From: an uncultured Clostridium sp.
GTDB lineage: Bacteria; Bacillota; Clostridia; Clostridiales; Clostridiaceae
DNA length: 64,000 nucleotides
Direction: 5' to 3'
Assembly (NCBI GenBank): GCA_902785295.1
Contig: CACZYK010000001.1
Span: forward strand, 23,466 to 87,465
The translations under genes were made by a program, and so were the position numbers. Below the pieces are notes generated by a model that saw only the letters and a list, made by a program, of their open reading frames with translations, was not told the origin of the DNA and did no database searches. Positions 1 through 64,000 of this stretch are shown piece by piece (the stretch's first letter is position 1; every line of letters begins with the position of its first letter).

Positions 1-215
1 TATTCTTTTATTTCATCATGAATATTATTAGAAAATGAAATATGATCATATTTTTTACATAAAATATAACTTTTTATTGTCGGAACAAAATATTCATTAT
101 ATGCATCAAAAAATGTGTTATTTTGTCGTGCTATATTTTGATTTTTTACATCTTTTTGCTTGTTTTCAGATACTTCGCACATCAAAGCTATACACTTATT
201 TAATTTTTCTCTCAT
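1..215 (-). CDS. Partial gene, unknown product (N-terminus only)
   Basis: An open frame runs from an ATG at 215 to the window edge (71 codons) without a stop. A strong GGAGGA ribosome site (revcomp at 221-226) sits just upstream, and the gap to the previous gene of the helicase operon is a few bases, so it is most likely the seventh gene of that operon. The protein begins MREKLNKCIALMCEVSENK and is hydrophilic. I do not recognise a family. Its position after the large ATPase suggests a further component of the same system, but that is inference from context only. Confidence 0.7.
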   Translation of the reverse strand, partial: MREKLNKCIALMCEVSENKQKDVKNQNIARQNNTFFDAYNEYFVPTIKSYILCKKYDHISFSNNIHDEIKE

Positions 216-216
216 A

Positions 217-3200
217 TTAATCCTCCATTAATTTTATTAATTTATCAAATTCCAACTTGTTTTCATCAAATCTCGGATCTACTGAATTACCTCCTATATT
301 TAACCATTTGCCACTTCTAATTAATTCTTGTTTTGTATTTGTCATTTCATTATAAATACTTTCTACATCATCATATACTTTTTTAAGTAATGATATAAAT
401 GACTTAATATTCTTCATTGGATTTTTAGAATAATAAATCATCTTTTCAAGAGAACTTAAACCATCCATTTCTTTACACAATATTGATAATGACTTAATAA
501 TATTAGAACTATTTTCTTTAAATTTCATTACCTCATTAGTTTTTAAACCAATATTTATACCATTTCTCTCTGTCTGATTGTAAAAATCTTTAATTTCATT
601 TAGTAACTCTTTAATATCGTCTATTTCAAATTCATCGCCTTCATGAAAATCAAAATAATCAAGTAATTCAAGATATAACTTTTTTCCCTCAGCAGATTCT
701 GCAATTAAGACCTTATCAATACGTGAAAGTATTTTTTTTAAATACTCTTTTGGCATATTACGTGCTTTAATTTTATCATCGGCTATTTCATCAATATTAA
801 TTGAAAAATTGTCTTTCTTCAAGTCTTTAAAAATTGAACTTAATTCACTATAGTTAATAATTTTTTTTGTTACATTCTTATTATTTCCCTGTATAAGATT
901 ATAATACTTTTGTATAATATCTATATTTTCTTTATCATTAAAATAAATAATATTATCCATAAATTCAATCCACTCTTTCGAATGCCCTTCCAAATTTTTC
1001 TTTTGACGCTCATTATTATTTTTTAAAAATACTTCTGGCTTTATATCTGATAATTTATTTATTTGATAATCTCCATTAAGAATACCTCTATATACTTCTG
1101 CAATCATTGCACAACGAATATAATTAGGATACTTTGCATTAGTATCATATGCACGAACAATTTCAATAAATTTATTTTTATTTTTTTCTAACCAACATGT
1201 AATAAATCTTAAGCTTGAAGCAGAGTTTTCAAAATTCCATGACATCTTCCCTAAATGAATCCACTTTCCAAATGCAAGCAATAATTGATATGTATCCTCT
1301 GAATCGTCAAGTAAAACTAATCCCTTATCAATTCCTCTGTCTTGTCTTTCAATGGAAATCAAAGTATAACTCGACTTTTCAACCATTTGTACTGAAATAA
1401 GAGGTACACCTTCTCTTTGCCAAGGAATTGTCGCAAAAATAAATTTACAAATTTCATCTCTAACTTTATAAGCTTTTGTAAAACTCTTTTTTTCATAATA
1501 CCAATCAGATAATATTCTAGTAAAATCATCAAATTCTTTATTTGTTTTAACAACAGGTTTCTCATCTTTTCTTGTTTCTGGTTTTTGGACTATAACATTA
1601 GTATTATTTTCTTCATTTGATATTGGTACATCTATATCATCAATTGAAACATTCAATATTTTTTCAGCAAAAATTTTCAACCCAAACTCTTTAAAAACTT
1701 TTAAACTAACTGCTCCAATATATCCTTTATTATTGGTATCAAGTGTTCCGTCCCCCCAAAAGCTAATTATTGCAAGCACTCTATCTCTATAACTATTTTT
1801 TTCAGAATCATCAAGTTTCATATTTGCAATCATACTTTTTATTCTTGATTCTACATCATACTTCAATATGGATGCTTTTGATGTTAAAAATTTAGGGAAA
1901 TTATCCTTATCTTTCAAAATATTATCTATGGCTGGTTCAATTATTTTTCTTAAAATATATCTTGGTGTTTTATGCACTACTATTCTATCATATAAATTTA
2001 CAATTGCTTTCTTGGTAAATGGATATAAGCTAAGCTTCTTTCCTTCATAATTATAATATTCCCAATTACTTATTTCTGTGTCTTCATGAACTGGATACTC
2101 TACTTCTAAAGCTCCATTTTTATACCATTTATTAATATCAGTTTCAGGGATAGATATTACATTTAAGTATTTCGCAACAAATTGTATTAAATCATCAGTA
2201 TTATTTCCAATAGAACCATCTTCTATTGTTATCATTGTTGTAATACGATCAATATAATTAGATCTGAATTCTTTAAAATACTCTGATGTTGTTCCAATAA
2301 CAGATACCAAACGGCACATTTTATCAACTTCATTAATACCAGTATGTTCTACAATTAACGCATCTAATAAATCTCTATTAATCCCTGTACAAGAAGTAAT
2401 ATCCTCAATAAGTAATATGAGATTCTTTCCTTGCTTATATAATTCTTGTCTTATTTCCTTAAAAATCTGTTGAAAGTCACCTGGTTCTAATCCAGCACAC
2501 GCTTTTATTACAGACTCTACTTTTGAATTCATATATTTTGCAAGAATTTTTGGATTACATTCATCATCTAAGAAAGTTCCATCTGCTTCAGGTAAAAGCT
2601 TATTTGCTATTTTTACTGCCTTTTTACTTGCATTATTTTTTAACTTTGTATTAAAATCATAATCCATAGTAAAATCCTCTTCATTAAATAAAGCTAACAC
2701 ATCTTCATCTGTCTCTAAATTACTATCAACTATTTTACTATATATTCTTTCAATTGGACCACCACTCATAAGCATTCTTTCTTCAAATTCTGAGCTTGAT
2801 AAAAGTTCTCTAAAATTTTTTCTATCACTCGCTGAAAGAATTGTTTCATCATCATCTGCAATTTCAACCAAAAACTTATGATATATTTCATACTTAAATT
2901 TTTGCTCACTTACATTTTGATTAGCCCTAACTAATCTTTCATATATATCCTTATTTTTAATATTCTTTACTTCATCTATATTTAAAAATTGTTTAATTGT
3001 ACCTTTAAGAGTGTTATCACTTCTCCTTATCATAAGAATAACATCTTTACTTTCTTCTAATGTGTCTAATTTAGCATTAATCCATCTTATAAAATGAGAT
3101 TTACCTGAACCACTTGAACCATCTACTACTACTAACTGATGCTTATTATATAATTCTAAATTATTAAAATATCTGAAAAAAATTTCTTCCTCTGACATAT

Positions 3201-3348
3201 ATTCAGATAATGGTGTTCCTGTTAAATCATTAGTTACTTTTATCTTTTTAAATGGTACATGTGTAGATAAAAAATCTGCTTGAGTACTATTAATAGAATC
3301 CACATTCAATACATCTTTAAACCTAGTAAAAGCTATTTGTCTATTCAT
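217..3348 (-). CDS. Large P-loop ATPase, DpdH-like (tentative)
   Basis: A 1043-residue protein with a Walker A motif GSSGSGKS at about residues 77-84, followed by HFIRW, and a likely Walker B (LILLIED) near residues 310-316. The rest is mostly charged helical sequence without recognised catalytic motifs, and there are no membrane segments. Its start overlaps the stop of the preceding gene (ATGA), so the two are translationally coupled. Size, an N-terminal ATPase preceded by a short region, and position directly after RecQ-type and DpdG-size genes match DpdH of the 7-deazaguanine DNA restriction module. The assignment rests on architecture and gene order, not on alignment. It could instead be an ATPase of an unrelated multi-gene defence system. 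The internal open frames in this stretch are shadows. Confidence 0.6.
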   Translation of the reverse strand: MNRQIAFTRFKDVLNVDSINSTQADFLSTHVPFKKIKVTNDLTGTPLSEYMSEEEIFFRYFNNLELYNKHQLVVVDGSSGSGKSHFIRWINAKLDTLEESKDVILMIRRSDNTLKGTIKQFLNIDEVKNIKNKDIYERLVRANQNVSEQKFKYEIYHKFLVEIADDDETILSASDRKNFRELLSSSEFEERMLMSGGPIERIYSKIVDSNLETDEDVLALFNEEDFTMDYDFNTKLKNNASKKAVKIANKLLPEADGTFLDDECNPKILAKYMNSKVESVIKACAGLEPGDFQQIFKEIRQELYKQGKNLILLIEDITSCTGINRDLLDALIVEHTGINEVDKMCRLVSVIGTTSEYFKEFRSNYIDRITTMITIEDGSIGNNTDDLIQFVAKYLNVISIPETDINKWYKNGALEVEYPVHEDTEISNWEYYNYEGKKLSLYPFTKKAIVNLYDRIVVHKTPRYILRKIIEPAIDNILKDKDNFPKFLTSKASILKYDVESRIKSMIANMKLDDSEKNSYRDRVLAIISFWGDGTLDTNNKGYIGAVSLKVFKEFGLKIFAEKILNVSIDDIDVPISNEENNTNVIVQKPETRKDEKPVVKTNKEFDDFTRILSDWYYEKKSFTKAYKVRDEICKFIFATIPWQREGVPLISVQMVEKSSYTLISIERQDRGIDKGLVLLDDSEDTYQLLLAFGKWIHLGKMSWNFENSASSLRFITCWLEKNKNKFIEIVRAYDTNAKYPNYIRCAMIAEVYRGILNGDYQINKLSDIKPEVFLKNNNERQKKNLEGHSKEWIEFMDNIIYFNDKENIDIIQKYYNLIQGNNKNVTKKIINYSELSSIFKDLKKDNFSINIDEIADDKIKARNMPKEYLKKILSRIDKVLIAESAEGKKLYLELLDYFDFHEGDEFEIDDIKELLNEIKDFYNQTERNGINIGLKTNEVMKFKENSSNIIKSLSILCKEMDGLSSLEKMIYYSKNPMKNIKSFISLLKKVYDDVESIYNEMTNTKQELIRSGKWLNIGGNSVDPRFDENKLEFDKLIKLMED

Positions 3349-4157
3349 CTTCTTTTTACTCCTCTATATATTATATGTGTAAACTTTTCTGTAAACTCAT
3401 GTGTTTCATCCTTAAATAAATTCCAAGTTTCTTTACTATCCAAATTTTTCTTAATAGTAATTTCATTTTTATCATGCATTTGTCTAAGGGCAATTGACAT
3501 AGCTAGATTAAAAGTTTTACTATCTCTTGTTTCTTTTAATGCAACCGAAGCAAAACTATATATTTCATCTAAAAATTCTTTAACAGAATATTCTTTATTT
3601 TTTTCTAAATTTGACAATTCACAGAAATCTTGTAATGCTACATGCATATTAGGCAAATAATACATAGCATTACCTTCTTGAATATATCCAAAACCCAAAA
3701 ATGAAATCCAAAAGCGCATACCCAAAATCATTTGTTCATTTACTAATAAAATTTTAGACTTATCTTGTATTTCTCGCCTTATATTTACATCAGTCAAAGT
3801 TTTATACTTCAACCACTCATCATTTGATTCTAAATAACAATTAGCAATTTTATAAAAGTATGTATCTGTATTATTAAATACAATTGAATTACAATATTTG
3901 CGGAAGGAATTCATATCTTTTAATATCTTTTTATCTCCAATAAATTTCAAAATATCATTTTCTTTAGATATAAGTTGTAATTCTTTAACACAAACATCTC
4001 TTATGCTCGAATAATATGTAGAACTAGATGGATTAATCTCTGTTGGTTCCATTCTCTCTTTTGCTAACTTATCATTTAAATCCTCTTTTGATACCATTTG
4101 ACAAAGTTCAAATACCCTCTCTGGTATAGGTTCAGTCTTTATATTATTATCAAACAT
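3345..4157 (-). CDS. Small accessory protein, DpdG-like by position
   Basis: A 270-residue soluble protein between the RecQ-type helicase and the large ATPase. No catalytic motif or membrane segment is visible; the sequence is helical and moderately hydrophobic in the middle (about residues 140-170). Start at ATG 4157 with a GAGTGAAG-type ribosome site; its end overlaps the next gene by 4 bases. DpdG in Dpd clusters is a protein of similar size lying between DpdF and DpdH, which is the only reason for the comparison. Function unknown. A partner or adaptor of the large ATPase is a reasonable guess because of the overlapping translation. Confidence 0.55.
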   Translation of the reverse strand: MFDNNIKTEPIPERVFELCQMVSKEDLNDKLAKERMEPTEINPSSSTYYSSIRDVCVKELQLISKENDILKFIGDKKILKDMNSFRKYCNSIVFNNTDTYFYKIANCYLESNDEWLKYKTLTDVNIRREIQDKSKILLVNEQMILGMRFWISFLGFGYIQEGNAMYYLPNMHVALQDFCELSNLEKNKEYSVKEFLDEIYSFASVALKETRDSKTFNLAMSIALRQMHDKNEITIKKNLDSKETWNLFKDETHEFTEKFTHIIYRGVKRR

Positions 4158-4184
4158 ATCTTCACTTCACTCCTCATTATTATC

Positions 4185-6617
4185 CTATTCTTGTTTGCAA
4201 GGTCCATTTATTATCTCTGATAAATTTTTCTTTTTGAAAGACAAATAATAATCTTCCTTAGAAAATAAAAGAAATCTCATATCATGTTTTTTTATAATAC
4301 TATCTATTATATTAAGTATATTCTTTTGCATCATATTATCATCAGGAATATAAACAATAATACTACCAGATATAAAATATTTATTATTTGTGATTAGCTC
4401 CAAAAATTCAAAATAATTGCAATACATCAATTTATAGCTACTACTTATCTGTTTAGATTCAATTGCTCTTATCATTTCATTATCTGCAACTAGAACATCT
4501 GCTCCTTTTTCAAGTATGCCCAAAATAGAATCAATACAACTAGAACTAATTGTTAACATACACTTTGCACCATATGAATAAGCATCAATCTCATCATTAA
4601 TTTTTGAAAATGGTTTATTAATATCAGATTTTAAAGTTTTATTATCCTCAAAATTTATAATATCAGTATGTCTATTACATCCTGCACAATACTCATAGGT
4701 TTTTCTATATACTTTTGTAAAAACATCAGACCAACAAATTTTACCAACATTATTTAGATTTTTCTTCATTAGTAAAAACTCATATTCTTTTTTCTTCCAT
4801 TCTTTATCTCTGATAGAATCAATCATGGCTTTTGTTTTATCATTATTTGATAATAACTGCCTTTCCAAGATTGTAATAAAAAATATATACTTATTACTTA
4901 CATATTGAATATCATCAATTGTAATTAATCCATTTCTGCGTAAAAACAGAATAACATATACATTCCAAACTATATCTTGGTTATTAATATAATCAACAAA
5001 TTCTTCATTTGCATTGTAATCTGGCTTTACATATGTATCAATCAAATACTTAGAATTATAAAGTGGTTTTGTAGCACTACTATGTAACATACTAAACCAT
5101 CTTCCAATTAATTTATCTGTAGTAACAACTTTACTTACAAATGAAAAAGCTGAATCAACATCTTCTTCTGTATAAATCATTGTACTAAGACTAGGCAAAC
5201 CATCTCTTCCACCTCTTCCTGCTTCTTGATAATACTTGTTTAGATTTTCAGGCACATATATATGCAAAACCGTTCTTACATTTTTTTTATCAACCCCAAC
5301 TCCAAAAGCACAAGTTGCTATCATTAAATCAAACTGTCCCTCTTTCCATAAGCTTATTATTTCTTGTCTTTGGTCATTTTTTGTTTCACCAGTAAAAGTA
5401 TATATATTGTTGTATCCATTTTCACAAAGTTTCTCTTTTAAATTCTCTGCTTCATTAGGTGATTTAACATATACAATCATTGGTCTAGGTAATAAATCAA
5501 TTGCCTTTAAAACTCTATTCATTTTTTCGCCATAATTATCACATTTAATAATATCAAATCTTGTTTCATGTCTTAATTTTTCACATCGAATTTCTATCCA
5601 TCGTTCTTCTGTGGAATAAAACATCTTCAATTGTCGAATAACTTCATCACTATATGTAGCTGAAAGCAAAAAAGTTCTTAACTCATCATTTTTCAACATA
5701 AAATTTTTTCGCATGGCATCTAAACACTGAAAATCAATTCTAAAAGAAGACCCCCAATCAATGATTATATGTGCCTCATCTATAATAATATTTTTTAAAT
5801 ACTTTTCATCATTAGATTTTTCTATTTTTTCCCTCAAAAATTGATTTTTTATCAAACTCTCTGGAGAAACAAATAACAATCGTGCCTTCTTTTGCTCAAG
5901 GCTACAAAAAAATTTATCCAAATTACACCCACTATGATAATAAAATATTTCTTCATCAGTATTTGAATTTATAATATCTTTTGAATTACTAAATTGGTCT
6001 AGCATCAACGAAATAGTAGGTACTATTACTAATGTCAAACCCTCTTTTTGATATGCAACTGTTTGAGTAATTAAACTTTTTCCACCACCAGTTGTCATAG
6101 ATACTAAGCATGAATAACCAACTGGTGTACGTAATGCACCCATTACAGCTAACTTCTGCTCATTGCTTTTAAAATATTTAAAACTAGTAAGTTTCTGTAT
6201 ATATGAATTGGTTATTAAATTATGTATCTTGTCTTCATCTTCCTCTTTAATATTTTGCATATAAAGTTGATTAACAAGATATCTATTGGAAAATTCAGGC
6301 AAAACTAATTTTGCCCTTACTTTTCCTGTATTCATATCAATATATAATCCAAAATCATGAAATCTTTCAGATGGATAATATTTAGGCATTACTAATTCTT
6401 TCTTTACCAGTAAAAGATAATTTCTTAGAGCACATTCAAAATCAACTTTAGATGCTTCATTGTTTAATTGTTTATTCCAAATTTTTATTAATGTTATTGC
6501 TGTATTAAATATATATTTCTCTTTTGTTGTCCTAAATGTAAATCTTTCATTCAAAATAGAATTATCTCCATTTTTAATAGCACATTCAACTAATCTATGA
6601 ATTTCATTATAAACCAT
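4185..6617 (-). CDS. RecQ-type superfamily 2 helicase, DpdF-like
   Basis: An 810-residue ATP-dependent helicase. Visible motifs: I TTGGGKS (about 175-181), II DEAH (280-283), III LLSATY (about 317-322), V ATCAFGVGVD (about 434-443) and VI QEAGRGGRDG (464-473), the last being typical of RecQ. A CAGC cysteine pair in the C-terminal third may bind zinc. About 150 residues precede the helicase core and about 330 follow it, so it is longer than housekeeping RecQ in a different way (no obvious HRDC domain). Start at 6617 has GAGG eight bases upstream and overlaps the SNF2 gene by 11 bases. Order SNF2 then RecQ matches dpdE-dpdF. Confidence 0.8.
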   Translation of the reverse strand: MVYNEIHRLVECAIKNGDNSILNERFTFRTTKEKYIFNTAITLIKIWNKQLNNEASKVDFECALRNYLLLVKKELVMPKYYPSERFHDFGLYIDMNTGKVRAKLVLPEFSNRYLVNQLYMQNIKEEDEDKIHNLITNSYIQKLTSFKYFKSNEQKLAVMGALRTPVGYSCLVSMTTGGGKSLITQTVAYQKEGLTLVIVPTISLMLDQFSNSKDIINSNTDEEIFYYHSGCNLDKFFCSLEQKKARLLFVSPESLIKNQFLREKIEKSNDEKYLKNIIIDEAHIIIDWGSSFRIDFQCLDAMRKNFMLKNDELRTFLLSATYSDEVIRQLKMFYSTEERWIEIRCEKLRHETRFDIIKCDNYGEKMNRVLKAIDLLPRPMIVYVKSPNEAENLKEKLCENGYNNIYTFTGETKNDQRQEIISLWKEGQFDLMIATCAFGVGVDKKNVRTVLHIYVPENLNKYYQEAGRGGRDGLPSLSTMIYTEEDVDSAFSFVSKVVTTDKLIGRWFSMLHSSATKPLYNSKYLIDTYVKPDYNANEEFVDYINNQDIVWNVYVILFLRRNGLITIDDIQYVSNKYIFFITILERQLLSNNDKTKAMIDSIRDKEWKKKEYEFLLMKKNLNNVGKICWSDVFTKVYRKTYEYCAGCNRHTDIINFEDNKTLKSDINKPFSKINDEIDAYSYGAKCMLTISSSCIDSILGILEKGADVLVADNEMIRAIESKQISSSYKLMYCNYFEFLELITNNKYFISGSIIVYIPDDNMMQKNILNIIDSIIKKHDMRFLLFSKEDYYLSFKKKNLSEIINGPCKQE

Positions 6618-9600
6618 CTATCATCCTCACATAACAAACTGAATCTAATATCATTCTTGGAGTAGAAAAACATTGTAAGAGCAAATCGTTAACATCTTCA
6701 TTTACTACCTTTTCTCCGGTTAAATAAAATTTACCTATTGCTTTTTGTGCTCCACTATTTTTTAATAACTCCACCTTCAATAAACTTAATTGTTTTTTTA
6801 ATTTTTTATTAATCTTTACTTTTACTTTTTCTAACGCTCTCTGGTATCCATACTCAACTTCTTGTATCCACTTTTCTTGTGGATACATATTTATAAACGA
6901 ATTTATATTTGGATGCAAACCAGATCTCGAACCTAAATGTTTAAACTTTTTTCTGTCAACATTCTCTGAGGTCATTAAATAATTAAATGTATTTATTACC
7001 TCTTCTTCAGAAACATTATCATTATTAGAAATAGAAATTGCACATTGAAGTTGCTCAATTTGCATAAATCCACGATATTTGTCTATAGTATGTAATGATA
7101 ATCCTTTTTCTAACAATAATGTTTCATTTGGATATAAAGCCCATGTAAACACAAAGCCTGTCCAGTCTATGTTGGCCTTACAAGCGAAAGCTGCACAAGT
7201 TCCCTTATATGAACCTAATGCATTGTTAACAATACTATCAAAAATTGCATCTCCTGGTGCAAAAAAATGAATATAATCATTATCAATACCTATCTTCCTA
7301 TCAAATGTTCCCTCAACATAATTTAAATCATATTTTGATATTTTTTCATCATTCATACAACGCATCTTATTTTGTAATTGATTTATTTTATTATTAATCA
7401 CTAAATTTATATCTGGTGGTACAAATAATGAATTGTATGCCGATTTTAATGAAAAAGAGTTTTCATCAAACCTTATAATTGATTTTTCTTCACTTTTTCC
7501 ATGAAAGCCAGATAATGCTGACCATCGCATCATAGAATCTGCAAATAATTGTTTTTCATTTGAAACATACATTTCTCTTGTATTATCCATAATCTTATTT
7601 ATTGCTTGATATTTATATTCTGCAACATCAAAATATCTTTCGCGAGTAATTATCTGTTTCAACTCACCTATTTCTTTTTTCACTTCATTTATTATACCAA
7701 TTAGTCCATACTTAAAGTCATTACAAACTGCTTTAATTATTTTTTCGTCCATATCATTCATGATAATTTCAAGCCCACTTTGAGATTTCGTAAATATTCC
7801 TATACCTTCATTCCAGAATTTGAACAAATCTTCTTCAATAGATAATTTTGCATAACAAACTACTGAAATAACTGGTTTATTTTTTTCTCTACCAATACGA
7901 TCTAATCTACCTATCCTCTGTTCAATTTCATTGGCATTCCACGGAATATCAATATGAACAACAACATCAGCATTTTGAAAATTTCTTCCTTCACCTCCTG
8001 ATTCATCAGATAATAATATCCAATAATTGCTGTCTGTTTCAAATCTATATGCCCCTAATTCTCTTTCATCAGATTCCATATATTTTGAGAAAAATGCACA
8101 GTGTTCTTTTCCAAAATATCTTTCAAATACATCTTTATATAACAAAAATGATTCATCAAAATTAGTAAAAACTAATACTTTTTTTCCATATAATTCTTGA
8201 TCAATATAATCAATAATATTATTCATTCTTGATTCATAACCTTCAGGATCTTCCATAAAAGTATGCATTTTTAGAATATTTTCCTTTTCTTCATTTTTCC
8301 AATTAGTAGAAAGTTCAAATAATTCTTCAGGCGCATCATCTATAAATCCATTATTTAATATTGTATCAAATGCTACTGCAGAACTAAAAAATGCTGAAAC
8401 TAATCTTTTATATTTTATCAAATATGTACTATAGTCGAGATTTTTATTTTCTATCCAACTAGCCAATTCTCTATAGACATTGTACTCTGTATTATTAAAA
8501 TTAGTCTGCATATCATATGAAATTTCTTTTATTTCTCGAATATTATAGTCTTCTTCTTTTTCACAACCACGTCTATTTCTGATAATGGATTTTTCAAATT
8601 GATAGTTCTCACACACATAGGCTAAAGCACCTTGTATTTTCTCAATACCAAAATCTTCAGATTCATAATTTATATTTTCGTATAAATCTTTAAAAATATT
8701 ATCATTAATAAGTTTTTGAATTTTTTCTAAACTATCAATTATATCTTCAAAAGCATCCTTTGTATCTTCACTATGTTCATTTTCACTTTCATCAATTTCT
8801 TCTAAATATGAATCAAAATTTTCTAGTGCATCATGTACCCTTCTAACAATATCTCCTTGTAAATTCATCAAAAATTCAAATTTTTCATCTGATATTCTAG
8901 TGTATTTCATGGGTTGAATAAGTTGTAACAGTTTTTTATATTCATCTTTTCTTCTTTGAATAGGTGTTGCACTAAGCATAAGAATATTATCAGTTTTTTT
9001 ACTTAATTCCAATAATAATTTATATTTTTCATTATCTTGTAAATATTTATGTACTTCATCAGCAATCAAAAAATCGTAATGTCCTTCAAGAAAATATTCA
9101 TTAAATTTATTCATACTAATCAAGCATATCTTATTTCCATTAACATCTAATCCTTCAAAAATTTTAAATTTATATGCAAGTTCTATTCTCCATTGTTCCA
9201 CTAAGGAATCTGGCACAATTATTATTATATTTGAATTATGATTATCCTTTAAATAAACTTTTAAGACTGCTGAAGCTTCTATCGTTTTCCCCATTCCAAC
9301 TTCATCGGCAATCATATTTCTACATATGCCATCTTGAAGACATCTAATTATTGTTCTTAACTGATGTGTTTTTAAATATATTTTACATCCTGCAACTTCA
9401 CTAAATCCATAAAGTGAGTTATTAATAATATGCATTGTTCTACTTACAATGCTTCTACCAAAAAACCACATAGGATTCTGAAATTCATAATTTTTTAATT
9501 GTTCTAATGGGCATACACATCCATCATTATATGAACACTCTAACATTGATTCAGATACATATTCAATTAAATCTTCATCGGATTGTATGTAATAGTAATA

Positions 9601-9882
9601 CATTCCATTTTCTTTATTTAATTTAAGTGCTTTTACAATATATCTTGTTTTTTTATATTTAACAATAGCACCAATACGAATCTTAATATGCGATATTTTA
9701 TTAACATTATACTTTTTATTTTTCGGCTTTGGATAAAACTTTCCTACTCCATTAACATCAAAAAATATAATATCAACTAACTCTGAAAATTCATCTATTT
9801 CTTTTATTTTTCCAATTGCATAATCACGTGAAAATTTTTCATCATCTATTGCACATCGCACAAACATACCATTTTTTATCAA
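6607..9882 (-). CDS. SNF2-family helicase/translocase, DpdE-like
   Basis: A 1091-residue SNF2-type protein. Motif I DEVGMGKT (about 193-200), motif II DEVH (275-278), LSATP (motif III), and the C-terminal RecA lobe with SGGEGRNFQ and EQRIGRLDRIGR (about 655-705) are all present, so the ATPase should be active. A two-part N-terminal region of about 170 residues looks like small beta-barrel (SH3-like) domains. The C-terminal 380 residues are unassigned. The proposed start is TTG at 9882, served by GGGGATGA overlapping the end of the preceding gene; an ATG at 9867 is the alternative but lacks a ribosome site. Place and type match DpdE. Confidence 0.8.
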   Translation of the reverse strand: MIKNGMFVRCAIDDEKFSRDYAIGKIKEIDEFSELVDIIFFDVNGVGKFYPKPKNKKYNVNKISHIKIRIGAIVKYKKTRYIVKALKLNKENGMYYYYIQSDEDLIEYVSESMLECSYNDGCVCPLEQLKNYEFQNPMWFFGRSIVSRTMHIINNSLYGFSEVAGCKIYLKTHQLRTIIRCLQDGICRNMIADEVGMGKTIEASAVLKVYLKDNHNSNIIIIVPDSLVEQWRIELAYKFKIFEGLDVNGNKICLISMNKFNEYFLEGHYDFLIADEVHKYLQDNEKYKLLLELSKKTDNILMLSATPIQRRKDEYKKLLQLIQPMKYTRISDEKFEFLMNLQGDIVRRVHDALENFDSYLEEIDESENEHSEDTKDAFEDIIDSLEKIQKLINDNIFKDLYENINYESEDFGIEKIQGALAYVCENYQFEKSIIRNRRGCEKEEDYNIREIKEISYDMQTNFNNTEYNVYRELASWIENKNLDYSTYLIKYKRLVSAFFSSAVAFDTILNNGFIDDAPEELFELSTNWKNEEKENILKMHTFMEDPEGYESRMNNIIDYIDQELYGKKVLVFTNFDESFLLYKDVFERYFGKEHCAFFSKYMESDERELGAYRFETDSNYWILLSDESGGEGRNFQNADVVVHIDIPWNANEIEQRIGRLDRIGREKNKPVISVVCYAKLSIEEDLFKFWNEGIGIFTKSQSGLEIIMNDMDEKIIKAVCNDFKYGLIGIINEVKKEIGELKQIITRERYFDVAEYKYQAINKIMDNTREMYVSNEKQLFADSMMRWSALSGFHGKSEEKSIIRFDENSFSLKSAYNSLFVPPDINLVINNKINQLQNKMRCMNDEKISKYDLNYVEGTFDRKIGIDNDYIHFFAPGDAIFDSIVNNALGSYKGTCAAFACKANIDWTGFVFTWALYPNETLLLEKGLSLHTIDKYRGFMQIEQLQCAISISNNDNVSEEEVINTFNYLMTSENVDRKKFKHLGSRSGLHPNINSFINMYPQEKWIQEVEYGYQRALEKVKVKINKKLKKQLSLLKVELLKNSGAQKAIGKFYLTGEKVVNEDVNDLLLQCFSTPRMILDSVCYVRMIDGL

Positions 9883-9884
9883 AA

Positions 9885-12521
9885 TTAATCATCCCCTATG
9901 TTAGCACCATACTCAAGACAAATATCCTTACTTGCACAATACATACAATGCTTTCCATGAATACAGTAAAACTTTTTATCAATAATTGCTTTTTTTAATT
10001 CTTCATCACTAACTTCTTCCATAATGTTTTTTAAAGGAGTATTTAAAAAACATTCCCTTAATCTCATTTCTTCTTTCATATCAACTGATATACTTGGAAA
10101 GAGATTTTTATTTTTACTATATTTTTTCATACGTTGAATAAAACTACATATATCTTTATAAACTGATGAAATAATCTGTGTTTTTTCCAATTCATCAGAA
10201 ATACGAAATTGTGTTTCAATAATTTCATACTGCTCTTGTATTACCTTTTTTATTATTTCATCACTATATGATTTGCCATCAAGTTCTTTTTTGCTCCTAT
10301 TAGTAGTAAGGATTTTTAAATATGTATGAATTAAAAATCTGTCTCTAAATACTGTTTTTCCTTGCCCTATTCCCTCTAGTGCAAATCTATATGGGCATAA
10401 CTTCAATTTTTTCCTATCTTCTTCTGAAATATACTTAATCACTTCATCTATCTCTTTCTCATTAGATTCAACAACTAAATTTTCCAAGTAATTATTTGTA
10501 TTAAATGAAGAGTATTTTCTAACTTTTGCTCCAAGTAGAGTAAACATATAGAACAAATCATTATCCTTATTATCTTCTCTTCTAACATAACTCAATTTAC
10601 ATCTTACTCTATTAAACTCTAGTCCATAAAGTAGTGCATATCTTTTAAAATTTCGATACTCCATTTTTGATTTTAAAAAAACTTGATACTTCCATTCCAA
10701 TGCTTGATAACTATATTCAAAAAACTTAATATCTAAAGGCCATGGAAGCCTTTCATCTTTACTAGAGCAAATATCTTTATCGCTCAAGCAACAAAAATGA
10801 TAGCAAACCTTTTTTGGATCCTGTTTTGCACTTCTAAGAATATCCCCATCAATCTGGTCAAAATTTTTCACAATCCAATGAGCACCTCTTACAGTATTTT
10901 CATCTTGACTTAAGTAATAACTCATTGTCTGCTTTAGAGCATTAAATGTTCCTGTTTCAGGAATATCCGATTCTTCTAATCTCTCAAGTAATCTACGAAT
11001 CACACTATGCATTTCATCATCTAAATCATTCAAATCACTAACTTTTGAAATAATAAATTTTCTAATTCTTTTATAGAACCTTCTGAAATTATCTGTACCA
11101 TTATCAAAATCATCGAAGAAAGATTTAACAATTTTTTCAAGTTCATTTAGAGCATTCTTCAATTCCAAAAGTAACTCTTTATCTACCATAAAATATCCAA
11201 CTTTCTCTTTATCATTATGCTTTTTATTTGAATTTTTTATTAATTGATTTAATTTCGCAATAATTCCCAATATTGTATTTTCTTTTTTTACATATGGCTC
11301 AATCATATTGAATGTACTAACCAGCTGACCAGGAATATTTTCAGAAATTATGCCAGAATTTAAGCATTCTTTTATATCTGAAAAATTGTCAACTTTCACA
11401 CACCTTTTCTCAGAATCCCACATATTTGTAGTGGATATAAAAAAATGACCAATTGGATAATCCAAGAAATGTCTTTCTTCAAATTGTTCTGGAAAATATG
11501 CCCTCAATATATCATTAACTTTTCCTGATGCTGAGTATAATTGTTCTTCCATAAAAAAAAGTGGTGTTTTTACATTATCATTTTTTTCACTAGCACTCTT
11601 AGCTTTATCAAATAACATTGCTACATAATTTGCAAATTCAGTTGTATTATTGAATTCGATAATTTCTAAATCATTCAATACTTTATTCTTTTCTATGAAC
11701 TCACCATTTGATAAATGACCTATATAATCAGCTAGTACATTAGACTTATATGAGTTTATGAGTAATGGCATTGGTACAAATTGATTTATGCTATAATTAT
11801 TAATTGGCACATCAAATATTGAATAAATATTCATCCATGTCTCATAAACAACTGAATACTGATTCTGATAATTAAACAAAAGAACTATATCTTTAAATTT
11901 ACTAATATCTTCAATGGCACACAATATCGCAGGCGTGAATTGATGTATTCCATGAATTACAATCTGATTTCTGTTTATTGCATTTAAATCAACATCTTTT
12001 TTATGAAACATCAATGCATTATCAATAGATTGTTCCACTACTTCCTTAGAATTTACTCTTTCAAAAGAAAATGTAGAGTTTACATTTGAATCAATAATTT
12101 TGTACAAATCCACAAGATATTGTTGAGAAATATTTAATTCTTTTTTACTCATCAACTTAGAGTTTATACCTAATTCTTTAAACATTCTAATACATGCAAC
12201 AATAGATTTTGTGTTAAACAATAAAGAACGTTTTACATTTTCCAAAATATTAGTTTCAAAATTTAATTCGTTTATTGCGTTATCCACTTCCATAATTTGT
12301 CGTACATTTGTATTTATATCTTCCCAGTTTTTATACATGCAATTTACAAGTGTCTTTACTGTTGCTGTTGCTTGTCTTTTTTTCAATAAAGGATATATTT
12401 GATTCATACCATTTACCATAGTCTGAGAAACACAGAAATGAGCACTATCTTTTATTTCATTCCAAAAAGGCTCACAATCTATTTCATATGGATTTGAATA
12501 TGTATATATTTTAATTCCCAT
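9885..12521 (-). CDS. AddB-like protein with Fe-S cysteine staple but no visible nuclease motif
   Basis: An 878-residue protein. Near residue 180-230 a segment reading IHGIHQFTPAILCAIEDIS then KDIVLLFNY resembles the AddB/RecC-type helicase-like core (G-FTPQE region). The C-terminus carries CPYRF at about residue 709 and C-x2-C-x5-C at about 859-868, the four-cysteine iron-sulfur staple of AddB, AdnB and Cas4 nuclease domains. Only about 150 residues separate them, and the GxxDR and D-x-K nuclease motifs are not seen. Walker A is also absent, as in RecC-like subunits. Start chosen at ATG 12521, nine bases after GGAGG; the upstream ATG would overlap the previous gene more. It is immediately downstream of the NERD-UvrD gene, so an AddAB-like heterodimer is inferred. 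Confidence 0.65.
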   Translation of the reverse strand: MGIKIYTYSNPYEIDCEPFWNEIKDSAHFCVSQTMVNGMNQIYPLLKKRQATATVKTLVNCMYKNWEDINTNVRQIMEVDNAINELNFETNILENVKRSLLFNTKSIVACIRMFKELGINSKLMSKKELNISQQYLVDLYKIIDSNVNSTFSFERVNSKEVVEQSIDNALMFHKKDVDLNAINRNQIVIHGIHQFTPAILCAIEDISKFKDIVLLFNYQNQYSVVYETWMNIYSIFDVPINNYSINQFVPMPLLINSYKSNVLADYIGHLSNGEFIEKNKVLNDLEIIEFNNTTEFANYVAMLFDKAKSASEKNDNVKTPLFFMEEQLYSASGKVNDILRAYFPEQFEERHFLDYPIGHFFISTTNMWDSEKRCVKVDNFSDIKECLNSGIISENIPGQLVSTFNMIEPYVKKENTILGIIAKLNQLIKNSNKKHNDKEKVGYFMVDKELLLELKNALNELEKIVKSFFDDFDNGTDNFRRFYKRIRKFIISKVSDLNDLDDEMHSVIRRLLERLEESDIPETGTFNALKQTMSYYLSQDENTVRGAHWIVKNFDQIDGDILRSAKQDPKKVCYHFCCLSDKDICSSKDERLPWPLDIKFFEYSYQALEWKYQVFLKSKMEYRNFKRYALLYGLEFNRVRCKLSYVRREDNKDNDLFYMFTLLGAKVRKYSSFNTNNYLENLVVESNEKEIDEVIKYISEEDRKKLKLCPYRFALEGIGQGKTVFRDRFLIHTYLKILTTNRSKKELDGKSYSDEIIKKVIQEQYEIIETQFRISDELEKTQIISSVYKDICSFIQRMKKYSKNKNLFPSISVDMKEEMRLRECFLNTPLKNIMEEVSDEELKKAIIDKKFYCIHGKHCMYCASKDICLEYGANIGDD

Positions 12522-12522
12522 A

Positions 12523-15500
12523 CTATATTTCCTCCAATAATTTTCCCCACGTATTTCCATTAGAATCTGTTTTATTAAACCAGTAAAACTTATTTATTGT
12601 CCTAGTTAATGCCACATATAATATACGTGCTTCTTCCATCTCAATCTCACCTAATTCATCATCCTCATAGAAATATTCATTTGCCATAAATTCTCCATCA
12701 ACACTAACACAATATCCAACTTTTCCATCAACATATGTCACATCCAAACCATTTCTATGCATCATATCAATCTTGTCAGTAGTTATAGGCATAATAACCA
12801 TATCATACTCCAAACCCTTTGACTTATGAACAGTGGTACATACTATGCGTACATAATCACCACCATCTGTTACAGATCTTGAATTTCTTTCTGAGCCCAT
12901 ATTAATCAAGATATTTAATGACTCATTAATTGAATCCAATGTCAAATAACTATATTTGCTTTCTTTTGATAAATCTTCAAATACTAAATCATAATTTGTT
13001 CGATAATGTATTTGCTTTGCTTCATCCATAGAATATGTTTTCCATGGCTTAGTTGCATCATAAATTTTTCGCAACACCATCAATACTGGTTTACTTTGTA
13101 TTTCATAAACCAATTCACTCCAATTTACTCCTAGTGTTTTTTGATAAAATTTATCTAAACATCCAATAAGATAATTCATCTTTTCCTGCTCTGTCATTTT
13201 TACCAACTTTTCCACAGGAAACTTTATATTTACATTATTTGATAAAAGTAAATTAAATAAATATACTGGATTTCTTGAATTTGATAAGGCAGATGTTAAC
13301 TTACATAAATCTATACTTGATTGAAGTCTATATAAATCTCCATTTGAATCACTCTCAATTATAATATCATTCTGTTCTTTAGCTTTTCTAAGAATAGTAG
13401 CTATCTGATAATTTGTTCTTACAAGAACTGCAACAGTTTTTTCAGCCTGCGATAATTTTGAAAAATCACTCCTTGCTTCTATTTCAGTTTTTCTATTCTT
13501 TATCACTTCAAATAATTTTTTATATATACCATCATCTTTTTCGTCTTCTTTTGTATAAGAAAACACATTTACTAATTCATTTTTATCCAAAAGTAAGTTT
13601 TCATTAACTCCAATCAATCTATCTGATGGTTCTTTATAAGGAATAAGATTCTTATTTCCCATTGAGTTAAATAACACTGCAAAATCTTCTAACAATCTCT
13701 TATCAGTTCTATAATTAATATTTAAAGTATATTCTTTCCATGTTTCTGCCTGACATCCCATCTTTTTAAATGAGTCCATAGTTGCTCCTCTAAATCTATA
13801 AATACTTTGTTTTAAATCTCCAACTATAAAAAAATTAAACCCTAATTTCTTTTGCATTTCTAAAAATGCAGATATCTGTGAATCATCAACATCCTGAAAT
13901 TCATCAATGAATATATATTTGTATTGATACAAATTAGTGTTAAATGACTCATCACTTACACATTTATTTAAGTAAAGCATATATTCCACAAGACTAACTG
14001 AATTATTCTCATATAAATAATCTGAATACGCTCTCTCAGTCTTTATAATGACCTCTTCAATAATCTCATTCATGTATGGCATTTGACTTGCTGGTGCTCC
14101 AAATACATTCTCTGTGGTCTCTTTTATGTCATATCCTTTATTATATAACATATCTGCAAATTTCAATAATAGTTTTCTAAAGTCATATATGTTTCCCGGT
14201 ATGTTTCCAAAGAACATAGGCTCTTCATTATTTTTCTTTTGCAAATACTCATTAAAGTACATATCAAAGATTTTCTGCTTTTGATAATTTCCACTTACTG
14301 TTGAAAAATCAACACCTATTCCTAAAGATAATGATGTATCTTTCATTACTAAATTTGAAAAACTATGAATGGTTGATATTCGCATATTTTCTATTTCAGC
14401 AATCATTTCAAGATACTTTTTATTTCGTGTAAGAATAAAATAATTCATAAATGCTTGCTTTAACCTACTTTTCATATTGGTAGCAGCTTCAGTCGTAAAT
14501 GTTAACATTGCAATTTCATTTTTCACATCCAATATATTTGACTTACTTGACTTATGACAAATAAAAGAAATTCTTGAAATCATAGAATATGTTTTTCCAG
14601 TGCCTGCACCTGCTTTAACAACAATATTTTTATCAATAGGAGCATGTTCTACCATATACTGTTGCAAATTAAACTTTGATTTTTTTGCTATAAACTCCAC
14701 TATTTCTAGTGTTTTTTTATCTAATACTCCATTCTTAATAATCCTATTTTCACTTACAAAATCACTTAATTCTTCAATAAAGTATGCCTCAAAATTAAAA
14801 AATTCAATATATCCATCTTTGCTCTTCAATGTATTTTTTTGTTGTGAGTTGAGAATAAAATTTCTGCCTTTCAGAAAAATTCCTTCAGCGTTAAACTTTT
14901 TTAATATATTTTGAGAAATCTGTTCCACTTCATCTTTATTACTCAAAAATATGGTCTGCTTTACTCCTTTAAAATAATAATTTACTATTTCATCTATATC
15001 TGAAATGGTAATATCATGTACATATATCCTTAATTCAGAATAAGGCAAAACATCATTATTTTCTTCCTCAATATAATTATTTGCCTCAAAATGCAACCTA
15101 CACGTTTTATATATATTTCCAACCATTTTGTCATAAATAGGCTGATTTGTTTTTTGATATACTCTGGCTATTTTCTTCACAAATTTTGTTGGATTTTCAA
15201 TGTCTTCTTGAAACAAAGTAAATTCTGGTTCTGAAACAATATTTAGTCCTCTATTATTATATTCATATTCTGACATAAATGGATAACACACCATATCCAT
15301 TACAAATGGATTTATACTATATTTATTGTTATATATATTAACAAGAGCAAACCTGTAACTTCTTGCTTGTTTCTTGGGTGAACTAACTGGTTCCGAATAA
15401 AGTGTTGTTTGAATTGTATCAGGATTATTTACTTTTATAATATCCAATGCCTTCCATCCTTTTACTTCTATTATAAGTATTCCTATATGTTCCATAATCA

Positions 15501-15639
15501 AACAAAAGTCAAACTGCTTACCATTTACTTCCCTATTGTAATAACATATTATATCATCAGGTAAATTTGACTCTATACACTCATAAACTTTCATTTCACC
15601 CTTATAAGTCGCATCCTTTTTATCCATCATTTTTGCCAT
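12523..15639 (-). CDS. NERD nuclease-UvrD/AddA-like superfamily 1 helicase
   Basis: A 1038-residue protein. Residues about 10-130 form a NERD domain with the PD-(D/E)XK signature D45 and E58-V-K60 (IEVKGW). The UvrD helicase core follows: motif Ia-I GAGTGKT (about 344-350), II IDEFQD, III GDLKQSIYRFRGA, V TVHKSKGLE and VI YVALTRT, all intact. An N-terminal NERD nuclease replaces the C-terminal nuclease usual in AddA. It is the first gene of the operon. Start set at ATG 15639, eight bases after GAGG; an ATG two codons upstream is too close to that site. The next gene is an AddB-like partner, with 1 base between stop and start. Confidence 0.85.
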   Translation of the reverse strand: MAKMMDKKDATYKGEMKVYECIESNLPDDIICYYNREVNGKQFDFCLIMEHIGILIIEVKGWKALDIIKVNNPDTIQTTLYSEPVSSPKKQARSYRFALVNIYNNKYSINPFVMDMVCYPFMSEYEYNNRGLNIVSEPEFTLFQEDIENPTKFVKKIARVYQKTNQPIYDKMVGNIYKTCRLHFEANNYIEEENNDVLPYSELRIYVHDITISDIDEIVNYYFKGVKQTIFLSNKDEVEQISQNILKKFNAEGIFLKGRNFILNSQQKNTLKSKDGYIEFFNFEAYFIEELSDFVSENRIIKNGVLDKKTLEIVEFIAKKSKFNLQQYMVEHAPIDKNIVVKAGAGTGKTYSMISRISFICHKSSKSNILDVKNEIAMLTFTTEAATNMKSRLKQAFMNYFILTRNKKYLEMIAEIENMRISTIHSFSNLVMKDTSLSLGIGVDFSTVSGNYQKQKIFDMYFNEYLQKKNNEEPMFFGNIPGNIYDFRKLLLKFADMLYNKGYDIKETTENVFGAPASQMPYMNEIIEEVIIKTERAYSDYLYENNSVSLVEYMLYLNKCVSDESFNTNLYQYKYIFIDEFQDVDDSQISAFLEMQKKLGFNFFIVGDLKQSIYRFRGATMDSFKKMGCQAETWKEYTLNINYRTDKRLLEDFAVLFNSMGNKNLIPYKEPSDRLIGVNENLLLDKNELVNVFSYTKEDEKDDGIYKKLFEVIKNRKTEIEARSDFSKLSQAEKTVAVLVRTNYQIATILRKAKEQNDIIIESDSNGDLYRLQSSIDLCKLTSALSNSRNPVYLFNLLLSNNVNIKFPVEKLVKMTEQEKMNYLIGCLDKFYQKTLGVNWSELVYEIQSKPVLMVLRKIYDATKPWKTYSMDEAKQIHYRTNYDLVFEDLSKESKYSYLTLDSINESLNILINMGSERNSRSVTDGGDYVRIVCTTVHKSKGLEYDMVIMPITTDKIDMMHRNGLDVTYVDGKVGYCVSVDGEFMANEYFYEDDELGEIEMEEARILYVALTRTINKFYWFNKTDSNGNTWGKLLEEI

Positions 15640-15831
15640 GACCATTACCTCTACTTTTTCTTTAAACTATTGTAAAACAATCTAAATTTTCATAACTTTG
15701 AATATATTCCATAGTTCTACTTTTTTTGAATTTCTCAATTATCTAAAAAATAAATATTTAGATTAATCACTCTACTTATCTATTAAAAGTCCTATAAAAA
15801 TTTGAGATATACTGTCTATGTTTATAACTTT

Positions 15832-15860
15832 ATTATCTTGCATTTTTTGTAATAGGTCAA
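15832..15860 (-). promoter_or_regulatory. Sigma-A promoter of the helicase operon
   Basis: On the minus strand TTGACC (15855-15860) and GATAAT (15832-15837) are separated by exactly 17 bases. Transcription would start near 15825 and leave a leader of about 185 nt before the NERD-UvrD gene. No terminator is visible in that leader. Confidence 0.7.
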
Positions 15861-16119
15861 TAATTTTTTGGTATTTTTATCAAATAAATAAGTTTTTTTG
15901 TCACTTTTAGGTTGTTAAACCAAGTTTTCATAGAATCAACAAAATATCTATTATATTTTATATGAAAAAATTTTTTTATTTACTATTGAATTATAAATGC
16001 TACATATAATATTTATCATTATCAATATAGCTTTTCTTTTTACTTGTTAATTCATCTTCAAGATTTGAAGTAGTCTCATGATATATTTCTGATATCATTA
16101 TATTCAGCCTTTACACCTT
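15861..16119. other. Non-coding gap
   Basis: Very A+T-rich DNA between the operon promoter and the next gene. I see no open frame with a ribosome site and no clear hairpin. Confidence 0.5.
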
Positions 16120-16536
16120 TTATTGATTATCATAAAAAACATCTAATACTTTATCCCAATGAGAATATGACTTCACTTCATTATACAATTCAATAAATTT
16201 TTCATTCCATTGATCTTTCTTTAATCCAGGATAAAAATATTTAAAAAATCCTACACCAGGCATATATGTATCCTTATTTACAACCATAACAGATACTGGT
16301 GGTAAACCATTCTCTATACATGCCTCTGATATGCAACCTAATGGTCTATCTAAGTTCCTTGGATTCATTGGTATTGATAATAAATTCGCCAATTCACCAT
16401 ACTGAATTATTTCATTATTCTCAACAATATGTTCTAATAATGCTATTGCTACTTCTATTACTATGTCATCATAACATTCATCAGTTAGTTCAAATTTAAA
16501 TTTATTTGTATATTTTCTTTTTATTTTGATCAACAT
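16120..16536 (-). CDS. Alkyltransferase-like (MGMT C-terminal fold) DNA-binding domain protein
   Basis: A 138-residue protein. The segment about 45-100 (QYGELANLL, then PLGCISEACIENGLPPVSV and PGVGFF) resembles the winged-helix domain of O6-alkylguanine transferases and the related domain fused to HNH nucleases in restriction-like proteins. The alkyl-acceptor PCHR cysteine is absent; PPVS stands in its place, so it should bind DNA or nucleotide without methyl transfer. Start at 16536 with GGAGGG eight bases upstream. It lies 0.5 kb upstream of the helicase operon on the same strand and may belong to the same island. Function inferred only at domain level. Confidence 0.6.
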   Translation of the reverse strand: MLIKIKRKYTNKFKFELTDECYDDIVIEVAIALLEHIVENNEIIQYGELANLLSIPMNPRNLDRPLGCISEACIENGLPPVSVMVVNKDTYMPGVGFFKYFYPGLKKDQWNEKFIELYNEVKSYSHWDKVLDVFYDNQ

Positions 16537-16596
16537 TAATTAACCCTCCAATTCATTTATTTTTTCATGATTTTTATTCCTTTCATATTAATAATC

Positions 16597-17514
16597 CTAT
16601 GCTGGTTTACTTTCTAGATATAGCACTTGTGAATCCACAAATTCAAAATTGCATTCACATAATTTATTAAAATTTTCTATGGTTTCTTTTATTTGTTTTT
16701 GAGTAAATATTTTTTCATCACATAAGTAAAGTGCTCTGTAAATGTCTTCATTTAGGATATTGTCTTTTATAAGATTTGTTATTTTCTTAACTTCTTCCTT
16801 TTCTTTTTCTGAAAATTTTATACCTATTTCATTTATCTTTTTTATATATAATTTGTTTATTTGAATATAGCTCATATATAAAGCTATAATGTATTCAATA
16901 TTTAAACTTATTTGATTTTCTATATTTCTTTTAACTAAATCCTCAATATCTAACTTTATATTTGCTATACATTCTCTTAGTGATACATAATCATTTCTTT
17001 CTATGGGCTTATTATTAATACCTTGCTGTTCAAAACTTTCTATTAAAATTGTTGCTTTTGCAATTTCTTTTCTTGTTCTTAAAACAAGTTTTTGTTTTTC
17101 ATTGTCTAAAAGTTTATTTACTCCTATTTGTATCTCGTCTAACTTTTTATTCATGCTATTTAATTTTTTATTTATAATAACAAAGCTTGCCACTGAGACA
17201 CAAATATTCAAGCCTGATGCTAATAAACTTGCTGTGCTTACTAAAGACTGTAAACTTTTTACATTACTTAAACATTCTAAGTTTTTAAGCATATTACTAA
17301 ACCTTACATCTAGTTTGGACATTTCATTTATAACTTCTTTATATGAAACATCTTCTTTTACTATCTCTAAATGACGTATTATTTGTCCATTATAAGAACC
17401 ACTATTAATTCTTCTAATAGTTCCACCATAAACAGTAGCCTTTTTTTCTTTAATAAGTTGTATGCACTCTTCAGGTATTTTTCTATAAACCTCTTTATTA
17501 ATTATTTCTTCCAT
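16597..17514 (-). CDS. Unknown protein with central hydrophobic segment and coiled coil
   Basis: A 305-residue protein. Residues about 95-115 form a hydrophobic segment (SLLASGLNICVSVASFVII) followed directly by a lysine/asparagine-rich coiled coil (NKKLNSMNKKLDEI) and then an amphipathic helical region, an arrangement seen in membrane-associated or pore-forming proteins. No family recognised. Start chosen at ATG 17514, six bases after GGAG, rather than the upstream GTG. It follows the preceding gene with a 2-base gap, so the pair is co-translated. A two-gene toxin/immunity or abortive-infection pair is possible but unproven. Confidence 0.6.
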   Translation of the reverse strand: MEEIINKEVYRKIPEECIQLIKEKKATVYGGTIRRINSGSYNGQIIRHLEIVKEDVSYKEVINEMSKLDVRFSNMLKNLECLSNVKSLQSLVSTASLLASGLNICVSVASFVIINKKLNSMNKKLDEIQIGVNKLLDNEKQKLVLRTRKEIAKATILIESFEQQGINNKPIERNDYVSLRECIANIKLDIEDLVKRNIENQISLNIEYIIALYMSYIQINKLYIKKINEIGIKFSEKEKEEVKKITNLIKDNILNEDIYRALYLCDEKIFTQKQIKETIENFNKLCECNFEFVDSQVLYLESKPA

Positions 17515-17516
17515 CC

Positions 17517-18092
17517 TTATCTCCACTCCAATTTATATTCATTTAAATATAAGATTAAAGCTATCTCAAATAATTTTATATCTTTATCTTTGTTTATTAA
17601 TCTTGATGAAAAAGGTTCACATTTTTTAAATATTTTAACTATGTCTTTTATATAAACCTCTGAATTTTTTATTAAGTCATTTCTTAAATTAGTTACTTTT
17701 TTTAAATCAACATTATTTAAAATCAATATTAATTTAGAGGCAACACTTATACAAAATTCTTTTGAGATATTGTCATCCTTAAAATCTCCTTTAGATTTTC
17801 CAATTAAGTTTTTAAGGGATTCTGCTTTAGACCTATTTATTTTCCTTTCATTTTTATATTGTATTAGCACATATAAACTATTTTCTATTTTTTCAATAAA
17901 AAACTTATTTAATTTATAGTCTAATCTAACAGAATCATCTTTAACCCCAAAATATCCTTTAATAAAATTAATAATAAAATCATGTCTTCTTATATTATAT
18001 TTTTCTTTGTATCCTGCTATTTTAGCAACTTTTAAAAAATCATCTCGATTAAGATTTTTTATCATAATATGTACATTATATGCATTACTCAT
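17517..18092 (-). CDS. Unknown 191-residue protein, partner of the coiled-coil protein
   Basis: A basic, helical protein beginning MSNAYNVHIMIKNLNRDDF. The N-terminal 60 residues look like a small effector-associated or death-like helical domain (NLNRDDFLKVAKIAGY), and the rest is helical with lysine-rich stretches. No catalytic motif. Start at ATG 18092, five bases after GGAAGTGG; a GTG five codons upstream is an alternative. Only 2 bases separate it from the next gene. N-terminal adaptor-type domains of this sort occur in bacterial conflict systems, but I cannot name the family. Confidence 0.55.
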   Translation of the reverse strand: MSNAYNVHIMIKNLNRDDFLKVAKIAGYKEKYNIRRHDFIINFIKGYFGVKDDSVRLDYKLNKFFIEKIENSLYVLIQYKNERKINRSKAESLKNLIGKSKGDFKDDNISKEFCISVASKLILILNNVDLKKVTNLRNDLIKNSEVYIKDIVKIFKKCEPFSSRLINKDKDIKLFEIALILYLNEYKLEWR

Positions 18093-18264
18093 TAAAACCA
18101 CTTCCACATTATGTATTTACATAATTTATGTTATTTTATCTTTGTATTATAATTTTATCATAATTGTATTTTTTATACAATATTCTTCATGTTTTTATAT
18201 TTTTTCTTATTTATTACATTTATATATCTATTTAAAACTTTTTCATTTTAATTTTATATAAAAT

Positions 18265-18294
18265 AAAAAACCATATTATTTTAAATATGGCTTT
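18265..18294 (-). terminator. Terminator after the acetyltransferase gene
   Basis: Stem CCATATT/AATATGG followed on the minus strand by a T-rich tract, about 20 bases past the stop at 18315. Confidence 0.75.
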
Positions 18295-18314
18295 AACTTG
18301 ATATAATTTTTTTG

Positions 18315-18788
18315 TTATATGTGACAAATCATTATATATTCTTCCTCATTTTCATCAACAATCTCAAATCCTACTTTCTTATACATTTTTACAGCATAGT
18401 TTGCTTTTTGAACAGAAAGTGATGTTTTTTTATATCCTCTTTGTTTTAATATATTAAGCATTTCTTTCATTAATGCAGTACCAATCCCTAATCCTCTATA
18501 CTCTTTATATAAAGAAATAGCTAATGAAGGTGTTGTATCATTTATATGTCCATAGTCATTCATAATACGAACCCAAACAGCACCAACTATCTTTCCATCA
18601 ATTTCTGCTACCAAACCTATATCATCTTTTTTCATTCCAAAATCTTTTAAATATATTTGTAACTCAGGTTTATTAATAATTGTTTTTGGTGGAGGAGATA
18701 CTCTTTCTGGTACAAATATAGCTTCATATAAAAAATTTTCAAGTAAACTATATTCTTCTTTTAATATCTCTCTAATTGTATAGTTCAT
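18315..18788 (-). CDS. GNAT-family N-acetyltransferase
   Basis: A 157-residue protein with the acetyl-CoA binding signature YRGLGIGTALMKEML (motif A, R/Q-x-x-G-x-G/A) at about residues 95-110 and the C-terminal AVKMYKKVGFEIV typical of the fold. Substrate unknown. Start at ATG 18788, eight bases after GGAGG; a second ATG five codons upstream overlaps that ribosome site and is rejected. Monocistronic, with its own terminator. Confidence 0.85.
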   Translation of the reverse strand: MNYTIREILKEEYSLLENFLYEAIFVPERVSPPPKTIINKPELQIYLKDFGMKKDDIGLVAEIDGKIVGAVWVRIMNDYGHINDTTPSLAISLYKEYRGLGIGTALMKEMLNILKQRGYKKTSLSVQKANYAVKMYKKVGFEIVDENEEEYIMICHI

Positions 18789-18867
18789 AGGCACTTCCTC
18801 CATTTAATTTAAAATATAATTATTTAAACCTTTTTGTATTCTCTAATGCTTAATTTTTTTACTTTTT

Positions 18868-19167
18868 TTAATAAGTTATTATTGTAGATTCAAAAAATCT
18901 TTCTTGAAATTCTACTAATGTTTTTATTTGTTCTTTATTATACTTATTTAATTCTTTACAAACTACTAACTTATCTTCAATATCATTTAGTCTTTTTATT
19001 ATTGCTACAACATATCCTTCATATGTTTCTAAAGGTTCAAATTCTCCAATAATATATACATCAATTTTCTCTCCATCTCCAGCTATTGTATTAGGAATAA
19101 AGCCATAATTTAAAGAATATATAAAGTTATGTTTAGAGCCGAGTGGTCTATCTATTTTTATTTTCAC
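18868..19167 (-). CDS. Short inorganic-pyrophosphatase-like protein
   Basis: A 99-residue protein with the core of soluble class I pyrophosphatase: DRPLGSKH, YGFIPNT, GDGEKIDVYIIG (the D-x-x-x-x-D-x-x-x-x-D metal site in reduced form) and LVVCKELNKYN, ending EFQERFFES. It is about half the length of classical PPases; short versions like this exist in Clostridia, so it is probably complete. Whether it hydrolyses pyrophosphate is uncertain because one metal-ligand aspartate of the usual set is not evident. Confidence 0.75.
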   Translation of the reverse strand: MKIKIDRPLGSKHNFIYSLNYGFIPNTIAGDGEKIDVYIIGEFEPLETYEGYVVAIIKRLNDIEDKLVVCKELNKYNKEQIKTLVEFQERFFESTIITY

Positions 19168-19288
19168 AAATTTTCCTAAATAAGATTCTATTTAAGTTTC
19201 TCCTTTTAATTTGTCTATTTTTATATTGTAACTTTATCATGATTATATTTTTTGTACAATATTTTCATTTTGTTATCTTTATATTTGT

Positions 19289-19325
19289 AAAAAAAGATAG
19301 CCAGTAAATTAGCTTGCTATCTTTT
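19289..19325 (-). terminator. Terminator of the RiPP cluster
   Basis: Stem AAAGATAGC/GCTATCTTT with a 14-base loop, followed on the minus strand by seven T. It lies 80 bases after the SPASM gene. Confidence 0.85.
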
Positions 19326-19404
19326 AAAATTTTATTCAATAAATTGTTTAATATTCCCAAAGTATCTTTTTCAAATTTTTCTTTATGTTTCTGAAAGTCT
19401 ACCT

Positions 19405-20601
19405 TTATTCCTTCCATATACCATTTTTAACATCATAGCAACATCGTGGATTTTTAGAATGAATATTCCCACAAACTGAAATTCCTATTGGTCTACAATC
19501 ATTACATGCAAATCTATATTCACATTCTTTGCAATCTTCAATATTACTAAAATCTAGAAACCAGTTTTTTAATGTACTTTCCTTATTAATTATATTTTTA
19601 ATTGTATCTATTCTAGTATTTCCATATACCAAATTTCTTTCAAATTCACAAGGAATAACATCACCATTTTCCATAATTGATATTTTTCCATACCAACATG
19701 TATTTCTTATCATATTATTCTGAAATTTAATTTTATCAGCTTTAAAATTGGGTTTCCTTAAATATACTGGTTCTAACACTTTTTTCTTTGTTGGGATATG
19801 TGAATTTTGTGTTCCACCAAATACTTTTCTAATAACATCATACCTTGAATATTGCATTCCTATACTTTTAACAAATGAAATAATATCATCTACATAATCT
19901 TCATTTTCTTTCATAATAATAACTGCTGAGTACACCTTAATTCCATTATCTACTAAATATTTAACTGCCTTAGTCATCTTAAAAAAACTTCCTTGCACAC
20001 CTGTAATAGTATCATGAATTTCTTCCTTATGTCCATAAACTGAAACTTTCACTCTAATATTATTCTTTATAACACATTCTAGTAATTTATCTGTAAAACA
20101 AGTAGCATTAGTAAATAAAGTAACATTAATATTATATTGAGAAACATAATTTATAAGCTCAATTAAGTTTATGTAACATCCTGGCTCTCCTCCAATTATT
20201 ATCAATCTCTTAATTTTTAATCTTGCCAATTGATCAATTATGTCTTTCCACTCTTCTATAGATAACACATCCATACATCCCAAATGTGAATTACCTTCAT
20301 AGCAATGTAAACATTTTAAATTACATTTCTGAGTAATTTCAATCCATGCCATCTCTAAACTAACATTTTTACAAACATTAACTGAATATACTCTAGGAGA
20401 AAAATTCGATGATATTAGATTATTCATCTTCAACTTTTCTAAATATTTTTCATCTTCTTTTATTGTTTTTGATTTTACATAACGCCCAATAATATCACAT
20501 GCTTTTCTATTTATTGAGTATACCTTATGTGTAGAGAAATTATAGATTGCACCATTTTTTGCTCCCTCTACAAATACAACATCTTCATTTATTTCAAACA
20601 T
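19405..20601 (-). CDS. Radical SAM/SPASM peptide maturase
   Basis: A 398-residue radical SAM enzyme. The N-terminal 75 residues look like a PqqD-type RiPP recognition element. The SAM [4Fe-4S] motif C93-x3-C97-x2-C100 follows, then GEPG (SAM binding), and a C-terminal SPASM domain with many cysteines (NTCWYG, VIPCEF, CKECEYRFACNDC, RCCYD) able to hold two auxiliary clusters. Such enzymes install thioether or C-C/C-N crosslinks in ribosomal peptides. Start chosen at ATG 20601, which overlaps the stop of the preceding gene and has AGGATGG eight bases upstream. Last gene of the cluster. The exact crosslink cannot be told from sequence. Confidence 0.85.
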   Translation of the reverse strand: MFEINEDVVFVEGAKNGAIYNFSTHKVYSINRKACDIIGRYVKSKTIKEDEKYLEKLKMNNLISSNFSPRVYSVNVCKNVSLEMAWIEITQKCNLKCLHCYEGNSHLGCMDVLSIEEWKDIIDQLARLKIKRLIIIGGEPGCYINLIELINYVSQYNINVTLFTNATCFTDKLLECVIKNNIRVKVSVYGHKEEIHDTITGVQGSFFKMTKAVKYLVDNGIKVYSAVIIMKENEDYVDDIISFVKSIGMQYSRYDVIRKVFGGTQNSHIPTKKKVLEPVYLRKPNFKADKIKFQNNMIRNTCWYGKISIMENGDVIPCEFERNLVYGNTRIDTIKNIINKESTLKNWFLDFSNIEDCKECEYRFACNDCRPIGISVCGNIHSKNPRCCYDVKNGIWKE

Positions 20602-22153
20602 ATATTTTACCATCCTTTTGTATTGGTGTATCATTATATAATTTTTCTAACTCTTTTATGGTATATTTAAATTGACTTGAATTGCTTTGCATTTTTTCTA
20701 TTATAATTGGTATATTTGTTCTACACCAATTTATATCATTTTCCTCATAAAGATGAAAAAAATACTCCTTTAACATTTGAAACTCTTTTTGTTCAGCATC
20801 TTTAACATATAAATGATACTTTTCCGCTAAGGGATTAACATGCCTCACCAATTCATATTTTCTTTTCAAAGAATTAAATTGACCTTTTACTTCTTCTAAT
20901 TGAGGAATCAATTCATTTGTAAGAAAATTTACAACTTCTTTTACTTCTGGATAATAAAAATCATAAGCACTTGTATTTAAAAATGAATATTCCTTTTTTA
21001 GTAATCCATCATTTCTAACTTTTTCAAGTAATTTTGTTCCTTCCAATAATTGAACTTTCAATCCACCATAATGATAGTAATTGGAGGATTTTAACTCTAC
21101 TAAATACCTATAATTTTCTTTAAAAGTTTCCAATGTACTGTAAGGATTAATAAATATCATTCCATATCGAGGCGATATTCCATTATTTTTCAATATTTTA
21201 ATAGCCTCAATTCCTTCTGTCAAAGTAGATCTTTTATTGTAAAGCAATCTATCTTTTTCATTTCCAGCATCCACCCCTAAAAACAAGTGATGAAATCCTA
21301 TTTTATTCATTTGTTTTATTAATTCATAATTCTTGGGATTACAGATTGATTTACATTTTGCAAATCCTGAAAACACAATATTTAAATTGAGCTTATCTAT
21401 CTTTTTAAACAATAACCACAAACGTTGTCTATTTATATCTGTATCAACATCAAACAAATCATCATCAACAAAAAAATACTTTCTGACACCAAATGTTGTT
21501 GTCATATAATAAATTTCATTTACTATTGCATCAGGTTCTTTATATGTTACCCTTCCCTTTCTTGAACAACAAAACGAACATGCTCCAGTACAAATATTTG
21601 CTTTTGTTAACATACAATGTGTCTTTTTAATATTTCTAGAATATTCATCATTAATAAAATAATCGTATGCATGTTCTCTGCATACTTGATTTTCAATATT
21701 TTTTTCTTTATTTAAGAAATCGTTTTTTGAAATTATATTTTTATCTCCTATAAGTAATTCAGACGAATCTATATAATGTTCTAGTAATCGTTTTATTGGA
21801 GACTCTCCATCACCCAATATTAAGTAATCAATATTTGTCATATCTGCTAAGATTGATTTATAATTCATTGATATAAATTGTCCACCCATAAAGACAATAC
21901 TATCTCTTTGCATATCTTTTATGTATTTTGCAATTTCCATAAATAAACAGTAATTAGTCTCAAATACTGAAAAGCCGTAAAAATCATACTCCATTGATAA
22001 ATCTTCTTTTATAAATTCTAATGTTTCTCTATGATGATAAAATTTTGTATCTACCTGTATTGAACATTTATCTCTTAAATATTGTGCAATATAATCCACA
22101 CCAGTATTTCCATATTTATAACTATTAATAATTGAAATTAATAATACCTTCAT
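20594..22153 (-). CDS. Cobalamin-binding-domain radical SAM enzyme
   Basis: A 519-residue protein of the B12-binding radical SAM class. The N-terminal 150 residues form a Rossmann-like domain with MGGQF at 89-93 and LGDGE at about 113-117, as in cobalamin-binding radical SAM proteins. The cluster motif C188-x3-C192-x2-C195 follows and then a TIM-barrel core (FFVDDDLF, LGVDAG). Members methylate unreactive carbons or carry out ring and sulfur chemistry on RiPPs and other substrates. It lies 3 bases after the methyltransferase gene and overlaps the SPASM gene, so all three are one operon with the precursor. Confidence 0.8.
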   Translation of the reverse strand: MKVLLISIINSYKYGNTGVDYIAQYLRDKCSIQVDTKFYHHRETLEFIKEDLSMEYDFYGFSVFETNYCLFMEIAKYIKDMQRDSIVFMGGQFISMNYKSILADMTNIDYLILGDGESPIKRLLEHYIDSSELLIGDKNIISKNDFLNKEKNIENQVCREHAYDYFINDEYSRNIKKTHCMLTKANICTGACSFCCSRKGRVTYKEPDAIVNEIYYMTTTFGVRKYFFVDDDLFDVDTDINRQRLWLLFKKIDKLNLNIVFSGFAKCKSICNPKNYELIKQMNKIGFHHLFLGVDAGNEKDRLLYNKRSTLTEGIEAIKILKNNGISPRYGMIFINPYSTLETFKENYRYLVELKSSNYYHYGGLKVQLLEGTKLLEKVRNDGLLKKEYSFLNTSAYDFYYPEVKEVVNFLTNELIPQLEEVKGQFNSLKRKYELVRHVNPLAEKYHLYVKDAEQKEFQMLKEYFFHLYEENDINWCRTNIPIIIEKMQSNSSQFKYTIKELEKLYNDTPIQKDGKIYV

Positions 22154-22156
22154 AGC

Positions 22157-22837
22157 CTATTCCTTATTTTCATAAATCAAATAATTAACACATTTGTGAC
22201 ACATTTGAGCATCACAAACAATTCTTCCTTTTTCATATAGCCATTCACATTCTCGCATTGCCCCCATAGAAGCTACTGTAGGATATAATAATATTATCTT
22301 TATATGACGATTTTTTCTTTTTAAACTTTTTTTAACATTATTAATCCACTTCATATATGTTTCTTTGTCATAAAATGTATTAAATAAATAAAAACATGTA
22401 ATATCATCTTTTATTGGCATTTCTATTGCATTGCCTTTAAACATTTCTATAGTGTATTCTTTATCAGAAAATTTAGACTTAAAACTCTTTAAATTTTCTA
22501 TAAATATATTATACAAGTAGTCCTCATGTTCAATTCCATACAAATTTTTATATCCATTTTTTGCCATATAAAACAATAAAATTCCTGTTCCTGCTCCAAC
22601 ATCTAAAATAACTTCATCTTTGTCAATCATCCCACTATTTATTAATTTATCTAGTAAAAGCAAATTAGTTCCTTCGTATGGATTAAATCTAATATCTTTT
22701 TTAGGAATTGGAGTTCCCTCTTTAAGACCATATTCATTCAAAAAACTATTTAAAACTTCTTTTCTAATTTTTCTTTTTATTTTATTTGCTTTTTTTTCTA
22801 AACTTACTGCCAACTTTATTTTTATATTTACAAACAT
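22157..22837 (-). CDS. SAM-dependent methyltransferase (class I)
   Basis: A 226-residue Rossmann methyltransferase: motif I ILDVGAGTG, then GIEHEDY (acidic residue binding ribose) and CFYLFNTF (motif IV region). The C-terminus carries a cysteine cluster (MRECEW, CDAQMCHKC), unusual for a plain methyltransferase and possibly metal binding. Start at ATG 22837 with GGAGGAG five bases upstream; the ORF extends 12 codons further upstream but those codons run into the terminator hairpin. Likely tailors the peptide encoded upstream (N-, O- or C-methylation). Confidence 0.75.
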   Translation of the reverse strand: MFVNIKIKLAVSLEKKANKIKRKIRKEVLNSFLNEYGLKEGTPIPKKDIRFNPYEGTNLLLLDKLINSGMIDKDEVILDVGAGTGILLFYMAKNGYKNLYGIEHEDYLYNIFIENLKSFKSKFSDKEYTIEMFKGNAIEMPIKDDITCFYLFNTFYDKETYMKWINNVKKSLKRKNRHIKIILLYPTVASMGAMRECEWLYEKGRIVCDAQMCHKCVNYLIYENKE

Positions 22838-22848
22838 ATCTCCTCCAC

Positions 22849-22877
22849 AAAAAAAGGAAGGATGCCGAAACACCCTT
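22849..22877 (-). terminator. Intrinsic attenuator between RiPP precursor and tailoring genes
   Basis: Minus-strand stem AAGGGTG/CATCCTT (7 bp, one G-T) with loop TTTCGG, then CC and seven T. It sits between the precursor stop and the methyltransferase ribosome site, so partial read-through would make much more precursor than enzymes. Confidence 0.8.
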
Positions 22878-22900
22878 TAAAAATATTTTACATGCTGTAA

Positions 22901-23011
22901 CTAGTAGTTATCATCATCGTCCCAAAATGGACCACAATCAGTATGACAAGATGATGAATTTACATTTTCTGATACAGTAACACATTCTAATGTTGCTTCT
23001 TCAATATCCAT
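22901..23011 (-). CDS. Putative RiPP precursor peptide (36 residues)
   Basis: A 36-codon gene starting MDIEEATLECVTVSEN and ending CHTDCGPFWDDDDNY. A consensus AAGGAGG lies eight bases before the ATG, and a promoter lies 55 bases further upstream. The N-terminal half is acidic and leader-like; the C-terminal core holds a C-x3-C-G-P-F-W motif with a run of aspartates, plus another cysteine at position 10. It is the first gene of an operon with a methyltransferase, a B12 radical SAM enzyme and a SPASM enzyme with a recognition domain, which is the standard RiPP layout. I do not recognise the precursor family. Product unknown. Confidence 0.75.
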   Translation of the reverse strand: MDIEEATLECVTVSENVNSSSCHTDCGPFWDDDDNY

Positions 23012-23063
23012 TTCAAATACCTCCTTATACAAAATAAAAAATTCTATAAGCATTTATATTATA

Positions 23064-23091
23064 ATTATAACAATTTTTTTCAAATATTCAA
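23064..23091 (-). promoter_or_regulatory. Promoter of the RiPP cluster
   Basis: Minus-strand TTGAAT (23086-23091), 16 bases, TATAAT (23064-23069), placing the start site about 45 bases before the precursor ATG. Confidence 0.6.
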
Positions 23092-23235
23092 TAATCTTTA
23101 ATAGTGTTTATTATTAAAAAGTAAATTTATTTATCATTATCAAAATCTTTTAATTATATATCTTTTTTAGTTTCCATTAAATTCAGAATACACATACCCT
23201 AAATTAACATATAACATCTTTTCCCTTTTTACCTA

Positions 23236-23300
23236 CTTTCATTACTAATTTAAGTATATCTTTTCTTTATAATTTTATATTGTTTATTTGTATAACTATT
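23236..23300. repeat. Orphan copy of the DUF1703-gene upstream repeat
   Basis: About 60 bp here (core AAGTATATCTTTTCTTTATA) repeats the sequence found just upstream of the two DUF1703-type genes at 25080-25140 and 29670-29730, but no such gene starts here. It is probably what remains of a deleted copy. The rest of 23092-23499 is A+T-rich with no gene seen. Confidence 0.6.
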
Positions 23301-23499
23301 TATATTATTCTCTTCTTTCTGTAAAAGTGAAATTATGTTTACTTGCTATCTTTTAAAATTTTTATTTTTTTACTAATTAATATCATATAATTCTTAGTCA
23401 ATATTTTCCTCTTCTTGCATCCAATTAATAATATTTTCTTTAATTAAATATTACTATAGTTTAAGATAGTATCTGTAATTCTCATTTACAAAAATATAG

Positions 23500-25062
23500 T
23501 TAATTCAATTCTTCAATTTTGCATTCATGTTCTTTTGTTTTTGAGTTATAGCAAATTCCTACTGCAAGTATTTTTCTTTCTGCATTTTCTTTTATGAATT
23601 TCATGGAATAATCTTTTTCTTTTATTTGATTTATTGCTTTTTCTGCTGTATCATCTTTCTTTAATTCAAGTATTATTGCAGTACCATTTTTCTTTCTTGG
23701 GTGAAACATAAAATCTGCATAGCCTTTTCCACTCTTTTCTTCACGTTCAATTTTATATTCATTTCTTGCTGAAAGATATGCTAAAGTCACTACACATGAT
23801 AAACTATTTTCATCATTATATTGAAGTATTGGTATCTCACTATTATGAATATTATTAATTATCTTTTCCATTGTCTTTGTATCTTTATTAAGGGTTGCTT
23901 TTAGCATATTTGATGAATTTTTAACTATTCTCATAACTTCTCCAAAAGCTTCATCTTTTAATGCTTTTTCAAATTCCTTCATAAGTTCTTTATTTGGAAT
24001 TCTTATTGTTCCATCATAATAGGATAAAAAGCCATAAACTATCATTGCTGAATATATTTCTTCTCTTGTTTTTGGTGCTTCTTGTCCTGCTCTAAATTCC
24101 TCATCTATAAATATATCTACTGTATTTCCAGCTACCATTTCTATAACATCATCACGTACTTCTGCTATATTATATTTTAAATAAAATAATACCTCATCCA
24201 TTCTTCCAGTATTGGTCCAATAACTTCTGCACTTACCATTTTCAAGTGCCTTAACTACTGATCTAGGATTATAAATCTTTTCACCATCTTCAGTTAAGTA
24301 TCCATTATACCATTTACTTATTTCATCAAAGGAAAGAACATTTTGTTTGTCACATAAATATTTTACTTCATCTTCAGTAAACCCAAAATAATTATCATAA
24401 ACACCATCATTAATCATTGTATATTCATCAAACATATTAAGAGCAGAACCCTCTGAATACTTCTTTATAGGAAGAACTCCTGTCATATAACAAAGTGCTA
24501 CATATGGTTTGTCTTTTAAAAGATTTCTTAAAAATTCTAAAAAATCTTGTTGATTTTCTTTAAATAAATCATGACTAAATATATAATCCCATTCATCTAT
24601 TATAAATATAAATTGTTCACTAGTTGTAGATAAGATATCACCTATTGAAAAATATTTTTCTACATCTATCTGAGGATAACTTTCTTTTATATCATTAATA
24701 ATCGATACTTTTATCATATTAATATAATCATTATAAGAAGTTCCTTTCTCTGAAATTTTGCTTAAAGAAATATTTATAACATTATATTTATTTAAATTTT
24801 CTAAATAAGACTTTTCTTTACTTATATTAAGCTTATCAAAAATATCCTTTGAATTATATCCTTTTGTATAATATGCACCTAACATATTTATTATAGATGA
24901 CTTTCCAAATCTTCTTGGTTTTGTTACACAAATATATTTACTAGGTGTACTTATAAATGTATTCAATTTCCCTAATATATTAGATTTATCAATAAAATAC
25001 TTTCACCTTGCTAATTCATTAAAATTTCTTAATGCTGTATCTGTATTTAAATAAATAGACAT
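23500..25062 (-). pseudogene. AAA-ATPase/PD-(D/E)XK (DUF1703-type) gene with in-frame TGA
   Basis: Reading from ATG 25062 gives MSIYLNTDTALRNFNELAR then TGA (25003-25005), after which the same frame continues for 488 codons to 23500. The intact paralogue at 28091 has serine at this position in an otherwise matching segment (KYFVDKS), so one base change (TCA to TGA) explains the stop. Downstream, the Walker-like PRRFGKSS, the IIDEWDYIF acidic motif and the C-terminal nuclease signature (YADFMF, ILELKKD) are all intact. Re-start at TTG 24966 has no usable ribosome site. The family pairs an AAA-type ATPase (PF09820-like) with a C-terminal PD-(D/E)XK domain; role unknown. Confidence 0.75.
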
Positions 25063-25077
25063 TATTCTTTTCACCTG

Positions 25078-25140
25078 CTTTCATTAATAAATTAAGTATA
25101 TCTTTTCTTTATAATTTTATATTATTTATTTAAATAAAAA
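25078..25140. repeat. Upstream repeat of DUF1703-type genes, copy 2
   Basis: Nearly identical to 29668-29730 and 23236-23300. It lies upstream of the start codon of the broken copy and probably carries its ribosome site (GCAGGTG) and promoter. Confidence 0.6.
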
Positions 25141-25234
25141 CTCTTAAAATCTAGCTATTTATTTATTAATTAATTGTTTTAAATAAATTACATTGATATT
25201 TTTTATATTTTCAATTTTTAAAGCATAAAATACC

Positions 25235-26893
25235 TTATTCTTTTTTTAATACTCTGCATTTTTTCTTAAAGAAACTTATGCCATATTTAATTATTTTCTC
25301 ATATCCTTCTTCTATTAATTCTGTATCATAGTTTCTGTTGTCTATTTGTTTTAAGGCTTCCTTGCATTTATTATCTAAATCTTTTAGTTTATCTGCCACT
25401 TTAAGCTCTATTATTATAGCAGTATCTTCTTCTGAGTTTGTTATAAATATATCCCCTCTTCCATCTCCACTTTCTCTATTGGATTTTATTATATAATCTT
25501 TCATGTTTAATAATATACCTACCATAAATCCATGATAAAAGTTTTCATAGGAATCATGAAAGCTTATTGTATTTACTAAAAGACTTCTTATCTCTTTTTC
25601 TAGTGATTCTATATCACCATTTATTAAACTATTAAAGAATTTTGTTAAATCTTTTTTAGCTATATTTTCCCTAAACCACCCCATAATTTTATTCTTAAAA
25701 ATGTACTTTACTTCTTTATTAGGTATTTTTAAACACATTATTTCATTATTATAGGAAGTTACTTTTAGATATCCTGTTAAAAGCAATATATTCCATAAGC
25801 TATCACTTGTGGTATATAAATCATCATAGGTTACATCTAAATGTAACTCTTTAGTTATACATTCTCCTTTCATTAAACTCTCTATTTCAGATTTAGTTGT
25901 TTTATCTGCTCTTTCTATTAAGGTTCTTACTATACTGTTCGAACTTGTGTTTGCCCAATAAGATAGTGGTTCTTTATTTTTGTCTAACATTAAATCATTT
26001 AGATACTTTATTAAACTCCAAGGATTATAAACTTCCATACCACTAAAATTGTATCCATCATACCATTTTTTTATATCTGCATATTTATCAGTAATATTAT
26101 AATCTTTACATATACTCAAAATATCATCTTCTGTAAAGCCAAAAAACTCTCTATAATTTGCATCTAATATAGAGCATACATTTAAGTTATTTAGTCCTGT
26201 AAATATGCTTTCTTTAGATATCCTTAAGCAACCTGTAACTACAGCAAAATCTAAAGAGTCATTTGATTTTAAAGCAGACTCAAAAAGTGAACGAATAAAA
26301 TCAACCATTTCTTTATAAAAACCTTCAAAGAAAGCATTTTCAAGTGGTACATCATATTCATCTATAAGTATTATTACTTTCTTTTTATAATATTTTTCTA
26401 AACTTTTTGCTAAAAATTTTAAAGATGTATTATAGTCAGATATGCTACCTTTACCCTCCATTATATTTCTAAATTTCTCTTTTTCATATTCTAATAAATC
26501 ATCAGCACTTAAAACTTCTTTATGGCTATTAAACTCTTCAGATATAATTTCTACTATTTTATCATATGCCATACCAAAGGTTGGTTGCTTTGCTGCTTTT
26601 AAACTTAAACTTATTACTGGATATTTACCCATACAATCTAAGTATTTCTGACTTTCATTCATTATTTTTAAACCTTTAAAAAGATAATTATTGTCTTCTT
26701 CAGTTTTCTCAAAAAAGTATTTTAACATACTCATATTTAAAGTCTTGCCAAAGCGTCTTGGTCTTGTTATTAAGGTAACTTCACTTTGCATATCTAATAA
26801 TTCTTTTATATATAGAGACTTATCTACAAAATAATACCCTTTATCTATTAACTTTTTAAAATTATCTACTCCTATAGGTAATGGCTTATTCAT
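25235..26893 (-). CDS. AAA-ATPase-like/PD-(D/E)XK nuclease-family protein
   Basis: A 552-residue protein of the same broad family as its neighbours but from a different branch: LPIGVDNFKKLID and YYFVDKS at the N-terminus, TRPRRFGKT (P-loop-like) at about 42-50, ILIDEYDVPL (Walker B-like) near 180, and a C-terminal PD-(D/E)XK domain with GRGDIFI and IIIELKV (D-x(n)-E-x-K). Complete in length. Members are abundant in gut anaerobes and Bacteroidetes in many copies; the role is unknown, with mobile-element, DNA-repair or defence roles suggested. Start ATG 26893 with AAAGGTG upstream. Confidence 0.85.
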   Translation of the reverse strand: MNKPLPIGVDNFKKLIDKGYYFVDKSLYIKELLDMQSEVTLITRPRRFGKTLNMSMLKYFFEKTEEDNNYLFKGLKIMNESQKYLDCMGKYPVISLSLKAAKQPTFGMAYDKIVEIISEEFNSHKEVLSADDLLEYEKEKFRNIMEGKGSISDYNTSLKFLAKSLEKYYKKKVIILIDEYDVPLENAFFEGFYKEMVDFIRSLFESALKSNDSLDFAVVTGCLRISKESIFTGLNNLNVCSILDANYREFFGFTEDDILSICKDYNITDKYADIKKWYDGYNFSGMEVYNPWSLIKYLNDLMLDKNKEPLSYWANTSSNSIVRTLIERADKTTKSEIESLMKGECITKELHLDVTYDDLYTTSDSLWNILLLTGYLKVTSYNNEIMCLKIPNKEVKYIFKNKIMGWFRENIAKKDLTKFFNSLINGDIESLEKEIRSLLVNTISFHDSYENFYHGFMVGILLNMKDYIIKSNRESGDGRGDIFITNSEEDTAIIIELKVADKLKDLDNKCKEALKQIDNRNYDTELIEEGYEKIIKYGISFFKKKCRVLKKE

Positions 26894-26992
26894 TCTTTCA
26901 CACCTTTCTTTTATTATTTCTTAAAATTTACATTGATATTTTTACTTTTTAAAATTTACATTGATATTTTTTATTTTTGAATAATAAAACTT

Positions 26993-27056
26993 TCTCAAAT
27001 TCTTTATTAGGTATAATAATTATATATTATTATCTTCTTTCTGTAAAAGGAACTAC
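26993..27056. repeat. 64-bp repeat, remnant of a DUF1703-type gene (copy A)
   Basis: Essentially identical to 31257-31320. On the minus strand it encodes IIIPNKEFEKDL and a stop, matching the conserved IPNKE motif inside the DUF1703-type proteins. Both copies therefore look like fragments of a lost family member. Confidence 0.6.
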
Positions 27057-27120
27057 ATTGATATTTTTAATATAAATACCTTATTGTTAAATAAAAATAT
27101 GCTAAATTTAATAAAGATAG

Positions 27121-27388
27121 TGATAAAATAAACTAAATGTGGTAAAATATAAATATCGAGTGAAGAAAAACGAATTTACGCAACCCCAAAAGCCCCTAAA
27201 AAAAGGGGTAGGTTACGCAAGAAAATAAAAACTTGAGAAAATGGCTTGAACACTAGCTTTTAAAGGATTTTCAGAAAATGCGTAACCTAAAAATACACCC
27301 TAAATTTAAAGAAAAATTTAAAATCAAAAAGGGGTTGCGTAAAATGGCAAAATTAAACCGCATGAACACTAGGTTTCAAAGGGGTGCT
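27121..27388 (+). promoter_or_regulatory. CRISPR leader with nested inverted repeats
   Basis: This stretch precedes the first CRISPR repeat. It holds TTACGCAACCCC (27176-27187), perfectly inverted at 27331-27342, and inside that pair GGTTACGCA (27211-27219), perfectly inverted at 27279-27287. A 19-bp sequence starting GAACACTAG occurs at 27248 and again at 27364 (17/19). A possible -10 box GGTAAAATAT lies at about 27141. Arrangement on the left plus a decayed last repeat on the right indicate the leader end. No start codon in this stretch has a convincing ribosome site. Confidence 0.65.
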
Positions 27389-27989
27389 GTGGAAATTGCA
27401 TTAGACCTGTTTAAGGGATTGTCACCTATTTCACCATACTTAGTGTTATCGCCTATCATTGCGTGGAAATTGCATTAGACCTGTTTAAGGGATTGTCACC
27501 AGTGTATGTTGGCTTTCCATCACTCAATACTTCCCGTGGAAATTGCATTAGACCTGTTTAAGGGATTGTCACCTTTAAAATCTCAACTTGTTCGCTCTGT
27601 AATCTTGAAAGTGGAAATTGCATTAGACCTGTTTAAGGGATTGTCACATATCACAATCTGTATTAGCATTTACCCCTTCTGCTATGCTTAGTGGAAATTG
27701 CATTAGACCTGTTTAAGGGATTGTCCAGCAATTCTATCTCAGCAATTCTATGTGGAAATTGCATTAGACCTGTTTAAGGGATTGTCACACACATGTCATG
27801 TGTTCAGCCTTTCTTCTAATATTGCTCGTGGAAATTGCATTAGACCTGTTTAAGGGATTGTCACTAACATCATAAACAATTTCCAAAGCCTTCTCTTCGT
27901 GGAAATTGCATTAGACCTGTTTAAGGGATTGTCACATTCCAATCAACTTTGTCTTGAAACTCTTCCACAAAGTGGAATTACATAAAAAA
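27389..27989 (+). CRISPR. CRISPR array, 8 repeats, 8 spacers, no cas genes in window
   Basis: The 37-bp repeat begins GTGGAAATTGCATTAGACCT and ends GTTTAAGGGATTGTCAC. Copies start at 27389, 27463, 27536, 27611, 27691, 27752, 27828 and 27899; all are identical except the fifth, which lacks its last two bases. A decayed ninth repeat starts at 27972. Spacers are 37, 36, 38, 43, 26, 39, 34 and 36 bp. The fifth is odd: a 12-bp unit CAGCAATTCTAT twice, two bases apart. The 3' end ATTGTCAC resembles the 8-nt tag (ATTGnnAC type) of class 1 systems, supporting plus-strand transcription from the left leader. Type I or III is likely; subtype cannot be told. Cas proteins must come from elsewhere or be missing. 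Confidence 0.93.
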
Positions 27990-28025
27990 AGTAGCAAGTA
28001 ATCTTAAATTCACTTGCTACTTTTT
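27984..28025. terminator. Bidirectional terminator
   Basis: Perfect palindromic arms AAAAAGTAGCAAGT/ACTTGCTACTTTTT between the array end and the convergent ATPase gene; T or A tracts on both sides. Confidence 0.85.
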
Positions 28026-28090
28026 AAAACTTTATTCATCTCTTATTTCATACATAATATCATAAATTTCTTCACTAAGTTCATCACATG

Positions 28091-29653
28091 TTAATTTAGT
28101 TCTTCAATTTTACATTCATGCTCTTTTGTTTTAGACTTATAACAAATTCCTACTGCTAGTATTTTTCTTCCTTCATTTTCTTTTATGAATTTCATGGAAT
28201 AATCTTTTTCTTTTATTTGATTTATTGCTTTTTCTACTTTATCATCTTTCTTTAATTCAAGTATTATTGCAGTACCATTTTTCTTTTTTGGGTGAAACAT
28301 AAAATCTGCATAGCCTTTTCCACTCTTTTCTTCACGTTCAATTTTATATTCATTTCTTGCTGAAAGATATGCTAATGTCACTACACAAGATAGACTATTT
28401 TCATCATTATATTGAAGGATTGGTATTTCACTATTATGAATATCATTAATTATTTTTTCCATTGTTTTTGTATCTTTATTAAGTGTTGCCTTTAGCATAT
28501 TTGATGAATTTTTAACTATTGTCATAACTTCTCCAAAAGATTTGTCTTTTAGAGCTTTTTCAAATTCTTTCATAAGTTCTTTATTTGGTATTTTTATTGT
28601 TCCGTCATAATAAGATAAAAAGCCATAAACTATCATAGCTGAATATATTTCTTCTTTTGTTTCAGGTGCATCTTGTCCTGCTCTAAATTCTTCATTTATA
28701 AATATATCTATTGTATTTCCAGCTACCATCTCTATTACATCGTCACGTACTTCTGCTATGTTATATTTTAAATAAAATAATACTTCATCCATCCTTCCAG
28801 TATTAGTCCAATAACTTGTGCAATAATTATCTTCTAGGGCACATACTACTGAACGTGGATTATATAATGCTCTGCCAAAACAATCTTGGTAACCATTATA
28901 CCATTCAGTAATTTCTTTAAATGACATTTGTTTATTTTTTTTACATAAATCTTTTACTTCATTCTCTGTAAAGCCAAAATAATCTGAATATACATAATCA
29001 TTTAGCATTGTATATTCTTTAAACATATTAAGAGCAGAACCTTCAGAATACTTCTTTATAGGTAAAACTCCTGTCATATAACAAAGTGCAACATATGGTT
29101 TATCTTTTAAAAGGTTTCTCAAAAATTCTAAAAAGTCCTTTTGATTTTCCTTATATAAATCATGGCTAAATATATAATCCCATTCATCTATTATAAATAT
29201 AAATTCTTCCTTAGTTTCTAAAAACATTTTGTATAGTGCTTGGTTTTGTTCAATTTTTTTATCTTTAAATATTTCTGATATATCCTTTTTTATTTGGGTT
29301 TCTATATTATTAATATAATTACTATATTCTAATCCATCACTTGGTATATCACTAAATGAAATATTTATAACATTATATTTATTTATGTTTTCTAAATAAG
29401 ATTTACTTTTGCTTATATTAAATTTATCAAAAATATCTTTTGAATTATAGTTTTTAGTATAATAAGCTCCAAGCATATTTATTATTGAAGACTTACCAAA
29501 TCTTCTTGGTTTTGTTATGCAAACATAACATGCTGATGTGCCAATTAAATTATTAAACTTATCTATTATTGAGGATTTATCAACAAAATACTTAGATTTT
29601 ATTAACTTTTTATAATTTTTAAGTGCTGTATTTGTATTTAAATAAATAGACAT
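28091..29653 (-). CDS. AAA-ATPase/PD-(D/E)XK (DUF1703-type) protein, intact copy
   Basis: A 520-residue protein, strongly similar over its whole length to the broken copy at 23500. Domains: N-terminal KYFVDKSS, PRRFGKSS (P-loop-like), FIIDEWDYIF (Walker B-like), a central helical region with YWTNTGRMDEV, and a C-terminal nuclease-fold domain with GYADFMF and IILELKKDD. Start set at ATG 29653 because the paralogue starts at the same residue and GCAGGTG lies upstream; the ORF extends seven codons further. Recent duplication with its neighbour is evident. Biological role unknown. Confidence 0.85.
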   Translation of the reverse strand: MSIYLNTNTALKNYKKLIKSKYFVDKSSIIDKFNNLIGTSACYVCITKPRRFGKSSIINMLGAYYTKNYNSKDIFDKFNISKSKSYLENINKYNVINISFSDIPSDGLEYSNYINNIETQIKKDISEIFKDKKIEQNQALYKMFLETKEEFIFIIDEWDYIFSHDLYKENQKDFLEFLRNLLKDKPYVALCYMTGVLPIKKYSEGSALNMFKEYTMLNDYVYSDYFGFTENEVKDLCKKNKQMSFKEITEWYNGYQDCFGRALYNPRSVVCALEDNYCTSYWTNTGRMDEVLFYLKYNIAEVRDDVIEMVAGNTIDIFINEEFRAGQDAPETKEEIYSAMIVYGFLSYYDGTIKIPNKELMKEFEKALKDKSFGEVMTIVKNSSNMLKATLNKDTKTMEKIINDIHNSEIPILQYNDENSLSCVVTLAYLSARNEYKIEREEKSGKGYADFMFHPKKKNGTAIILELKKDDKVEKAINQIKEKDYSMKFIKENEGRKILAVGICYKSKTKEHECKIEELN

Positions 29654-29667
29654 TTTCTTTTCACCTG

Positions 29668-29730
29668 CTTTCATTAATAATTTAAGTATATATTTTCTTT
29701 ATAATTTTATATTATTTAAGTAAAAACTTT
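29668..29730. repeat. Upstream repeat of DUF1703-type genes, copy 3
   Basis: Matches 25078-25140 and 23236-23300 over about 60 bp; lies immediately upstream of the intact gene's start. Confidence 0.6.
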
Positions 29731-29752
29731 TAAATTTGAATTTATTATTTGT

Positions 29753-30541
29753 TTAAATTTTTAAGTTGTATCTTATAAATGCAATAATAAAATATATTAT
29801 TTGGCATATAAAACATATTGCTAGTATTCCTGAAACTATTGAACTTGTTATTCCTAAAGCATATGTAATGTATTTTATTGCTGGTTTTACTAAAGATATT
29901 AAGGCAATTATTATTGTTACTTCAATAAGTCCAATTCCTGATGTTTTTATATCAGGTAAAGATAGTGTCATATGAACTGCTATCATTGATATTAGTATAA
30001 TGTATATTAAAAATTTTATGTTTATTATATCTTGACTTATTAATGATTTTATTAGTAATTTTGATATGCTAAAGAAATATTCAAAAAATCCTATATCCAT
30101 TGAAATGGATTTTACTCCTTCTTTTACTATTGTTATAACATTTGGCTCTAATAAATATGTTAATAAAACTATGACTAATGTTCCTGAGATAAATGGTCCT
30201 ATACCAACTAAAAGCATTCCAATTGAGTTTGTTATTCTTCTTTTTTTAATTCCCCATGAAACATAGCCTAATGTTACTGTTCCATCTCCATTTTCTTTTA
30301 CTTTTGTTGGGAAAAACTTAGTGTTATAAACTTTAAAACCAAATATTTTTGCCATAATATAATGCCCAAATTCATGTATTGGAGTTCCTATAAAGGAGCT
30401 TATCCCATTAACCTTATACTTTCCAATTCTAGCTAAAAGTGTACAAGAAAGTTGTTTTATATATCCTAAAGCAATACCTACTATTACAACTTGAAGGATT
30501 AATATGCTCCATTGTACTAAAATTTCCTTCAAAAATCCCAC
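29753..30541 (-). CDS. M50-like membrane zinc metalloprotease
   Basis: A 262-residue integral membrane protein with five or six hydrophobic segments. The zinc motif H56-E-F-G-H60 (GTPIHEFGHYIMA) sits in a membrane-proximal segment, as in site-2 proteases of the M50 family. A following beta stretch (VTLGYVSWGIKKR) and a glycine-rich membrane helix (LLVGIGPFISGTLVI) fit the fold, although the usual distal LDG motif is not clear (SLPDIKTSG may supply the aspartate). It would cut membrane proteins or act as a non-proteolytic relative. Monocistronic; substrate unknown. Confidence 0.75.
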   Translation of the reverse strand: MGFLKEILVQWSILILQVVIVGIALGYIKQLSCTLLARIGKYKVNGISSFIGTPIHEFGHYIMAKIFGFKVYNTKFFPTKVKENGDGTVTLGYVSWGIKKRRITNSIGMLLVGIGPFISGTLVIVLLTYLLEPNVITIVKEGVKSISMDIGFFEYFFSISKLLIKSLISQDIINIKFLIYIILISMIAVHMTLSLPDIKTSGIGLIEVTIIIALISLVKPAIKYITYALGITSSIVSGILAICFICQIIYFIIAFIRYNLKI

Positions 30542-30611
30542 CTCTTTTTATCAAAATCCCATATTGTTTAAAATTAATATTTAACTTTATATTAAATATC
30601 TAGTTATGCCC

Positions 30612-31175
30612 TTAATCTAATAAATCTAAATCTTTTAATGATATACCTAAATTTGAAAATACTACAGATTTTATAGTGTCAGAAAAGTTATATTTTCCTG
30701 ATAAAACATATTTTTTAGTAGAAATATCTATATTATATACATTTGTTACTTTATTAAGAGGGTCAACTATCCAATATTCAGATACACCATATCTTTGATA
30801 TAGTTTAAATTTAGTTATCAAGTCATCATCTCTATTAGATGATAGTATCTCTATAATTAATTTAGGAATTCCTACAATACCTCTACGACATTCATTAGAT
30901 TTACTGCAATATACCATTAAATCTGGTACAACTTCATTATCTGTATTCCTTAAAAAATCTAATAACTCATCATTATTTCTAGTATCTATAACTTTGTTAG
31001 TTAAATATAAGGATGTTTCATTTAATACATTACATACACTATCTTTAAGATAAGTACCTAGCTTATTTGCCAAATAAAATTCTATCTTCATATGATTTAA
31101 ACTAGGTCTTGGGGACATTAAAGTTACACCATCTATTCTCTCCATTTTAAAATAATTATTATTAATGTATTCCAT
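30612..31175 (-). CDS. Uma2-family (DUF820) putative endonuclease
   Basis: A 187-residue protein with the Uma2 restriction-like fold: RIDGVTLMSPRPSLNH at the N-terminus, VVPDLMVYC (catalytic D), PKLIIEILS (E) and KFKLYQRYGVSEYWIVDP, where the lysine completes the PD-(D/E)XK-like site. Family members are common in cyanobacteria and some Firmicutes and are of unknown function. Start ATG 31175 with GGAGATGA upstream. Confidence 0.9.
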   Translation of the reverse strand: MEYINNNYFKMERIDGVTLMSPRPSLNHMKIEFYLANKLGTYLKDSVCNVLNETSLYLTNKVIDTRNNDELLDFLRNTDNEVVPDLMVYCSKSNECRRGIVGIPKLIIEILSSNRDDDLITKFKLYQRYGVSEYWIVDPLNKVTNVYNIDISTKKYVLSGKYNFSDTIKSVVFSNLGISLKDLDLLD

Positions 31176-31256
31176 AAAATCATCTCCTATCTCATATCTA
31201 AAATTAATTTTTGACTATGGTCATTACTTCTTTAAATAACTAATTTTTATAAATCT

Positions 31257-31320
31257 TTCTCAAATTCTTTATTAGGTATAATAATTATATATTATTATCT
31301 TCTTTCTGTAAAAGGAACTA
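31257..31320. repeat. 64-bp repeat, remnant of a DUF1703-type gene (copy B)
   Basis: Second copy of the sequence at 26993-27056, lying between the Uma2 gene and the polyamine operon terminator. Confidence 0.6.
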
Positions 31321-31334
31321 ATTTAAATTTTCTG

Positions 31335-31373
31335 AAAAAAATAACATAGCAAGTAAATTTACTTGCTATGCTT
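31335..31373 (-). terminator. Terminator of the polyamine operon
   Basis: Perfect 13-bp arms around ATAGCAAGTAAATTTACTTG (31345-31370), with a T-rich tract on the minus strand side, 40 bases past aguB. Confidence 0.85.
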
Positions 31374-31411
31374 TATCATATACTTTCTTCTCCACATAAG
31401 CCATCATACTA

Positions 31412-32290
31412 TTATTTACTTGTTATGTCCATATATTTATCTGGTCTTCTATCTCTAAAGATTCCCCAGCTTAGTCTATCTTCATAATTTGAATCTAGGT
31501 CAATTGAAGCACAGATAACATCTTCTTCTTCTCTTCCTAACTCCTTAACTATTTCTCCTGTGTCGTCTGTTATAAATGAGGAACCATAAAATAATAGTTG
31601 TGATTCTTGGTTGTCATTTTCTTTGCAAGGTGTAACTTTTTCTAGTCCTACTCTATTCGCAGCTACAACAGGAATTAAGTTTGCAGCTGAGTGTCCTTGC
31701 ATACATCTTCTCCAATGTGGCATGCTGTCTCTTTCTAGTATAGGCTCACTTCCTATTGCTGTTGGGTAAAATATTATTTCTGCTCCATTTAAGGTAAGGG
31801 CTCTTGCTGTTTCTGGAAACCACTGGTCCCAGCATATTCCTATACCAATATTTGCAAATCTAGTTTTAAATACCTTAAATCCTGTATCTCCTGGGGTGAA
31901 GTAAAACTTTTCTTGATAAAAGTGGTCATCTGGGATATGTGTCTTTCTATAAATTCCTAAGATAGAGCCATCTGCATCAATAACAGCAATGCTATTAAAT
32001 AAGGTGTTTCCGCTTTTTTCATAAAAGCTTATTGGAAGTACCACATTAAGCTCCTTTGCTATATTTTTAAAGTGATTTATTGCTTTATTATCTTCAGGAG
32101 TACTTGCAAAGTTATAATAATCATATCTTTTTTCTTGACAGAAATATTGTCTTTCAAATAATTCTGGCAATAATATAATATTTGCACCTTTTTTTGCTGC
32201 TTTTCTTATAAGTTCTTCTGCCTTATTTATATTTTCTTCTACAACTTTTGAGCATTTCATTTGAACTGCTGCTACAACTACATTTCTCAT
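31412..32290 (-). CDS. aguB: N-carbamoylputrescine amidohydrolase
   Basis: A 292-residue nitrilase-superfamily enzyme converting N-carbamoylputrescine to putrescine, CO2 and ammonia. The catalytic triad is visible: E in LLPELFE (about 43), K in YRKTHIPD (about 120) and C in GICWDQWFPE (about 157). Length and motifs match bacterial and plant AguB closely (PHWRRCMQGHSAAN, SWGIFRDRRPD). Last gene of the polyamine operon, following agmatine deiminase, which supplies its substrate. Start ATG 32290 with AAGGAAGGTGG. The 90-bp gap before it contains a partial duplication of the aguA 3' end. Confidence 0.95.
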   Translation of the reverse strand: MRNVVVAAVQMKCSKVVEENINKAEELIRKAAKKGANIILLPELFERQYFCQEKRYDYYNFASTPEDNKAINHFKNIAKELNVVLPISFYEKSGNTLFNSIAVIDADGSILGIYRKTHIPDDHFYQEKFYFTPGDTGFKVFKTRFANIGIGICWDQWFPETARALTLNGAEIIFYPTAIGSEPILERDSMPHWRRCMQGHSAANLIPVVAANRVGLEKVTPCKENDNQESQLLFYGSSFITDDTGEIVKELGREEEDVICASIDLDSNYEDRLSWGIFRDRRPDKYMDITSK

Positions 32291-32305
32291 ATGTTTTCCA
32301 CCTTC

Positions 32306-32403
32306 CTTTAAATTATTTTGGAATTTACTAATAAATATTTATTTTCAACAAAATTTAAATATCTTTTTTCCTTCCTTTAAATTATTCTGGAATTTGCTGG
32401 GTT
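32306..32403. repeat. Duplicated 29-bp aguA 3' end/ribosome site
   Basis: On the minus strand AAATTCCARAATAATTTAAA plus GGAAGG occurs twice about 60 bp apart, differing at two positions. The first copy ends aguA; the second provides the ribosome site of aguB. Confidence 0.7.
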
Positions 32404-33476
32404 ATGCAATGTATGTTTCCCCCACCAACAATTATATCTCTTGCATAAATTGGAACTATATTTCTATCTTTAAATAAATCACTTAATATTTCTACTGCTA
32501 GTTTATCATTTTCATCATTAAATTGAGGGACAATAATAGAGTTATTTGATATATAAAAGTTAACATAGCTTGCTGCTAATCTTTCGTTAACTTCTCTCAT
32601 GTCCTCCCCTTCTTCAAATTCAAATCCAGCTAGTTCTTCTTCTGTGATGCATATATGTTTTTTAGGGATAGGTAATTTTGTTATTTTAAACTTTCTTCCT
32701 TTTGCATCAGTTTCACTAGATAATATATCATAACATTCCTTTGACATTTTATATTGCTCATCTTCTTTATCGTCTGTCCAAGCTAGCACAACGCTTGCTG
32801 GTTCCACAAAGGCACATACATTATCTACATGTTCATTGGTTTCATCATTATATATGCCATGTTTTAGCCAAATTATTTTTTCTGCACCTAGGTATTTTTT
32901 TAAATTATCTTCTATTTGAAGTTTACTTAAATTAGGATTGCGTCCTTTACTTAATAGACAAGCCTCTGTAACTATTACTGTTCCTTCACCATCACTATGT
33001 ATTGAGCCACCTTCAAGAACAAAGTGTTTTGCATCATATGCTTCATATCCTAGTTTTTCACATACAGAAGAGGCAAGCTTTGAATCTTTATCCCAGTTTT
33101 TATAAAGACCATCAAATTCTCCACCCCATGCATTAAACTTCCAGCAAACTCCTCTTACATCTCCCTTATCATTAACAACAAAGGTTGGACAAGTGTCTCT
33201 TGCCCAAGCATCATCTGATTCAGTTTCTATTATTTTTATTTTATCAGATAGCATATTTTTAGCAGATTCTTTAACATCACTTTCTACTAGCATATATACC
33301 TCTTCGCTTTCTGAGATTGCTTCTGCAACATTTTTAAAGGCTTCTCTTGCTTTTTTTGCACCATATGTCCATGAACCTGGTCTTTTAGGCCATATCATAA
33401 TACAGCCTTTATGCTTTTCAAATTCTCCTGGCATTCTAAATCCATCACTTTTAGGTATTGTCTTTAACTCTTTCAT
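32382..33476 (-). CDS. aguA: Agmatine deiminase
   Basis: A 364-residue enzyme of the guanidino-group modifying family that hydrolyses agmatine to N-carbamoylputrescine and ammonia. Hallmarks: GFRMPGEFEKHKGC, WPKRPGSWTYGAK, DDAWARDTCP, the catalytic histidine in EGGSIHSDGEG and the catalytic cysteine in GGGNIHCITQQIPE at the very C-terminus. Start at ATG 33476 with AAAGGAAG; two bases follow the nspC stop, so it is translationally coupled. Cytoplasmic; part of the arginine-to-putrescine arm. Confidence 0.96.
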   Translation of the reverse strand: MKELKTIPKSDGFRMPGEFEKHKGCIMIWPKRPGSWTYGAKKAREAFKNVAEAISESEEVYMLVESDVKESAKNMLSDKIKIIETESDDAWARDTCPTFVVNDKGDVRGVCWKFNAWGGEFDGLYKNWDKDSKLASSVCEKLGYEAYDAKHFVLEGGSIHSDGEGTVIVTEACLLSKGRNPNLSKLQIEDNLKKYLGAEKIIWLKHGIYNDETNEHVDNVCAFVEPASVVLAWTDDKEDEQYKMSKECYDILSSETDAKGRKFKITKLPIPKKHICITEEELAGFEFEEGEDMREVNERLAASYVNFYISNNSIIVPQFNDENDKLAVEILSDLFKDRNIVPIYARDIIVGGGNIHCITQQIPE

Positions 33477-33478
33477 AA

Positions 33479-34600
33479 TTATAATCTTCCTTTAAAATCT
33501 TTATATCCAAAACTTTTAATTACTTCACATTGATTATTACTATGCATTACTGCAATGGATGGAAGTGGGATTCCATTAAATGTATTATTTTTAACCATAG
33601 AATATATAGCCATATCCTCAAAATATAATTTATCTCCTACCTTTATTTCTCTGTCAAATGAATAATCTCCTATAATGTCTCCTGCTAAACAAGTATATGA
33701 AGATAAACGATAGGTGTATTTTTTTTCATTAGGTTTTCCACTATCTTTAAGAGGTGGTCTATATGGCATTTCTAGTACATCTGGCATATGGCAAGCAGCT
33801 GAGGCATCTAATATAAGTATATCCATTCCATTATGAACAATATCTAAAACCTCTGTTACTAAATATCCAGCATTTAAAGCTATTGCTTCCCCTGGCTCAA
33901 TATAAACTTGCAAATCATATTTTTCTTGTATATTTTTAATTAATTTTTTTAATAAATCTACATCATAATCTTCTCTTGTAATATGGTGTCCACCACCTAT
34001 GTTAAGCCATTTCATTTTGTATAGATATTTCCCAAACTTTTCTTCAACTACTTTTAAAGTTTTTTCTAAATCATCTGAATTTTGTTCACATAGTGTATGA
34101 AAGTGTAAGCCTTCTATATCATCTAATAAATCTTCTCTAAAATTACTTAATGTAACTCCAAGTCTTGAACCTTCAGCACAAGGGTCATATATTGCATGGC
34201 CCTCTTCTTGTGTTGAACATTCTGGGTTTATTCTTATTCCTACACTTATTTTAGAACATATACTTTTGTATTTTTCATATTGACTAAAAGAGTTAAAGCT
34301 AATATGGTCACATATTTTTACTATTTCTTTTATGTCCTCTTCTTTAAAAGCTGGTGCATATACATGGTTTTCTTTATTCATCTCTTCTTTTCCAAGTCTA
34401 GCTTCATACAAGCCACTTGAAGTTGTTCCACTAATATATTTTTTTATAAGTGGATATTCATAATAACAAGAAAATGCCTTTTGAGCTAATAATATTTTAC
34501 AACTTGTATCTTTTTCTACATCTTGTAGGATTTCAAGATTTTTAATTAATTTCCTCTCATCTATAACATAACAAGGTGTTTTTAATTCGTTTATTTTCAT
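33479..34600 (-). CDS. nspC: Carboxynorspermidine/carboxyspermidine decarboxylase
   Basis: A 373-residue fold-III PLP decarboxylase of the DABA/ornithine family. The PLP lysine lies in ILLAQKAFS (about 42), the glycine-rich phosphate loop in LNIGGGHH, EPGEAI is the conserved EPG motif, and the C-terminal half supplies DASAACHMPDVLEMPYRP, characteristic of NspC. It removes the carboxyl group from carboxyspermidine to give spermidine. It follows the dehydrogenase that makes that substrate, start to stop, with GAGG before ATG 34600. Confidence 0.93.
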   Translation of the reverse strand: MKINELKTPCYVIDERKLIKNLEILQDVEKDTSCKILLAQKAFSCYYEYPLIKKYISGTTSSGLYEARLGKEEMNKENHVYAPAFKEEDIKEIVKICDHISFNSFSQYEKYKSICSKISVGIRINPECSTQEEGHAIYDPCAEGSRLGVTLSNFREDLLDDIEGLHFHTLCEQNSDDLEKTLKVVEEKFGKYLYKMKWLNIGGGHHITREDYDVDLLKKLIKNIQEKYDLQVYIEPGEAIALNAGYLVTEVLDIVHNGMDILILDASAACHMPDVLEMPYRPPLKDSGKPNEKKYTYRLSSYTCLAGDIIGDYSFDREIKVGDKLYFEDMAIYSMVKNNTFNGIPLPSIAVMHSNNQCEVIKSFGYKDFKGRL

Positions 34601-35860
34601 CTATTCAACCTCTACTGGATTTTCACATACAACCCAAGGAAGTCCCCACTTATTAAGTGCTTCCATAAATGGGTCTGGATCAAATTCTTCAACATTAAAT
34701 ACGCCTTTTTTATTCCATACTCCATTAACAACTAGCATTGAGCCTATCATTGCTGGTACTCCTGTAGTGTATGATATTGCCTGTGAGCCAACTTCTTTAT
34801 AACATTCTTGATGGTCACATACATTGTATATATAAATAGTTTTTTCTTTTCCATCCTTTATACCTTTAAATATACAACCTATGTTAGTTTTACCTACTGT
34901 TCTAGGTCCTAGTGATGCTGGGTCTGGTAATAATGCTTTTAAAAATTGAATTGGTACTATTTCTTTACCTTCAAAGTTAATTGGTGATGTAGATAACATT
35001 CCTACATTTTCTAAACACTTCATATGTGTTAAGTAGCTTTGACCAAATGTCATAAAGAATCTTATTCTCTTTATTCCTGGTATGTTTTTAGCTAAAGATT
35101 CTATTTCCTCATGATGAAGAAGGTACATATCTTTTTTACCTACTTCTGGGAAGTCATATTCTCTTTTTACTTCCATTGGTTTAGTTTCAACCCAATGACC
35201 ATCTTCCCAATATGAACCGTTTGCTGATACTTCTCGAAGATTTATTTCAGGATTAAAGTTTGTAGCAAATGGATAACCATGGTCTCCACCATTACAGTCT
35301 AAAATATCTATGTAATGTATTTCATCAAAATAATGCTTTAGGGCATAAGCTGAAAAAACACTTGTTACTCCTGGGTCAAATCCACTTCCAAGTAATGCTG
35401 TAAGGTTTTTATTTTTAAATTTTTCTTGGTATGCCCATTGCCATGAATAATCAAAATAAGCTGTAAATCCTTTTTCTTTACATCTTTTTTCATATACTTC
35501 TCTCCACTCAGGGTCATCAGTGTCTTCTGCTTCATAATTTGCAGTATCAATATAGTTAACTCCAGCTTCAAGACAAGCGTCCATAATTGTTAAATCTTGA
35601 TAAGGAAGCGCTACATTTAAAACAGCATCTGGCTTATATGAATTAATAAGTGCTACTAATTCCTCTACATTATCTGCATCAACTTTAGCTGTTGTAATGT
35701 TTGTCTTTGTACTACCTTGAAGCTTTTCTTTAAGGGCATCACATTTAGATTTAGTACGACTAGCTATCATAATATCTGTAAATACCTCACTATTTTGACA
35801 ACACTTATTGATTGCCACTGAAGCAACTCCACCACAACCTATAATCATTAATTTACTCAT
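34601..35860 (-). CDS. Carboxyspermidine dehydrogenase (saccharopine dehydrogenase-like)
   Basis: A 419-residue NADPH-dependent enzyme: Rossmann motif GCGGVASVAINK at 8-19, and saccharopine-dehydrogenase-family segments (YQDLTIMDACLEAGVNYIDTAN, GSGFDPGVTSVFSAYA, PEINLREVSANGSYWEDG). It condenses putrescine with aspartate semialdehyde and reduces the adduct to carboxyspermidine. The gene is called CASDH, casdh or lys1 in different genomes. Its product feeds the decarboxylase immediately downstream. Start at 35860 overlaps speE by 8 bases, with GAGGAGG upstream. Confidence 0.92.
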   Translation of the reverse strand: MSKLMIIGCGGVASVAINKCCQNSEVFTDIMIASRTKSKCDALKEKLQGSTKTNITTAKVDADNVEELVALINSYKPDAVLNVALPYQDLTIMDACLEAGVNYIDTANYEAEDTDDPEWREVYEKRCKEKGFTAYFDYSWQWAYQEKFKNKNLTALLGSGFDPGVTSVFSAYALKHYFDEIHYIDILDCNGGDHGYPFATNFNPEINLREVSANGSYWEDGHWVETKPMEVKREYDFPEVGKKDMYLLHHEEIESLAKNIPGIKRIRFFMTFGQSYLTHMKCLENVGMLSTSPINFEGKEIVPIQFLKALLPDPASLGPRTVGKTNIGCIFKGIKDGKEKTIYIYNVCDHQECYKEVGSQAISYTTGVPAMIGSMLVVNGVWNKKGVFNVEEFDPDPFMEALNKWGLPWVVCENPVEVE

Positions 35861-36719
35861 TTCTCTTTTCCTCCTCTTCTTCTAATAAATCTTCTACGTA
35901 TTTTGGAAGCATAAATGCTCCTCTATGTAAATTAGTTGTATAATACCAGGTTTTTATTCCTCTTTCTTTCCATCTCTTTTCATCTAAATCATTAAGTGGA
36001 TGATATTTTTTAGAAGCAAAGCCAAATAGCCAATAACCTGATGGACATGTAGGAATATGTGCTTGATAAACTCTGCTTATTGGGAAAGAACGATATGCCT
36101 TTCTATGCATTTGCCTACAAGCTTCTTCATCCTCATCATAAAAAGGACTTCCATGTTGATATACCATGATTCCATCATCTTTAAGTGCTTTATAACAACT
36201 TCCATAAAATTCTTTTGTAAATAACCCTTCTGTATGTCCAAATGGGTCTGTGCTATCATTTATTATTAAATCATATTCATTTTTCTTATTACGTAAAAAC
36301 CTTAACCCATCTTCATAATAAACATTAACACGAGGGTCTTGAAGCCCTATTGCTATTTCAGGAAATATTTTTTGACAAACATCTACAAACATCTTATCAG
36401 TTTCAACCACATCAATCTGCTCAATATTATCATAGTAAGTAAGCTCTTTAGCTACTCCTCCATCTCCCCCACCAATTATTAATACCTTTTTTACATTAGG
36501 ATGAACTGCCATAGGTACATGGGTCACCATTTCATCATAAATAAATTCATCCTTTTCTGAAAATACAATTTCTCCATCTAATGTTACAAATTTACCAAAT
36601 TCTATAGAATCAAAAACATCTATTCTTTGATATTCGCTTCTGCCACTAAATAATTGTTTTTCTACCCTTATTGATATCTTTGCATTATCAGTATGAAGCT
36701 CTGAAAACCACATTTCCAT
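35853..36719 (-). CDS. speE: Spermidine synthase-type aminopropyltransferase
   Basis: A 288-residue aminopropyltransferase. Visible: YQRIDVFDS, TLDGEIVFSEKDEFIYDEM, the GGGDGGVAKE cofactor loop, VVETDK (ribose-binding acidic residue) and DSTDPFGHTEGLF (catalytic aspartate region). It transfers aminopropyl from decarboxylated SAM to putrescine or a similar amine such as agmatine. No SAM decarboxylase gene lies in the window, and the operon also encodes the carboxyspermidine route, so its true acceptor here is uncertain. Ribosome site AAAGGAG overlaps the speA stop. Confidence 0.93.
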   Translation of the reverse strand: MEMWFSELHTDNAKISIRVEKQLFSGRSEYQRIDVFDSIEFGKFVTLDGEIVFSEKDEFIYDEMVTHVPMAVHPNVKKVLIIGGGDGGVAKELTYYDNIEQIDVVETDKMFVDVCQKIFPEIAIGLQDPRVNVYYEDGLRFLRNKKNEYDLIINDSTDPFGHTEGLFTKEFYGSCYKALKDDGIMVYQHGSPFYDEDEEACRQMHRKAYRSFPISRVYQAHIPTCPSGYWLFGFASKKYHPLNDLDEKRWKERGIKTWYYTTNLHRGAFMLPKYVEDLLEEEEEKRNE

Positions 36720-36725
36720 TACTTG

Positions 36726-38177
36726 TTACTCCTTTAAAACATTAATATTATTTACCTTTGGGTCTTCTGTTCCTTGCATTGAACAGCCCTTTTCTTTAGC
36801 ATACATAATATATTCTGCTATTTCTTGAGTTATCATCTCTCCAGGGGCTAGTATTGGAATTCCTGGTGGATAGCACATAACAAATTCCCCACAAATCTTT
36901 CCTGCTGCCTCTTTTATAGGTAGGGATACCTTTTCAGAATAAAAAGCTTTTTGTGGTGTTACTACAACTTCTGGCTGTATATATTCTCCTGAAAGCATTC
37001 CTGCTTTATCTTTTTTATATAATCTTTCAATATCAGCAAGTGCACCAACTAGTCTTTCTATGTCTTGAATTCTATCTCCTATAGATATGTATGCTAATAT
37101 ATTACCAAAATCTCCAAATTCAATTTGAATATCGTATTCATCTCTTAAAAGGTCATAAACTTCTATTCCTGCAAGACCATTTCCTAATGTATAAATTGAT
37201 AATTTAGTAATATCAAAATCAAAAACACTAGTACCATTAATTAATTCTTTTCCATATGCATAATATCCACCTATTTGATTGATTTCATTTCGAGCATATT
37301 CTGCCATTTTAGCAACCTTTTCAAAGGATTCTTCCCCTCTAAGTGCTAAATTTCTTCTTGAAATATCAAGGCTTGATAATAATAAATATGAAGCACTTGT
37401 AGTCTGTGTTAAATTAATTATTTGTCTTACATAATCAGCATTTACATTTGTATTTGTAAGCAAAATAGAACTTTGAGTAAGGCTTCCTCCTGATTTATGC
37501 ATAGATATAGCTGCCATATCAGCCCCTGCTTCCATTGCTGATATAGGAAGATTTTTATTAAAATAAAAATGTGTTCCATGAGCCTCATCTGCTAAAACCT
37601 TCATCCCATATGAATGAGCAAGCTTTACTATTGATTTTATATCTGAACATATACCATAATATGTTGGATTGTTTACAAAAACTGCTACAGCATCTGTATT
37701 GTTTTTTATTGCTTCTTCTACACAACTAAATTCCATTCCTAATGCTATTCCTAATTCTGAATTTATCTTTGGATTTACATAAACTGGGATAGCACCACAA
37801 AGAACCATTGCATTAATTACACTTTTATGTACATTTCTTGGCAAGATAATTTTATCTCCTGCTTTACACACAGATAAAATCATATTTTGAACTGCTGATG
37901 TAGTTCCTCCAACCATAAGAAACGCATTTTTAGCACCAAAAGCATCTGCTGTAAGCTTTTCTGCTTCACGAATAACAGATATAGGATGACACAAATTATC
38001 TAATGGTTTCATAGAATTTACATCTAAGCCAACACATTTTTCTCCAAGTAACTCAACTAATTCTGGATTACCTCGCCCTCTTTTGTGACCTGGTACATCA
38101 AATGGGACCACTCTCTTTTTCCTAAATTTTTGTAATGCTTCATAAATTGGGGCTGATTTTTGCTTTTCTCTATCCAT
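36726..38177 (-). CDS. speA: Arginine decarboxylase (Orn/Lys/Arg decarboxylase class I fold)
   Basis: A 483-residue fold-I PLP decarboxylase of the Bacillus SpeA/YaaO type: FDVPGHKRG at the N-terminus, GGTTSAVQ (phosphate binding), DEAHGTHFYF, and the PLP lysine in AISMHKSGGSLTQSS, with the C-terminal domain ending PGIPILAPGE. It makes agmatine from arginine in this context because agmatine deiminase is in the same operon; lysine-using relatives look alike. First gene of the operon. ATG 38177 has AAAGGAG upstream. Confidence 0.92.
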   Translation of the reverse strand: MDREKQKSAPIYEALQKFRKKRVVPFDVPGHKRGRGNPELVELLGEKCVGLDVNSMKPLDNLCHPISVIREAEKLTADAFGAKNAFLMVGGTTSAVQNMILSVCKAGDKIILPRNVHKSVINAMVLCGAIPVYVNPKINSELGIALGMEFSCVEEAIKNNTDAVAVFVNNPTYYGICSDIKSIVKLAHSYGMKVLADEAHGTHFYFNKNLPISAMEAGADMAAISMHKSGGSLTQSSILLTNTNVNADYVRQIINLTQTTSASYLLLSSLDISRRNLALRGEESFEKVAKMAEYARNEINQIGGYYAYGKELINGTSVFDFDITKLSIYTLGNGLAGIEVYDLLRDEYDIQIEFGDFGNILAYISIGDRIQDIERLVGALADIERLYKKDKAGMLSGEYIQPEVVVTPQKAFYSEKVSLPIKEAAGKICGEFVMCYPPGIPILAPGEMITQEIAEYIMYAKEKGCSMQGTEDPKVNNINVLKE

Positions 38178-38238
38178 AAATTCACTCCTTTGTGTACCAA
38201 AAAGGAAATTTCTAAACTTTTTTCTTACTTAAGCTTAA

Positions 38239-38274
38239 AAGTTATCTATAGTTTAATAACTAACATAATTTCCT
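38239..38274 (-). promoter_or_regulatory. 36-bp dispersed motif, copy 1 (upstream of speA)
   Basis: Plus-strand reading starts AAGTTATCTATAGTTTAATA and ends ACATAATTTCCT. Aligns without gaps with 42919-42954 and 54095-54130. Lies between the ncRNA terminator and speA. Confidence 0.55.
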
Positions 38275-38280
38275 TATAAT

Positions 38281-38307
38281 AAAAAAACAGATGATATATA
38301 CACCATC
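38281..38307 (-). terminator. Terminator of the structured RNA
   Basis: Stem CAGATG/CATCTG extended by weak pairs, followed by seven T on the minus strand. Confidence 0.85.
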
Positions 38308-38613
38308 TGCGTAAATAAACAACATAATTTATTCATAGATAAAAATAATCTAATAAAATTGAAGTATGAATAATATCCCTTAGAGTCTCATAGCAAATAT
38401 ACTGTTACTACTCTTATTGAATGTTTCACAAGATGATATGCATTAAAATACGATTATAAAGTAATCAACTTATAAAATTTGAGCTAGAAGCTCAATCAAT
38501 AATGTGAGAAATTACTATTTCTCACGCCGGCAACTGACCCCTCTGTCCGTCTGAGTTTTTCTAAATTAATAGTGGTCATATATTCGCATGAAACTATATT
38601 ATTATTTCATACA
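38281..38613 (-). ncRNA. Structured non-coding RNA upstream of the polyamine operon
   Basis: A consensus promoter at 38620-38648 would start an RNA near 38613 that ends at an intrinsic terminator (38281-38307). The RNA contains a GC-rich, clearly conserved-looking core (38521-38555: CTCAGACGGACAGAGGGG then TTGCCGGCG), far richer in G+C than the surroundings, followed by hairpins at 38504-38525 (GTGAGAAAT/ATTTCTCAC) and 38479-38495 (TTGAGC/GCTCAA). No open frame with a ribosome site is present. It resembles clostridial raiA-type ncRNA in general character, but I cannot confirm the class. It could be a free RNA or a leader controlling speA. Confidence 0.7.
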
Positions 38614-38619
38614 TAACTT

Positions 38620-38648
38620 ACCATAACATAAATATTAATCCTTGTCAA
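38620..38648 (-). promoter_or_regulatory. Strong promoter of the structured RNA
   Basis: TTGACA (38643-38648), 17 bases, TATGGT (38620-38625) on the minus strand. Confidence 0.75.
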
Positions 38649-38714
38649 TTATTTGATGAATTTTTAACTTAATCATAACTTCTCCAATAAAATATTGTAA
38701 TTTAAAAAAACAAT

Positions 38715-39122
38715 TTAAACATAATTATTTTCCTTAAGCCACTTATCATATTTTTGCATTGTTATTTTATATATTGTTTCTATGTCATACAGGTACATAT
38801 TTACCTTTCCAATTGCTGAAGGTACCTCAACTCTTAATGTTTTCTTGATTTTAATAAACTCTGTGTCCTGCATTTTTTTAATCATCTTATCTGTTGCAAA
38901 AAATATATCTTTTAAATCCTTTCTTGTAAAACCTAAAAAATCAATACATTCAAAAAGGTCTATTTTATTAGTATTAAGAAGTTTTATCATCTCGTCTTTT
39001 TTTAATGTTTTTTTAACTTTTATATTATGTTTTTCTAAAACAGTAGTAATATTCTCCCTTGTTATATGTTTAAAATTATCTTTAACATAATCTCTAATCC
39101 ATTCTTTAGTTATCATCTTCAT
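38715..39122 (-). CDS. Unknown basic 135-residue protein
   Basis: A helical, lysine-rich protein (KMITKEWIRDYVKDNFKHIT at the start). The first 60 residues, with LKKDEMIKLL, resemble a SAP- or Rho-N-like helix-extended-loop-helix nucleic-acid-binding domain; the second half is unassigned. Start at ATG 39122 following AGAGGTG; the ORF extends three codons upstream to a GTG. Monocistronic, on the strand opposite to the nitroreductase. No function proposed. Confidence 0.65.
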   Translation of the reverse strand: MKMITKEWIRDYVKDNFKHITRENITTVLEKHNIKVKKTLKKDEMIKLLNTNKIDLFECIDFLGFTRKDLKDIFFATDKMIKKMQDTEFIKIKKTLRVEVPSAIGKVNMYLYDIETIYKITMQKYDKWLKENNYV

Positions 39123-39318
39123 TTTTATCACCTCTAAAAACTATTTTAGATTATTAATTATAATTATTATCACTTTTAATTAAAATAATTCAATTAATTC
39201 TCTAACTTTTCTATAGCATTCTTATATCTATCTTGATTTTCTTTACCAATGAATTACTTAAAAACTTTTATGTTATAATAAACTTGTTTAATTGTTTAAA
39301 TGATTGGAGTGATTAAAA

Positions 39319-39984
39319 ATGAAACCTTTAGAAGCAATAAAAAAAAGACATTCTGTTCGTTCTTTTGAAGATAAAAAAATTGAGGGAGAGGTAAAAGATA
39401 AACTTTTACAAATGATTGATAAATGTAATAAAGAAAGTGGTCTTCACATCCAGCTTGTACTTGATGAACCTAAAGCTTTTGATGGTTTTATGGCCCACTA
39501 TGGGAAATTTTTAGGAGTTAAAAATTATATTACCTTAATTGGGAAAAAGACAAGTGATTTAGAAGAAACTTGTGGTTATTATGGAGAAAAACTTGTTATT
39601 TTAGCACAAAGTCTTGGACTAAATACCTGCTGGGTAGCAATGACTTATAGCAAAATAAAAAGTGCCTTTGAAATTAAAGATGGAGAAAAACTTTGTTGTG
39701 TTATTGCTATTGGTTATGGAAAAACTCAAGGAGTTTCTCATAAATCTAAATCAATTGAAAGTGTAAGTAAAGTAAATGGAAATATGCCCGATTGGTTTAA
39801 AAAAGGAGTAGAATCAGCACTTCTTGCTCCTACAGCTGTTAATCAGCAAAAATTTAAATTCATTTTAAATGGGAATAAAGTATCTGCTAAAGCTGGTATA
39901 GGTTTTTATAGTAAAATTGATCTTGGCATTGTAAAATATCATTTTGAAGTTGGTGCTGGTATTAAAAACTTTACTTGGGAATAA
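39319..39984 (+). CDS. Nitroreductase-family oxidoreductase
   Basis: A 221-residue FMN-dependent protein: AIKKRHSVRSFEDKKI is the family N-terminal signature (R-x-S-x-R phosphate contacts), GEKLVILAQSLGLNTCWVA follows, and the C-terminal half has the second-domain motif SALLAPTAVNQQKF with a conserved asparagine and glutamines. It probably reduces nitroaromatics, quinones or similar with NAD(P)H. It is of the 220-residue type often annotated simply as nitroreductase. Start ATG 39319 with GGAGTG; followed by a strong terminator. Confidence 0.9.
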   Translation: MKPLEAIKKRHSVRSFEDKKIEGEVKDKLLQMIDKCNKESGLHIQLVLDEPKAFDGFMAHYGKFLGVKNYITLIGKKTSDLEETCGYYGEKLVILAQSLGLNTCWVAMTYSKIKSAFEIKDGEKLCCVIAIGYGKTQGVSHKSKSIESVSKVNGNMPDWFKKGVESALLAPTAVNQQKFKFILNGNKVSAKAGIGFYSKIDLGIVKYHFEVGAGIKNFTWE

Positions 39985-40045
39985 TCAAAAGATGTTTTGA
40001 ATCTGTCAATATTTTGGTGTAAACTGAATAAATAATATTTTGTTT

Positions 40046-40090
40046 AAAGTAAGGTTGAAAAAATTGAATTATAATTTCAACCTTACTTTT
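40046..40090 (+). terminator. Terminator of the nitroreductase gene
   Basis: 15-bp arms AAAGTAAGGTTGAAA/TTTCAACCTTACTTT then T tract, 60 bases past the stop. Confidence 0.88.
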
Positions 40091-40153
40091 ATGTATATTT
40101 TAATGATAACTCCTAAATTCACTAAATTATTATATAGCCTCTAGATTTTTTTA

Positions 40154-40386
40154 TTAAGCATGTTTTTTTTCATTCATAATCTTGTTATATGCCCAAATTT
40201 CATCTATAAGTGCAAAGCCTTTTTCCTATCATCTAGCCCTTCATCAAAAATCTTTATTTTTTCTACTAATTTATTTGTGTCTCTTACTATTCTAAATTTA
40301 TAATTTTCCATGCTATTTTCTGGTGAATCTGACTTTAGTTTATTAAGCATTTTAGTTATAATCCATGGAATTTTTATAATTTTCAC
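40154..40386 (-). pseudogene. Small unknown gene with probable frameshift
   Basis: From GTG 40386 a frame reads MKIIKIPWIITKML... and stops after 60 codons with KKALHL. Shifting by one base at the run of A near 40212-40216 continues the protein as GFALIDEIWAYNKIMNEKKHA to a stop at 40154, which looks more like real sequence than the original end. The gene is 28 bases downstream of kptA. Either a true frameshift or a base-calling error in a homopolymer. Family unknown. Confidence 0.45.
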
Positions 40387-40413
40387 ACTTTTTCAACAAT
40401 ATAATTAAGTTAT

Positions 40414-40959
40414 TTAAAGCCTTACATACTTCCAAGGAATATCCTCACAAAGCCATACATTATTTTCTGATAGATAAAATTTATAGCCATCTTTAAGCAT
40501 TTCTTCTGTATCAATCTTTAATACAATAGGCTTTCCATGTCTTTTTCCAACTATTATTGCAGTTTCTTCATCTTTAGATAAATGTACATAGAGTCTGTTC
40601 ATTTTATTTATTCCTGTCTTTTTAATACTTTCTAAAAATCTCCCTGCTGTACCATGATATAAAGTCTTTGGTGGAATTTTTTCTTCAAAATCTATATAAA
40701 CCTCAATTGAATGTCCTTGATTAGCTCTTATTTTTGTATGGTCTTTATTAAAGCTATATCTTTGTTTATTATTTTCTTTTACTATTCTCTCTAAAGTATT
40801 CATATCTATCTTTTTTCCTACTTTATTCATTCCTTCTATAAGCTCATTAACATTAGCCCAAGCCCCTTGCTTTTCTATTGTAATTCCTATTGTCTCTGGC
40901 TTATGGCGAAGTATTAAACTTATAAATCTTCCTAATGATATGTCATTTTCTTCTTTCAT
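40414..40959 (-). CDS. kptA: RNA 2'-phosphotransferase (Tpt1/KptA)
   Basis: A 181-residue protein with the family's four conserved residues in context: SLGRFISLILRHKPE (RH), LYHGTAGRFLESI (HGT), VHLSKDEETA (HLS) and the R of VGKRHGKP; the protein ends WKYVRL. It moves a 2'-phosphate from RNA to NAD+, giving ADP-ribose cyclic phosphate; in bacteria, which lack the yeast splicing pathway, the natural substrate is unclear. N-terminal winged-helix and C-terminal ADP-ribosyltransferase-like lobes are both complete. Start ATG 40959. Confidence 0.95.
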   Translation of the reverse strand: MKEENDISLGRFISLILRHKPETIGITIEKQGAWANVNELIEGMNKVGKKIDMNTLERIVKENNKQRYSFNKDHTKIRANQGHSIEVYIDFEEKIPPKTLYHGTAGRFLESIKKTGINKMNRLYVHLSKDEETAIIVGKRHGKPIVLKIDTEEMLKDGYKFYLSENNVWLCEDIPWKYVRL

Positions 40960-41083
40960 TTACTATTCCTTCTTTCATAATTTACTTTTTAAAATTTACC
41001 TATAATATTTTTTATAAAATTCTTAAAATTCTATTTTTTATTATACCAAAAATTGTTATAATATTCTAAAGGGAGTGATTTTT

Positions 41084-41782
41084 ATGAAAAAGAGATTTAT
41101 TTGTGCTTTATTACTTTGTTCTTTATCTCTAGTTCTTTTTAGCTGTGGTGAATCTACTCCAAAAGATAATAGCTCTACTTCTACTGCGACCTCAAGTATT
41201 AAAAATACAACTTCTACTTCAACTTCAAAAATTGAAAAGGATACAAGTACTGTTTCTAATGAAGGTGATACAAATACTATTTCTAAATCTGAAAGTACTA
41301 CACCAACAATAAATTCTAATGTATCAAAAAATGAGAGTAGTAGTTCTTCTAAGAAAGAAGTAGACCAAGAAATACGCTTGTATGTATATGATGCTATTTC
41401 AGGTGAATCAATGTATACCATGAAAAATATTACAATAGTTGATGGTGCTTTAGTGTCTTCTATAATAAACGCATTAAAGGATGATTCTTCTAACAACTTT
41501 ACAGCACTTAATCCTGAAATACAAGTAAAAAGTGCAAAGCTTGAAAAGGATAAAGACCTATTAACTGTTGACTTTGGTGAGAAATTTTTAAATAACATGG
41601 ATTTAGGAGGAGGAGTTGAAATGGGAATGCTTCAATCTGTAGTAAATTCTTTAGGCTACAACTTTGGAGTATCTAATGTGTGCATAACTGTTAATGGAGA
41701 AGGATATTCTTCAGGACATGTAAGCCATAAAGCAGATGAACCTTTTAAGGTTGACTACTCCAATTCTATTCCTTTAAAATAA
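41084..41782 (+). CDS. GerMN-domain lipoprotein
   Basis: A 232-residue exported lipoprotein. The signal peptide has a lysine/arginine start, a hydrophobic core and a lipobox LVLFSC, giving a lipidated cysteine at about residue 22. A serine/threonine-rich linker of about 80 residues follows, then a GerMN domain (RLYVYDA, LLTVDFGEKFLNN, SVCITVNGEGY-like end) as in GerM and YlmC-type sporulation and germination proteins. It would sit on the outer face of the membrane. Start at ATG 41084 after GGGAGTG; the GTG three codons before is rejected. Confidence 0.88.
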   Translation: MKKRFICALLLCSLSLVLFSCGESTPKDNSSTSTATSSIKNTTSTSTSKIEKDTSTVSNEGDTNTISKSESTTPTINSNVSKNESSSSSKKEVDQEIRLYVYDAISGESMYTMKNITIVDGALVSSIINALKDDSSNNFTALNPEIQVKSAKLEKDKDLLTVDFGEKFLNNMDLGGGVEMGMLQSVVNSLGYNFGVSNVCITVNGEGYSSGHVSHKADEPFKVDYSNSIPLK

Positions 41783-41811
41783 ATTTTTATCTTTATACTT
41801 TATTGAAAATA

Positions 41812-41857
41812 AATATTAAAAAGAGGCTTTTTTAGTTTAAGTCTCTTTTTAATATTA
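41812..41857. terminator. Bidirectional terminator
   Basis: Arms AATATTAAAAAGAG/CTCTTTTTAATATT between two convergent genes. Confidence 0.85.
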
Positions 41858-41944
41858 AATTTCAATTTTATTTATATTTTAGCTATAAGTATCACTAGCT
41901 TTTTTTATACTTTCAAAAGTATACTATTTTTCTCTTTATTATTT

Positions 41945-42823
41945 TTAGAATTCATGCTCCCAGTTTTCATTAAATTTAAAAACTTGTGCTGGTCTAAAGG
42001 GCTTTCCTTCTATTTTTTCTTCTGTTTCTATTATCATATCACCCATTTTTCTTCTAAAGTTTAATATTTCTCTTCCCATAATTGCTTCATACACAAATTG
42101 TAATTCCTTTACTGTAAAAAGTTTTGGAAGAAGATTAAATACAATTGGAGTATATTCAAGCTTATTTCTTAATCTATCAATTCCTAAATCTAGTATTTTA
42201 TAGTGGTCAAATGCTAGCTCTTCTGTGCTTTCCTCTTCTAAAAATCTATAACTTTTTGTTGTTTTTCTTATTAATGTTCTTTCTGTTTTTTCAACCACCT
42301 CATAATTTATCTTTATATCCTCACATTTTAATGTTAAAAGATATCTTTTTGTTATATATTTATCACTAACTTCTTTTTCTTTAAGGATTTTATCTGCCCA
42401 AAACCACTTAGTTTCTTTATTTTCTGCATTTTCTGAGTAGATTATTGAATCTTTTGATATAAGAGCTAAATTTCCTATACTTATAATTCTTGTTCTTGGG
42501 TCTCTATTAATTTCTCCAAATGTGTAAAGCTGTTCTAAATACACATTTTCAATCCCTGTTTTTTCTTTAAGCTTTCTTAATGCCCCCTCTTCTAAGCTTT
42601 CATCCATTTTTACAAAACCACCAGGAACTGACCACTTACCTTTATAAGGATAGTCATCTCTTTTTATAAGAAGAACTTGAAGCCCTTTTCTTGGAACCTT
42701 TCTTGAATTTTCTTCTTTCTTATCCTCTGTGGTAAAAATAAGTACATCATTTGTAACACTTGGTCTTTCAAATTTACTTGCATCATAGTTTTTTAAAAAT
42801 TCTTTTTCTTCAATATTATTCAT
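41945..42823 (-). CDS. NrtR-like regulator: NUDIX domain plus winged helix
   Basis: A 292-residue protein with an N-terminal NUDIX fold (residues about 25-155) and a C-terminal winged-helix domain (FTVKELQFVYEAIMGREILNF-type segment, split here: FTVKELQFVYEAI and LNFRRKM), the layout of NrtR repressors of NAD metabolism. The NUDIX box reads G-x5-E-x7-R-K-L-K-E-K-T-G-I, so two of the catalytic glutamates of REUxEExGU are lysine and hydrolysis is unlikely; this degeneration is usual in NrtR, where the domain senses ADP-ribose. A glutamine-dependent NAD synthetase gene lies 9 kb away at 52015 and is a plausible target. Start ATG 42823. Confidence 0.8.
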   Translation of the reverse strand: MNNIEEKEFLKNYDASKFERPSVTNDVLIFTTEDKKEENSRKVPRKGLQVLLIKRDDYPYKGKWSVPGGFVKMDESLEEGALRKLKEKTGIENVYLEQLYTFGEINRDPRTRIISIGNLALISKDSIIYSENAENKETKWFWADKILKEKEVSDKYITKRYLLTLKCEDIKINYEVVEKTERTLIRKTTKSYRFLEEESTEELAFDHYKILDLGIDRLRNKLEYTPIVFNLLPKLFTVKELQFVYEAIMGREILNFRRKMGDMIIETEEKIEGKPFRPAQVFKFNENWEHEF

Positions 42824-42918
42824 TTTCTTTCCTATCCTTTAGATACTATCATTTTGATTTATATATCTATAATATACTATTATTTCAATAAAGAAAAGTA
42901 TAAATTATTTAAGATAAC

Positions 42919-42954
42919 AAGTTATACACAGTTTAGAAAATACCATAATTTCCT
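42919..42954 (-). promoter_or_regulatory. 36-bp dispersed motif, copy 2 (upstream of NrtR-like gene)
   Basis: Plus-strand reading starts AAGTTATACACAGTTTAGAA and ends ACCATAATTTCCT; same length as copies at 38239 and 54095. Confidence 0.55.
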
Positions 42955-42964
42955 GATAGAATAA

Positions 42965-43040
42965 AAAAGACAGAATGAATATATTATTTTTTATCCCACC
43001 TGCTAGCTTCAAGTTAAGATAAAACAATATATTCACTCTG
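42965..43040 (-). other. Long hairpin with conserved loop (element 1), probable terminator
   Basis: Arms CAGAGTGAATATATT (43040 end) and AATATATTCATTCTG (42971 end) enclose a loop with minus-strand CTTGAAGCTAGCAGGTGGGA; six T follow on the minus strand. It starts 3 bases after the stop of a small minus-strand ORF. The loop resembles those at 55851-55970 and 63135-63212. Confidence 0.65.
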
Positions 43041-43042
43041 CT

Positions 43043-43189
43043 TTATATAAGTCTATTAAATTTCATAAACATTTTTAACAGCAGTATAGGCCCCATTGCC
43101 TTTTTGTTTGAATAAATGCCAATTTCATTTAAAATAATCCTTCTTAAACACACTTTATTCTTACCGCTATTAAAATGATTACAGTTCAT
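43043..43189 (-). CDS. Possible small protein, 48 residues
   Basis: Open frame from ATG 43189, beginning MNCNHFNSGKNKVCLRR and ending LLLKMFMKFNRLI, with a hydrophobic and basic C-terminal half. The ribosome site is weak (AAAAAG). It ends 3 bases before the long hairpin terminator and follows another small ORF, which makes expression plausible. No family recognised; could also be chance. Confidence 0.35.
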   Translation of the reverse strand: MNCNHFNSGKNKVCLRRIILNEIGIYSNKKAMGPILLLKMFMKFNRLI

Positions 43190-43198
43190 CTTTTTAAA

Positions 43199-43333
43199 TT
43201 AGTATTTAACTCTCTTCTTATCCCCATTGATAAAAAGCATCTTAAAAGACCTTGCTATTTCAAAAAGAATATCAGAACTATAATACTTTATGTTAAGTTT
43301 ACTAATTCTTCTTATTTTTGTCAATAAAATCAA
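43199..43333 (-). CDS. Possible small basic protein, 44 residues
   Basis: Open frame from TTG 43333 with AAGGAAG six bases upstream; codons favour A and the product is basic with SSDILFEIARSFKMLFI in the middle. Directly upstream of the 48-residue ORF. No family recognised. Region 42841-42918 and 43334-43475 otherwise shows nothing. Confidence 0.35.
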   Translation of the reverse strand: MILLTKIRRISKLNIKYYSSDILFEIARSFKMLFINGDKKRVKY

Positions 43334-43484
43334 CTTACTTCCTTTTATTTTTTAGTTTACTCCATCTATAGTACACTTTTTTTGGGATTTTTTATTATAT
43401 AAGTTAATTTTTTAAATATTTACATGTGAAAATGAATATTTTTTTATTTTCTGTTACATACTATATTTAAAGGAGTTGATATTA

Positions 43485-43676
43485 ATGATGGATAAATCAA
43501 AAACCTACCTTCCAAAAGAAAGAGCTTGGTATCATCCTACCAATGAAGATGTAAATAAATTTAATAAAGGTGAAAAGGTAAAGCTTCCAAATCCAACTAC
43601 TGATGATATTACAGTAAATAATATTGCATGGCAAGAATTTGATTACACAGAAAATTTCACAGATGATAAAATTTAA
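43485..43676 (+). CDS. Small conserved-looking acidic protein, 63 residues
   Basis: Starts MMDKSKTYLPKERAWYHPTN, hydrophilic, no cysteine, with two tryptophans and a proline-rich middle (KLPNPTTDDITV). AAAGGAG lies nine bases before ATG 43485, so it is very likely translated; an ATG three bases later is possible. Followed by an imperfect terminator hairpin. Function unknown; not membrane bound. Confidence 0.65.
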   Translation: MMDKSKTYLPKERAWYHPTNEDVNKFNKGEKVKLPNPTTDDITVNNIAWQEFDYTENFTDDKI

Positions 43677-43680
43677 AAAC

Positions 43681-43770
43681 AAAAGGCTACTTCATAAATA
43701 AAGTATAAACACAACATATAACTTAAAATTTATATTGTATCTATAAAACTTATAGAAAGTAACCTTTTTA
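43681..43770. terminator. Imperfect bidirectional hairpin
   Basis: Left arm AAAAGGCTACTTCATAAATA and right arm TTATAGAAAGTAACCTTTT pair imperfectly between the small acidic protein gene and the convergent ABC permease gene. Confidence 0.6.
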
Positions 43771-43785
43771 AGACTCTATTAAATT

Positions 43786-45375
43786 TTAAATTTCTACTTT
43801 ATCATATATTCCTTTTGCAAATTGAATTATTACAAAGGAAGCAAAGGTATTATAAATTATAAATGCCACTTGAAGAGAATAATCGCCAAAAATTTTTAAC
43901 ACAAAGCTTATGATAACTCCTATTATAATTCCAGGGAGTATATATATAAATAATGTTATCATCATAAATATTCCCTTAAGCATCTCATTTGAGACTCTAT
44001 CAAAAAGCTTGTAATTTAAAACTGCTCCATAAGTTGCTACTGCTCCAAATGATGTATAAGCTAATATAAATAGTATAATATCTATGATGTTTGTTCCACT
44101 CATAATTCCTGAAGGAAGAAAAAGTATAACTCCATTTACAGCATATTGTATTACAGTGGTTAATGTTGAATAAAATAACTTTTCCTCACTTCTTGCTGGA
44201 ATAAGAAATATAATTTGATTGTTAAAATCCGTAGCCCATTTTCCAGCATAGGTTGTTAAAAACATCATGTATATACTAAAAAAGAATAGTCCATACATAG
44301 GTATTTTTGTGTATCCTACAAATATTGCTACCCCAAGATATACTAGAGAAAATATATTTAAAAAATAAAAACCTGTTTTTCTATACTCTAATAAGTGTCT
44401 AAAAAATATTGCTTTTGCATAGGTAGCAGAATATTTAAATTCTTTTGTTTTTCTTGCAAACAAAGGCTTTCTTGCTTTTACTTGCATATTATTAAGTTGT
44501 TTTTTATCATATCCACTATTTTTATAACTTTGAGCTACTTCATTTTGTTCTGCTGATGGAAGAGCATCTTCATAAAAATCAAGCTTTAAATTATATAAAA
44601 TTATTCCACATAATATTGTTGCTCCAAATAAAAGTGACATGTATAAATATATACTTTTACTTATTCCATTTAAAGCTTGTATTGTTATTTCTCTCATCCA
44701 TCCCAATATAGGAATATATCGCCAAAAGTCCTTATTAAAAAGCTCTACTGCATAATCAAAATACTCTCCATTGCTTTTTAAATATATGTTAAGTGCTAAT
44801 ACTACTATTATCAATAATATTACTATCTTTGCTATTTTTTTTGCTCTTTCTTTATACATATAAAATTTAGAAAATATTCCATACATAAGAAGAGAAATAA
44901 AGCTCATTGTAATCAAAAATAACAAAACTCCTATTAAAAAGAAAGTAATTCCTGACTCTTGGAAATTGAAATTCATAGCCATATTAGGTATTTGATATAT
45001 AAATACAAAAGAAAACACTAATATAAAAGAAATTTCACGTATAAATCCATATAATAGTACATTTTGTGGTTTTATTGGGGCTGTAAAAATAATATTTACA
45101 TCACTCATTGTATAACGAAAGTTTTTTCTACTTATTCCACCATATAAATTATAAAGGATTAATATTAAAAAAATTACTGTTGCTCCAAAAATAAAATACT
45201 TAGAATTTATATACTCATTATCTCTCTTTATATTTTTAACTGCTGTAATGTTTATAAACATACAAAAAATCATAAATCCATAAAATATTAAAGGGATAGC
45301 TTTAGAAGGTTTATGTTTAAAGCTTTTTATATAGTTTATAAAGGTTCTTCTTGCAAGATATATAAAGGGTCTCAT
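43786..45375 (-). CDS. ABC exporter membrane subunit
   Basis: A 529-residue integral membrane protein with about 11-12 hydrophobic segments, beginning with a basic cytoplasmic end (ARRTFINYIKSFKHKP). A long polar loop lies around residues 275-320. The pattern and the paired ATPase identify it as a putative ABC exporter permease, of a large uncharacterised Firmicute family. Start at 45375 immediately follows the ATPase stop, so the two are translated together. Substrate unknown. Confidence 0.85.
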   Translation of the reverse strand: MRPFIYLARRTFINYIKSFKHKPSKAIPLIFYGFMIFCMFINITAVKNIKRDNEYINSKYFIFGATVIFLILILYNLYGGISRKNFRYTMSDVNIIFTAPIKPQNVLLYGFIREISFILVFSFVFIYQIPNMAMNFNFQESGITFFLIGVLLFLITMSFISLLMYGIFSKFYMYKERAKKIAKIVILLIIVVLALNIYLKSNGEYFDYAVELFNKDFWRYIPILGWMREITIQALNGISKSIYLYMSLLFGATILCGIILYNLKLDFYEDALPSAEQNEVAQSYKNSGYDKKQLNNMQVKARKPLFARKTKEFKYSATYAKAIFFRHLLEYRKTGFYFLNIFSLVYLGVAIFVGYTKIPMYGLFFFSIYMMFLTTYAGKWATDFNNQIIFLIPARSEEKLFYSTLTTVIQYAVNGVILFLPSGIMSGTNIIDIILFILAYTSFGAVATYGAVLNYKLFDRVSNEMLKGIFMMITLFIYILPGIIIGVIISFVLKIFGDYSLQVAFIIYNTFASFVIIQFAKGIYDKVEI

Positions 45376-46092
45376 TTATTTTTCCGCCCCCTCTGTAACC
45401 TTAAAGAAAATATCCTCAAGACTTTCTTCTGAATCTTTAAGTTCATTTTCAATTTCCTTTCTTGTTTTTGAGAGAACTATATTTCCCTTATCCATAATTA
45501 CTATTCTGTCCCATAAATCTTCAACTGAATCTAAAAGATGTGTGCTTACTATCATAGAAACTCCCTGAAGCTTAAGCTCTAACATAATGTCTTTAAGTTT
45601 TTTTATTGCCTTTGGGTCAAGCCCTATCATAGGCTCATCAAAAAGTATAAGCTTAGGTCTTGTAATTAAAGCACAGCATATGCTTAATTTTTGTTGCATT
45701 CCCTTAGAAAGCTCTGAGCCAAATTTTTCTGTTTTATCACTTAAATCAAAAATCTCAAAAAGCTCCTCTGCATAATCCTCATAATCCTTTATTCCATAAG
45801 CTCTTGCCATAAAGTGCATATGTTCTTTTACTGTTAATAATGGAAATAATCCTGGAAGCTCTGGAACATAGGAAAATAATCTCTTTCCTTCTACAGATTT
45901 ATTAGAATACCCTCCTATTTTTATCTCTCCTTTATATCTTAAAAGTCCTGCTATAGACTTAATTGTTGTGGATTTTCCTGCTCCATTAGGACCTGCTAAA
46001 ACTCCTATTTCTCCCTCTCCTATAAATAAATTTAAATTTTTTACTGCATCAAATTTCTTATACGACTTTGTTAAGTTTGTTATTTCAAGCAT
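45376..46092 (-). CDS. ABC transporter ATP-binding protein
   Basis: A 238-residue ABC ATPase: Walker A GPNGAGKSTT (about 34-43), Q-loop near VPELPGLFP, signature LSKGMQQKL, Walker B LILFDEP and H-loop STHLLD are all intact. Belongs to the ABC-2 exporter ATPase group. Energises the membrane protein encoded next. First gene of the pair; ATG 46092 with GGGGGATAA upstream. Confidence 0.93.
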   Translation of the reverse strand: MLEITNLTKSYKKFDAVKNLNLFIGEGEIGVLAGPNGAGKSTTIKSIAGLLRYKGEIKIGGYSNKSVEGKRLFSYVPELPGLFPLLTVKEHMHFMARAYGIKDYEDYAEELFEIFDLSDKTEKFGSELSKGMQQKLSICCALITRPKLILFDEPMIGLDPKAIKKLKDIMLELKLQGVSMIVSTHLLDSVEDLWDRIVIMDKGNIVLSKTRKEIENELKDSEESLEDIFFKVTEGAEK

Positions 46093-46302
46093 GTTTACTT
46101 ATCCCCCAATAAATTTTATTATCATAATAATAATTTATTTTCCACCATTTTACAAGTATCTTTATTATTTTTAACTTATTTCTTTTATTAAACTTTATAT
46201 TCAAAATTTACAATATAATATAACTTCCTTTTCTATAATTTGCTCCATTTCCTCAAATCTATCCATACATTTATCAAGTAATATAAAAAAAACACTTTTT
46301 TT

Positions 46303-46341
46303 GTTATCTCCAAATCAACATAATAGATAATATAATTTCCT
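46303..46341 (-). promoter_or_regulatory. Dispersed motif, weak copy
   Basis: GTTATCTCC... to TATAATTTCCT resembles the 36-bp motif with a 3-base insertion; lies in the 346-bp divergent gap between the ABC ATPase gene and the aminotransferase pseudogene, which otherwise shows only A+T-rich DNA and a possible TATAAT near 46372. Confidence 0.35.
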
Positions 46342-46439
46342 ATAGAATTATGAAAATTGTTGTTTTTCATGATATAATATTTCATGAAATACCTATATTT
46401 TTCTAAAAAATAAAAGTCATACCAAGGAGGAATTTTAAA

Positions 46440-47568
46440 TTGGAATTTGAATTTTCTAATAAACTAAATTATTTTGAAACAGGAATATTTAATATACTAA
46501 ATGATAAGAAAAATGAACTTATATCTCAAGGTAAAAAAGTTTATAATCTTTCTGTAGGGACTCCAGATTTTAAGCCTGATGAACATGTTATGAAGGCCTT
46601 AGCTGAAGCGTCTTTAAATCCTGAGAATTGGAAATATTCTTTAGGAGACAACCCTAAGCTTATTGAAGCTATGCAAAATTTCTATAAAAAAAGATTTAAT
46701 GTAAACTTAAATGAAGATGAAATAATGTCTGTATATGGCTCTCAAGAAGGATTAACACATATAGGATTTTCCTTAATTAATAAGGGTGATGTGGTTTTAG
46801 TCCCTAATCCTGGCTATCCTATATTTGAAATTGGACCTTTTCTTGCTGGAGCAGAAATTTATCACTATGAACTTTTAGAAGAAAATAATTATCTTCCTAA
46901 ATTAGATAAAATTCCAGAAGATATCTTAAAACGTACAAAATTTATGGTAGTTTCTTACCCATTAAACCCTGTATGTGCCATTGCACCTTCTGAATTTTAT
47001 GATGAACTTATTTCTTTTGCAAAGAAAAATAATATAATAATAATTCATGATAATGCATATTCTGACATTATATATGATGGAAATATTGGAGGCTCTTTCT
47101 TAAGCCATGAGGGACTATAATATAACAGGCTCAAGAATATCATTTGTTTTAGGAAATAAAGAGATAATAAGCCATTTTAAAATGCTTCGTTCCCAAATTG
47201 ACTATGGCATATTTACTCCAATACAAATGGCTGCAATAGCTGCACTTACAGGACCACAAGATAGTGTAAAAAAACAATGTAAAGAATATGAAAAAAGAAG
47301 AAATGCACTATGTAGAGGGCTTACAAAAATAGGCTGGAAAGTTCCAGATAGTAAAGGAACAATGTTTGCTTGGGCTCCTATTCCAGAAAGATTTACAAAC
47401 TCCAATGATTTTTGCATGGAACTTATGGAGAAAACTGGTGTTATTTGCACCCCAGGAAGTGCCTTTGGCTCTTTAGGAGAAGGATATGTAAGATTTGCTT
47501 TAGTCTTACCAGTTGAAGAAATAAATGAAGCAGTTAATAGAATTAAAGAAAGTCGCATATTAGAATAA
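46440..47568 (+). pseudogene. Class I aminotransferase pseudogene lacking the PLP-lysine segment
   Basis: From TTG 46440 (AGGAGG nine bases upstream) a frame reads as a class I aminotransferase up to SFLSHEG and stops at 47120. The rest (YNITGSRISFVLGNKEI to SRILE) is in another frame from about 47112 to 47568. Relatives have about 14 residues between these points, including the SLSK motif with the PLP-binding lysine; here they are missing. A deletion of about 40-45 bases, not a multiple of three, therefore destroyed both the frame and the active site. N-terminal features (SVGTPDF, PNPGYP, HDNAYSDI) fit aspartate/LL-diaminopimelate-type enzymes. Confidence 0.88.
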
Positions 47569-47585
47569 TTTATATGATTTTAAAT

Positions 47586-47676
47586 AAGGAACTGTCGCAT
47601 AAAAAATTTCACAACAATATACACCTTAATAAAGTGCTATATATTGTAGCAATATTTCTTAATGCGACAACTCCTT
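47586..47676. repeat. 91-bp imperfect palindrome
   Basis: Arms of about 38 bases beginning AAGGAACTGTCGCAT and ending ATGCGACAACTCCTT, abutting the stop of the ATPase gene. Could be a bidirectional terminator or a MITE-like element; no target-site duplication is evident. Confidence 0.65.
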
Positions 47677-49104
47677 CTATTTTAAGTAATTCTCTAGATT
47701 CTCTAAGAAATCTTCTATATTAACATAATTAACTTCTCTTCCATTTTCTTTACTAAGCTTTGTTTCTCCTAAATTTACTACAAATCTTTTTATATTCTTA
47801 CCTATAAATCTGTTTTCTACTTCATTATCTACTAGCCATTTGCAATGAGAACTCTTATATTTATTATGTCTTTTTACCTCTATTAGGAAAACTTTATTAA
47901 TTCCCTCTACTACTACATCTACTTCTTTTTCATCATCTATTCTTAAAGAGTATATAGAATATTCTTCTGTTTTCATGAATTTATAAATATTCAACCTAAT
48001 TATATCCTCTAAAATAAATCCTTCTAAATTTCTTCTTACCTCTTCAACAGACATTTCTGGAAATTTATCTTTAATCAAATCTACAGACTTTCTAAATTGC
48101 TCATATCTCAAACAAGGTTGAACTTGACAATATCTATCTCTTGTAAAAGTTTTATTTAATCTTTTAGTGATGGATTGTGTTCTTATATAGAAGTCTCCTT
48201 CTACTAGTAAATCTGCTAAGAATTCTATATCTGTTGCTGTAATTGAATCTACTGAATAATCTAGATTTAGTTCTTCTATTAAATAATTATTTAAATCTCT
48301 GTTTCCAGAAATCTTAGATTTAAATTTAATTTTTAATTTTTCTAGAGTAAATTCATTAGTAAAAAGCTCAGTTACTTTTATTACAAACCTAGGATATAAT
48401 TCAATTAAATTCTCTAGTCTATCATAAAAATCTAGACTAGCAAAAGAACAATCTAAATATTTCTTTAAACTATATTGTATATTGTTATTTACAAAGTCAT
48501 TTAAATATTCTACTCTATCAACTGGTTTTAATAACACTCCACCATTTTGTACATAATCCCAAATGCCTCCCATACCTAAGTATTTCCATTCTTTAAAACT
48601 TATATACGTAGGATAAATTTTATGGCATCTTCCTAAAAGTTTTGTTTTACCAAACATAAAAACAAACGAACTAGAACCACTTAATACAACTTTAATTCTA
48701 TTAAATCTGTCTATTAGATAATTAGAATACTCTATTACATCACTTATTAAAGTTGCTTCATCTATAAATAAATATTTTATTTTTCCACTTTCATATAAAG
48801 GAATTAAATAATCTATTACCTCAAAAGTTTTTAATGTACTATTGCATTCTAGGTACATCACTTTATCATAATCTACATTTAGTTCTTTTATTGCTTGAAA
48901 TATTGAAACAGACTTACCAGTTCTTCTAGCTCCAAACAAAAGCATACCCATTCTATCATTAGGACTTTTTAGGTAATCTACTAAATCTTTAACATAAAAT
49001 CTTTCATTAAATTTATCTAATGATTCACATTCTGCTTTTAAGTTTTCTCCAGTAAGTATTGTACAGTTTAATTTAGAAAATGAATTATATTTTTCTGTTG
49101 TCAT
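47677..49104 (-). CDS. AAA ATPase with C-terminal nuclease-like domain (DUF4143-type)
   Basis: A 475-residue protein. Walker A LFGARRTGKS (about 56-65), Walker B-like YLFIDEATLI, sensor-like VVLSGSSSFVF, and a C-terminal PD-(D/E)XK-like domain with VDVVVEG and VFLIEVKRH. This layout (AAA plus DUF4143) is widespread in anaerobes in multiple copies and of unknown function. Long, complete. Start ATG 49104; monocistronic and different in sequence from the DUF1703-type proteins of this window. Confidence 0.85.
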   Translation of the reverse strand: MTTEKYNSFSKLNCTILTGENLKAECESLDKFNERFYVKDLVDYLKSPNDRMGMLLFGARRTGKSVSIFQAIKELNVDYDKVMYLECNSTLKTFEVIDYLIPLYESGKIKYLFIDEATLISDVIEYSNYLIDRFNRIKVVLSGSSSFVFMFGKTKLLGRCHKIYPTYISFKEWKYLGMGGIWDYVQNGGVLLKPVDRVEYLNDFVNNNIQYSLKKYLDCSFASLDFYDRLENLIELYPRFVIKVTELFTNEFTLEKLKIKFKSKISGNRDLNNYLIEELNLDYSVDSITATDIEFLADLLVEGDFYIRTQSITKRLNKTFTRDRYCQVQPCLRYEQFRKSVDLIKDKFPEMSVEEVRRNLEGFILEDIIRLNIYKFMKTEEYSIYSLRIDDEKEVDVVVEGINKVFLIEVKRHNKYKSSHCKWLVDNEVENRFIGKNIKRFVVNLGETKLSKENGREVNYVNIEDFLENLENYLK

Positions 49105-49317
49105 AAACCTTTTCTGCCACTTAAAATATTCTTAAATATAAATATTTATACTAGATTTAGTAGCAGTACCTCCTTCCTTTTTTTGAATTTTCATACTTAT
49201 ATATACTTTAATTTTTATTTGTTATTAAGTTGGTTTTATTTTTGTCTTGTTATAATTATAATAAATTAAATTATTAAATTCAATGAGGAAAAAATAATGA
49301 AATATCTTCTTAAATTT

Positions 49318-49345
49318 TTGCCTTAAACTAAAAATATGTTATAAT
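49318..49345 (+). promoter_or_regulatory. Promoter of the TPR-protein gene
   Basis: TTGCCT (49318-49323), 16 bases, TATAAT (49340-49345), 36 bases before the start codon. Confidence 0.65.
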
Positions 49346-49381
49346 ACTATACAAAAAAGCTAAAATTTAAGGAGAAAAAAC

Positions 49382-50209
49382 ATGAAGAAAAAATTTGACA
49401 TTTCAAAGCTTTTAACACCACTTATACTAATTATAGTTTTATCACTAACAATTATGTTTATACCTCAATATGTAATATACATACTTCCTTTAATATTAAT
49501 ATATTTTCTATACACTAGGAGATATATTGTTTATGCATTTCAAGGAAGTAAAGCATATGGCATGAAAAATTTTGATTATGCTCTTCAAAGGTATAGAAAA
49601 AGTGTTCAAGTTTCTGGATGTAATGGGGCTATTGTAACAAGCTATCTTATTGTAGAAATAAAGTATGGAGAATCTAGTCTAGCTTTAGATTATATAAATA
49701 AGAATATGAATAATAAAAAGTTAGATGAAGCTACAAAATATAGTATGTCTGTATCAAAAGCTATAGCTCTTTGGAAAGAAGGTATGGCACTTGATAGCCT
49801 AAATTTACTTAAAGACCTACTTAAAGATTCTAAAAACACTTATGCTTATGAAACATTAACAACCTTATTAATTATGAACAAAAACTATAATGAAGCCTTA
49901 GAATATATTAAAAAAGGACTTGAATATAATAAAGATAGTAATGTTCTTCTTTCAAATGAAGCTGAAGTATATTATAAATTAGGAAATTATCAAAAATCAG
50001 AAGAATTATTTAAACCATTAATAGATAAGAAAGTAAAATTTGCTGAACCTTATTACTATACTGGACTTCTAGCAAAAGAAAGAGGGGAAAGAGAAAAAGC
50101 TATTGACCTTCTAGAAAAAGTTATTGATTGCAATGATTCTTTACTTACTACTGTTTCTAAAGAAGATGCACAAGAAATATTAGGTGCATTATATGATGAA
50201 GAAGCTTAA
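49382..50209 (+). CDS. Membrane-anchored tetratricopeptide-repeat protein
   Basis: A 275-residue protein. Two closely spaced hydrophobic segments (about 12-45) anchor the N-terminus, followed by a cytoplasmic or external domain of TPR units, e.g. AYGMKNFDYALQRYRKSV, YNEALEYIKKGLEYN, AEVYYKLGNYQKSEELF and REKAIDLLEKVID. TPR arrays mediate protein contacts; no catalytic domain. Start ATG 49382 with AAGGAG. Monocistronic. Partner unknown. Confidence 0.85.
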   Translation: MKKKFDISKLLTPLILIIVLSLTIMFIPQYVIYILPLILIYFLYTRRYIVYAFQGSKAYGMKNFDYALQRYRKSVQVSGCNGAIVTSYLIVEIKYGESSLALDYINKNMNNKKLDEATKYSMSVSKAIALWKEGMALDSLNLLKDLLKDSKNTYAYETLTTLLIMNKNYNEALEYIKKGLEYNKDSNVLLSNEAEVYYKLGNYQKSEELFKPLIDKKVKFAEPYYYTGLLAKERGEREKAIDLLEKVIDCNDSLLTTVSKEDAQEILGALYDEEA

Positions 50210-50218
50210 TTAAAATTT

Positions 50219-50285
50219 TAAAAAAGGTTGTCCTATTAAAATAAAGATTTTTTAATTAATCTTTATTTATTGGACAACCTTTTTA
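50219..50285. terminator. Bidirectional terminator
   Basis: Long stem AAAAAGGTTGTCC.../...GGACAACCTTTTT with A and T tracts on both ends, between convergent genes. Confidence 0.9.
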
Positions 50286-51254
50286 TTATTTATTCTCTTT
50301 TTCTAGTGAAACCTTTTTTGAATCTTTTAAAACATCTGCAATAGCTGCTATGCTTCCAAGAGATGATAATGTTTCATTTGGAAGTATAAGCTTATTAGCT
50401 GGGTTATTAGCCATTTCTTTAAGAGCTTCAACTTGTTTTAATGCGATAACTCTTTCATCTGTTCCAGATTCTATAATCGCTTGGTTAACCTTCATAATAG
50501 CTTCTGCTTCTGCTTGTGCAATCGCTTCTATAGCTTTAGCTTTACCTTCTGCTTCAAGTAATTGAGATTCTCTTAAACCTTCTGCTCTTCTTATTTGAGC
50601 TTCTTTTTGAGCTTCAGCCTCTAAGATTTTAGCTTGCTTTTCACCTTCAGCCTTTTCAACTTGTGATTGTCTTTGACCTTCAGCTGTAAGAATCATAGCT
50701 CTCTTATCTCTTTCTGCCTTCATTTGTTTTTCCATTGCTTGTTGAATTTCAGCTGGTGGAACTATATTTTTAATTTCTACTGACAATATTTTTATACCAT
50801 ATGCATCTGTAACTTCATCAATAATGCTTAAAAGGTCTTGGTTTATTTTATCTCTTCCTGATAATACTTCATCTAATGTCATGTTACCTATTATATTTCT
50901 CATATTTGTTGTAGATGAATATACAATACCTGATCTAAAATCTTCAATGTTATATACAGCATCTCTTGCATTTAAAAGCTTATAGAATATAACATTATCA
51001 ACAGAAATCTTAACATTATCCTTAGTAATAACTGATTGTGGTGGTACATCTAAAATTTGTTGCTTTGTAGATACCTTTTTTCTTACATAATCTACAAAAG
51101 GAATTATAATATGCCATCCTGGTTCTAATACCTTATAAAATTGTCCAAATCTTTCTACTACATATAAATATCCTGTGTTTACTATCTTAATTGATGATAG
51201 AACAACTACAAGTATTATAAATAGTATTACCCCTAAAATAATTAATCCTGTCAT
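50286..51254 (-). CDS. SPFH/stomatin-prohibitin family membrane protein
   Basis: A 322-residue protein with one N-terminal membrane helix (residues 3-25), an SPFH domain (YVVERFGQFYKVLEPGWHIIIPF, TKQQILDVPPQSVITKDNV) and a long alanine/glutamate-rich coiled coil (about 175-260) that drives oligomerisation. Of the QmcA/paraslipin type. It forms large membrane assemblies linked to microdomain organisation. The adjacent NfeD-like gene, 3 bases upstream, is its standard partner. Cytoplasm- or outside-facing orientation cannot be told. Confidence 0.92.
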   Translation of the reverse strand: MTGLIILGVILFIILVVVLSSIKIVNTGYLYVVERFGQFYKVLEPGWHIIIPFVDYVRKKVSTKQQILDVPPQSVITKDNVKISVDNVIFYKLLNARDAVYNIEDFRSGIVYSSTTNMRNIIGNMTLDEVLSGRDKINQDLLSIIDEVTDAYGIKILSVEIKNIVPPAEIQQAMEKQMKAERDKRAMILTAEGQRQSQVEKAEGEKQAKILEAEAQKEAQIRRAEGLRESQLLEAEGKAKAIEAIAQAEAEAIMKVNQAIIESGTDERVIALKQVEALKEMANNPANKLILPNETLSSLGSIAAIADVLKDSKKVSLEKENK

Positions 51255-51257
51255 TTT

Positions 51258-51689
51258 TTAATCCTCCATTACTGATTTTATTGTTAATTTATTTCCTTCA
51301 ATTCCAGTCACCTGAAACTTTTGGCCCTTTAATATTTTTTTACCTACATTTTCAGTGGTCCAGTAATTGCCACCTACTTTTACTCTTCCTGTTTCTTCAA
51401 TATCATCTTCTGCTGTAAAAACCTTTCCAATATAGGTTTCCTCCATAAGTGGAGTATGTTTAACTGATTTTTTCACTGCATTTTTTGTTAAAGGATATCC
51501 AATAGCTATTGCTATTAAACTTACTATTGTGAAGCCCAAGAACTGTCCTATAAAACCAAAGTTCATTAACTTTAATATCAAGGCAGCTATTGCTCCAATT
51601 GAAAACCAACAAAAAATAAATGCACTAGTTAAAACATCAACTGCAACAAGTATTATTGCTACCACTAGCCAAAATATAATTGTTCCCAT
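51258..51689 (-). CDS. NfeD-like membrane protein, SPFH partner
   Basis: A 143-residue protein with three or four hydrophobic segments (about 3-75) and a C-terminal OB-fold NfeD domain (GKVFTAEDDIEETGRVKVGG and GQKFQVTGIEGNKLTIK). Short (1b) NfeD proteins of this type are nearly always encoded with a stomatin-like gene. Start at ATG 51689, with GGGGGAAG seven bases upstream, rather than the upstream in-frame codon. Confidence 0.9.
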   Translation of the reverse strand: MGTIIFWLVVAIILVAVDVLTSAFIFCWFSIGAIAALILKLMNFGFIGQFLGFTIVSLIAIAIGYPLTKNAVKKSVKHTPLMEETYIGKVFTAEDDIEETGRVKVGGNYWTTENVGKKILKGQKFQVTGIEGNKLTIKSVMED

Positions 51690-51722
51690 AACGCTTCCCC
51701 CTTTGTTTATATATTGTGGCAT

Positions 51723-52014
51723 TTTTTTGAATTTTCTTTATTATACCACATATTAGAAAAATTATACATTATTTTTTCTATTTATAACTTATTTAACTTA
51801 CTTTTTATTATAACAAAAAAATTAATATATTTTTTCCATGTCTTTATAATACATTGTTATAAATCTTATTTCAAGTTTATTTTTTACTTTAAATATAGTA
51901 TTTTTTATCTTTTAATAGTGTTTCCTCTTCTATTTGCTTCTTTTCATTGATTTTCTAACTTTTTAAAAGTAAAATATAAAGGTCAGATAATGAAATATTA
52001 GGAGATGATACTAT
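51723..52014. other. Non-coding gap
   Basis: A+T-rich divergent region between nfeD and nadE. No hairpin or motif of note; nadE ribosome site AGGAGATG at its right end. Confidence 0.5.
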
Positions 52015-53919
52015 ATGAATTTTATAAAAGTAGCAGCTGCTTGTCCTGTGACAAAAGTTGGAGATACTGATTTTAATAAAAAAGAAATTTTATCATGTAT
52101 AAAAGAAGCAAATATGGTTAATACTAAAGTTATGGTATTCCCTGAACTTTCTATTTCTTCATATACATGTGGTGATTTATTTTTACATAACACCCTACTT
52201 ACAAACTCAATTAATGCAATTGAATATATACTAAATGAAACTAAAAATATTGATATGCTCATAGCAGTAGGTGCTCCTCTTTTATATCATAATGCTCTAT
52301 ATAACTGTGGCTACATACTATACAAAGGAAAAATTTTAGGAATAGTTCCTAAAAGCTATATTCCAAACTACAGCGAATTCTATGAAAAACGTTGGTTTAC
52401 TGAAGGATTAAACATTACAAGCAAAACTGTAGATTTTTCTTTTCAAAAAAATGTACCTTTTGGAACTAATCTTCTATTTTCATGTGATGATTTTACCTTT
52501 GGAGTTGAAATATGTGAAGACCTTTGGGTAACAATCCCACCTAGTTCTTACTTAACTTTAATGGGAGCCAATATAATAGGAAATCTTTCTGCTTCAAATG
52601 AACTTGTAAGCAAAGCAGACTACAGAAGAGCTTTAGTTCAAAATCAAAGTGCTCGTTCCATGTGTGGATACATATACTCTTCTTCAGGAGTTCATGAATC
52701 CTCTACTGACCTTTTATTTAGTGGGCATCTTCTTATAACTGAAAATGGAACTACTCTTTGTGAAAATGAGAGATTCCAAAGAGAAAGTGAAATAATCTAC
52801 TCCATTATAGATTTATTTAAACTAAAAGCAGAAAGATTAAAAAACTTAAGCTTTAGAGATTCTTCAAAAATACTTTATACAGAGCCTCAAATAATTAATT
52901 TTTCATATGATAATACTGAAATATTAAATTTTGACCGCTATATTGATAAACATCCTTTTGTACCTTCAAATGAAGCCTTAAGAAATGAACGTTGCAAAGA
53001 GATATTTAACATACAATCTTCAGCACTTGCAAAAAGATTTGAACATACAAAATCACAAAAAGCTGTTGTAGGAATTTCAGGAGGTCTTGATTCAACCTTA
53101 GCTCTACTTGTTATAGTAAAAACATTTAAATTATTAAATTTTCCTATGAAAAACATAGTAACTATAACAATGCCAGGCTTTGGAACTACTGATAGAACAT
53201 ACAATAACGCAGTAACTTTATGTAAAGAACTTGGTTGTGATTTTAGAGAAATAAATATAGTAAAAGCTGCCCTTCAGCACTTTGAAGACATAGGTCATGA
53301 TGCTAAAATCCATGATGTTACTTATGAAAATGTTCAAGCAAGAGAAAGAACTCAAATACTTATGGACATAGCTAATAAAGAAGGTGGACTTTTAATAGGT
53401 ACAGGTGATTTATCCGAGCTTGCTTTAGGATGGTGCACATATAACGGAGACCATATGTCAATGTACTCTGTAAATCCATCTATTCCTAAAACCTTAGTAA
53501 GATATTTGGTAAAATATGTAGCAGAAAATGAATCTACTCCTATTGCTTCAAAAACATTATTAGATATTTTAGATACTCCTGTAAGCCCTGAGCTTCTTCC
53601 AAAAGATGCTAAAGGTAATATAGCTCAAAAAACAGAAGATATTGTAGGACCTTATGAGCTTCATGATTTCTTCTTATATCATTTTATAAAACATGGTTCT
53701 TCTAAGGAAAGAATTTTCTTCCTTGCAAAGCAAGCTTTTAAAGATGATTATAGTGAAGAGGAAATAAAAAAATGGCTTGATAAATTTATGTGGAGATTCT
53801 TTACTCAACAATTTAAAAGAAGTGCTCTTCCTGATGGTCCTAAGGTTGGAAGTATTTCTCTATCTCCTAGAGGAGACTGGAGAATGCCATCTGATGCTGC
53901 TCCATGGCAAAACAATTAA
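52015..53919 (+). CDS. nadE: Glutamine-dependent NAD+ synthetase
   Basis: A 634-residue bifunctional enzyme making NAD+ from deamido-NAD+, ATP and glutamine. The N-terminal nitrilase-like glutaminase domain shows the triad in VFPELSISSYTCGD (E), KSYIPNYSEFYEKRWF (K) and GVEICEDLW (C). The C-terminal synthetase domain has the P-loop GISGGLDST and TGDLSELALGWCTY. Length fits the bacterial and yeast long form. Start ATG 52015 after GGAGATGATAC. May be under the NrtR-like regulator at 41945, as inference. Confidence 0.96.
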   Translation: MNFIKVAAACPVTKVGDTDFNKKEILSCIKEANMVNTKVMVFPELSISSYTCGDLFLHNTLLTNSINAIEYILNETKNIDMLIAVGAPLLYHNALYNCGYILYKGKILGIVPKSYIPNYSEFYEKRWFTEGLNITSKTVDFSFQKNVPFGTNLLFSCDDFTFGVEICEDLWVTIPPSSYLTLMGANIIGNLSASNELVSKADYRRALVQNQSARSMCGYIYSSSGVHESSTDLLFSGHLLITENGTTLCENERFQRESEIIYSIIDLFKLKAERLKNLSFRDSSKILYTEPQIINFSYDNTEILNFDRYIDKHPFVPSNEALRNERCKEIFNIQSSALAKRFEHTKSQKAVVGISGGLDSTLALLVIVKTFKLLNFPMKNIVTITMPGFGTTDRTYNNAVTLCKELGCDFREINIVKAALQHFEDIGHDAKIHDVTYENVQARERTQILMDIANKEGGLLIGTGDLSELALGWCTYNGDHMSMYSVNPSIPKTLVRYLVKYVAENESTPIASKTLLDILDTPVSPELLPKDAKGNIAQKTEDIVGPYELHDFFLYHFIKHGSSKERIFFLAKQAFKDDYSEEEIKKWLDKFMWRFFTQQFKRSALPDGPKVGSISLSPRGDWRMPSDAAPWQNN

Positions 53920-54276
53920 ATTTAAATTTTAATAATGTTTTTTCTTAAATAATCTTTGCATTATTTTTATTATTAGTTTATACTTATACAGTTAGTTAAC
54001 ATATAAAAGTGTTAGATTATTACTTTATAATACTTAATTCTAAATTAAAGTAATAATTTACACTTATTAACTAAAGGGAATTTTTAAATCTAGTAAATTA
54101 TTCATAATTTATCAATAGATATAATTTCCTATGGTTAAAATAGGATTATTGCATTAAAAAAAGTTAATAAAATATATAGTATTTTATCAAAATGATAGTA
54201 TACCATATATTGTTATAATTTTTTGTGTGACACTCTTAAGAAAATACAAAAAAATATATGATGAAGGGAACATTAA
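53920..54276. other. Gap with dispersed motif and promoter-like sequence
   Basis: A+T-rich. Contains the 36-bp motif at 54095-54130 and a TATAAT box near 54215 ahead of the DEAD-box gene. No terminator hairpin for nadE is obvious. Confidence 0.5.
54095..54130 (-). promoter_or_regulatory. 36-bp dispersed motif, copy 3
   Basis: Plus-strand reading starts AAATTATTCATAATTTATCA and ends GATATAATTTCCT; gapless alignment with copies at 38239 and 42919. Confidence 0.5.
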
Positions 54277-55848
54277 ATGGAAAATATAACATTTGAAGAT
54301 TTAAATTTAAAAAGTTCTATACTTAAGGCAATTAAGGATTTAGGCTATGAACATCCATCTCAAATTCAAGCAGAAGCAATTCCTCTTGCTATAGAAGGAT
54401 ATGACCTTATAGGGCAAGCACAAACTGGTACTGGTAAAACCGCTGCCTTTGGATGTTCAATATTAAATAATATGAAGAAAAGTTCAAAGATAAGCTCTAT
54501 TATATTAACACCTACAAGAGAGCTTGCTATTCAAATATATGAAGAATTAACTAAGCTTTCAAAATATGAAAAAATCTCTATATTGCCTATATATGGAGGA
54601 GACTCTATACAAAAGCAAATTCGTGAATTAAATAAAGGTATAGATATTGTTGTAGGAACTCCTGGAAGAGTTTTAGACCTTATAAGAAGAAATGCACTTA
54701 AGCTTTCAAATGTGCAATCTTTAGTTCTTGATGAAGCTGATGAAATGCTTAATATGGGATTTATTGAAGATATAGAAACAGTAATAAAAGAACTGCCAGA
54801 AGAAAGACAGACTCTTTTATTTTCTGCTACTATGCCAGACCCAATAAGAAAGCTTGCAAAAAATTATATGAAAAAAGATTCAAAAATAGTAAACATAAAA
54901 AAAGTTTCTATGACTGTTTCAAAAATAAAGCAAATTTATTTTGAAGTAAACAATAAAAACAAATTTGAAGCTCTTTGTAGAGTTTTAGACTTTGATACTC
55001 CTAATGCAGCTATAATATTCTGTAAAACAAAAAAAGGTGTTGATGAACTTGTTGAAGGACTTCAAGCTAGAAATTATGTAGTTGAAGGTATGCATGGAGA
55101 TATGTCTCAACTTCATAGAATGAGAACTTTAAAAAGATTTAAAGAAGGTTCTTTAAGCTATTTAGTTGCTACTGATGTTGCAGCAAGAGGAATTGATGTT
55201 GATGGAATTACTCATGTAATAAACTATGACTTAACTCAAGATGTAGAAAGCTATGTTCATAGAATAGGAAGATGTGGAAGAGCAAATAAAGAAGGAACTG
55301 CCTACTCTTTTATAACTCCAAGAGAAAACTCAATGCTTAGACAAATAAAAAATGTCACTAAAGGAACAATGACAAAAATGGCTGTTCCATCAGTAAAACA
55401 AATATTAAATTCTAAATTTAATATTAAGTTAGAAGAAGTAAATAAAGTAATCTCTGAAGGAAATTTTGAAAATTACTCTTCTATCGCCTCAAAGCTTTGT
55501 GAAGAAAACAATCCTCTAGATGTAATATCTGCATTACTTAAAATGCAATTTGATAAAGAAATGAGCTTTGATTATGAAAAAGATAAGCTTGAAGCACCTA
55601 AGGGTGATGATGTAAGACTATTCTTCTCAATAGGGAAAAAAGATGGCTTAACTCCTAAAACATTAGTTAAATTTATAATCGAAAAAGCTAATGTATCTGG
55701 AAAGAAGATAAACAAAGTTGATATACTTGATAAATTTTCTTTTGTTACTGTAGATAATGATATCTTAGATAAAGTAATGACTAAATGTATTGGACAAAAA
55801 ATAGGCAAAAGAAAGATAAATATAGAAATAGCTACTAAGAGAAAATAG
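54277..55848 (+). CDS. DEAD-box RNA helicase with C-terminal RNA-binding domain
   Basis: A 523-residue ATP-dependent RNA helicase: Q motif near HPSQIQ, motif I AQTGTGKT (about 48-55), PTRELA, TPGR, DEAD, SAT, ATDVAARGID and HRIGRCGR are all present. The last 75 residues (DDVRLFFSIGKKDGLTP onward) form a DbpA-type RNA-binding domain, which in DbpA recognises 23S rRNA hairpin 92. A role in ribosome assembly or RNA turnover, often cold-induced, is likely (CshA/DbpA group). Start ATG 54277 with GAAGGGAAC. Confidence 0.93.
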   Translation: MENITFEDLNLKSSILKAIKDLGYEHPSQIQAEAIPLAIEGYDLIGQAQTGTGKTAAFGCSILNNMKKSSKISSIILTPTRELAIQIYEELTKLSKYEKISILPIYGGDSIQKQIRELNKGIDIVVGTPGRVLDLIRRNALKLSNVQSLVLDEADEMLNMGFIEDIETVIKELPEERQTLLFSATMPDPIRKLAKNYMKKDSKIVNIKKVSMTVSKIKQIYFEVNNKNKFEALCRVLDFDTPNAAIIFCKTKKGVDELVEGLQARNYVVEGMHGDMSQLHRMRTLKRFKEGSLSYLVATDVAARGIDVDGITHVINYDLTQDVESYVHRIGRCGRANKEGTAYSFITPRENSMLRQIKNVTKGTMTKMAVPSVKQILNSKFNIKLEEVNKVISEGNFENYSSIASKLCEENNPLDVISALLKMQFDKEMSFDYEKDKLEAPKGDDVRLFFSIGKKDGLTPKTLVKFIIEKANVSGKKINKVDILDKFSFVTVDNDILDKVMTKCIGQKIGKRKINIEIATKRK

Positions 55849-55850
55849 AA

Positions 55851-55970
55851 TTAACTTTGCTTGATTAAAAAACTTTGGAGTTCTTATGTTATTCGGTTGT
55901 TCCGCCCTGTAGGCTCCAAGTCACTACCTCATAAAATAAGAACTCCAAAGTTTAATAAGCAAAGTTAATT
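55851..55970. other. Long hairpin with conserved loop (element 2)
   Basis: Arms of about 35 bases (starting AACTTTGCTT, with AACTTTGGAGTTCTTAT inside) enclose a GC-richer loop whose minus-strand core is CTTGGAGCCTACAGGGCGGA. It begins 3 bases after the helicase stop and lies between convergent genes, so it can serve as a two-way terminator. The loop is like those of elements at 42965 and 63135, though the arms differ. Confidence 0.65.
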
Positions 55971-55991
55971 TTATTAGGCTTAAAGATAATA

Positions 55992-56270
55992 CTAATTATG
56001 GCTGTTGTTGTTTTCTTTTGTTTCATTTTTTTTCATTTGTTTGCACACTTGATTGCTATAGACTGTTGCACCTGTTACTAGAATTCCTTGTATTATTGAT
56101 TCTACAGAAATGCCACTAATCGCTGTTGCTCCTAAAATTCCTAGTGGTAGTAAAATTATTGGTATATATTTATCTTTTATAAAGTTTGCTTTTTTTAATA
56201 TACAGCCAACAATATATAATGCAGGAATTAGAATAAGGGATTTCTCCATAATAAAATTCATAAAGTCCAT
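55992..56270 (-). CDS. Holin-like small membrane protein
   Basis: A 92-residue protein with two or three hydrophobic segments (about 10-25, 35-50 and 55-75) and a short hydrophilic, lysine- and asparagine-rich C-terminus. Layout and the PLGILGATAISGISVESIIQG segment match phage holin families of Firmicutes that form small cell-wall or phage-lysis pores. No endolysin gene is adjacent, so it may be a domesticated or orphan holin. Its ribosome site lies inside the preceding terminator stem. Confidence 0.7.
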   Translation of the reverse strand: MDFMNFIMEKSLILIPALYIVGCILKKANFIKDKYIPIILLPLGILGATAISGISVESIIQGILVTGATVYSNQVCKQMKKNETKENNNSHN

Positions 56271-56310
56271 AAAAAAACCTCCTTATTTTATACTATTTAA
56301 AATAAGAAGG
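56271..56310 (-). terminator. Terminator stem that contains the holin ribosome site
   Basis: Minus-strand CCTTCTTATTTTA pairs with TAAAATAAGGAGG, followed by seven T and the holin ATG. The AAGGAGG of the 3' arm is the only ribosome site for the holin gene. Confidence 0.75.
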
Positions 56311-56324
56311 CTAGTGATTAAAAT

Positions 56325-56876
56325 TTATATATTTTTCATGAAAATATATCTTCTTAATCCTGAATATTTTATTTTATCTTTTACAATTTCGTATCCAAGG
56401 TTTTTAAAGGTATTTACACTATAAGGATTATATGGAGAGGCTGTTGCCATCATTATCTTGCTTCCTTTATTTTTTCCTATCTCTTCTAGCTTTAGGCACA
56501 TAGCTTTTTGAAGATTATTTCCTCTATATTCTTCCTTAATAATTGTTGATTCAATATGTCCAACTTTTAAAAGTTCATTACCTTTTAAACCTATATCATA
56601 ACCATAATTTTCTTTATCAAAGCCAAACTTACAATACACTCCAAGAGATATAAGCTCATCTTCTAAGGTAACATATCCTATTATTTCTCCAAGTTCTTTA
56701 ATTATTTTTTCAAATTCTTTTCTTGTAGATGAATAATAAATCTCTTTATTTTCAAGTCCTTCTACTACTTCTTGTTGTAATTTCATTATCTTATCCATAT
56801 AAGATAAATCTAACTTTTTTAATACTACTTTAATTTTACTTCCTTTTTTATTCTTAATTTCTATTATATCATTCAT
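56325..56876 (-). CDS. GNAT-family N-acetyltransferase
   Basis: A 183-residue protein with IKEEYRGNNLQKAMCLKL (acetyl-CoA motif, R-x-x-x-x-Q/G) at about 113-130 and the C-terminal PYNPYSVNTFKNLGYEI, as in GNAT enzymes of the YkwB-like group. Substrate unknown. Start ATG 56876 with GGAG seven bases upstream. Its terminator doubles as the leader of the holin gene. Confidence 0.85.
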   Translation of the reverse strand: MNDIIEIKNKKGSKIKVVLKKLDLSYMDKIMKLQQEVVEGLENKEIYYSSTRKEFEKIIKELGEIIGYVTLEDELISLGVYCKFGFDKENYGYDIGLKGNELLKVGHIESTIIKEEYRGNNLQKAMCLKLEEIGKNKGSKIMMATASPYNPYSVNTFKNLGYEIVKDKIKYSGLRRYIFMKNI

Positions 56877-56964
56877 ATAAACTCCTAAAAATCATTTATA
56901 AACTTTATTGTTATAAACAATATTCTCTTTTTCTCTTGTTATTCCATTTTCCAATTTTTAAAAT

Positions 56965-57765
56965 TTATTGTCCACTATTTTCCATTAATGAAGTTATATC
57001 CATGATATTTCCTTCTGAGCCCATTACAGTAGGTAACTTTCCATCCCATTTATTAATAAATTCTCTTTGTAATAATTGGTCACTAATACTTTCTGAAAGT
57101 ATTCTGTTAGCTTCAGCTTCACCTTGTGCTTCTACAACTTTTTGCTTTGCTTCTATCTCTATTCTTGATAAATCCTCTTGTGCCTTTAATGCTTGTTGGG
57201 TAGCTGTTTGTTTTGCTTCTATTGCTGCATTAAATTCTTCAGAGAAATTAAAATTAACTATATTTAAATTTTCTACTACTATACCATAATCAGAAACTTT
57301 ATTTGAAAGTTCTTCTTTTATTCCTTCTCCTACTTCTGCTCTTTTTGTTATAAGCTCCTCAGCAGTATATTTTGCAATTGTACTCTTAGTAGCTTCTTGT
57401 ATAGCAGGAGACATTATGGTATCTACATACCCAACTCCAACCTTTTGATAAAGATATGCAGATTTTTCTGGATTTACTCTAAAGTTTACTGCAATTGTAT
57501 TTTCAACTGTTTGTAAATCTTTACTTGCACTATTACCTTCTGCTGTAACTATTTGAGTTCTATTATCCATTAAAACTATTTTTTCCACAAATGGAATTTT
57601 AAAATTAAGACCTTCCTTTAAAGAAGATTCTTGAACTGCTCCAAGTCTTACTTTTATACCTGTATTACCTGCTGGTACTGTTGTAAAACTAAATAATCCT
57701 GTTATAATTACTCCTAAACCAATTACTGTTCCTAAAATAATTCCTTTAATTTTTGCTTCTTTCAT
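56965..57765 (-). CDS. Prohibitin-like SPFH-domain membrane protein
   Basis: A 266-residue protein with an N-terminal membrane helix (about 8-28), then the prohibitin core (GNTGIKVRLGAVQESSLKEG, ILMDNRTQIV-like segment, ITKRAEVGEGIKEEL) and a coiled coil with QALKAQEDLSRIEIEAKQKV. It is a different SPFH branch from the gene at 50286. Membrane-ring scaffold is the likely role. Start ATG 57765. Monocistronic. Confidence 0.9.
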   Translation of the reverse strand: MKEAKIKGIILGTVIGLGVIITGLFSFTTVPAGNTGIKVRLGAVQESSLKEGLNFKIPFVEKIVLMDNRTQIVTAEGNSASKDLQTVENTIAVNFRVNPEKSAYLYQKVGVGYVDTIMSPAIQEATKSTIAKYTAEELITKRAEVGEGIKEELSNKVSDYGIVVENLNIVNFNFSEEFNAAIEAKQTATQQALKAQEDLSRIEIEAKQKVVEAQGEAEANRILSESISDQLLQREFINKWDGKLPTVMGSEGNIMDITSLMENSGQ

Positions 57766-57953
57766 AATACACTTAGCAAGACCTTTTCTTGCTAATTCCC
57801 CCCTTTTTATTTCTAAGTTATTTTTTACTTTTATACAATATATTTTTTACTTTTATATAAGTTATTCATAACCTTATTATAGCATATTTTTTATTTCTTG
57901 CAATAGTTTTTTTCATTTTTTTCTAATTTTAAGAATTCAAAATAACTTTTTGT

Positions 57954-58008
57954 AAAAAAATGAATATCCTAGTAAAGACAATTTAAGATTACTAGAATAT
58001 TCATTTTA
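57954..58008 (-). terminator. Terminator of the choloylglycine-hydrolase-type gene
   Basis: Stem TGAATATTCTAGTAA/TTACTAGGATATTCA (one mismatch) with a T tract on the minus side. Confidence 0.85.
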
Positions 58009-58030
58009 TGTATATCTTTTATTAAGTTAA

Positions 58031-58994
58031 TTAATTTTGAAATAATATATCTTCTTGTTTATTATATTTAAAATTAATAATCTCTTTTGAATCTAAATCT
58101 TCTTTAAATAAATTTACTGCATTTATACGTCTATTATCATAAGTTGTATAATAATATGTTCCACTTTCTTGACACATAGCTGATTTATATGAAGTATAAT
58201 TTATATTACCATATGTTTACTGTAGATAAAATATTTAAAAATTCTGTTACTCCACTTTTTTCATCTTCTGCATATACTATATTATCTTTAAAGAATACAG
58301 TTCTTACAAATCTAGATGCTGGGGAATAATCTCCTGGCATGCCACACATTCCTAAACCATGTCCATATGGAGATATATTTAAATTTACTATTGTCTTACC
58401 AGATGGTTCTTCTGCTTTCAATGTTACATATTGGTTTAAATTCATTATTTGCCAAGTAAAGGTAGGGTCATTAGTAAGAACTCCTACAGGATTATTATAT
58501 ATATGCATTCCATCTTCCATATTTTCTACAACTATGCTTTTTCCACTTAAATCAGTAAACATCCAATGTAAGCCTTGTACTGGAAGCTCTTTTTTAAAGC
58601 TTTTATTTACTAAGACTAAATTTTTTAATGCATTTTTAAGTTCTTCTAAATTAGAAAAATTGCTTAATGCCCATAAGACAAAATCTGAAGCTGATATATT
58701 TTCTTTTCCTTCAAGAGCTTCATCACTAAATTTGGCAAAGGATAAAAAGTTTAATCCTCCACCTGCTAACCCTTTTTCGTTTACTCCATCAAAAAGAAAT
58801 GGATGATTATCTACCACTATACTCATAGCAATACAAGCATATTTTGTTTTATAAGTTTTATTGTCAACTACATTTAACCACTCAAAATTTCTTGGCACTA
58901 TATTAACTGATTCACCATAAAAATGTGTAACATCTAAACTTCTTCCAAATATATGCTTTCCATTTTTAGTAACTAAATTTAATCCTGTACACAT
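58031..58994 (-). pseudogene. Choloylglycine hydrolase/penicillin-acylase family gene, frameshifted near the 3' end
   Basis: An Ntn-hydrolase with nucleophile C2 (MCTGLNL), then GRSLD (R and D), DGVNEKGLAGGGLNF (N), VLTNDPTFTWQ (N) and SRFVRTVFF (R), the full catalytic set of bile salt hydrolase and penicillin V acylase. The frame stops after 262 codons (LSTVNIW). A second frame continues with GNINYTSYKSAMCQESGTYY to a stop at 58031, matching the family's C-terminal region. A few residues between the two are missing. The lesion lies near 58212. The product would lack the last beta strands. If functional it would cleave an amide in bile salts, penicillin V or acyl-homoserine lactones; which is unclear. 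Confidence 0.8.
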
Positions 58995-59187
58995 AAAGGC
59001 CTCCTAAATATTAATAAACTTAACTATTAATATCATTGACACTTTTAATAGATTCTATTACTAATATTTAAAATTTTTTTATTATGTCTTATTGTTAATT
59101 TTAACAAACTGTTTATAATTTATCAATAATTTTAATCTTCTGATAATATTATTAAATTAATAATTGTACATTAATTTCCTATCCAAT

Positions 59188-59226
59188 AAAAAAAGACAGA
59201 AACCTCAAAAAGTTCCTGCCTTTTTT
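59188..59226 (-). terminator. Terminator of the permease-dehydrogenase fusion gene
   Basis: Stem GGCAGGAAC/GTTTCTGTC with T tract on the minus strand. Confidence 0.8.
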
Positions 59227-59233
59227 ACATTGT

Positions 59234-61891
59234 TTATAGTGCTTTTTTATATATTTCTGCAATTTCTTCTTTGGTAAATACAATTGGGTTATTTTTAACG
59301 CTAGCTGCAGATACTTTCATGCAATTTTCTGCCATCCATGGAATATCCTCTTCTGTTATTCCAAGGTCAGATAATTTACATTCAAGGTCAAGTTTTTTAA
59401 GTAATGTACGAATTTTCATTGAACAATCTTCTGCTGTAAGACCTCCAAATATTCTCGCAATTTTTCCAAATTTATCTCTATTTCCTTTATAAGAAGCTTC
59501 AATAATTGTTGGAGTTAATGCTGCTAAGCCTTGTCCATGAACAATATTTTTCAATCCACTTGCTGGATGCTCCATGCCATGTGCTAGTGTAACTCCTGCT
59601 GTATTTATAACCATACCACCAATAGTACTTGCAAGTGTTATCTTTTCCCAAGCTTCTTTTTCTTCACTTCCATTATAAACATCTACTAGATTATCAGCAA
59701 TAAGTGAAATTGCATAAAGGCTTAAAGCATCTGTAAATGGTTGTGAAATCTTAGAGGTATAAGCTTCAATATTGTGACATAATGCATCAAATCCAACAGA
59801 AGCTAAAACTTTCTTTGGCATTGTCATCATACATTCTGGGTCTACAATAGATACCTTTGCAACAATGGCATTACAACGTAAAGATTTCTTATCTCCATTT
59901 TCAGGATTTGTAAGAACTGCAAAGCCATTTCCTTCTGAACCTGTTCCACATGTTGTTGGAATCAAAACTAGTGGAAGTGCTTTATCACTTTGTATTTTAT
60001 TAAATATATAATCATTTATATCACCTTTATTTACTGAAAGGAAGGCTATTGCTTTTGCGCAATCCATTATACTTCCTCCACCAATTCCAACAACTACATC
60101 GCATCCATTTTTATTTGCAAATTTAGCTCCTTCTATAGCTGTTGTTGTTAATGGATTTGGAGTAACTTTATCAAATAATACAGTGTCAATTCCAACTTTT
60201 TTCAAGCTTTCATTTACCTTATCATAAATACCAGATTTCTTAGCACTACTTTTTCCTGTAACAATTAAGGCTTTTTTACCATATGGTTTTGTTAAATTTC
60301 CAACCTCTTTTAATTTTCCACATCCAAATACTACATTAACAGGTAAGAAAAATGAAAAATTTATTGAAGGATTTTCATATTTTTCAGCTTCTTTTACTTT
60401 TACAGTATTAATAGCTTTTTCTACTCTTATACTTAAATCATCAGTCTTTTCTTCTAATTCAGATTCATCAATAGCTACATCAATATGTGAACCAAACTTT
60501 TCTTTATATTTTAATTTACATGCTATACAAAAAACTAATCCTAATAAGCACCAGCCACCTGCCATACACACTTCTTGCCATACAAGTGTACATCCTGAAT
60601 TAGGAATTACATACATTGCAACCATTAAACCAGACATTAAAACTGCAATTGTTCCTACTATTTTGTAATGTTTTACCTTATATGGTCTTGCCATATCTGG
60701 CTCTTTCTTTCTTAAAATTATAAATGAAATTGCAACCATACAATATGCAAGACAACATCCAAAGTTACCAGCATCTACAATCCAAACAAGCATTTTACGT
60801 CCACAGAAAGGAGCAAGTACTGATAAAGCACCAATCAAATAAAGAGCGTTAACTGGAGTTTTATATTTCTTATGTAATTTTACAAAGAAACGTGGAATCA
60901 TATAAGATTCTGCCATAGAATACATTGCACGACTTCCACCAATTAAAAATGAGTTCCAGCTTGTAACAATACCACACATACCACCAACAATTAAAACCTT
61001 TGACATAATGCTACTGTTAAATGCCTTTGCCATAGCATCTGCTGTAACCATTCCTGAACCTGCTTGAGAAGCTAAAATATCTTGAGGATTCATAATATAT
61101 CCAACACCTAAAATGATTAAAGCATAAAATACAACTGCTAAAACTATTGATAAAATTAATATTTTTCCTATTTTCTTAAGAGGAACATTAATTTCTTCTG
61201 CTGCTTGTGGAATAACATCAAATCCTATAAAGAAAAATGGGGTTACAACGGCAACACTAATAATTGCTTTTATTATACTTCCTGTAGATTCACCCATAAA
61301 TAATTGTCCTTGAAGATTAGAAGCATCACCTGTTATTGCTGAAGAAACAATTAATAATATTCCAACACCACCAATTATAGCTGTAAGTATTGTTTGAAGT
61401 ATTGCTGCTGTTTTAGCTCCTTTTATATTTATATAAGTTATAAATATTGATAATATTACAGCAACTGCAAGCCATGAAGCATAGATATCAAATCCAGCAA
61501 CTGTATATAAATATCCTTTTAAAAATCCTGGATAAATATATTGAATGATTGTAGGGAATGCACAAGCTTCAAAACATACAACACTAACATATCCTAAAAT
61601 AATTGCCCAAGTACATATAAATGAACCAATAGGTCCCATTGCTTTATAACTAAATACATGCTCTCCTCCACATTGTGGCATTGCTGATGTAAGTTCTGCA
61701 TATGTAAGACCAACAAAGAATATCATAAGTCCACCAATTGCAAAACCAATTATTGCACCAATTACTCCTCCTCTGTTTATCCAATCACCTGTGGATACAA
61801 CCCATCCCCAACCAATCATGGCACCAAAGGCAATTACAAGAATGTCCCACGCACTAAAGACTTTATCAAATTCTGATTTTTTCTTTTCCAT
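59234..61891 (-). CDS. Fusion: APC-type amino-acid permease plus iron-type alcohol dehydrogenase
   Basis: An 885-residue protein. Residues about 1-470 form a 12-helix APC permease (AFGAMIGWGWVVSTGDWI, the TM1 break, and FIGFDVIPQAAEEI). A charged linker (about 470-520) leads to a complete group III (iron-activated) alcohol dehydrogenase: GIGGGSIMDCAKAIA (NAD binding), PTTCGTGSE, and metal ligands in FDALCHNIEAYTS and AHGMEHPAS / VHGQGLA. Both halves keep their key residues, and no frameshift is seen at the join. It could couple uptake of an amino acid or amine to reduction of the derived aldehyde. Start ATG 61891, nine bases after GGAG. Confidence 0.88.
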   Translation of the reverse strand: MEKKKSEFDKVFSAWDILVIAFGAMIGWGWVVSTGDWINRGGVIGAIIGFAIGGLMIFFVGLTYAELTSAMPQCGGEHVFSYKAMGPIGSFICTWAIILGYVSVVCFEACAFPTIIQYIYPGFLKGYLYTVAGFDIYASWLAVAVILSIFITYINIKGAKTAAILQTILTAIIGGVGILLIVSSAITGDASNLQGQLFMGESTGSIIKAIISVAVVTPFFFIGFDVIPQAAEEINVPLKKIGKILILSIVLAVVFYALIILGVGYIMNPQDILASQAGSGMVTADAMAKAFNSSIMSKVLIVGGMCGIVTSWNSFLIGGSRAMYSMAESYMIPRFFVKLHKKYKTPVNALYLIGALSVLAPFCGRKMLVWIVDAGNFGCCLAYCMVAISFIILRKKEPDMARPYKVKHYKIVGTIAVLMSGLMVAMYVIPNSGCTLVWQEVCMAGGWCLLGLVFCIACKLKYKEKFGSHIDVAIDESELEEKTDDLSIRVEKAINTVKVKEAEKYENPSINFSFFLPVNVVFGCGKLKEVGNLTKPYGKKALIVTGKSSAKKSGIYDKVNESLKKVGIDTVLFDKVTPNPLTTTAIEGAKFANKNGCDVVVGIGGGSIMDCAKAIAFLSVNKGDINDYIFNKIQSDKALPLVLIPTTCGTGSEGNGFAVLTNPENGDKKSLRCNAIVAKVSIVDPECMMTMPKKVLASVGFDALCHNIEAYTSKISQPFTDALSLYAISLIADNLVDVYNGSEEKEAWEKITLASTIGGMVINTAGVTLAHGMEHPASGLKNIVHGQGLAALTPTIIEASYKGNRDKFGKIARIFGGLTAEDCSMKIRTLLKKLDLECKLSDLGITEEDIPWMAENCMKVSAASVKNNPIVFTKEEIAEIYKKAL

Positions 61892-61957
61892 CTGTCTCAA
61901 CTCCATTTTTCTTAATATCTTTGTTACTTATTCTAAAATTGTCTTTCTTATTAAACT

Positions 61958-61986
61958 TTATTATTGAGATAACAACTTGTTCTCAA
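61958..61986 (-). promoter_or_regulatory. Promoter with overlapping palindromic operator
   Basis: Minus strand TTGAGA (61981-61986), 17 bases, TAATAA (61958-61963). The interval 61964-61986 is a near-perfect palindrome with ends TTGAGA and TCTCAA, so a dimeric repressor could cover the whole promoter of the fusion gene. Confidence 0.55.
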
Positions 61987-62020
61987 TTTAACAAATCATA
62001 TAAATTCCTACTATTTAAAT

Positions 62021-62084
62021 AAAAAGGCATTAGAAACAGAGTGTAAATTTAAAAATTAACTTTTCTCTGCTCCTAACGCCTTTG
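62021..62084 (-). terminator. Terminator after the cytidylate-kinase-like gene
   Basis: Stem AAAGGCGTTAGGAGCAGAG paired with CTCTGTTTCTAATGCCTTT, then T tract. Confidence 0.85.
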
Positions 62085-62120
62085 TTAGAATTTACATTAT
62101 ATGAATTTTTATAATTTATG

Positions 62121-62717
62121 TTATACATTTGAAAATTTTAATTCAATTAATTGTAAAATATATTTTGCTGTTTTTTCCCATCCAAGAACACTACTATCAA
62201 TCATCATATGACGATTTTTACGATCTCCACGATAAGTTCCTGTCATATATTTATAACGAGTATGTAACATTTCATCATTATATTTCATCATTTCTTCTGC
62301 TTCTTTTTCAGAAACATCATTTTTTTCCATAATAGATTGAATTCTTACCTTTTCTGGTGCATATATAAATATATTTAAGCAATCCTTTCTATCTTTTAAT
62401 ATATAGTCACTACAACGTCCTATAATAACACATGAACTTTTTTCTGCAAATTTTTGAATTACTTCAAATTGATTATAGATTACACGATTTGTGAGGTTTG
62501 CATATCTTGGACCAAACTTTGTATCAAATTCATACTTTACATTATTTTCAGTATCTGCTTTTTCTACAAGTTCACGGTCTACCCCTATCTGCTCTACAAC
62601 CTTATCAACTAAATCACGGTCATAATACTCAATGCCAAGATAATCTGCAATAGCTTTACCAATTTCTGGTCCACCACTTCCATATTCACAACCAATTGTT
62701 ATAACCATGTGCTTCAT
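62121..62717 (-). CDS. Cytidylate-kinase-like P-loop protein
   Basis: A 198-residue protein of the cytidylate kinase-like family (PF13189-type): TIGCEYGSGGPEIGKAIA replaces the classical GxxGxGKS loop, YYDRDLVDKV follows, GRCSDYIL is conserved and SSVLGWEKTAKYI ends the fold. It is distinct from housekeeping Cmk and its nucleotide substrate is unproven. Start ATG 62717 with AAGGGGAG upstream. Its transcript begins about 140 bases upstream and passes through an intrinsic terminator first, so expression is probably conditional. Confidence 0.8.
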   Translation of the reverse strand: MKHMVITIGCEYGSGGPEIGKAIADYLGIEYYDRDLVDKVVEQIGVDRELVEKADTENNVKYEFDTKFGPRYANLTNRVIYNQFEVIQKFAEKSSCVIIGRCSDYILKDRKDCLNIFIYAPEKVRIQSIMEKNDVSEKEAEEMMKYNDEMLHTRYKYMTGTYRGDRKNRHMMIDSSVLGWEKTAKYILQLIELKFSNV

Positions 62718-62780
62718 TTATAATCTCCCCTTCCTAACAAAAATATATAAAAATTTTTTTTTTAATATGGCCACATATAC

Positions 62781-62830
62781 AAAAAAGGCAAAGAACACTT
62801 ACAAACTTAATTGTTAGCACCTTTGCCTTA
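62781..62830 (-). terminator. Leader terminator (attenuator) of the cytidylate-kinase-like gene
   Basis: Stem AAGGCAAAGGTGCT with AGTGTTCTTTGCCTT (one mismatch and wobble), then six T, located between the promoter and the start codon on the same strand. Confidence 0.8.
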
Positions 62831-62859
62831 AATATCTACTTCTCATAAAGTATATTTAT

Positions 62860-62888
62860 ACAATATCACATATATTTTTATGTGTCAA
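62860..62888 (-). promoter_or_regulatory. Promoter of the cytidylate-kinase-like gene
   Basis: TTGACA (62883-62888), 17 bases, TATTGT (62860-62865) on the minus strand; start near 62853. Confidence 0.65.
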
Positions 62889-63134
62889 TACTTTTTTGTA
62901 AAAAGGTTGTACTCTAGTGTTTATCTTATTTTCTAACTTTTTTTCATTTTCTTTTTATATTTTTTGTCTAATATACTGCACAAACATTTATATTTTCTCT
63001 TATTTATAAAACCGGTTAATGGCTATATTAAGCCATTTTTTTATTATTTTATTCTTACTTAGAAACTATAAAATCAAAAAAAACAAAATAATATATTTAT
63101 TCTACATTTTATGCTATAATTAAGATAATAAAAA
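62889..63134. other. Divergent non-coding gap
   Basis: A+T-rich DNA. Holds a partial copy (63078-63110) of the right arm of the hairpin at 63135 and a TATAAT box near 63115 for the TerD gene. Confidence 0.5.
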
Positions 63135-63212
63135 AGATTAAATATATTATTTTGTTCTTCCATTCTACCAAAACTCTAAGTCTTCTGGACAAAACAATAT
63201 ATTTATTCTACT
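63135..63212 (+). other. Hairpin with conserved loop (element 3) in the TerD leader
   Basis: Arms AAATATATTATTTTGTT and AAAACAATATATTT enclose TTCCATTCTACC and CTCTAAGTC. Loop resembles elements at 42965 and 55851 read on the same strand. It has no T tract, and sits 25 bases before the TerD start codon. Confidence 0.55.
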
Positions 63213-63238
63213 TTAACTAAATGAAAGGGGAATAAAAA

Positions 63239-63790
63239 ATGAGCATTAATTTAGAAAAAGGTTCAAAAATAAACCTAAGAAAGATTGATAAAACATTAAA
63301 AAACCTTAATTTATGCTTAGGCTGGGATACTCGTATGGACTTAGATGCCTTTGCAATACTTTTAGATGAAAACGATAAAATTATAAAAACTGTATGTTAT
63401 GCTAATAAATCATTTAATGGAGTTAGTTTAAGTGGAGACAACTTAACTGGTGAAGGTGATGGTGACGATGAAATAATATACATAAAATTAAATGAATTAC
63501 CTAAAAGTGTTAAGAAAATAAGCTTATTTGCTAACATATTTATGGCTATATTTACAACTTTTGAAGATGTTAATGGAGCCTTTGTAAGATTAGTTAATGG
63601 TGAAAATAATAAAGAATTAGCTAGATATGATTTAAATGATAAAGAAAGAAAATATTCTGCATTTCATTTTGCAAATGTCATAGTAAAAGATAATGAATTG
63701 GAATTTGAAATAGTTGGACGAGGCTTAAATGGAAGCATAAGTAAAGTTGAAAAATATATAAGAAATGGAAGTATTCCTTATAAATCTTAA
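63239..63790 (+). CDS. TerD-family protein
   Basis: A 183-residue calcium-binding stress protein of the TerD/CABP family: INLEKGSKINL start, LGWDTRMDLDAFAILLD and SGDNLTGEGDGDDEIIYIKL (acidic calcium-binding clusters), then FAIFTTF-like strands and RYDLNDKERKYSAFHFA. Linked to tellurite, phage and stress resistance in ter operons, but here it stands alone. Start ATG 63239 with AAAGGGG. A structured leader precedes it. Confidence 0.93.
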   Translation: MSINLEKGSKINLRKIDKTLKNLNLCLGWDTRMDLDAFAILLDENDKIIKTVCYANKSFNGVSLSGDNLTGEGDGDDEIIYIKLNELPKSVKKISLFANIFMAIFTTFEDVNGAFVRLVNGENNKELARYDLNDKERKYSAFHFANVIVKDNELEFEIVGRGLNGSISKVEKYIRNGSIPYKS

Positions 63791-63796
63791 ATATTT

Positions 63797-63830
63797 AAAA
63801 GGCAGATTACCTATATTAAGTCTGCCTTTT
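63797..63830 (+). terminator. Terminator of the TerD gene
   Basis: Stem AAAAGGCAGA/TCTGCCTTTT with a T tract. Confidence 0.9.
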
Positions 63831-63859
63831 TACTTTATTACATAATGTTCTTTATTTAA

Positions 63860-64000
63860 TTAAATTGCTCTTTTTTGACTTTTATAATTTGTCATAGATA
63901 CCTTTAAATTTTTTTCCTCACTTTCAACCATGAAAAAGGCTAAAGTTAATGGTATAAAACATAACCAAGCACCCTTTATAGCAAACATCTTATATCCTAT
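63860..64000 (-). CDS. Partial gene, C-terminus of a membrane protein
   Basis: A frame open at the window edge runs 46 codons on the minus strand to a stop at 63860-63862. It reads GAWLCFIPLTLAFFMVESEE (one membrane helix) followed by a short basic tail. It shares the TerD terminator region on the other strand. Family cannot be told from this fragment. Confidence 0.65.
   Translation of the reverse strand: MGYKMFAIKGAWLCFIPLTLAFFMVESEEKNLKVSMTNYKSQKRAI

Follow-up and report, generated by a model that had tools for sequence, protein, structure and literature searches.

A recurring Dpd-like gene set with an AddAB-like pair as a candidate restriction partner of DNA phosphorothioation in Clostridia and other bacteria

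A seven-gene operon facing a Dnd operon

Six long minus-strand open reading frames lie at the left end of the window (the whole 64,000-nucleotide stretch of an uncultured Clostridium contig that was analyzed), at the positions where the sequence-only reading had placed them, and a seventh, of 218 amino acids, runs out of the window. From gene 1 onward the junctions measure -38, +2, -11, +27, and -4 bp, then +1 bp to the seventh gene. Leftward extension of the contig (record L003) reveals a complete DndB-C-D-E-A operon that faces the seven-gene operon, with 95 bp between the operon ends. The features are as follows.

12523..15645, minus strand: first gene of the operon, fusion of a NERD nuclease domain and a UvrD/AddA-like SF1 helicase, 1040 aa
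9885..12560, minus strand: AddB-like protein by fold match (Foldseek), 891 aa
6607..9882, minus strand: DpdE homolog, SNF2-type translocase, 1091 aa (NCBIfam DpdE, 1.8e-96)
4185..6617, minus strand: DpdF homolog, RecQ-type helicase, 810 aa (NCBIfam DpdF, 2.2e-130)
3345..4157, minus strand: DpdG homolog, predicted winged-helix protein, 270 aa (NCBIfam, 2.4e-4)
217..3348, minus strand: DpdH homolog, large P-loop ATPase, 1043 aa (NCBIfam DpdH, 8.1e-87)
1..215, minus strand: 5' part of the DpdI-position gene; whole gene L003:15025-15681, 218 aa
L003:8505-14929, plus strand: dndBCDE-A operon, outside the window to the left
L003:7110-8291, minus strand: HNH nuclease gene, outside the window, further left

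Family searches confirmed the domain content called from the sequence, namely, NERD plus UvrD, SNF2, a RecQ-type helicase, and a P-loop ATPase. The consensus promoter that had been called ahead of the operon is present at 15860-15832 (TTGACC-17-GATAAT, 10 of 12 consensus matches), but promoter-like sites in the 1.2-kb region occur at chance level, with 12 observed versus a mean of 11.5 in shuffles. Further defense-type genes flank the operon on both sides.

The NERD-UvrD protein matches Pfam NERD (4.7e-9) as well as UvrD, and its closest solved structure by profile is AddA (3u44_A, 1.3e-42). Residues D46 and E60-V61-K62 and the Walker A motif are invariant in all 23 full-length proteins, and the chain stops after UvrD_C, without a C-terminal RecB-type nuclease. 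For the second protein, family and profile searches gave no credible match, and none to AddB; the AddB-like call is instead upheld by fold. The best three Foldseek matches of its AlphaFold2 model (pLDDT 67) are chain B of AddAB, in 4cei (3.4e-13), 3u44, and 4ceh, followed by RecC of 7mr1, with a TM-score of ~0.46 and an rmsd of ~14 Å. An alignment of relatives displays four conserved C-terminal Cys, with no conserved PD-(D/E)XK residues and no Asp/Glu/Lys set between the Cys. By these alignments, the nuclease site of the AddB-like protein looks lost, and the NERD domain is the pair's only recognizable intact nuclease. As a survey probe, the AddB-like query alone matched only the window in 291 genomes of the class and was rejected, as the protein evolves too fast; against plasmids it found one Geobacillus relative, with neither Dpd nor Dnd nearby.

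The dpdE-H genes belong to 7-deazaguanine DNA modification (Dpd) and have a restriction context there; in the Dpd system, the core works with 7-deazaguanine and DpdJ/DpdK. Only a DpdG-like protein had been suspected from the sequence; four of the six genes are homologs of DpdE, -F, -G, and -H. The NCBIfam matches are clear for DpdE, -F, and -H and at 2.4e-4 for DpdG, and all four fall below the family cutoffs (324 bits versus 500 for DpdE, 437 versus 550 for DpdF, and 293 versus 450 for DpdH). Motor motifs of DpdE, and the TGGGKS, DEAH, and RecQ motif residues of DpdF, are conserved in at least 23 of 24 proteins; DpdH was also aligned (7-protein alignment A1). The DpdI-position protein has no NCBIfam match and a weak tblastn match (48 bits) to the gene that separates dpdH from dpdJ in Paenibacillus L016. 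In the window's genome, a draft of 96% completeness (G000), DpdA (NF041059), DpdB (NF041060), and the Dnd restriction protein DndH (TIGR03237) had no matches. A tblastn search with two queries each for DpdJ and DpdK found nothing at an E value of 1e-4 in the window and L003, and the 24 complete loci described below gave no match over 60 bits.

In phosphorothioation, DndA supplies sulfur, DndC-D-E place a phosphorothioate (PT) at a sequence motif, and DndB regulates. At the window locus, DndB, -C, and -D exceed their family cutoffs; DndE and DndA are below theirs but in operon position. The presence of this operon shifts the reading from an undescribed helicase system to the probable restriction half of a PT-based restriction-modification system. 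The proposal of an undescribed defense system is supported in part, as a coherent, conserved gene set of presumed defense function, for which most of the Dpd homology and the Dnd operon had been missed.

Recurrence, linkage, and exchange of the module

To survey relatives, 80 of 215 DpdH relatives were kept, yielding 24 complete loci, the window plus 23 others. The gene set has the same order in at least 23 loci besides the window's, which places it beyond chance, and Clostridia and some other groups, as labeled in the records, carry it. Culturable carriers include Papillibacter cinnamivorans DSM 12816 (L081) and Sedimentibacter hydroxybenzoicus DSM 7310 (L030). The homologs co-occur, in favor of the sequence-only reading. 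Two small extra genes lie between addB-like and dpdE in L043, L046, and L047. Related by descent and transfer, the 24 loci are not independent events; absences are also soft, as many of the genomes are MAGs.

Dnd modification genes are linked in all 24 complete loci. In 17 they form one codirectional array with the module, dnd lying downstream of the DpdI-position gene, at a gap of 14 to 132 bp in 16 of these 17. At other loci, the linked genes of the homologous core are of DpdA/TGT type. Among 49 genomes searched, DndC exceeds its cutoff in 24/24 module genomes versus 3/18 Dpd-type genomes, while DpdA is found in 15/18 Dpd-type genomes versus 1/24 module genomes. This sole DpdA match, in L034, is a fragment that contains a stop and lies on a different contig, leaving intact DpdA in 0/24. 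DndH was not found in 20 of the 24 carrier genomes, the window's included, and an HNH nuclease gene sits beside 13 of the 24 loci.

The PT-linked rows cluster in the DpdH tree, with 0 of 500 shuffles as low. One member of this clade, L025, has no DndC in its genome, a MAG in which the locus is cut off. The window and L023 are sisters in the DpdH tree, whereas in the DndC tree the window groups with L028/L032 (100/100). Between the window and L023, the seven restriction-side genes share 62 to 80% identity versus 30 to 46% for Dnd. As read from these sequences, the Dnd module was exchanged at least once without any break-up of the seven restriction-side genes. Records of Hornefia and Faecalicoccus are 92% identical at the DNA level across 21 kb, which indicates transfer of the module as one unit. 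The module is rare as well as transferred between families: the DpdH family search in 398 genomes of the phylum found the window alone at an E value of 1e-5. A DpdF query against viral contigs matched one stretch and no relative.

There are exceptions to the pairing. As L043 and L046-L048 have DndFGH as well, the module is no simple substitute there. Of 391 genomes of the class, a further three are Dnd positive and lack the module, one of them giving only a 32-residue stretch at 3.8e-4. DndH occurs in one of the three and a second DndD-like gene beside dnd in all three, which makes the module one of several partners. At least 12 core loci, mostly cyanobacterial, lack Dpd, Dnd, and AddB genes in their flanks, and here the core may work alone. 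In Selenomonas L057, DrmA-DrmB come after the core, and a gene for a cytosine methylase lies close by.

A probable phosphorothioate-based restriction module

From the observed gene content, homology, linkage, motif conservation, and module exchange, we consider it likely that the locus encodes a variant of PT-based restriction-modification in which a Dpd-type core and an AddAB-like helicase-nuclease make up the restriction side. The module appears to be derived from a Dpd system and may serve in anti-phage defense. In the scheme that we infer, with a step assigned to each protein, DndA would give sulfur, DndC-D-E would put PT at a motif in host DNA, and DndB would regulate. DpdE-F-G-H-I would form a surveillance core that reads the absence of PT, in which DpdE (SNF2) and DpdF (RecQ) may move on DNA and remodel it, DpdG would probably be the subunit that reads the DNA, and DpdH may act as an ATPase switch. 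Unmarked DNA met by the core would license destruction by NERD-UvrD/AddB, the first cut possibly being made by HNH where its gene is present.

Alternatively, the seven genes might detect replicating phage or the ends of DNA independently of any mark, Dnd being a cotraveling neighbor in a defense island. The defense-type genes on both sides of the operon, the twelve core loci lacking modification genes within their flanks, and the DndFGH genes of four carriers all fit such a stand-alone system. We nevertheless regard it as unlikely, given Dnd linkage in 24/24 complete loci, mostly in a single codirectional array with short gaps, reassociation of the module with a different Dnd module instead of loss of Dnd, and linkage of the homologous core to DpdA/TGT genes elsewhere. 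It is also rather improbable that PT activates and does not inhibit the module, host PT marks arming it to attack invading DNA, for which SspE is a described case of PT-activated defense. Very improbable is a role in repair or maintenance of PT-modified DNA, with the RecQ, SNF2, and AddAB-like enzymes processing sulfur-caused breaks: AddAB and RecQ are textbook repair enzymes and the resemblance to AddA and AddB is clear, but the AddB-like protein lacks a conserved nuclease site, with NERD on its partner instead, the module is rare and has moved between families, and the DpdE-H context is one of restriction.

Beyond restriction of PT-lacking DNA, we tentatively suggest, at somewhat less than an even chance, that DpdE-F-G-H-I is a mark-agnostic core plugged into unrelated self-marks, 7-deazaguanine, PT, and perhaps 5-methylcytosine (Selenomonas L057), with effector pairs (DpdJ/K, DrmA/B, AddAB-like) swapped too. 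If so, the core would not read mark chemistry itself and must sense a shared feature, such as target-motif occupancy, or use an exchangeable adaptor. A restriction core common to two unrelated DNA marks bears on self/non-self discrimination. Many bacteria with PT DNA are reported to be without known restriction genes, and this has been read as pointing to an epigenetic role (PMC11931770). The missing cutting half of this sulfur-mark system could be the recurring helicase-nuclease gene set, and the module is a concrete restriction-partner candidate for one group of these bacteria, of which many are labeled as Lachnospiraceae and other Firmicutes.

Comparison with known systems

In agreement with the sequence-only reading, no named system covers the exact set, as PADLOC and NCBIfam did not place it whole in one. 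We did not find the combination described in the open-access literature, where a supplementary listing is possible. As the window proteins fall below curated cutoffs and DpdA, DpdJ, and mostly DndH are lacking, surveys anchored on these three would probably miss the set.

BRIGADE, ARMADA, and DISARM have Dpd-like or SNF2-type components and, according to PMC12458937, are centered on a YprA-family helicase (DpdJ/DrmA type); in contrast, tblastn with DpdJ queries found no DpdJ homolog in the window or L003. According to PMC10853773, the Dnd modification module can alternatively pair with CxC-DndE/PbeABCD. Pbe combines an HKD nuclease-SF2 helicase fusion and an ABC-ATPase with a DndE-type partner, and no protein of the window operon is so built. 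The same article records nucleases of the NERD and HNH types adjacent to Dnd genes, and its main text is without "dpd," "recq," and "addb." With AddAB/RecBCD, the window shares a NERD-UvrD protein nearest AddA, an AddB-like model nearest AddB, and four C-terminal Cys; unlike AddAB, its nuclease is of NERD type and N-terminal on the AddA-like subunit, with no conserved nuclease residues seen in the AddB-like subunit. The Dnd system (DndABCDE plus DndFGH) shares the complete DndBCDE+A modification module, whereas the restriction-side proteins of the window match Dpd families, not DndFGH, and DndH was not found in 20/24 carriers. Finally, Dpd (dpdA-K) shares homologous DpdE-F-G-H, all four below the family cutoffs in the window, plus the DpdI-position gene in identical order. 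The window genome differs in having no DpdA or DpdB match and the locus in having no DpdJ/DpdK; in their stead, the locus has NERD-UvrD and the AddB-like protein, and PT genes instead of deazaguanine genes.

A seven-gene operon convergent with a Dnd operon

The window starts within a seven-gene minus-strand operon, whose genes are given here in transcription order with their NCBIfam matches.

12523-15645, minus strand: gene 1, NERD-UvrD
9885-12560, minus strand: gene 2, AddB-like protein
6607-9882, minus strand: gene 3, SNF2 protein (DpdE, 1.8e-96)
4185-6617, minus strand: gene 4, RecQ-type helicase (DpdF, 2.2e-130)
3345-4157, minus strand: gene 5, 270-aa protein (DpdG, 2.4e-4)
217-3348, minus strand: gene 6, 1043-aa ATPase (DpdH, 8.1e-87)
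End outside the window, minus strand: gene 7, 218-aa protein in the DpdI position

Successive junctions are -38, 2, -11, 27, -4, and 1 bp. As none of the four Dpd-named proteins (E, F, G, and H) reaches the curated NCBIfam cut-off, routine annotation would probably leave them unnamed. The sequence-only reading had proposed a multi-component anti-phage or restriction operon that includes SNF2, RecQ, DpdG-like, and large ATPase proteins; PADLOC names DpdE, DpdF, DpdG, and DpdH, as NCBIfam does. The 218-aa gene occupies the place of DpdI in Dpd clusters and weakly matches the gene in that place of a Paenibacillus cluster (48 bits).

Extension of the contig leftward, where the seventh gene leaves the window, revealed a convergent plus-strand Dnd operon ending 95 bp from the end of the module operon. 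Subtracting 15466 from a coordinate in this flank, L003, gives the window position.

L003:7110-8291, minus strand: HNH endonuclease gene, past dndB and divergent from it
L003:8505-9584, plus strand: DndB, over cut-off
L003:9587-11197, plus strand: DndC, over cut-off
L003:11194-13353, plus strand: DndD, over cut-off
L003:13356-13745, plus strand: DndE, below cut-off
L003:13742-14929, plus strand: DndA-type desulfurase, below cut-off

Together with the Dpd-family matches, this adjoining operon places restriction-type genes of a 7-deazaguanine system beside the genes for backbone phosphorothioate (PT) in DNA.

Left of dnd (L003:2-7034), a sacsin/TmtA-like ATPase, a DrmD-like SNF2 helicase, a WYL regulator, and an HSDR_N_2 protein form a probable further defence cluster. 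Just upstream of the module operon (window 16597-18107), a JukB-like protein (PADLOC, 7.8e-19) overlaps a 196-aa gene, a possible Juk-type anti-phage pair. Three large proteins at window 23500-24966, 25235-26893, and 28091-29674, similar by eye, are probably paralogous ATPases.

Recurrence of the gene set and exchange of its Dnd genes

The DpdH alignment was scanned against one genome per species, which gave 215 relatives. Among the best 80 of these 215, 23 loci carry the window's gene set complete and 5 more, the cut-off members, belong to this type; 38 have DpdA, DpdJ, DpdK, or the large ATPase of alphaproteobacterial Dpd clusters, 2 have DISARM-type DrmA-DrmB, and 12 are core loci with none of the Dpd, Dnd, AddB, or DrmA-DrmB marker genes within reach. 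The gene set, first recognized from a single locus, thus co-occurs in 24 complete loci, the window included. NERD-UvrD is present in every one of them, although split in L036, as are AddB-like (shortened in L029 and L036), DpdE-F-G-H, and the DpdI-position gene. Linked to these in each locus are DndC, DndD (again split in L036), DndA, and a gene of DndE type or DndE size; DndB went undetected in L026, L028, L029, L032, and L038. In 17 loci, Dnd lies downstream of the dpdI-position gene and co-directional with it, 14 to 132 bp away except in L048, where the gap is 403 bp. In L028 and L032, it stands directly upstream of NERD-UvrD; in the window, L043, and L050, it is convergent with the module; and in L046 and L047, it is convergent past a dndFGH operon. 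The module is rare: a single genome out of 398 from the phylum has it.

The core-only loci (L070-L072, L084-L088, L092, L094, L097, and L102) are mostly cyanobacterial; some of them, L086 included, are on short contigs. On a deeper branch of PT loci, two small genes separate addB-like and dpdE (L043:1919-3451, L046:2050-3530, and L047:2050-3530); no Pfam or NCBIfam family matches the two in L043.

When 85 DpdH proteins are placed in a tree, the PT-linked rows come together in a single 29-row group (support, 94), which also holds the cut-off members L025 and L031 and the long-branched DISARM-type L057. Clustering of the PT label is far above that in 500 shuffles. The neighbors of this group are Dpd-type rows of Bacillota and then of Chloroflexota; as the tree was made by a quick method, has long branches, and is rooted at its midpoint, it suggests but does not prove that the PT type descends from Dpd. 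The DpdH tree makes sisters of the window and L023, whereas in DndC the window groups with L028 and L032 (100/100) and L023 with the main group. Correspondingly, window and L023 share 61.8 to 80.0% identity across the seven restriction-side proteins and 30.0 to 45.6% across the five Dnd proteins, and the relation is reversed with L028 for DndC, DndE, and DndA (51.7, 44.4, and 48.6%). This discordance indicates that the whole Dnd module was swapped with the link to PT genes kept, and no other observation argues as strongly that the two are functionally tied. Movement between bacteria is implied by the 92% DNA identity across 21 kb of the array in Hornefia and Faecalicoccus records, from different families. 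Directly past the Faecalicoccus array (L044:19941-22637) are a DncV-like nucleotidyltransferase and a ThiF protein, CBASS-like.

Conserved motors and an AddAB-like pair

In all 23 full-length NERD-UvrD proteins, D46 and E60-V61-K62 of NERD and Walker A of UvrD are invariant, and the motor motif residues of DpdE, DpdF, and DpdH are kept at our threshold of at least 23 of 24 rows. HNH homologues stand beside 12 of the 23 relatives, 11 directly past dndA (gaps, 0 to 23 bp) and one, in L028, past the DpdI-position gene; D261, H262, N276, N285, and K288 are invariant in 13/13.

The closest solved structure to NERD-UvrD is AddA (1.3e-42). By sequence, the AddB-like protein does not match AddB, but Foldseek with its model (pLDDT 67) places chain B of three AddAB entries first and RecC next, with good E-values (3.4e-13 and weaker) but an rmsd of about 14 Å, so its domain packing differs or is badly modelled. 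Its four conserved C-terminal Cys, three of them missing from the shortened L029 and L036 rows, recall the AddB iron-sulfur site; no Asp/Glu/Lys set between them is conserved. With NERD intact, the pair looks like an AddAB whose nuclease has shifted to the N-terminal NERD domain.

A Geobacillus plasmid (L014:15981-22954) encodes two UvrD helicases and an AddB-like protein (21% across 44% of the query), with neither Dpd nor Dnd among the genes listed, perhaps another AddAB-derived system.

Relation to Dpd, Dnd, and other known systems

Marker profiles were searched in 49 genomes: the window's, 23 complete relatives, 5 cut-off members, 2 DISARM-type, and 18 Dpd-type. DndC exceeds its cut-off in 28, namely, all 24 carriers, one cut-off member (L037), and 3 of the 18 Dpd-type. 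DpdA does so in 16, comprising 15 of the 18 Dpd-type and one carrier (L034), whose match is partial (profile positions 45-250), contains a stop, and lies on a separate contig from the locus. DndH is over cut-off in four, all carriers (L043, L046, L047, and L048), and was not found in the remaining 20 carriers; the presence of DndFGH in these four speaks against the module as a simple substitute there. Also on the negative side, three other genomes among 391 of the class are Dnd positive and module free, although one shows a short stretch of 32 residues (3.8e-4). DndH occurs in one of them, and in all three a second DndD-like gene adjoins dnd, indicating that Dnd has several partners.

The four DndH carriers (with L147, L149, and L154-L159) have islands uniting DndBCDEA, DndFGH, the Dpd core, and NERD-UvrD/AddB. 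In two Selenomonadaceae records (L057:1-21677 and L042:2-9888), DISARM-type DrmA and DrmB come after the Dpd core, and both genomes lack DndC over cut-off and any DpdA match. L057 has DpdE in two open reading frames and a cytosine-5 methylase gene at its left edge; L042 has DpdH in three and begins within DpdG.

DpdA, DpdB, and DndH gave zero matches in a profile search of the window's genome (draft, 96% complete), and the lack of DpdA and DpdB means that the locus is not a Dpd system. A survey of Dnd neighborhoods names HKD, HNH, NERD, URI, HEPN, and PIN nucleases (PMC10853773, section 17), and NERD or HNH genes adjoining Dnd have thus been published before; the words "Dpd," "RecQ," and "AddB" are absent from its main text. 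PMC11888242 handles dpd islands via the dpdAB genes, and PMC12458937 surveys systems built round YprA helicases, such as DpdJ, which the window locus lacks. No description of Dnd combined with a Dpd-type core and NERD-UvrD/AddB-like was found in searches of the open literature. The module and Dnd are best read as a putative PT-based restriction-modification system with a Dpd-type restriction core, apparently a new variant.
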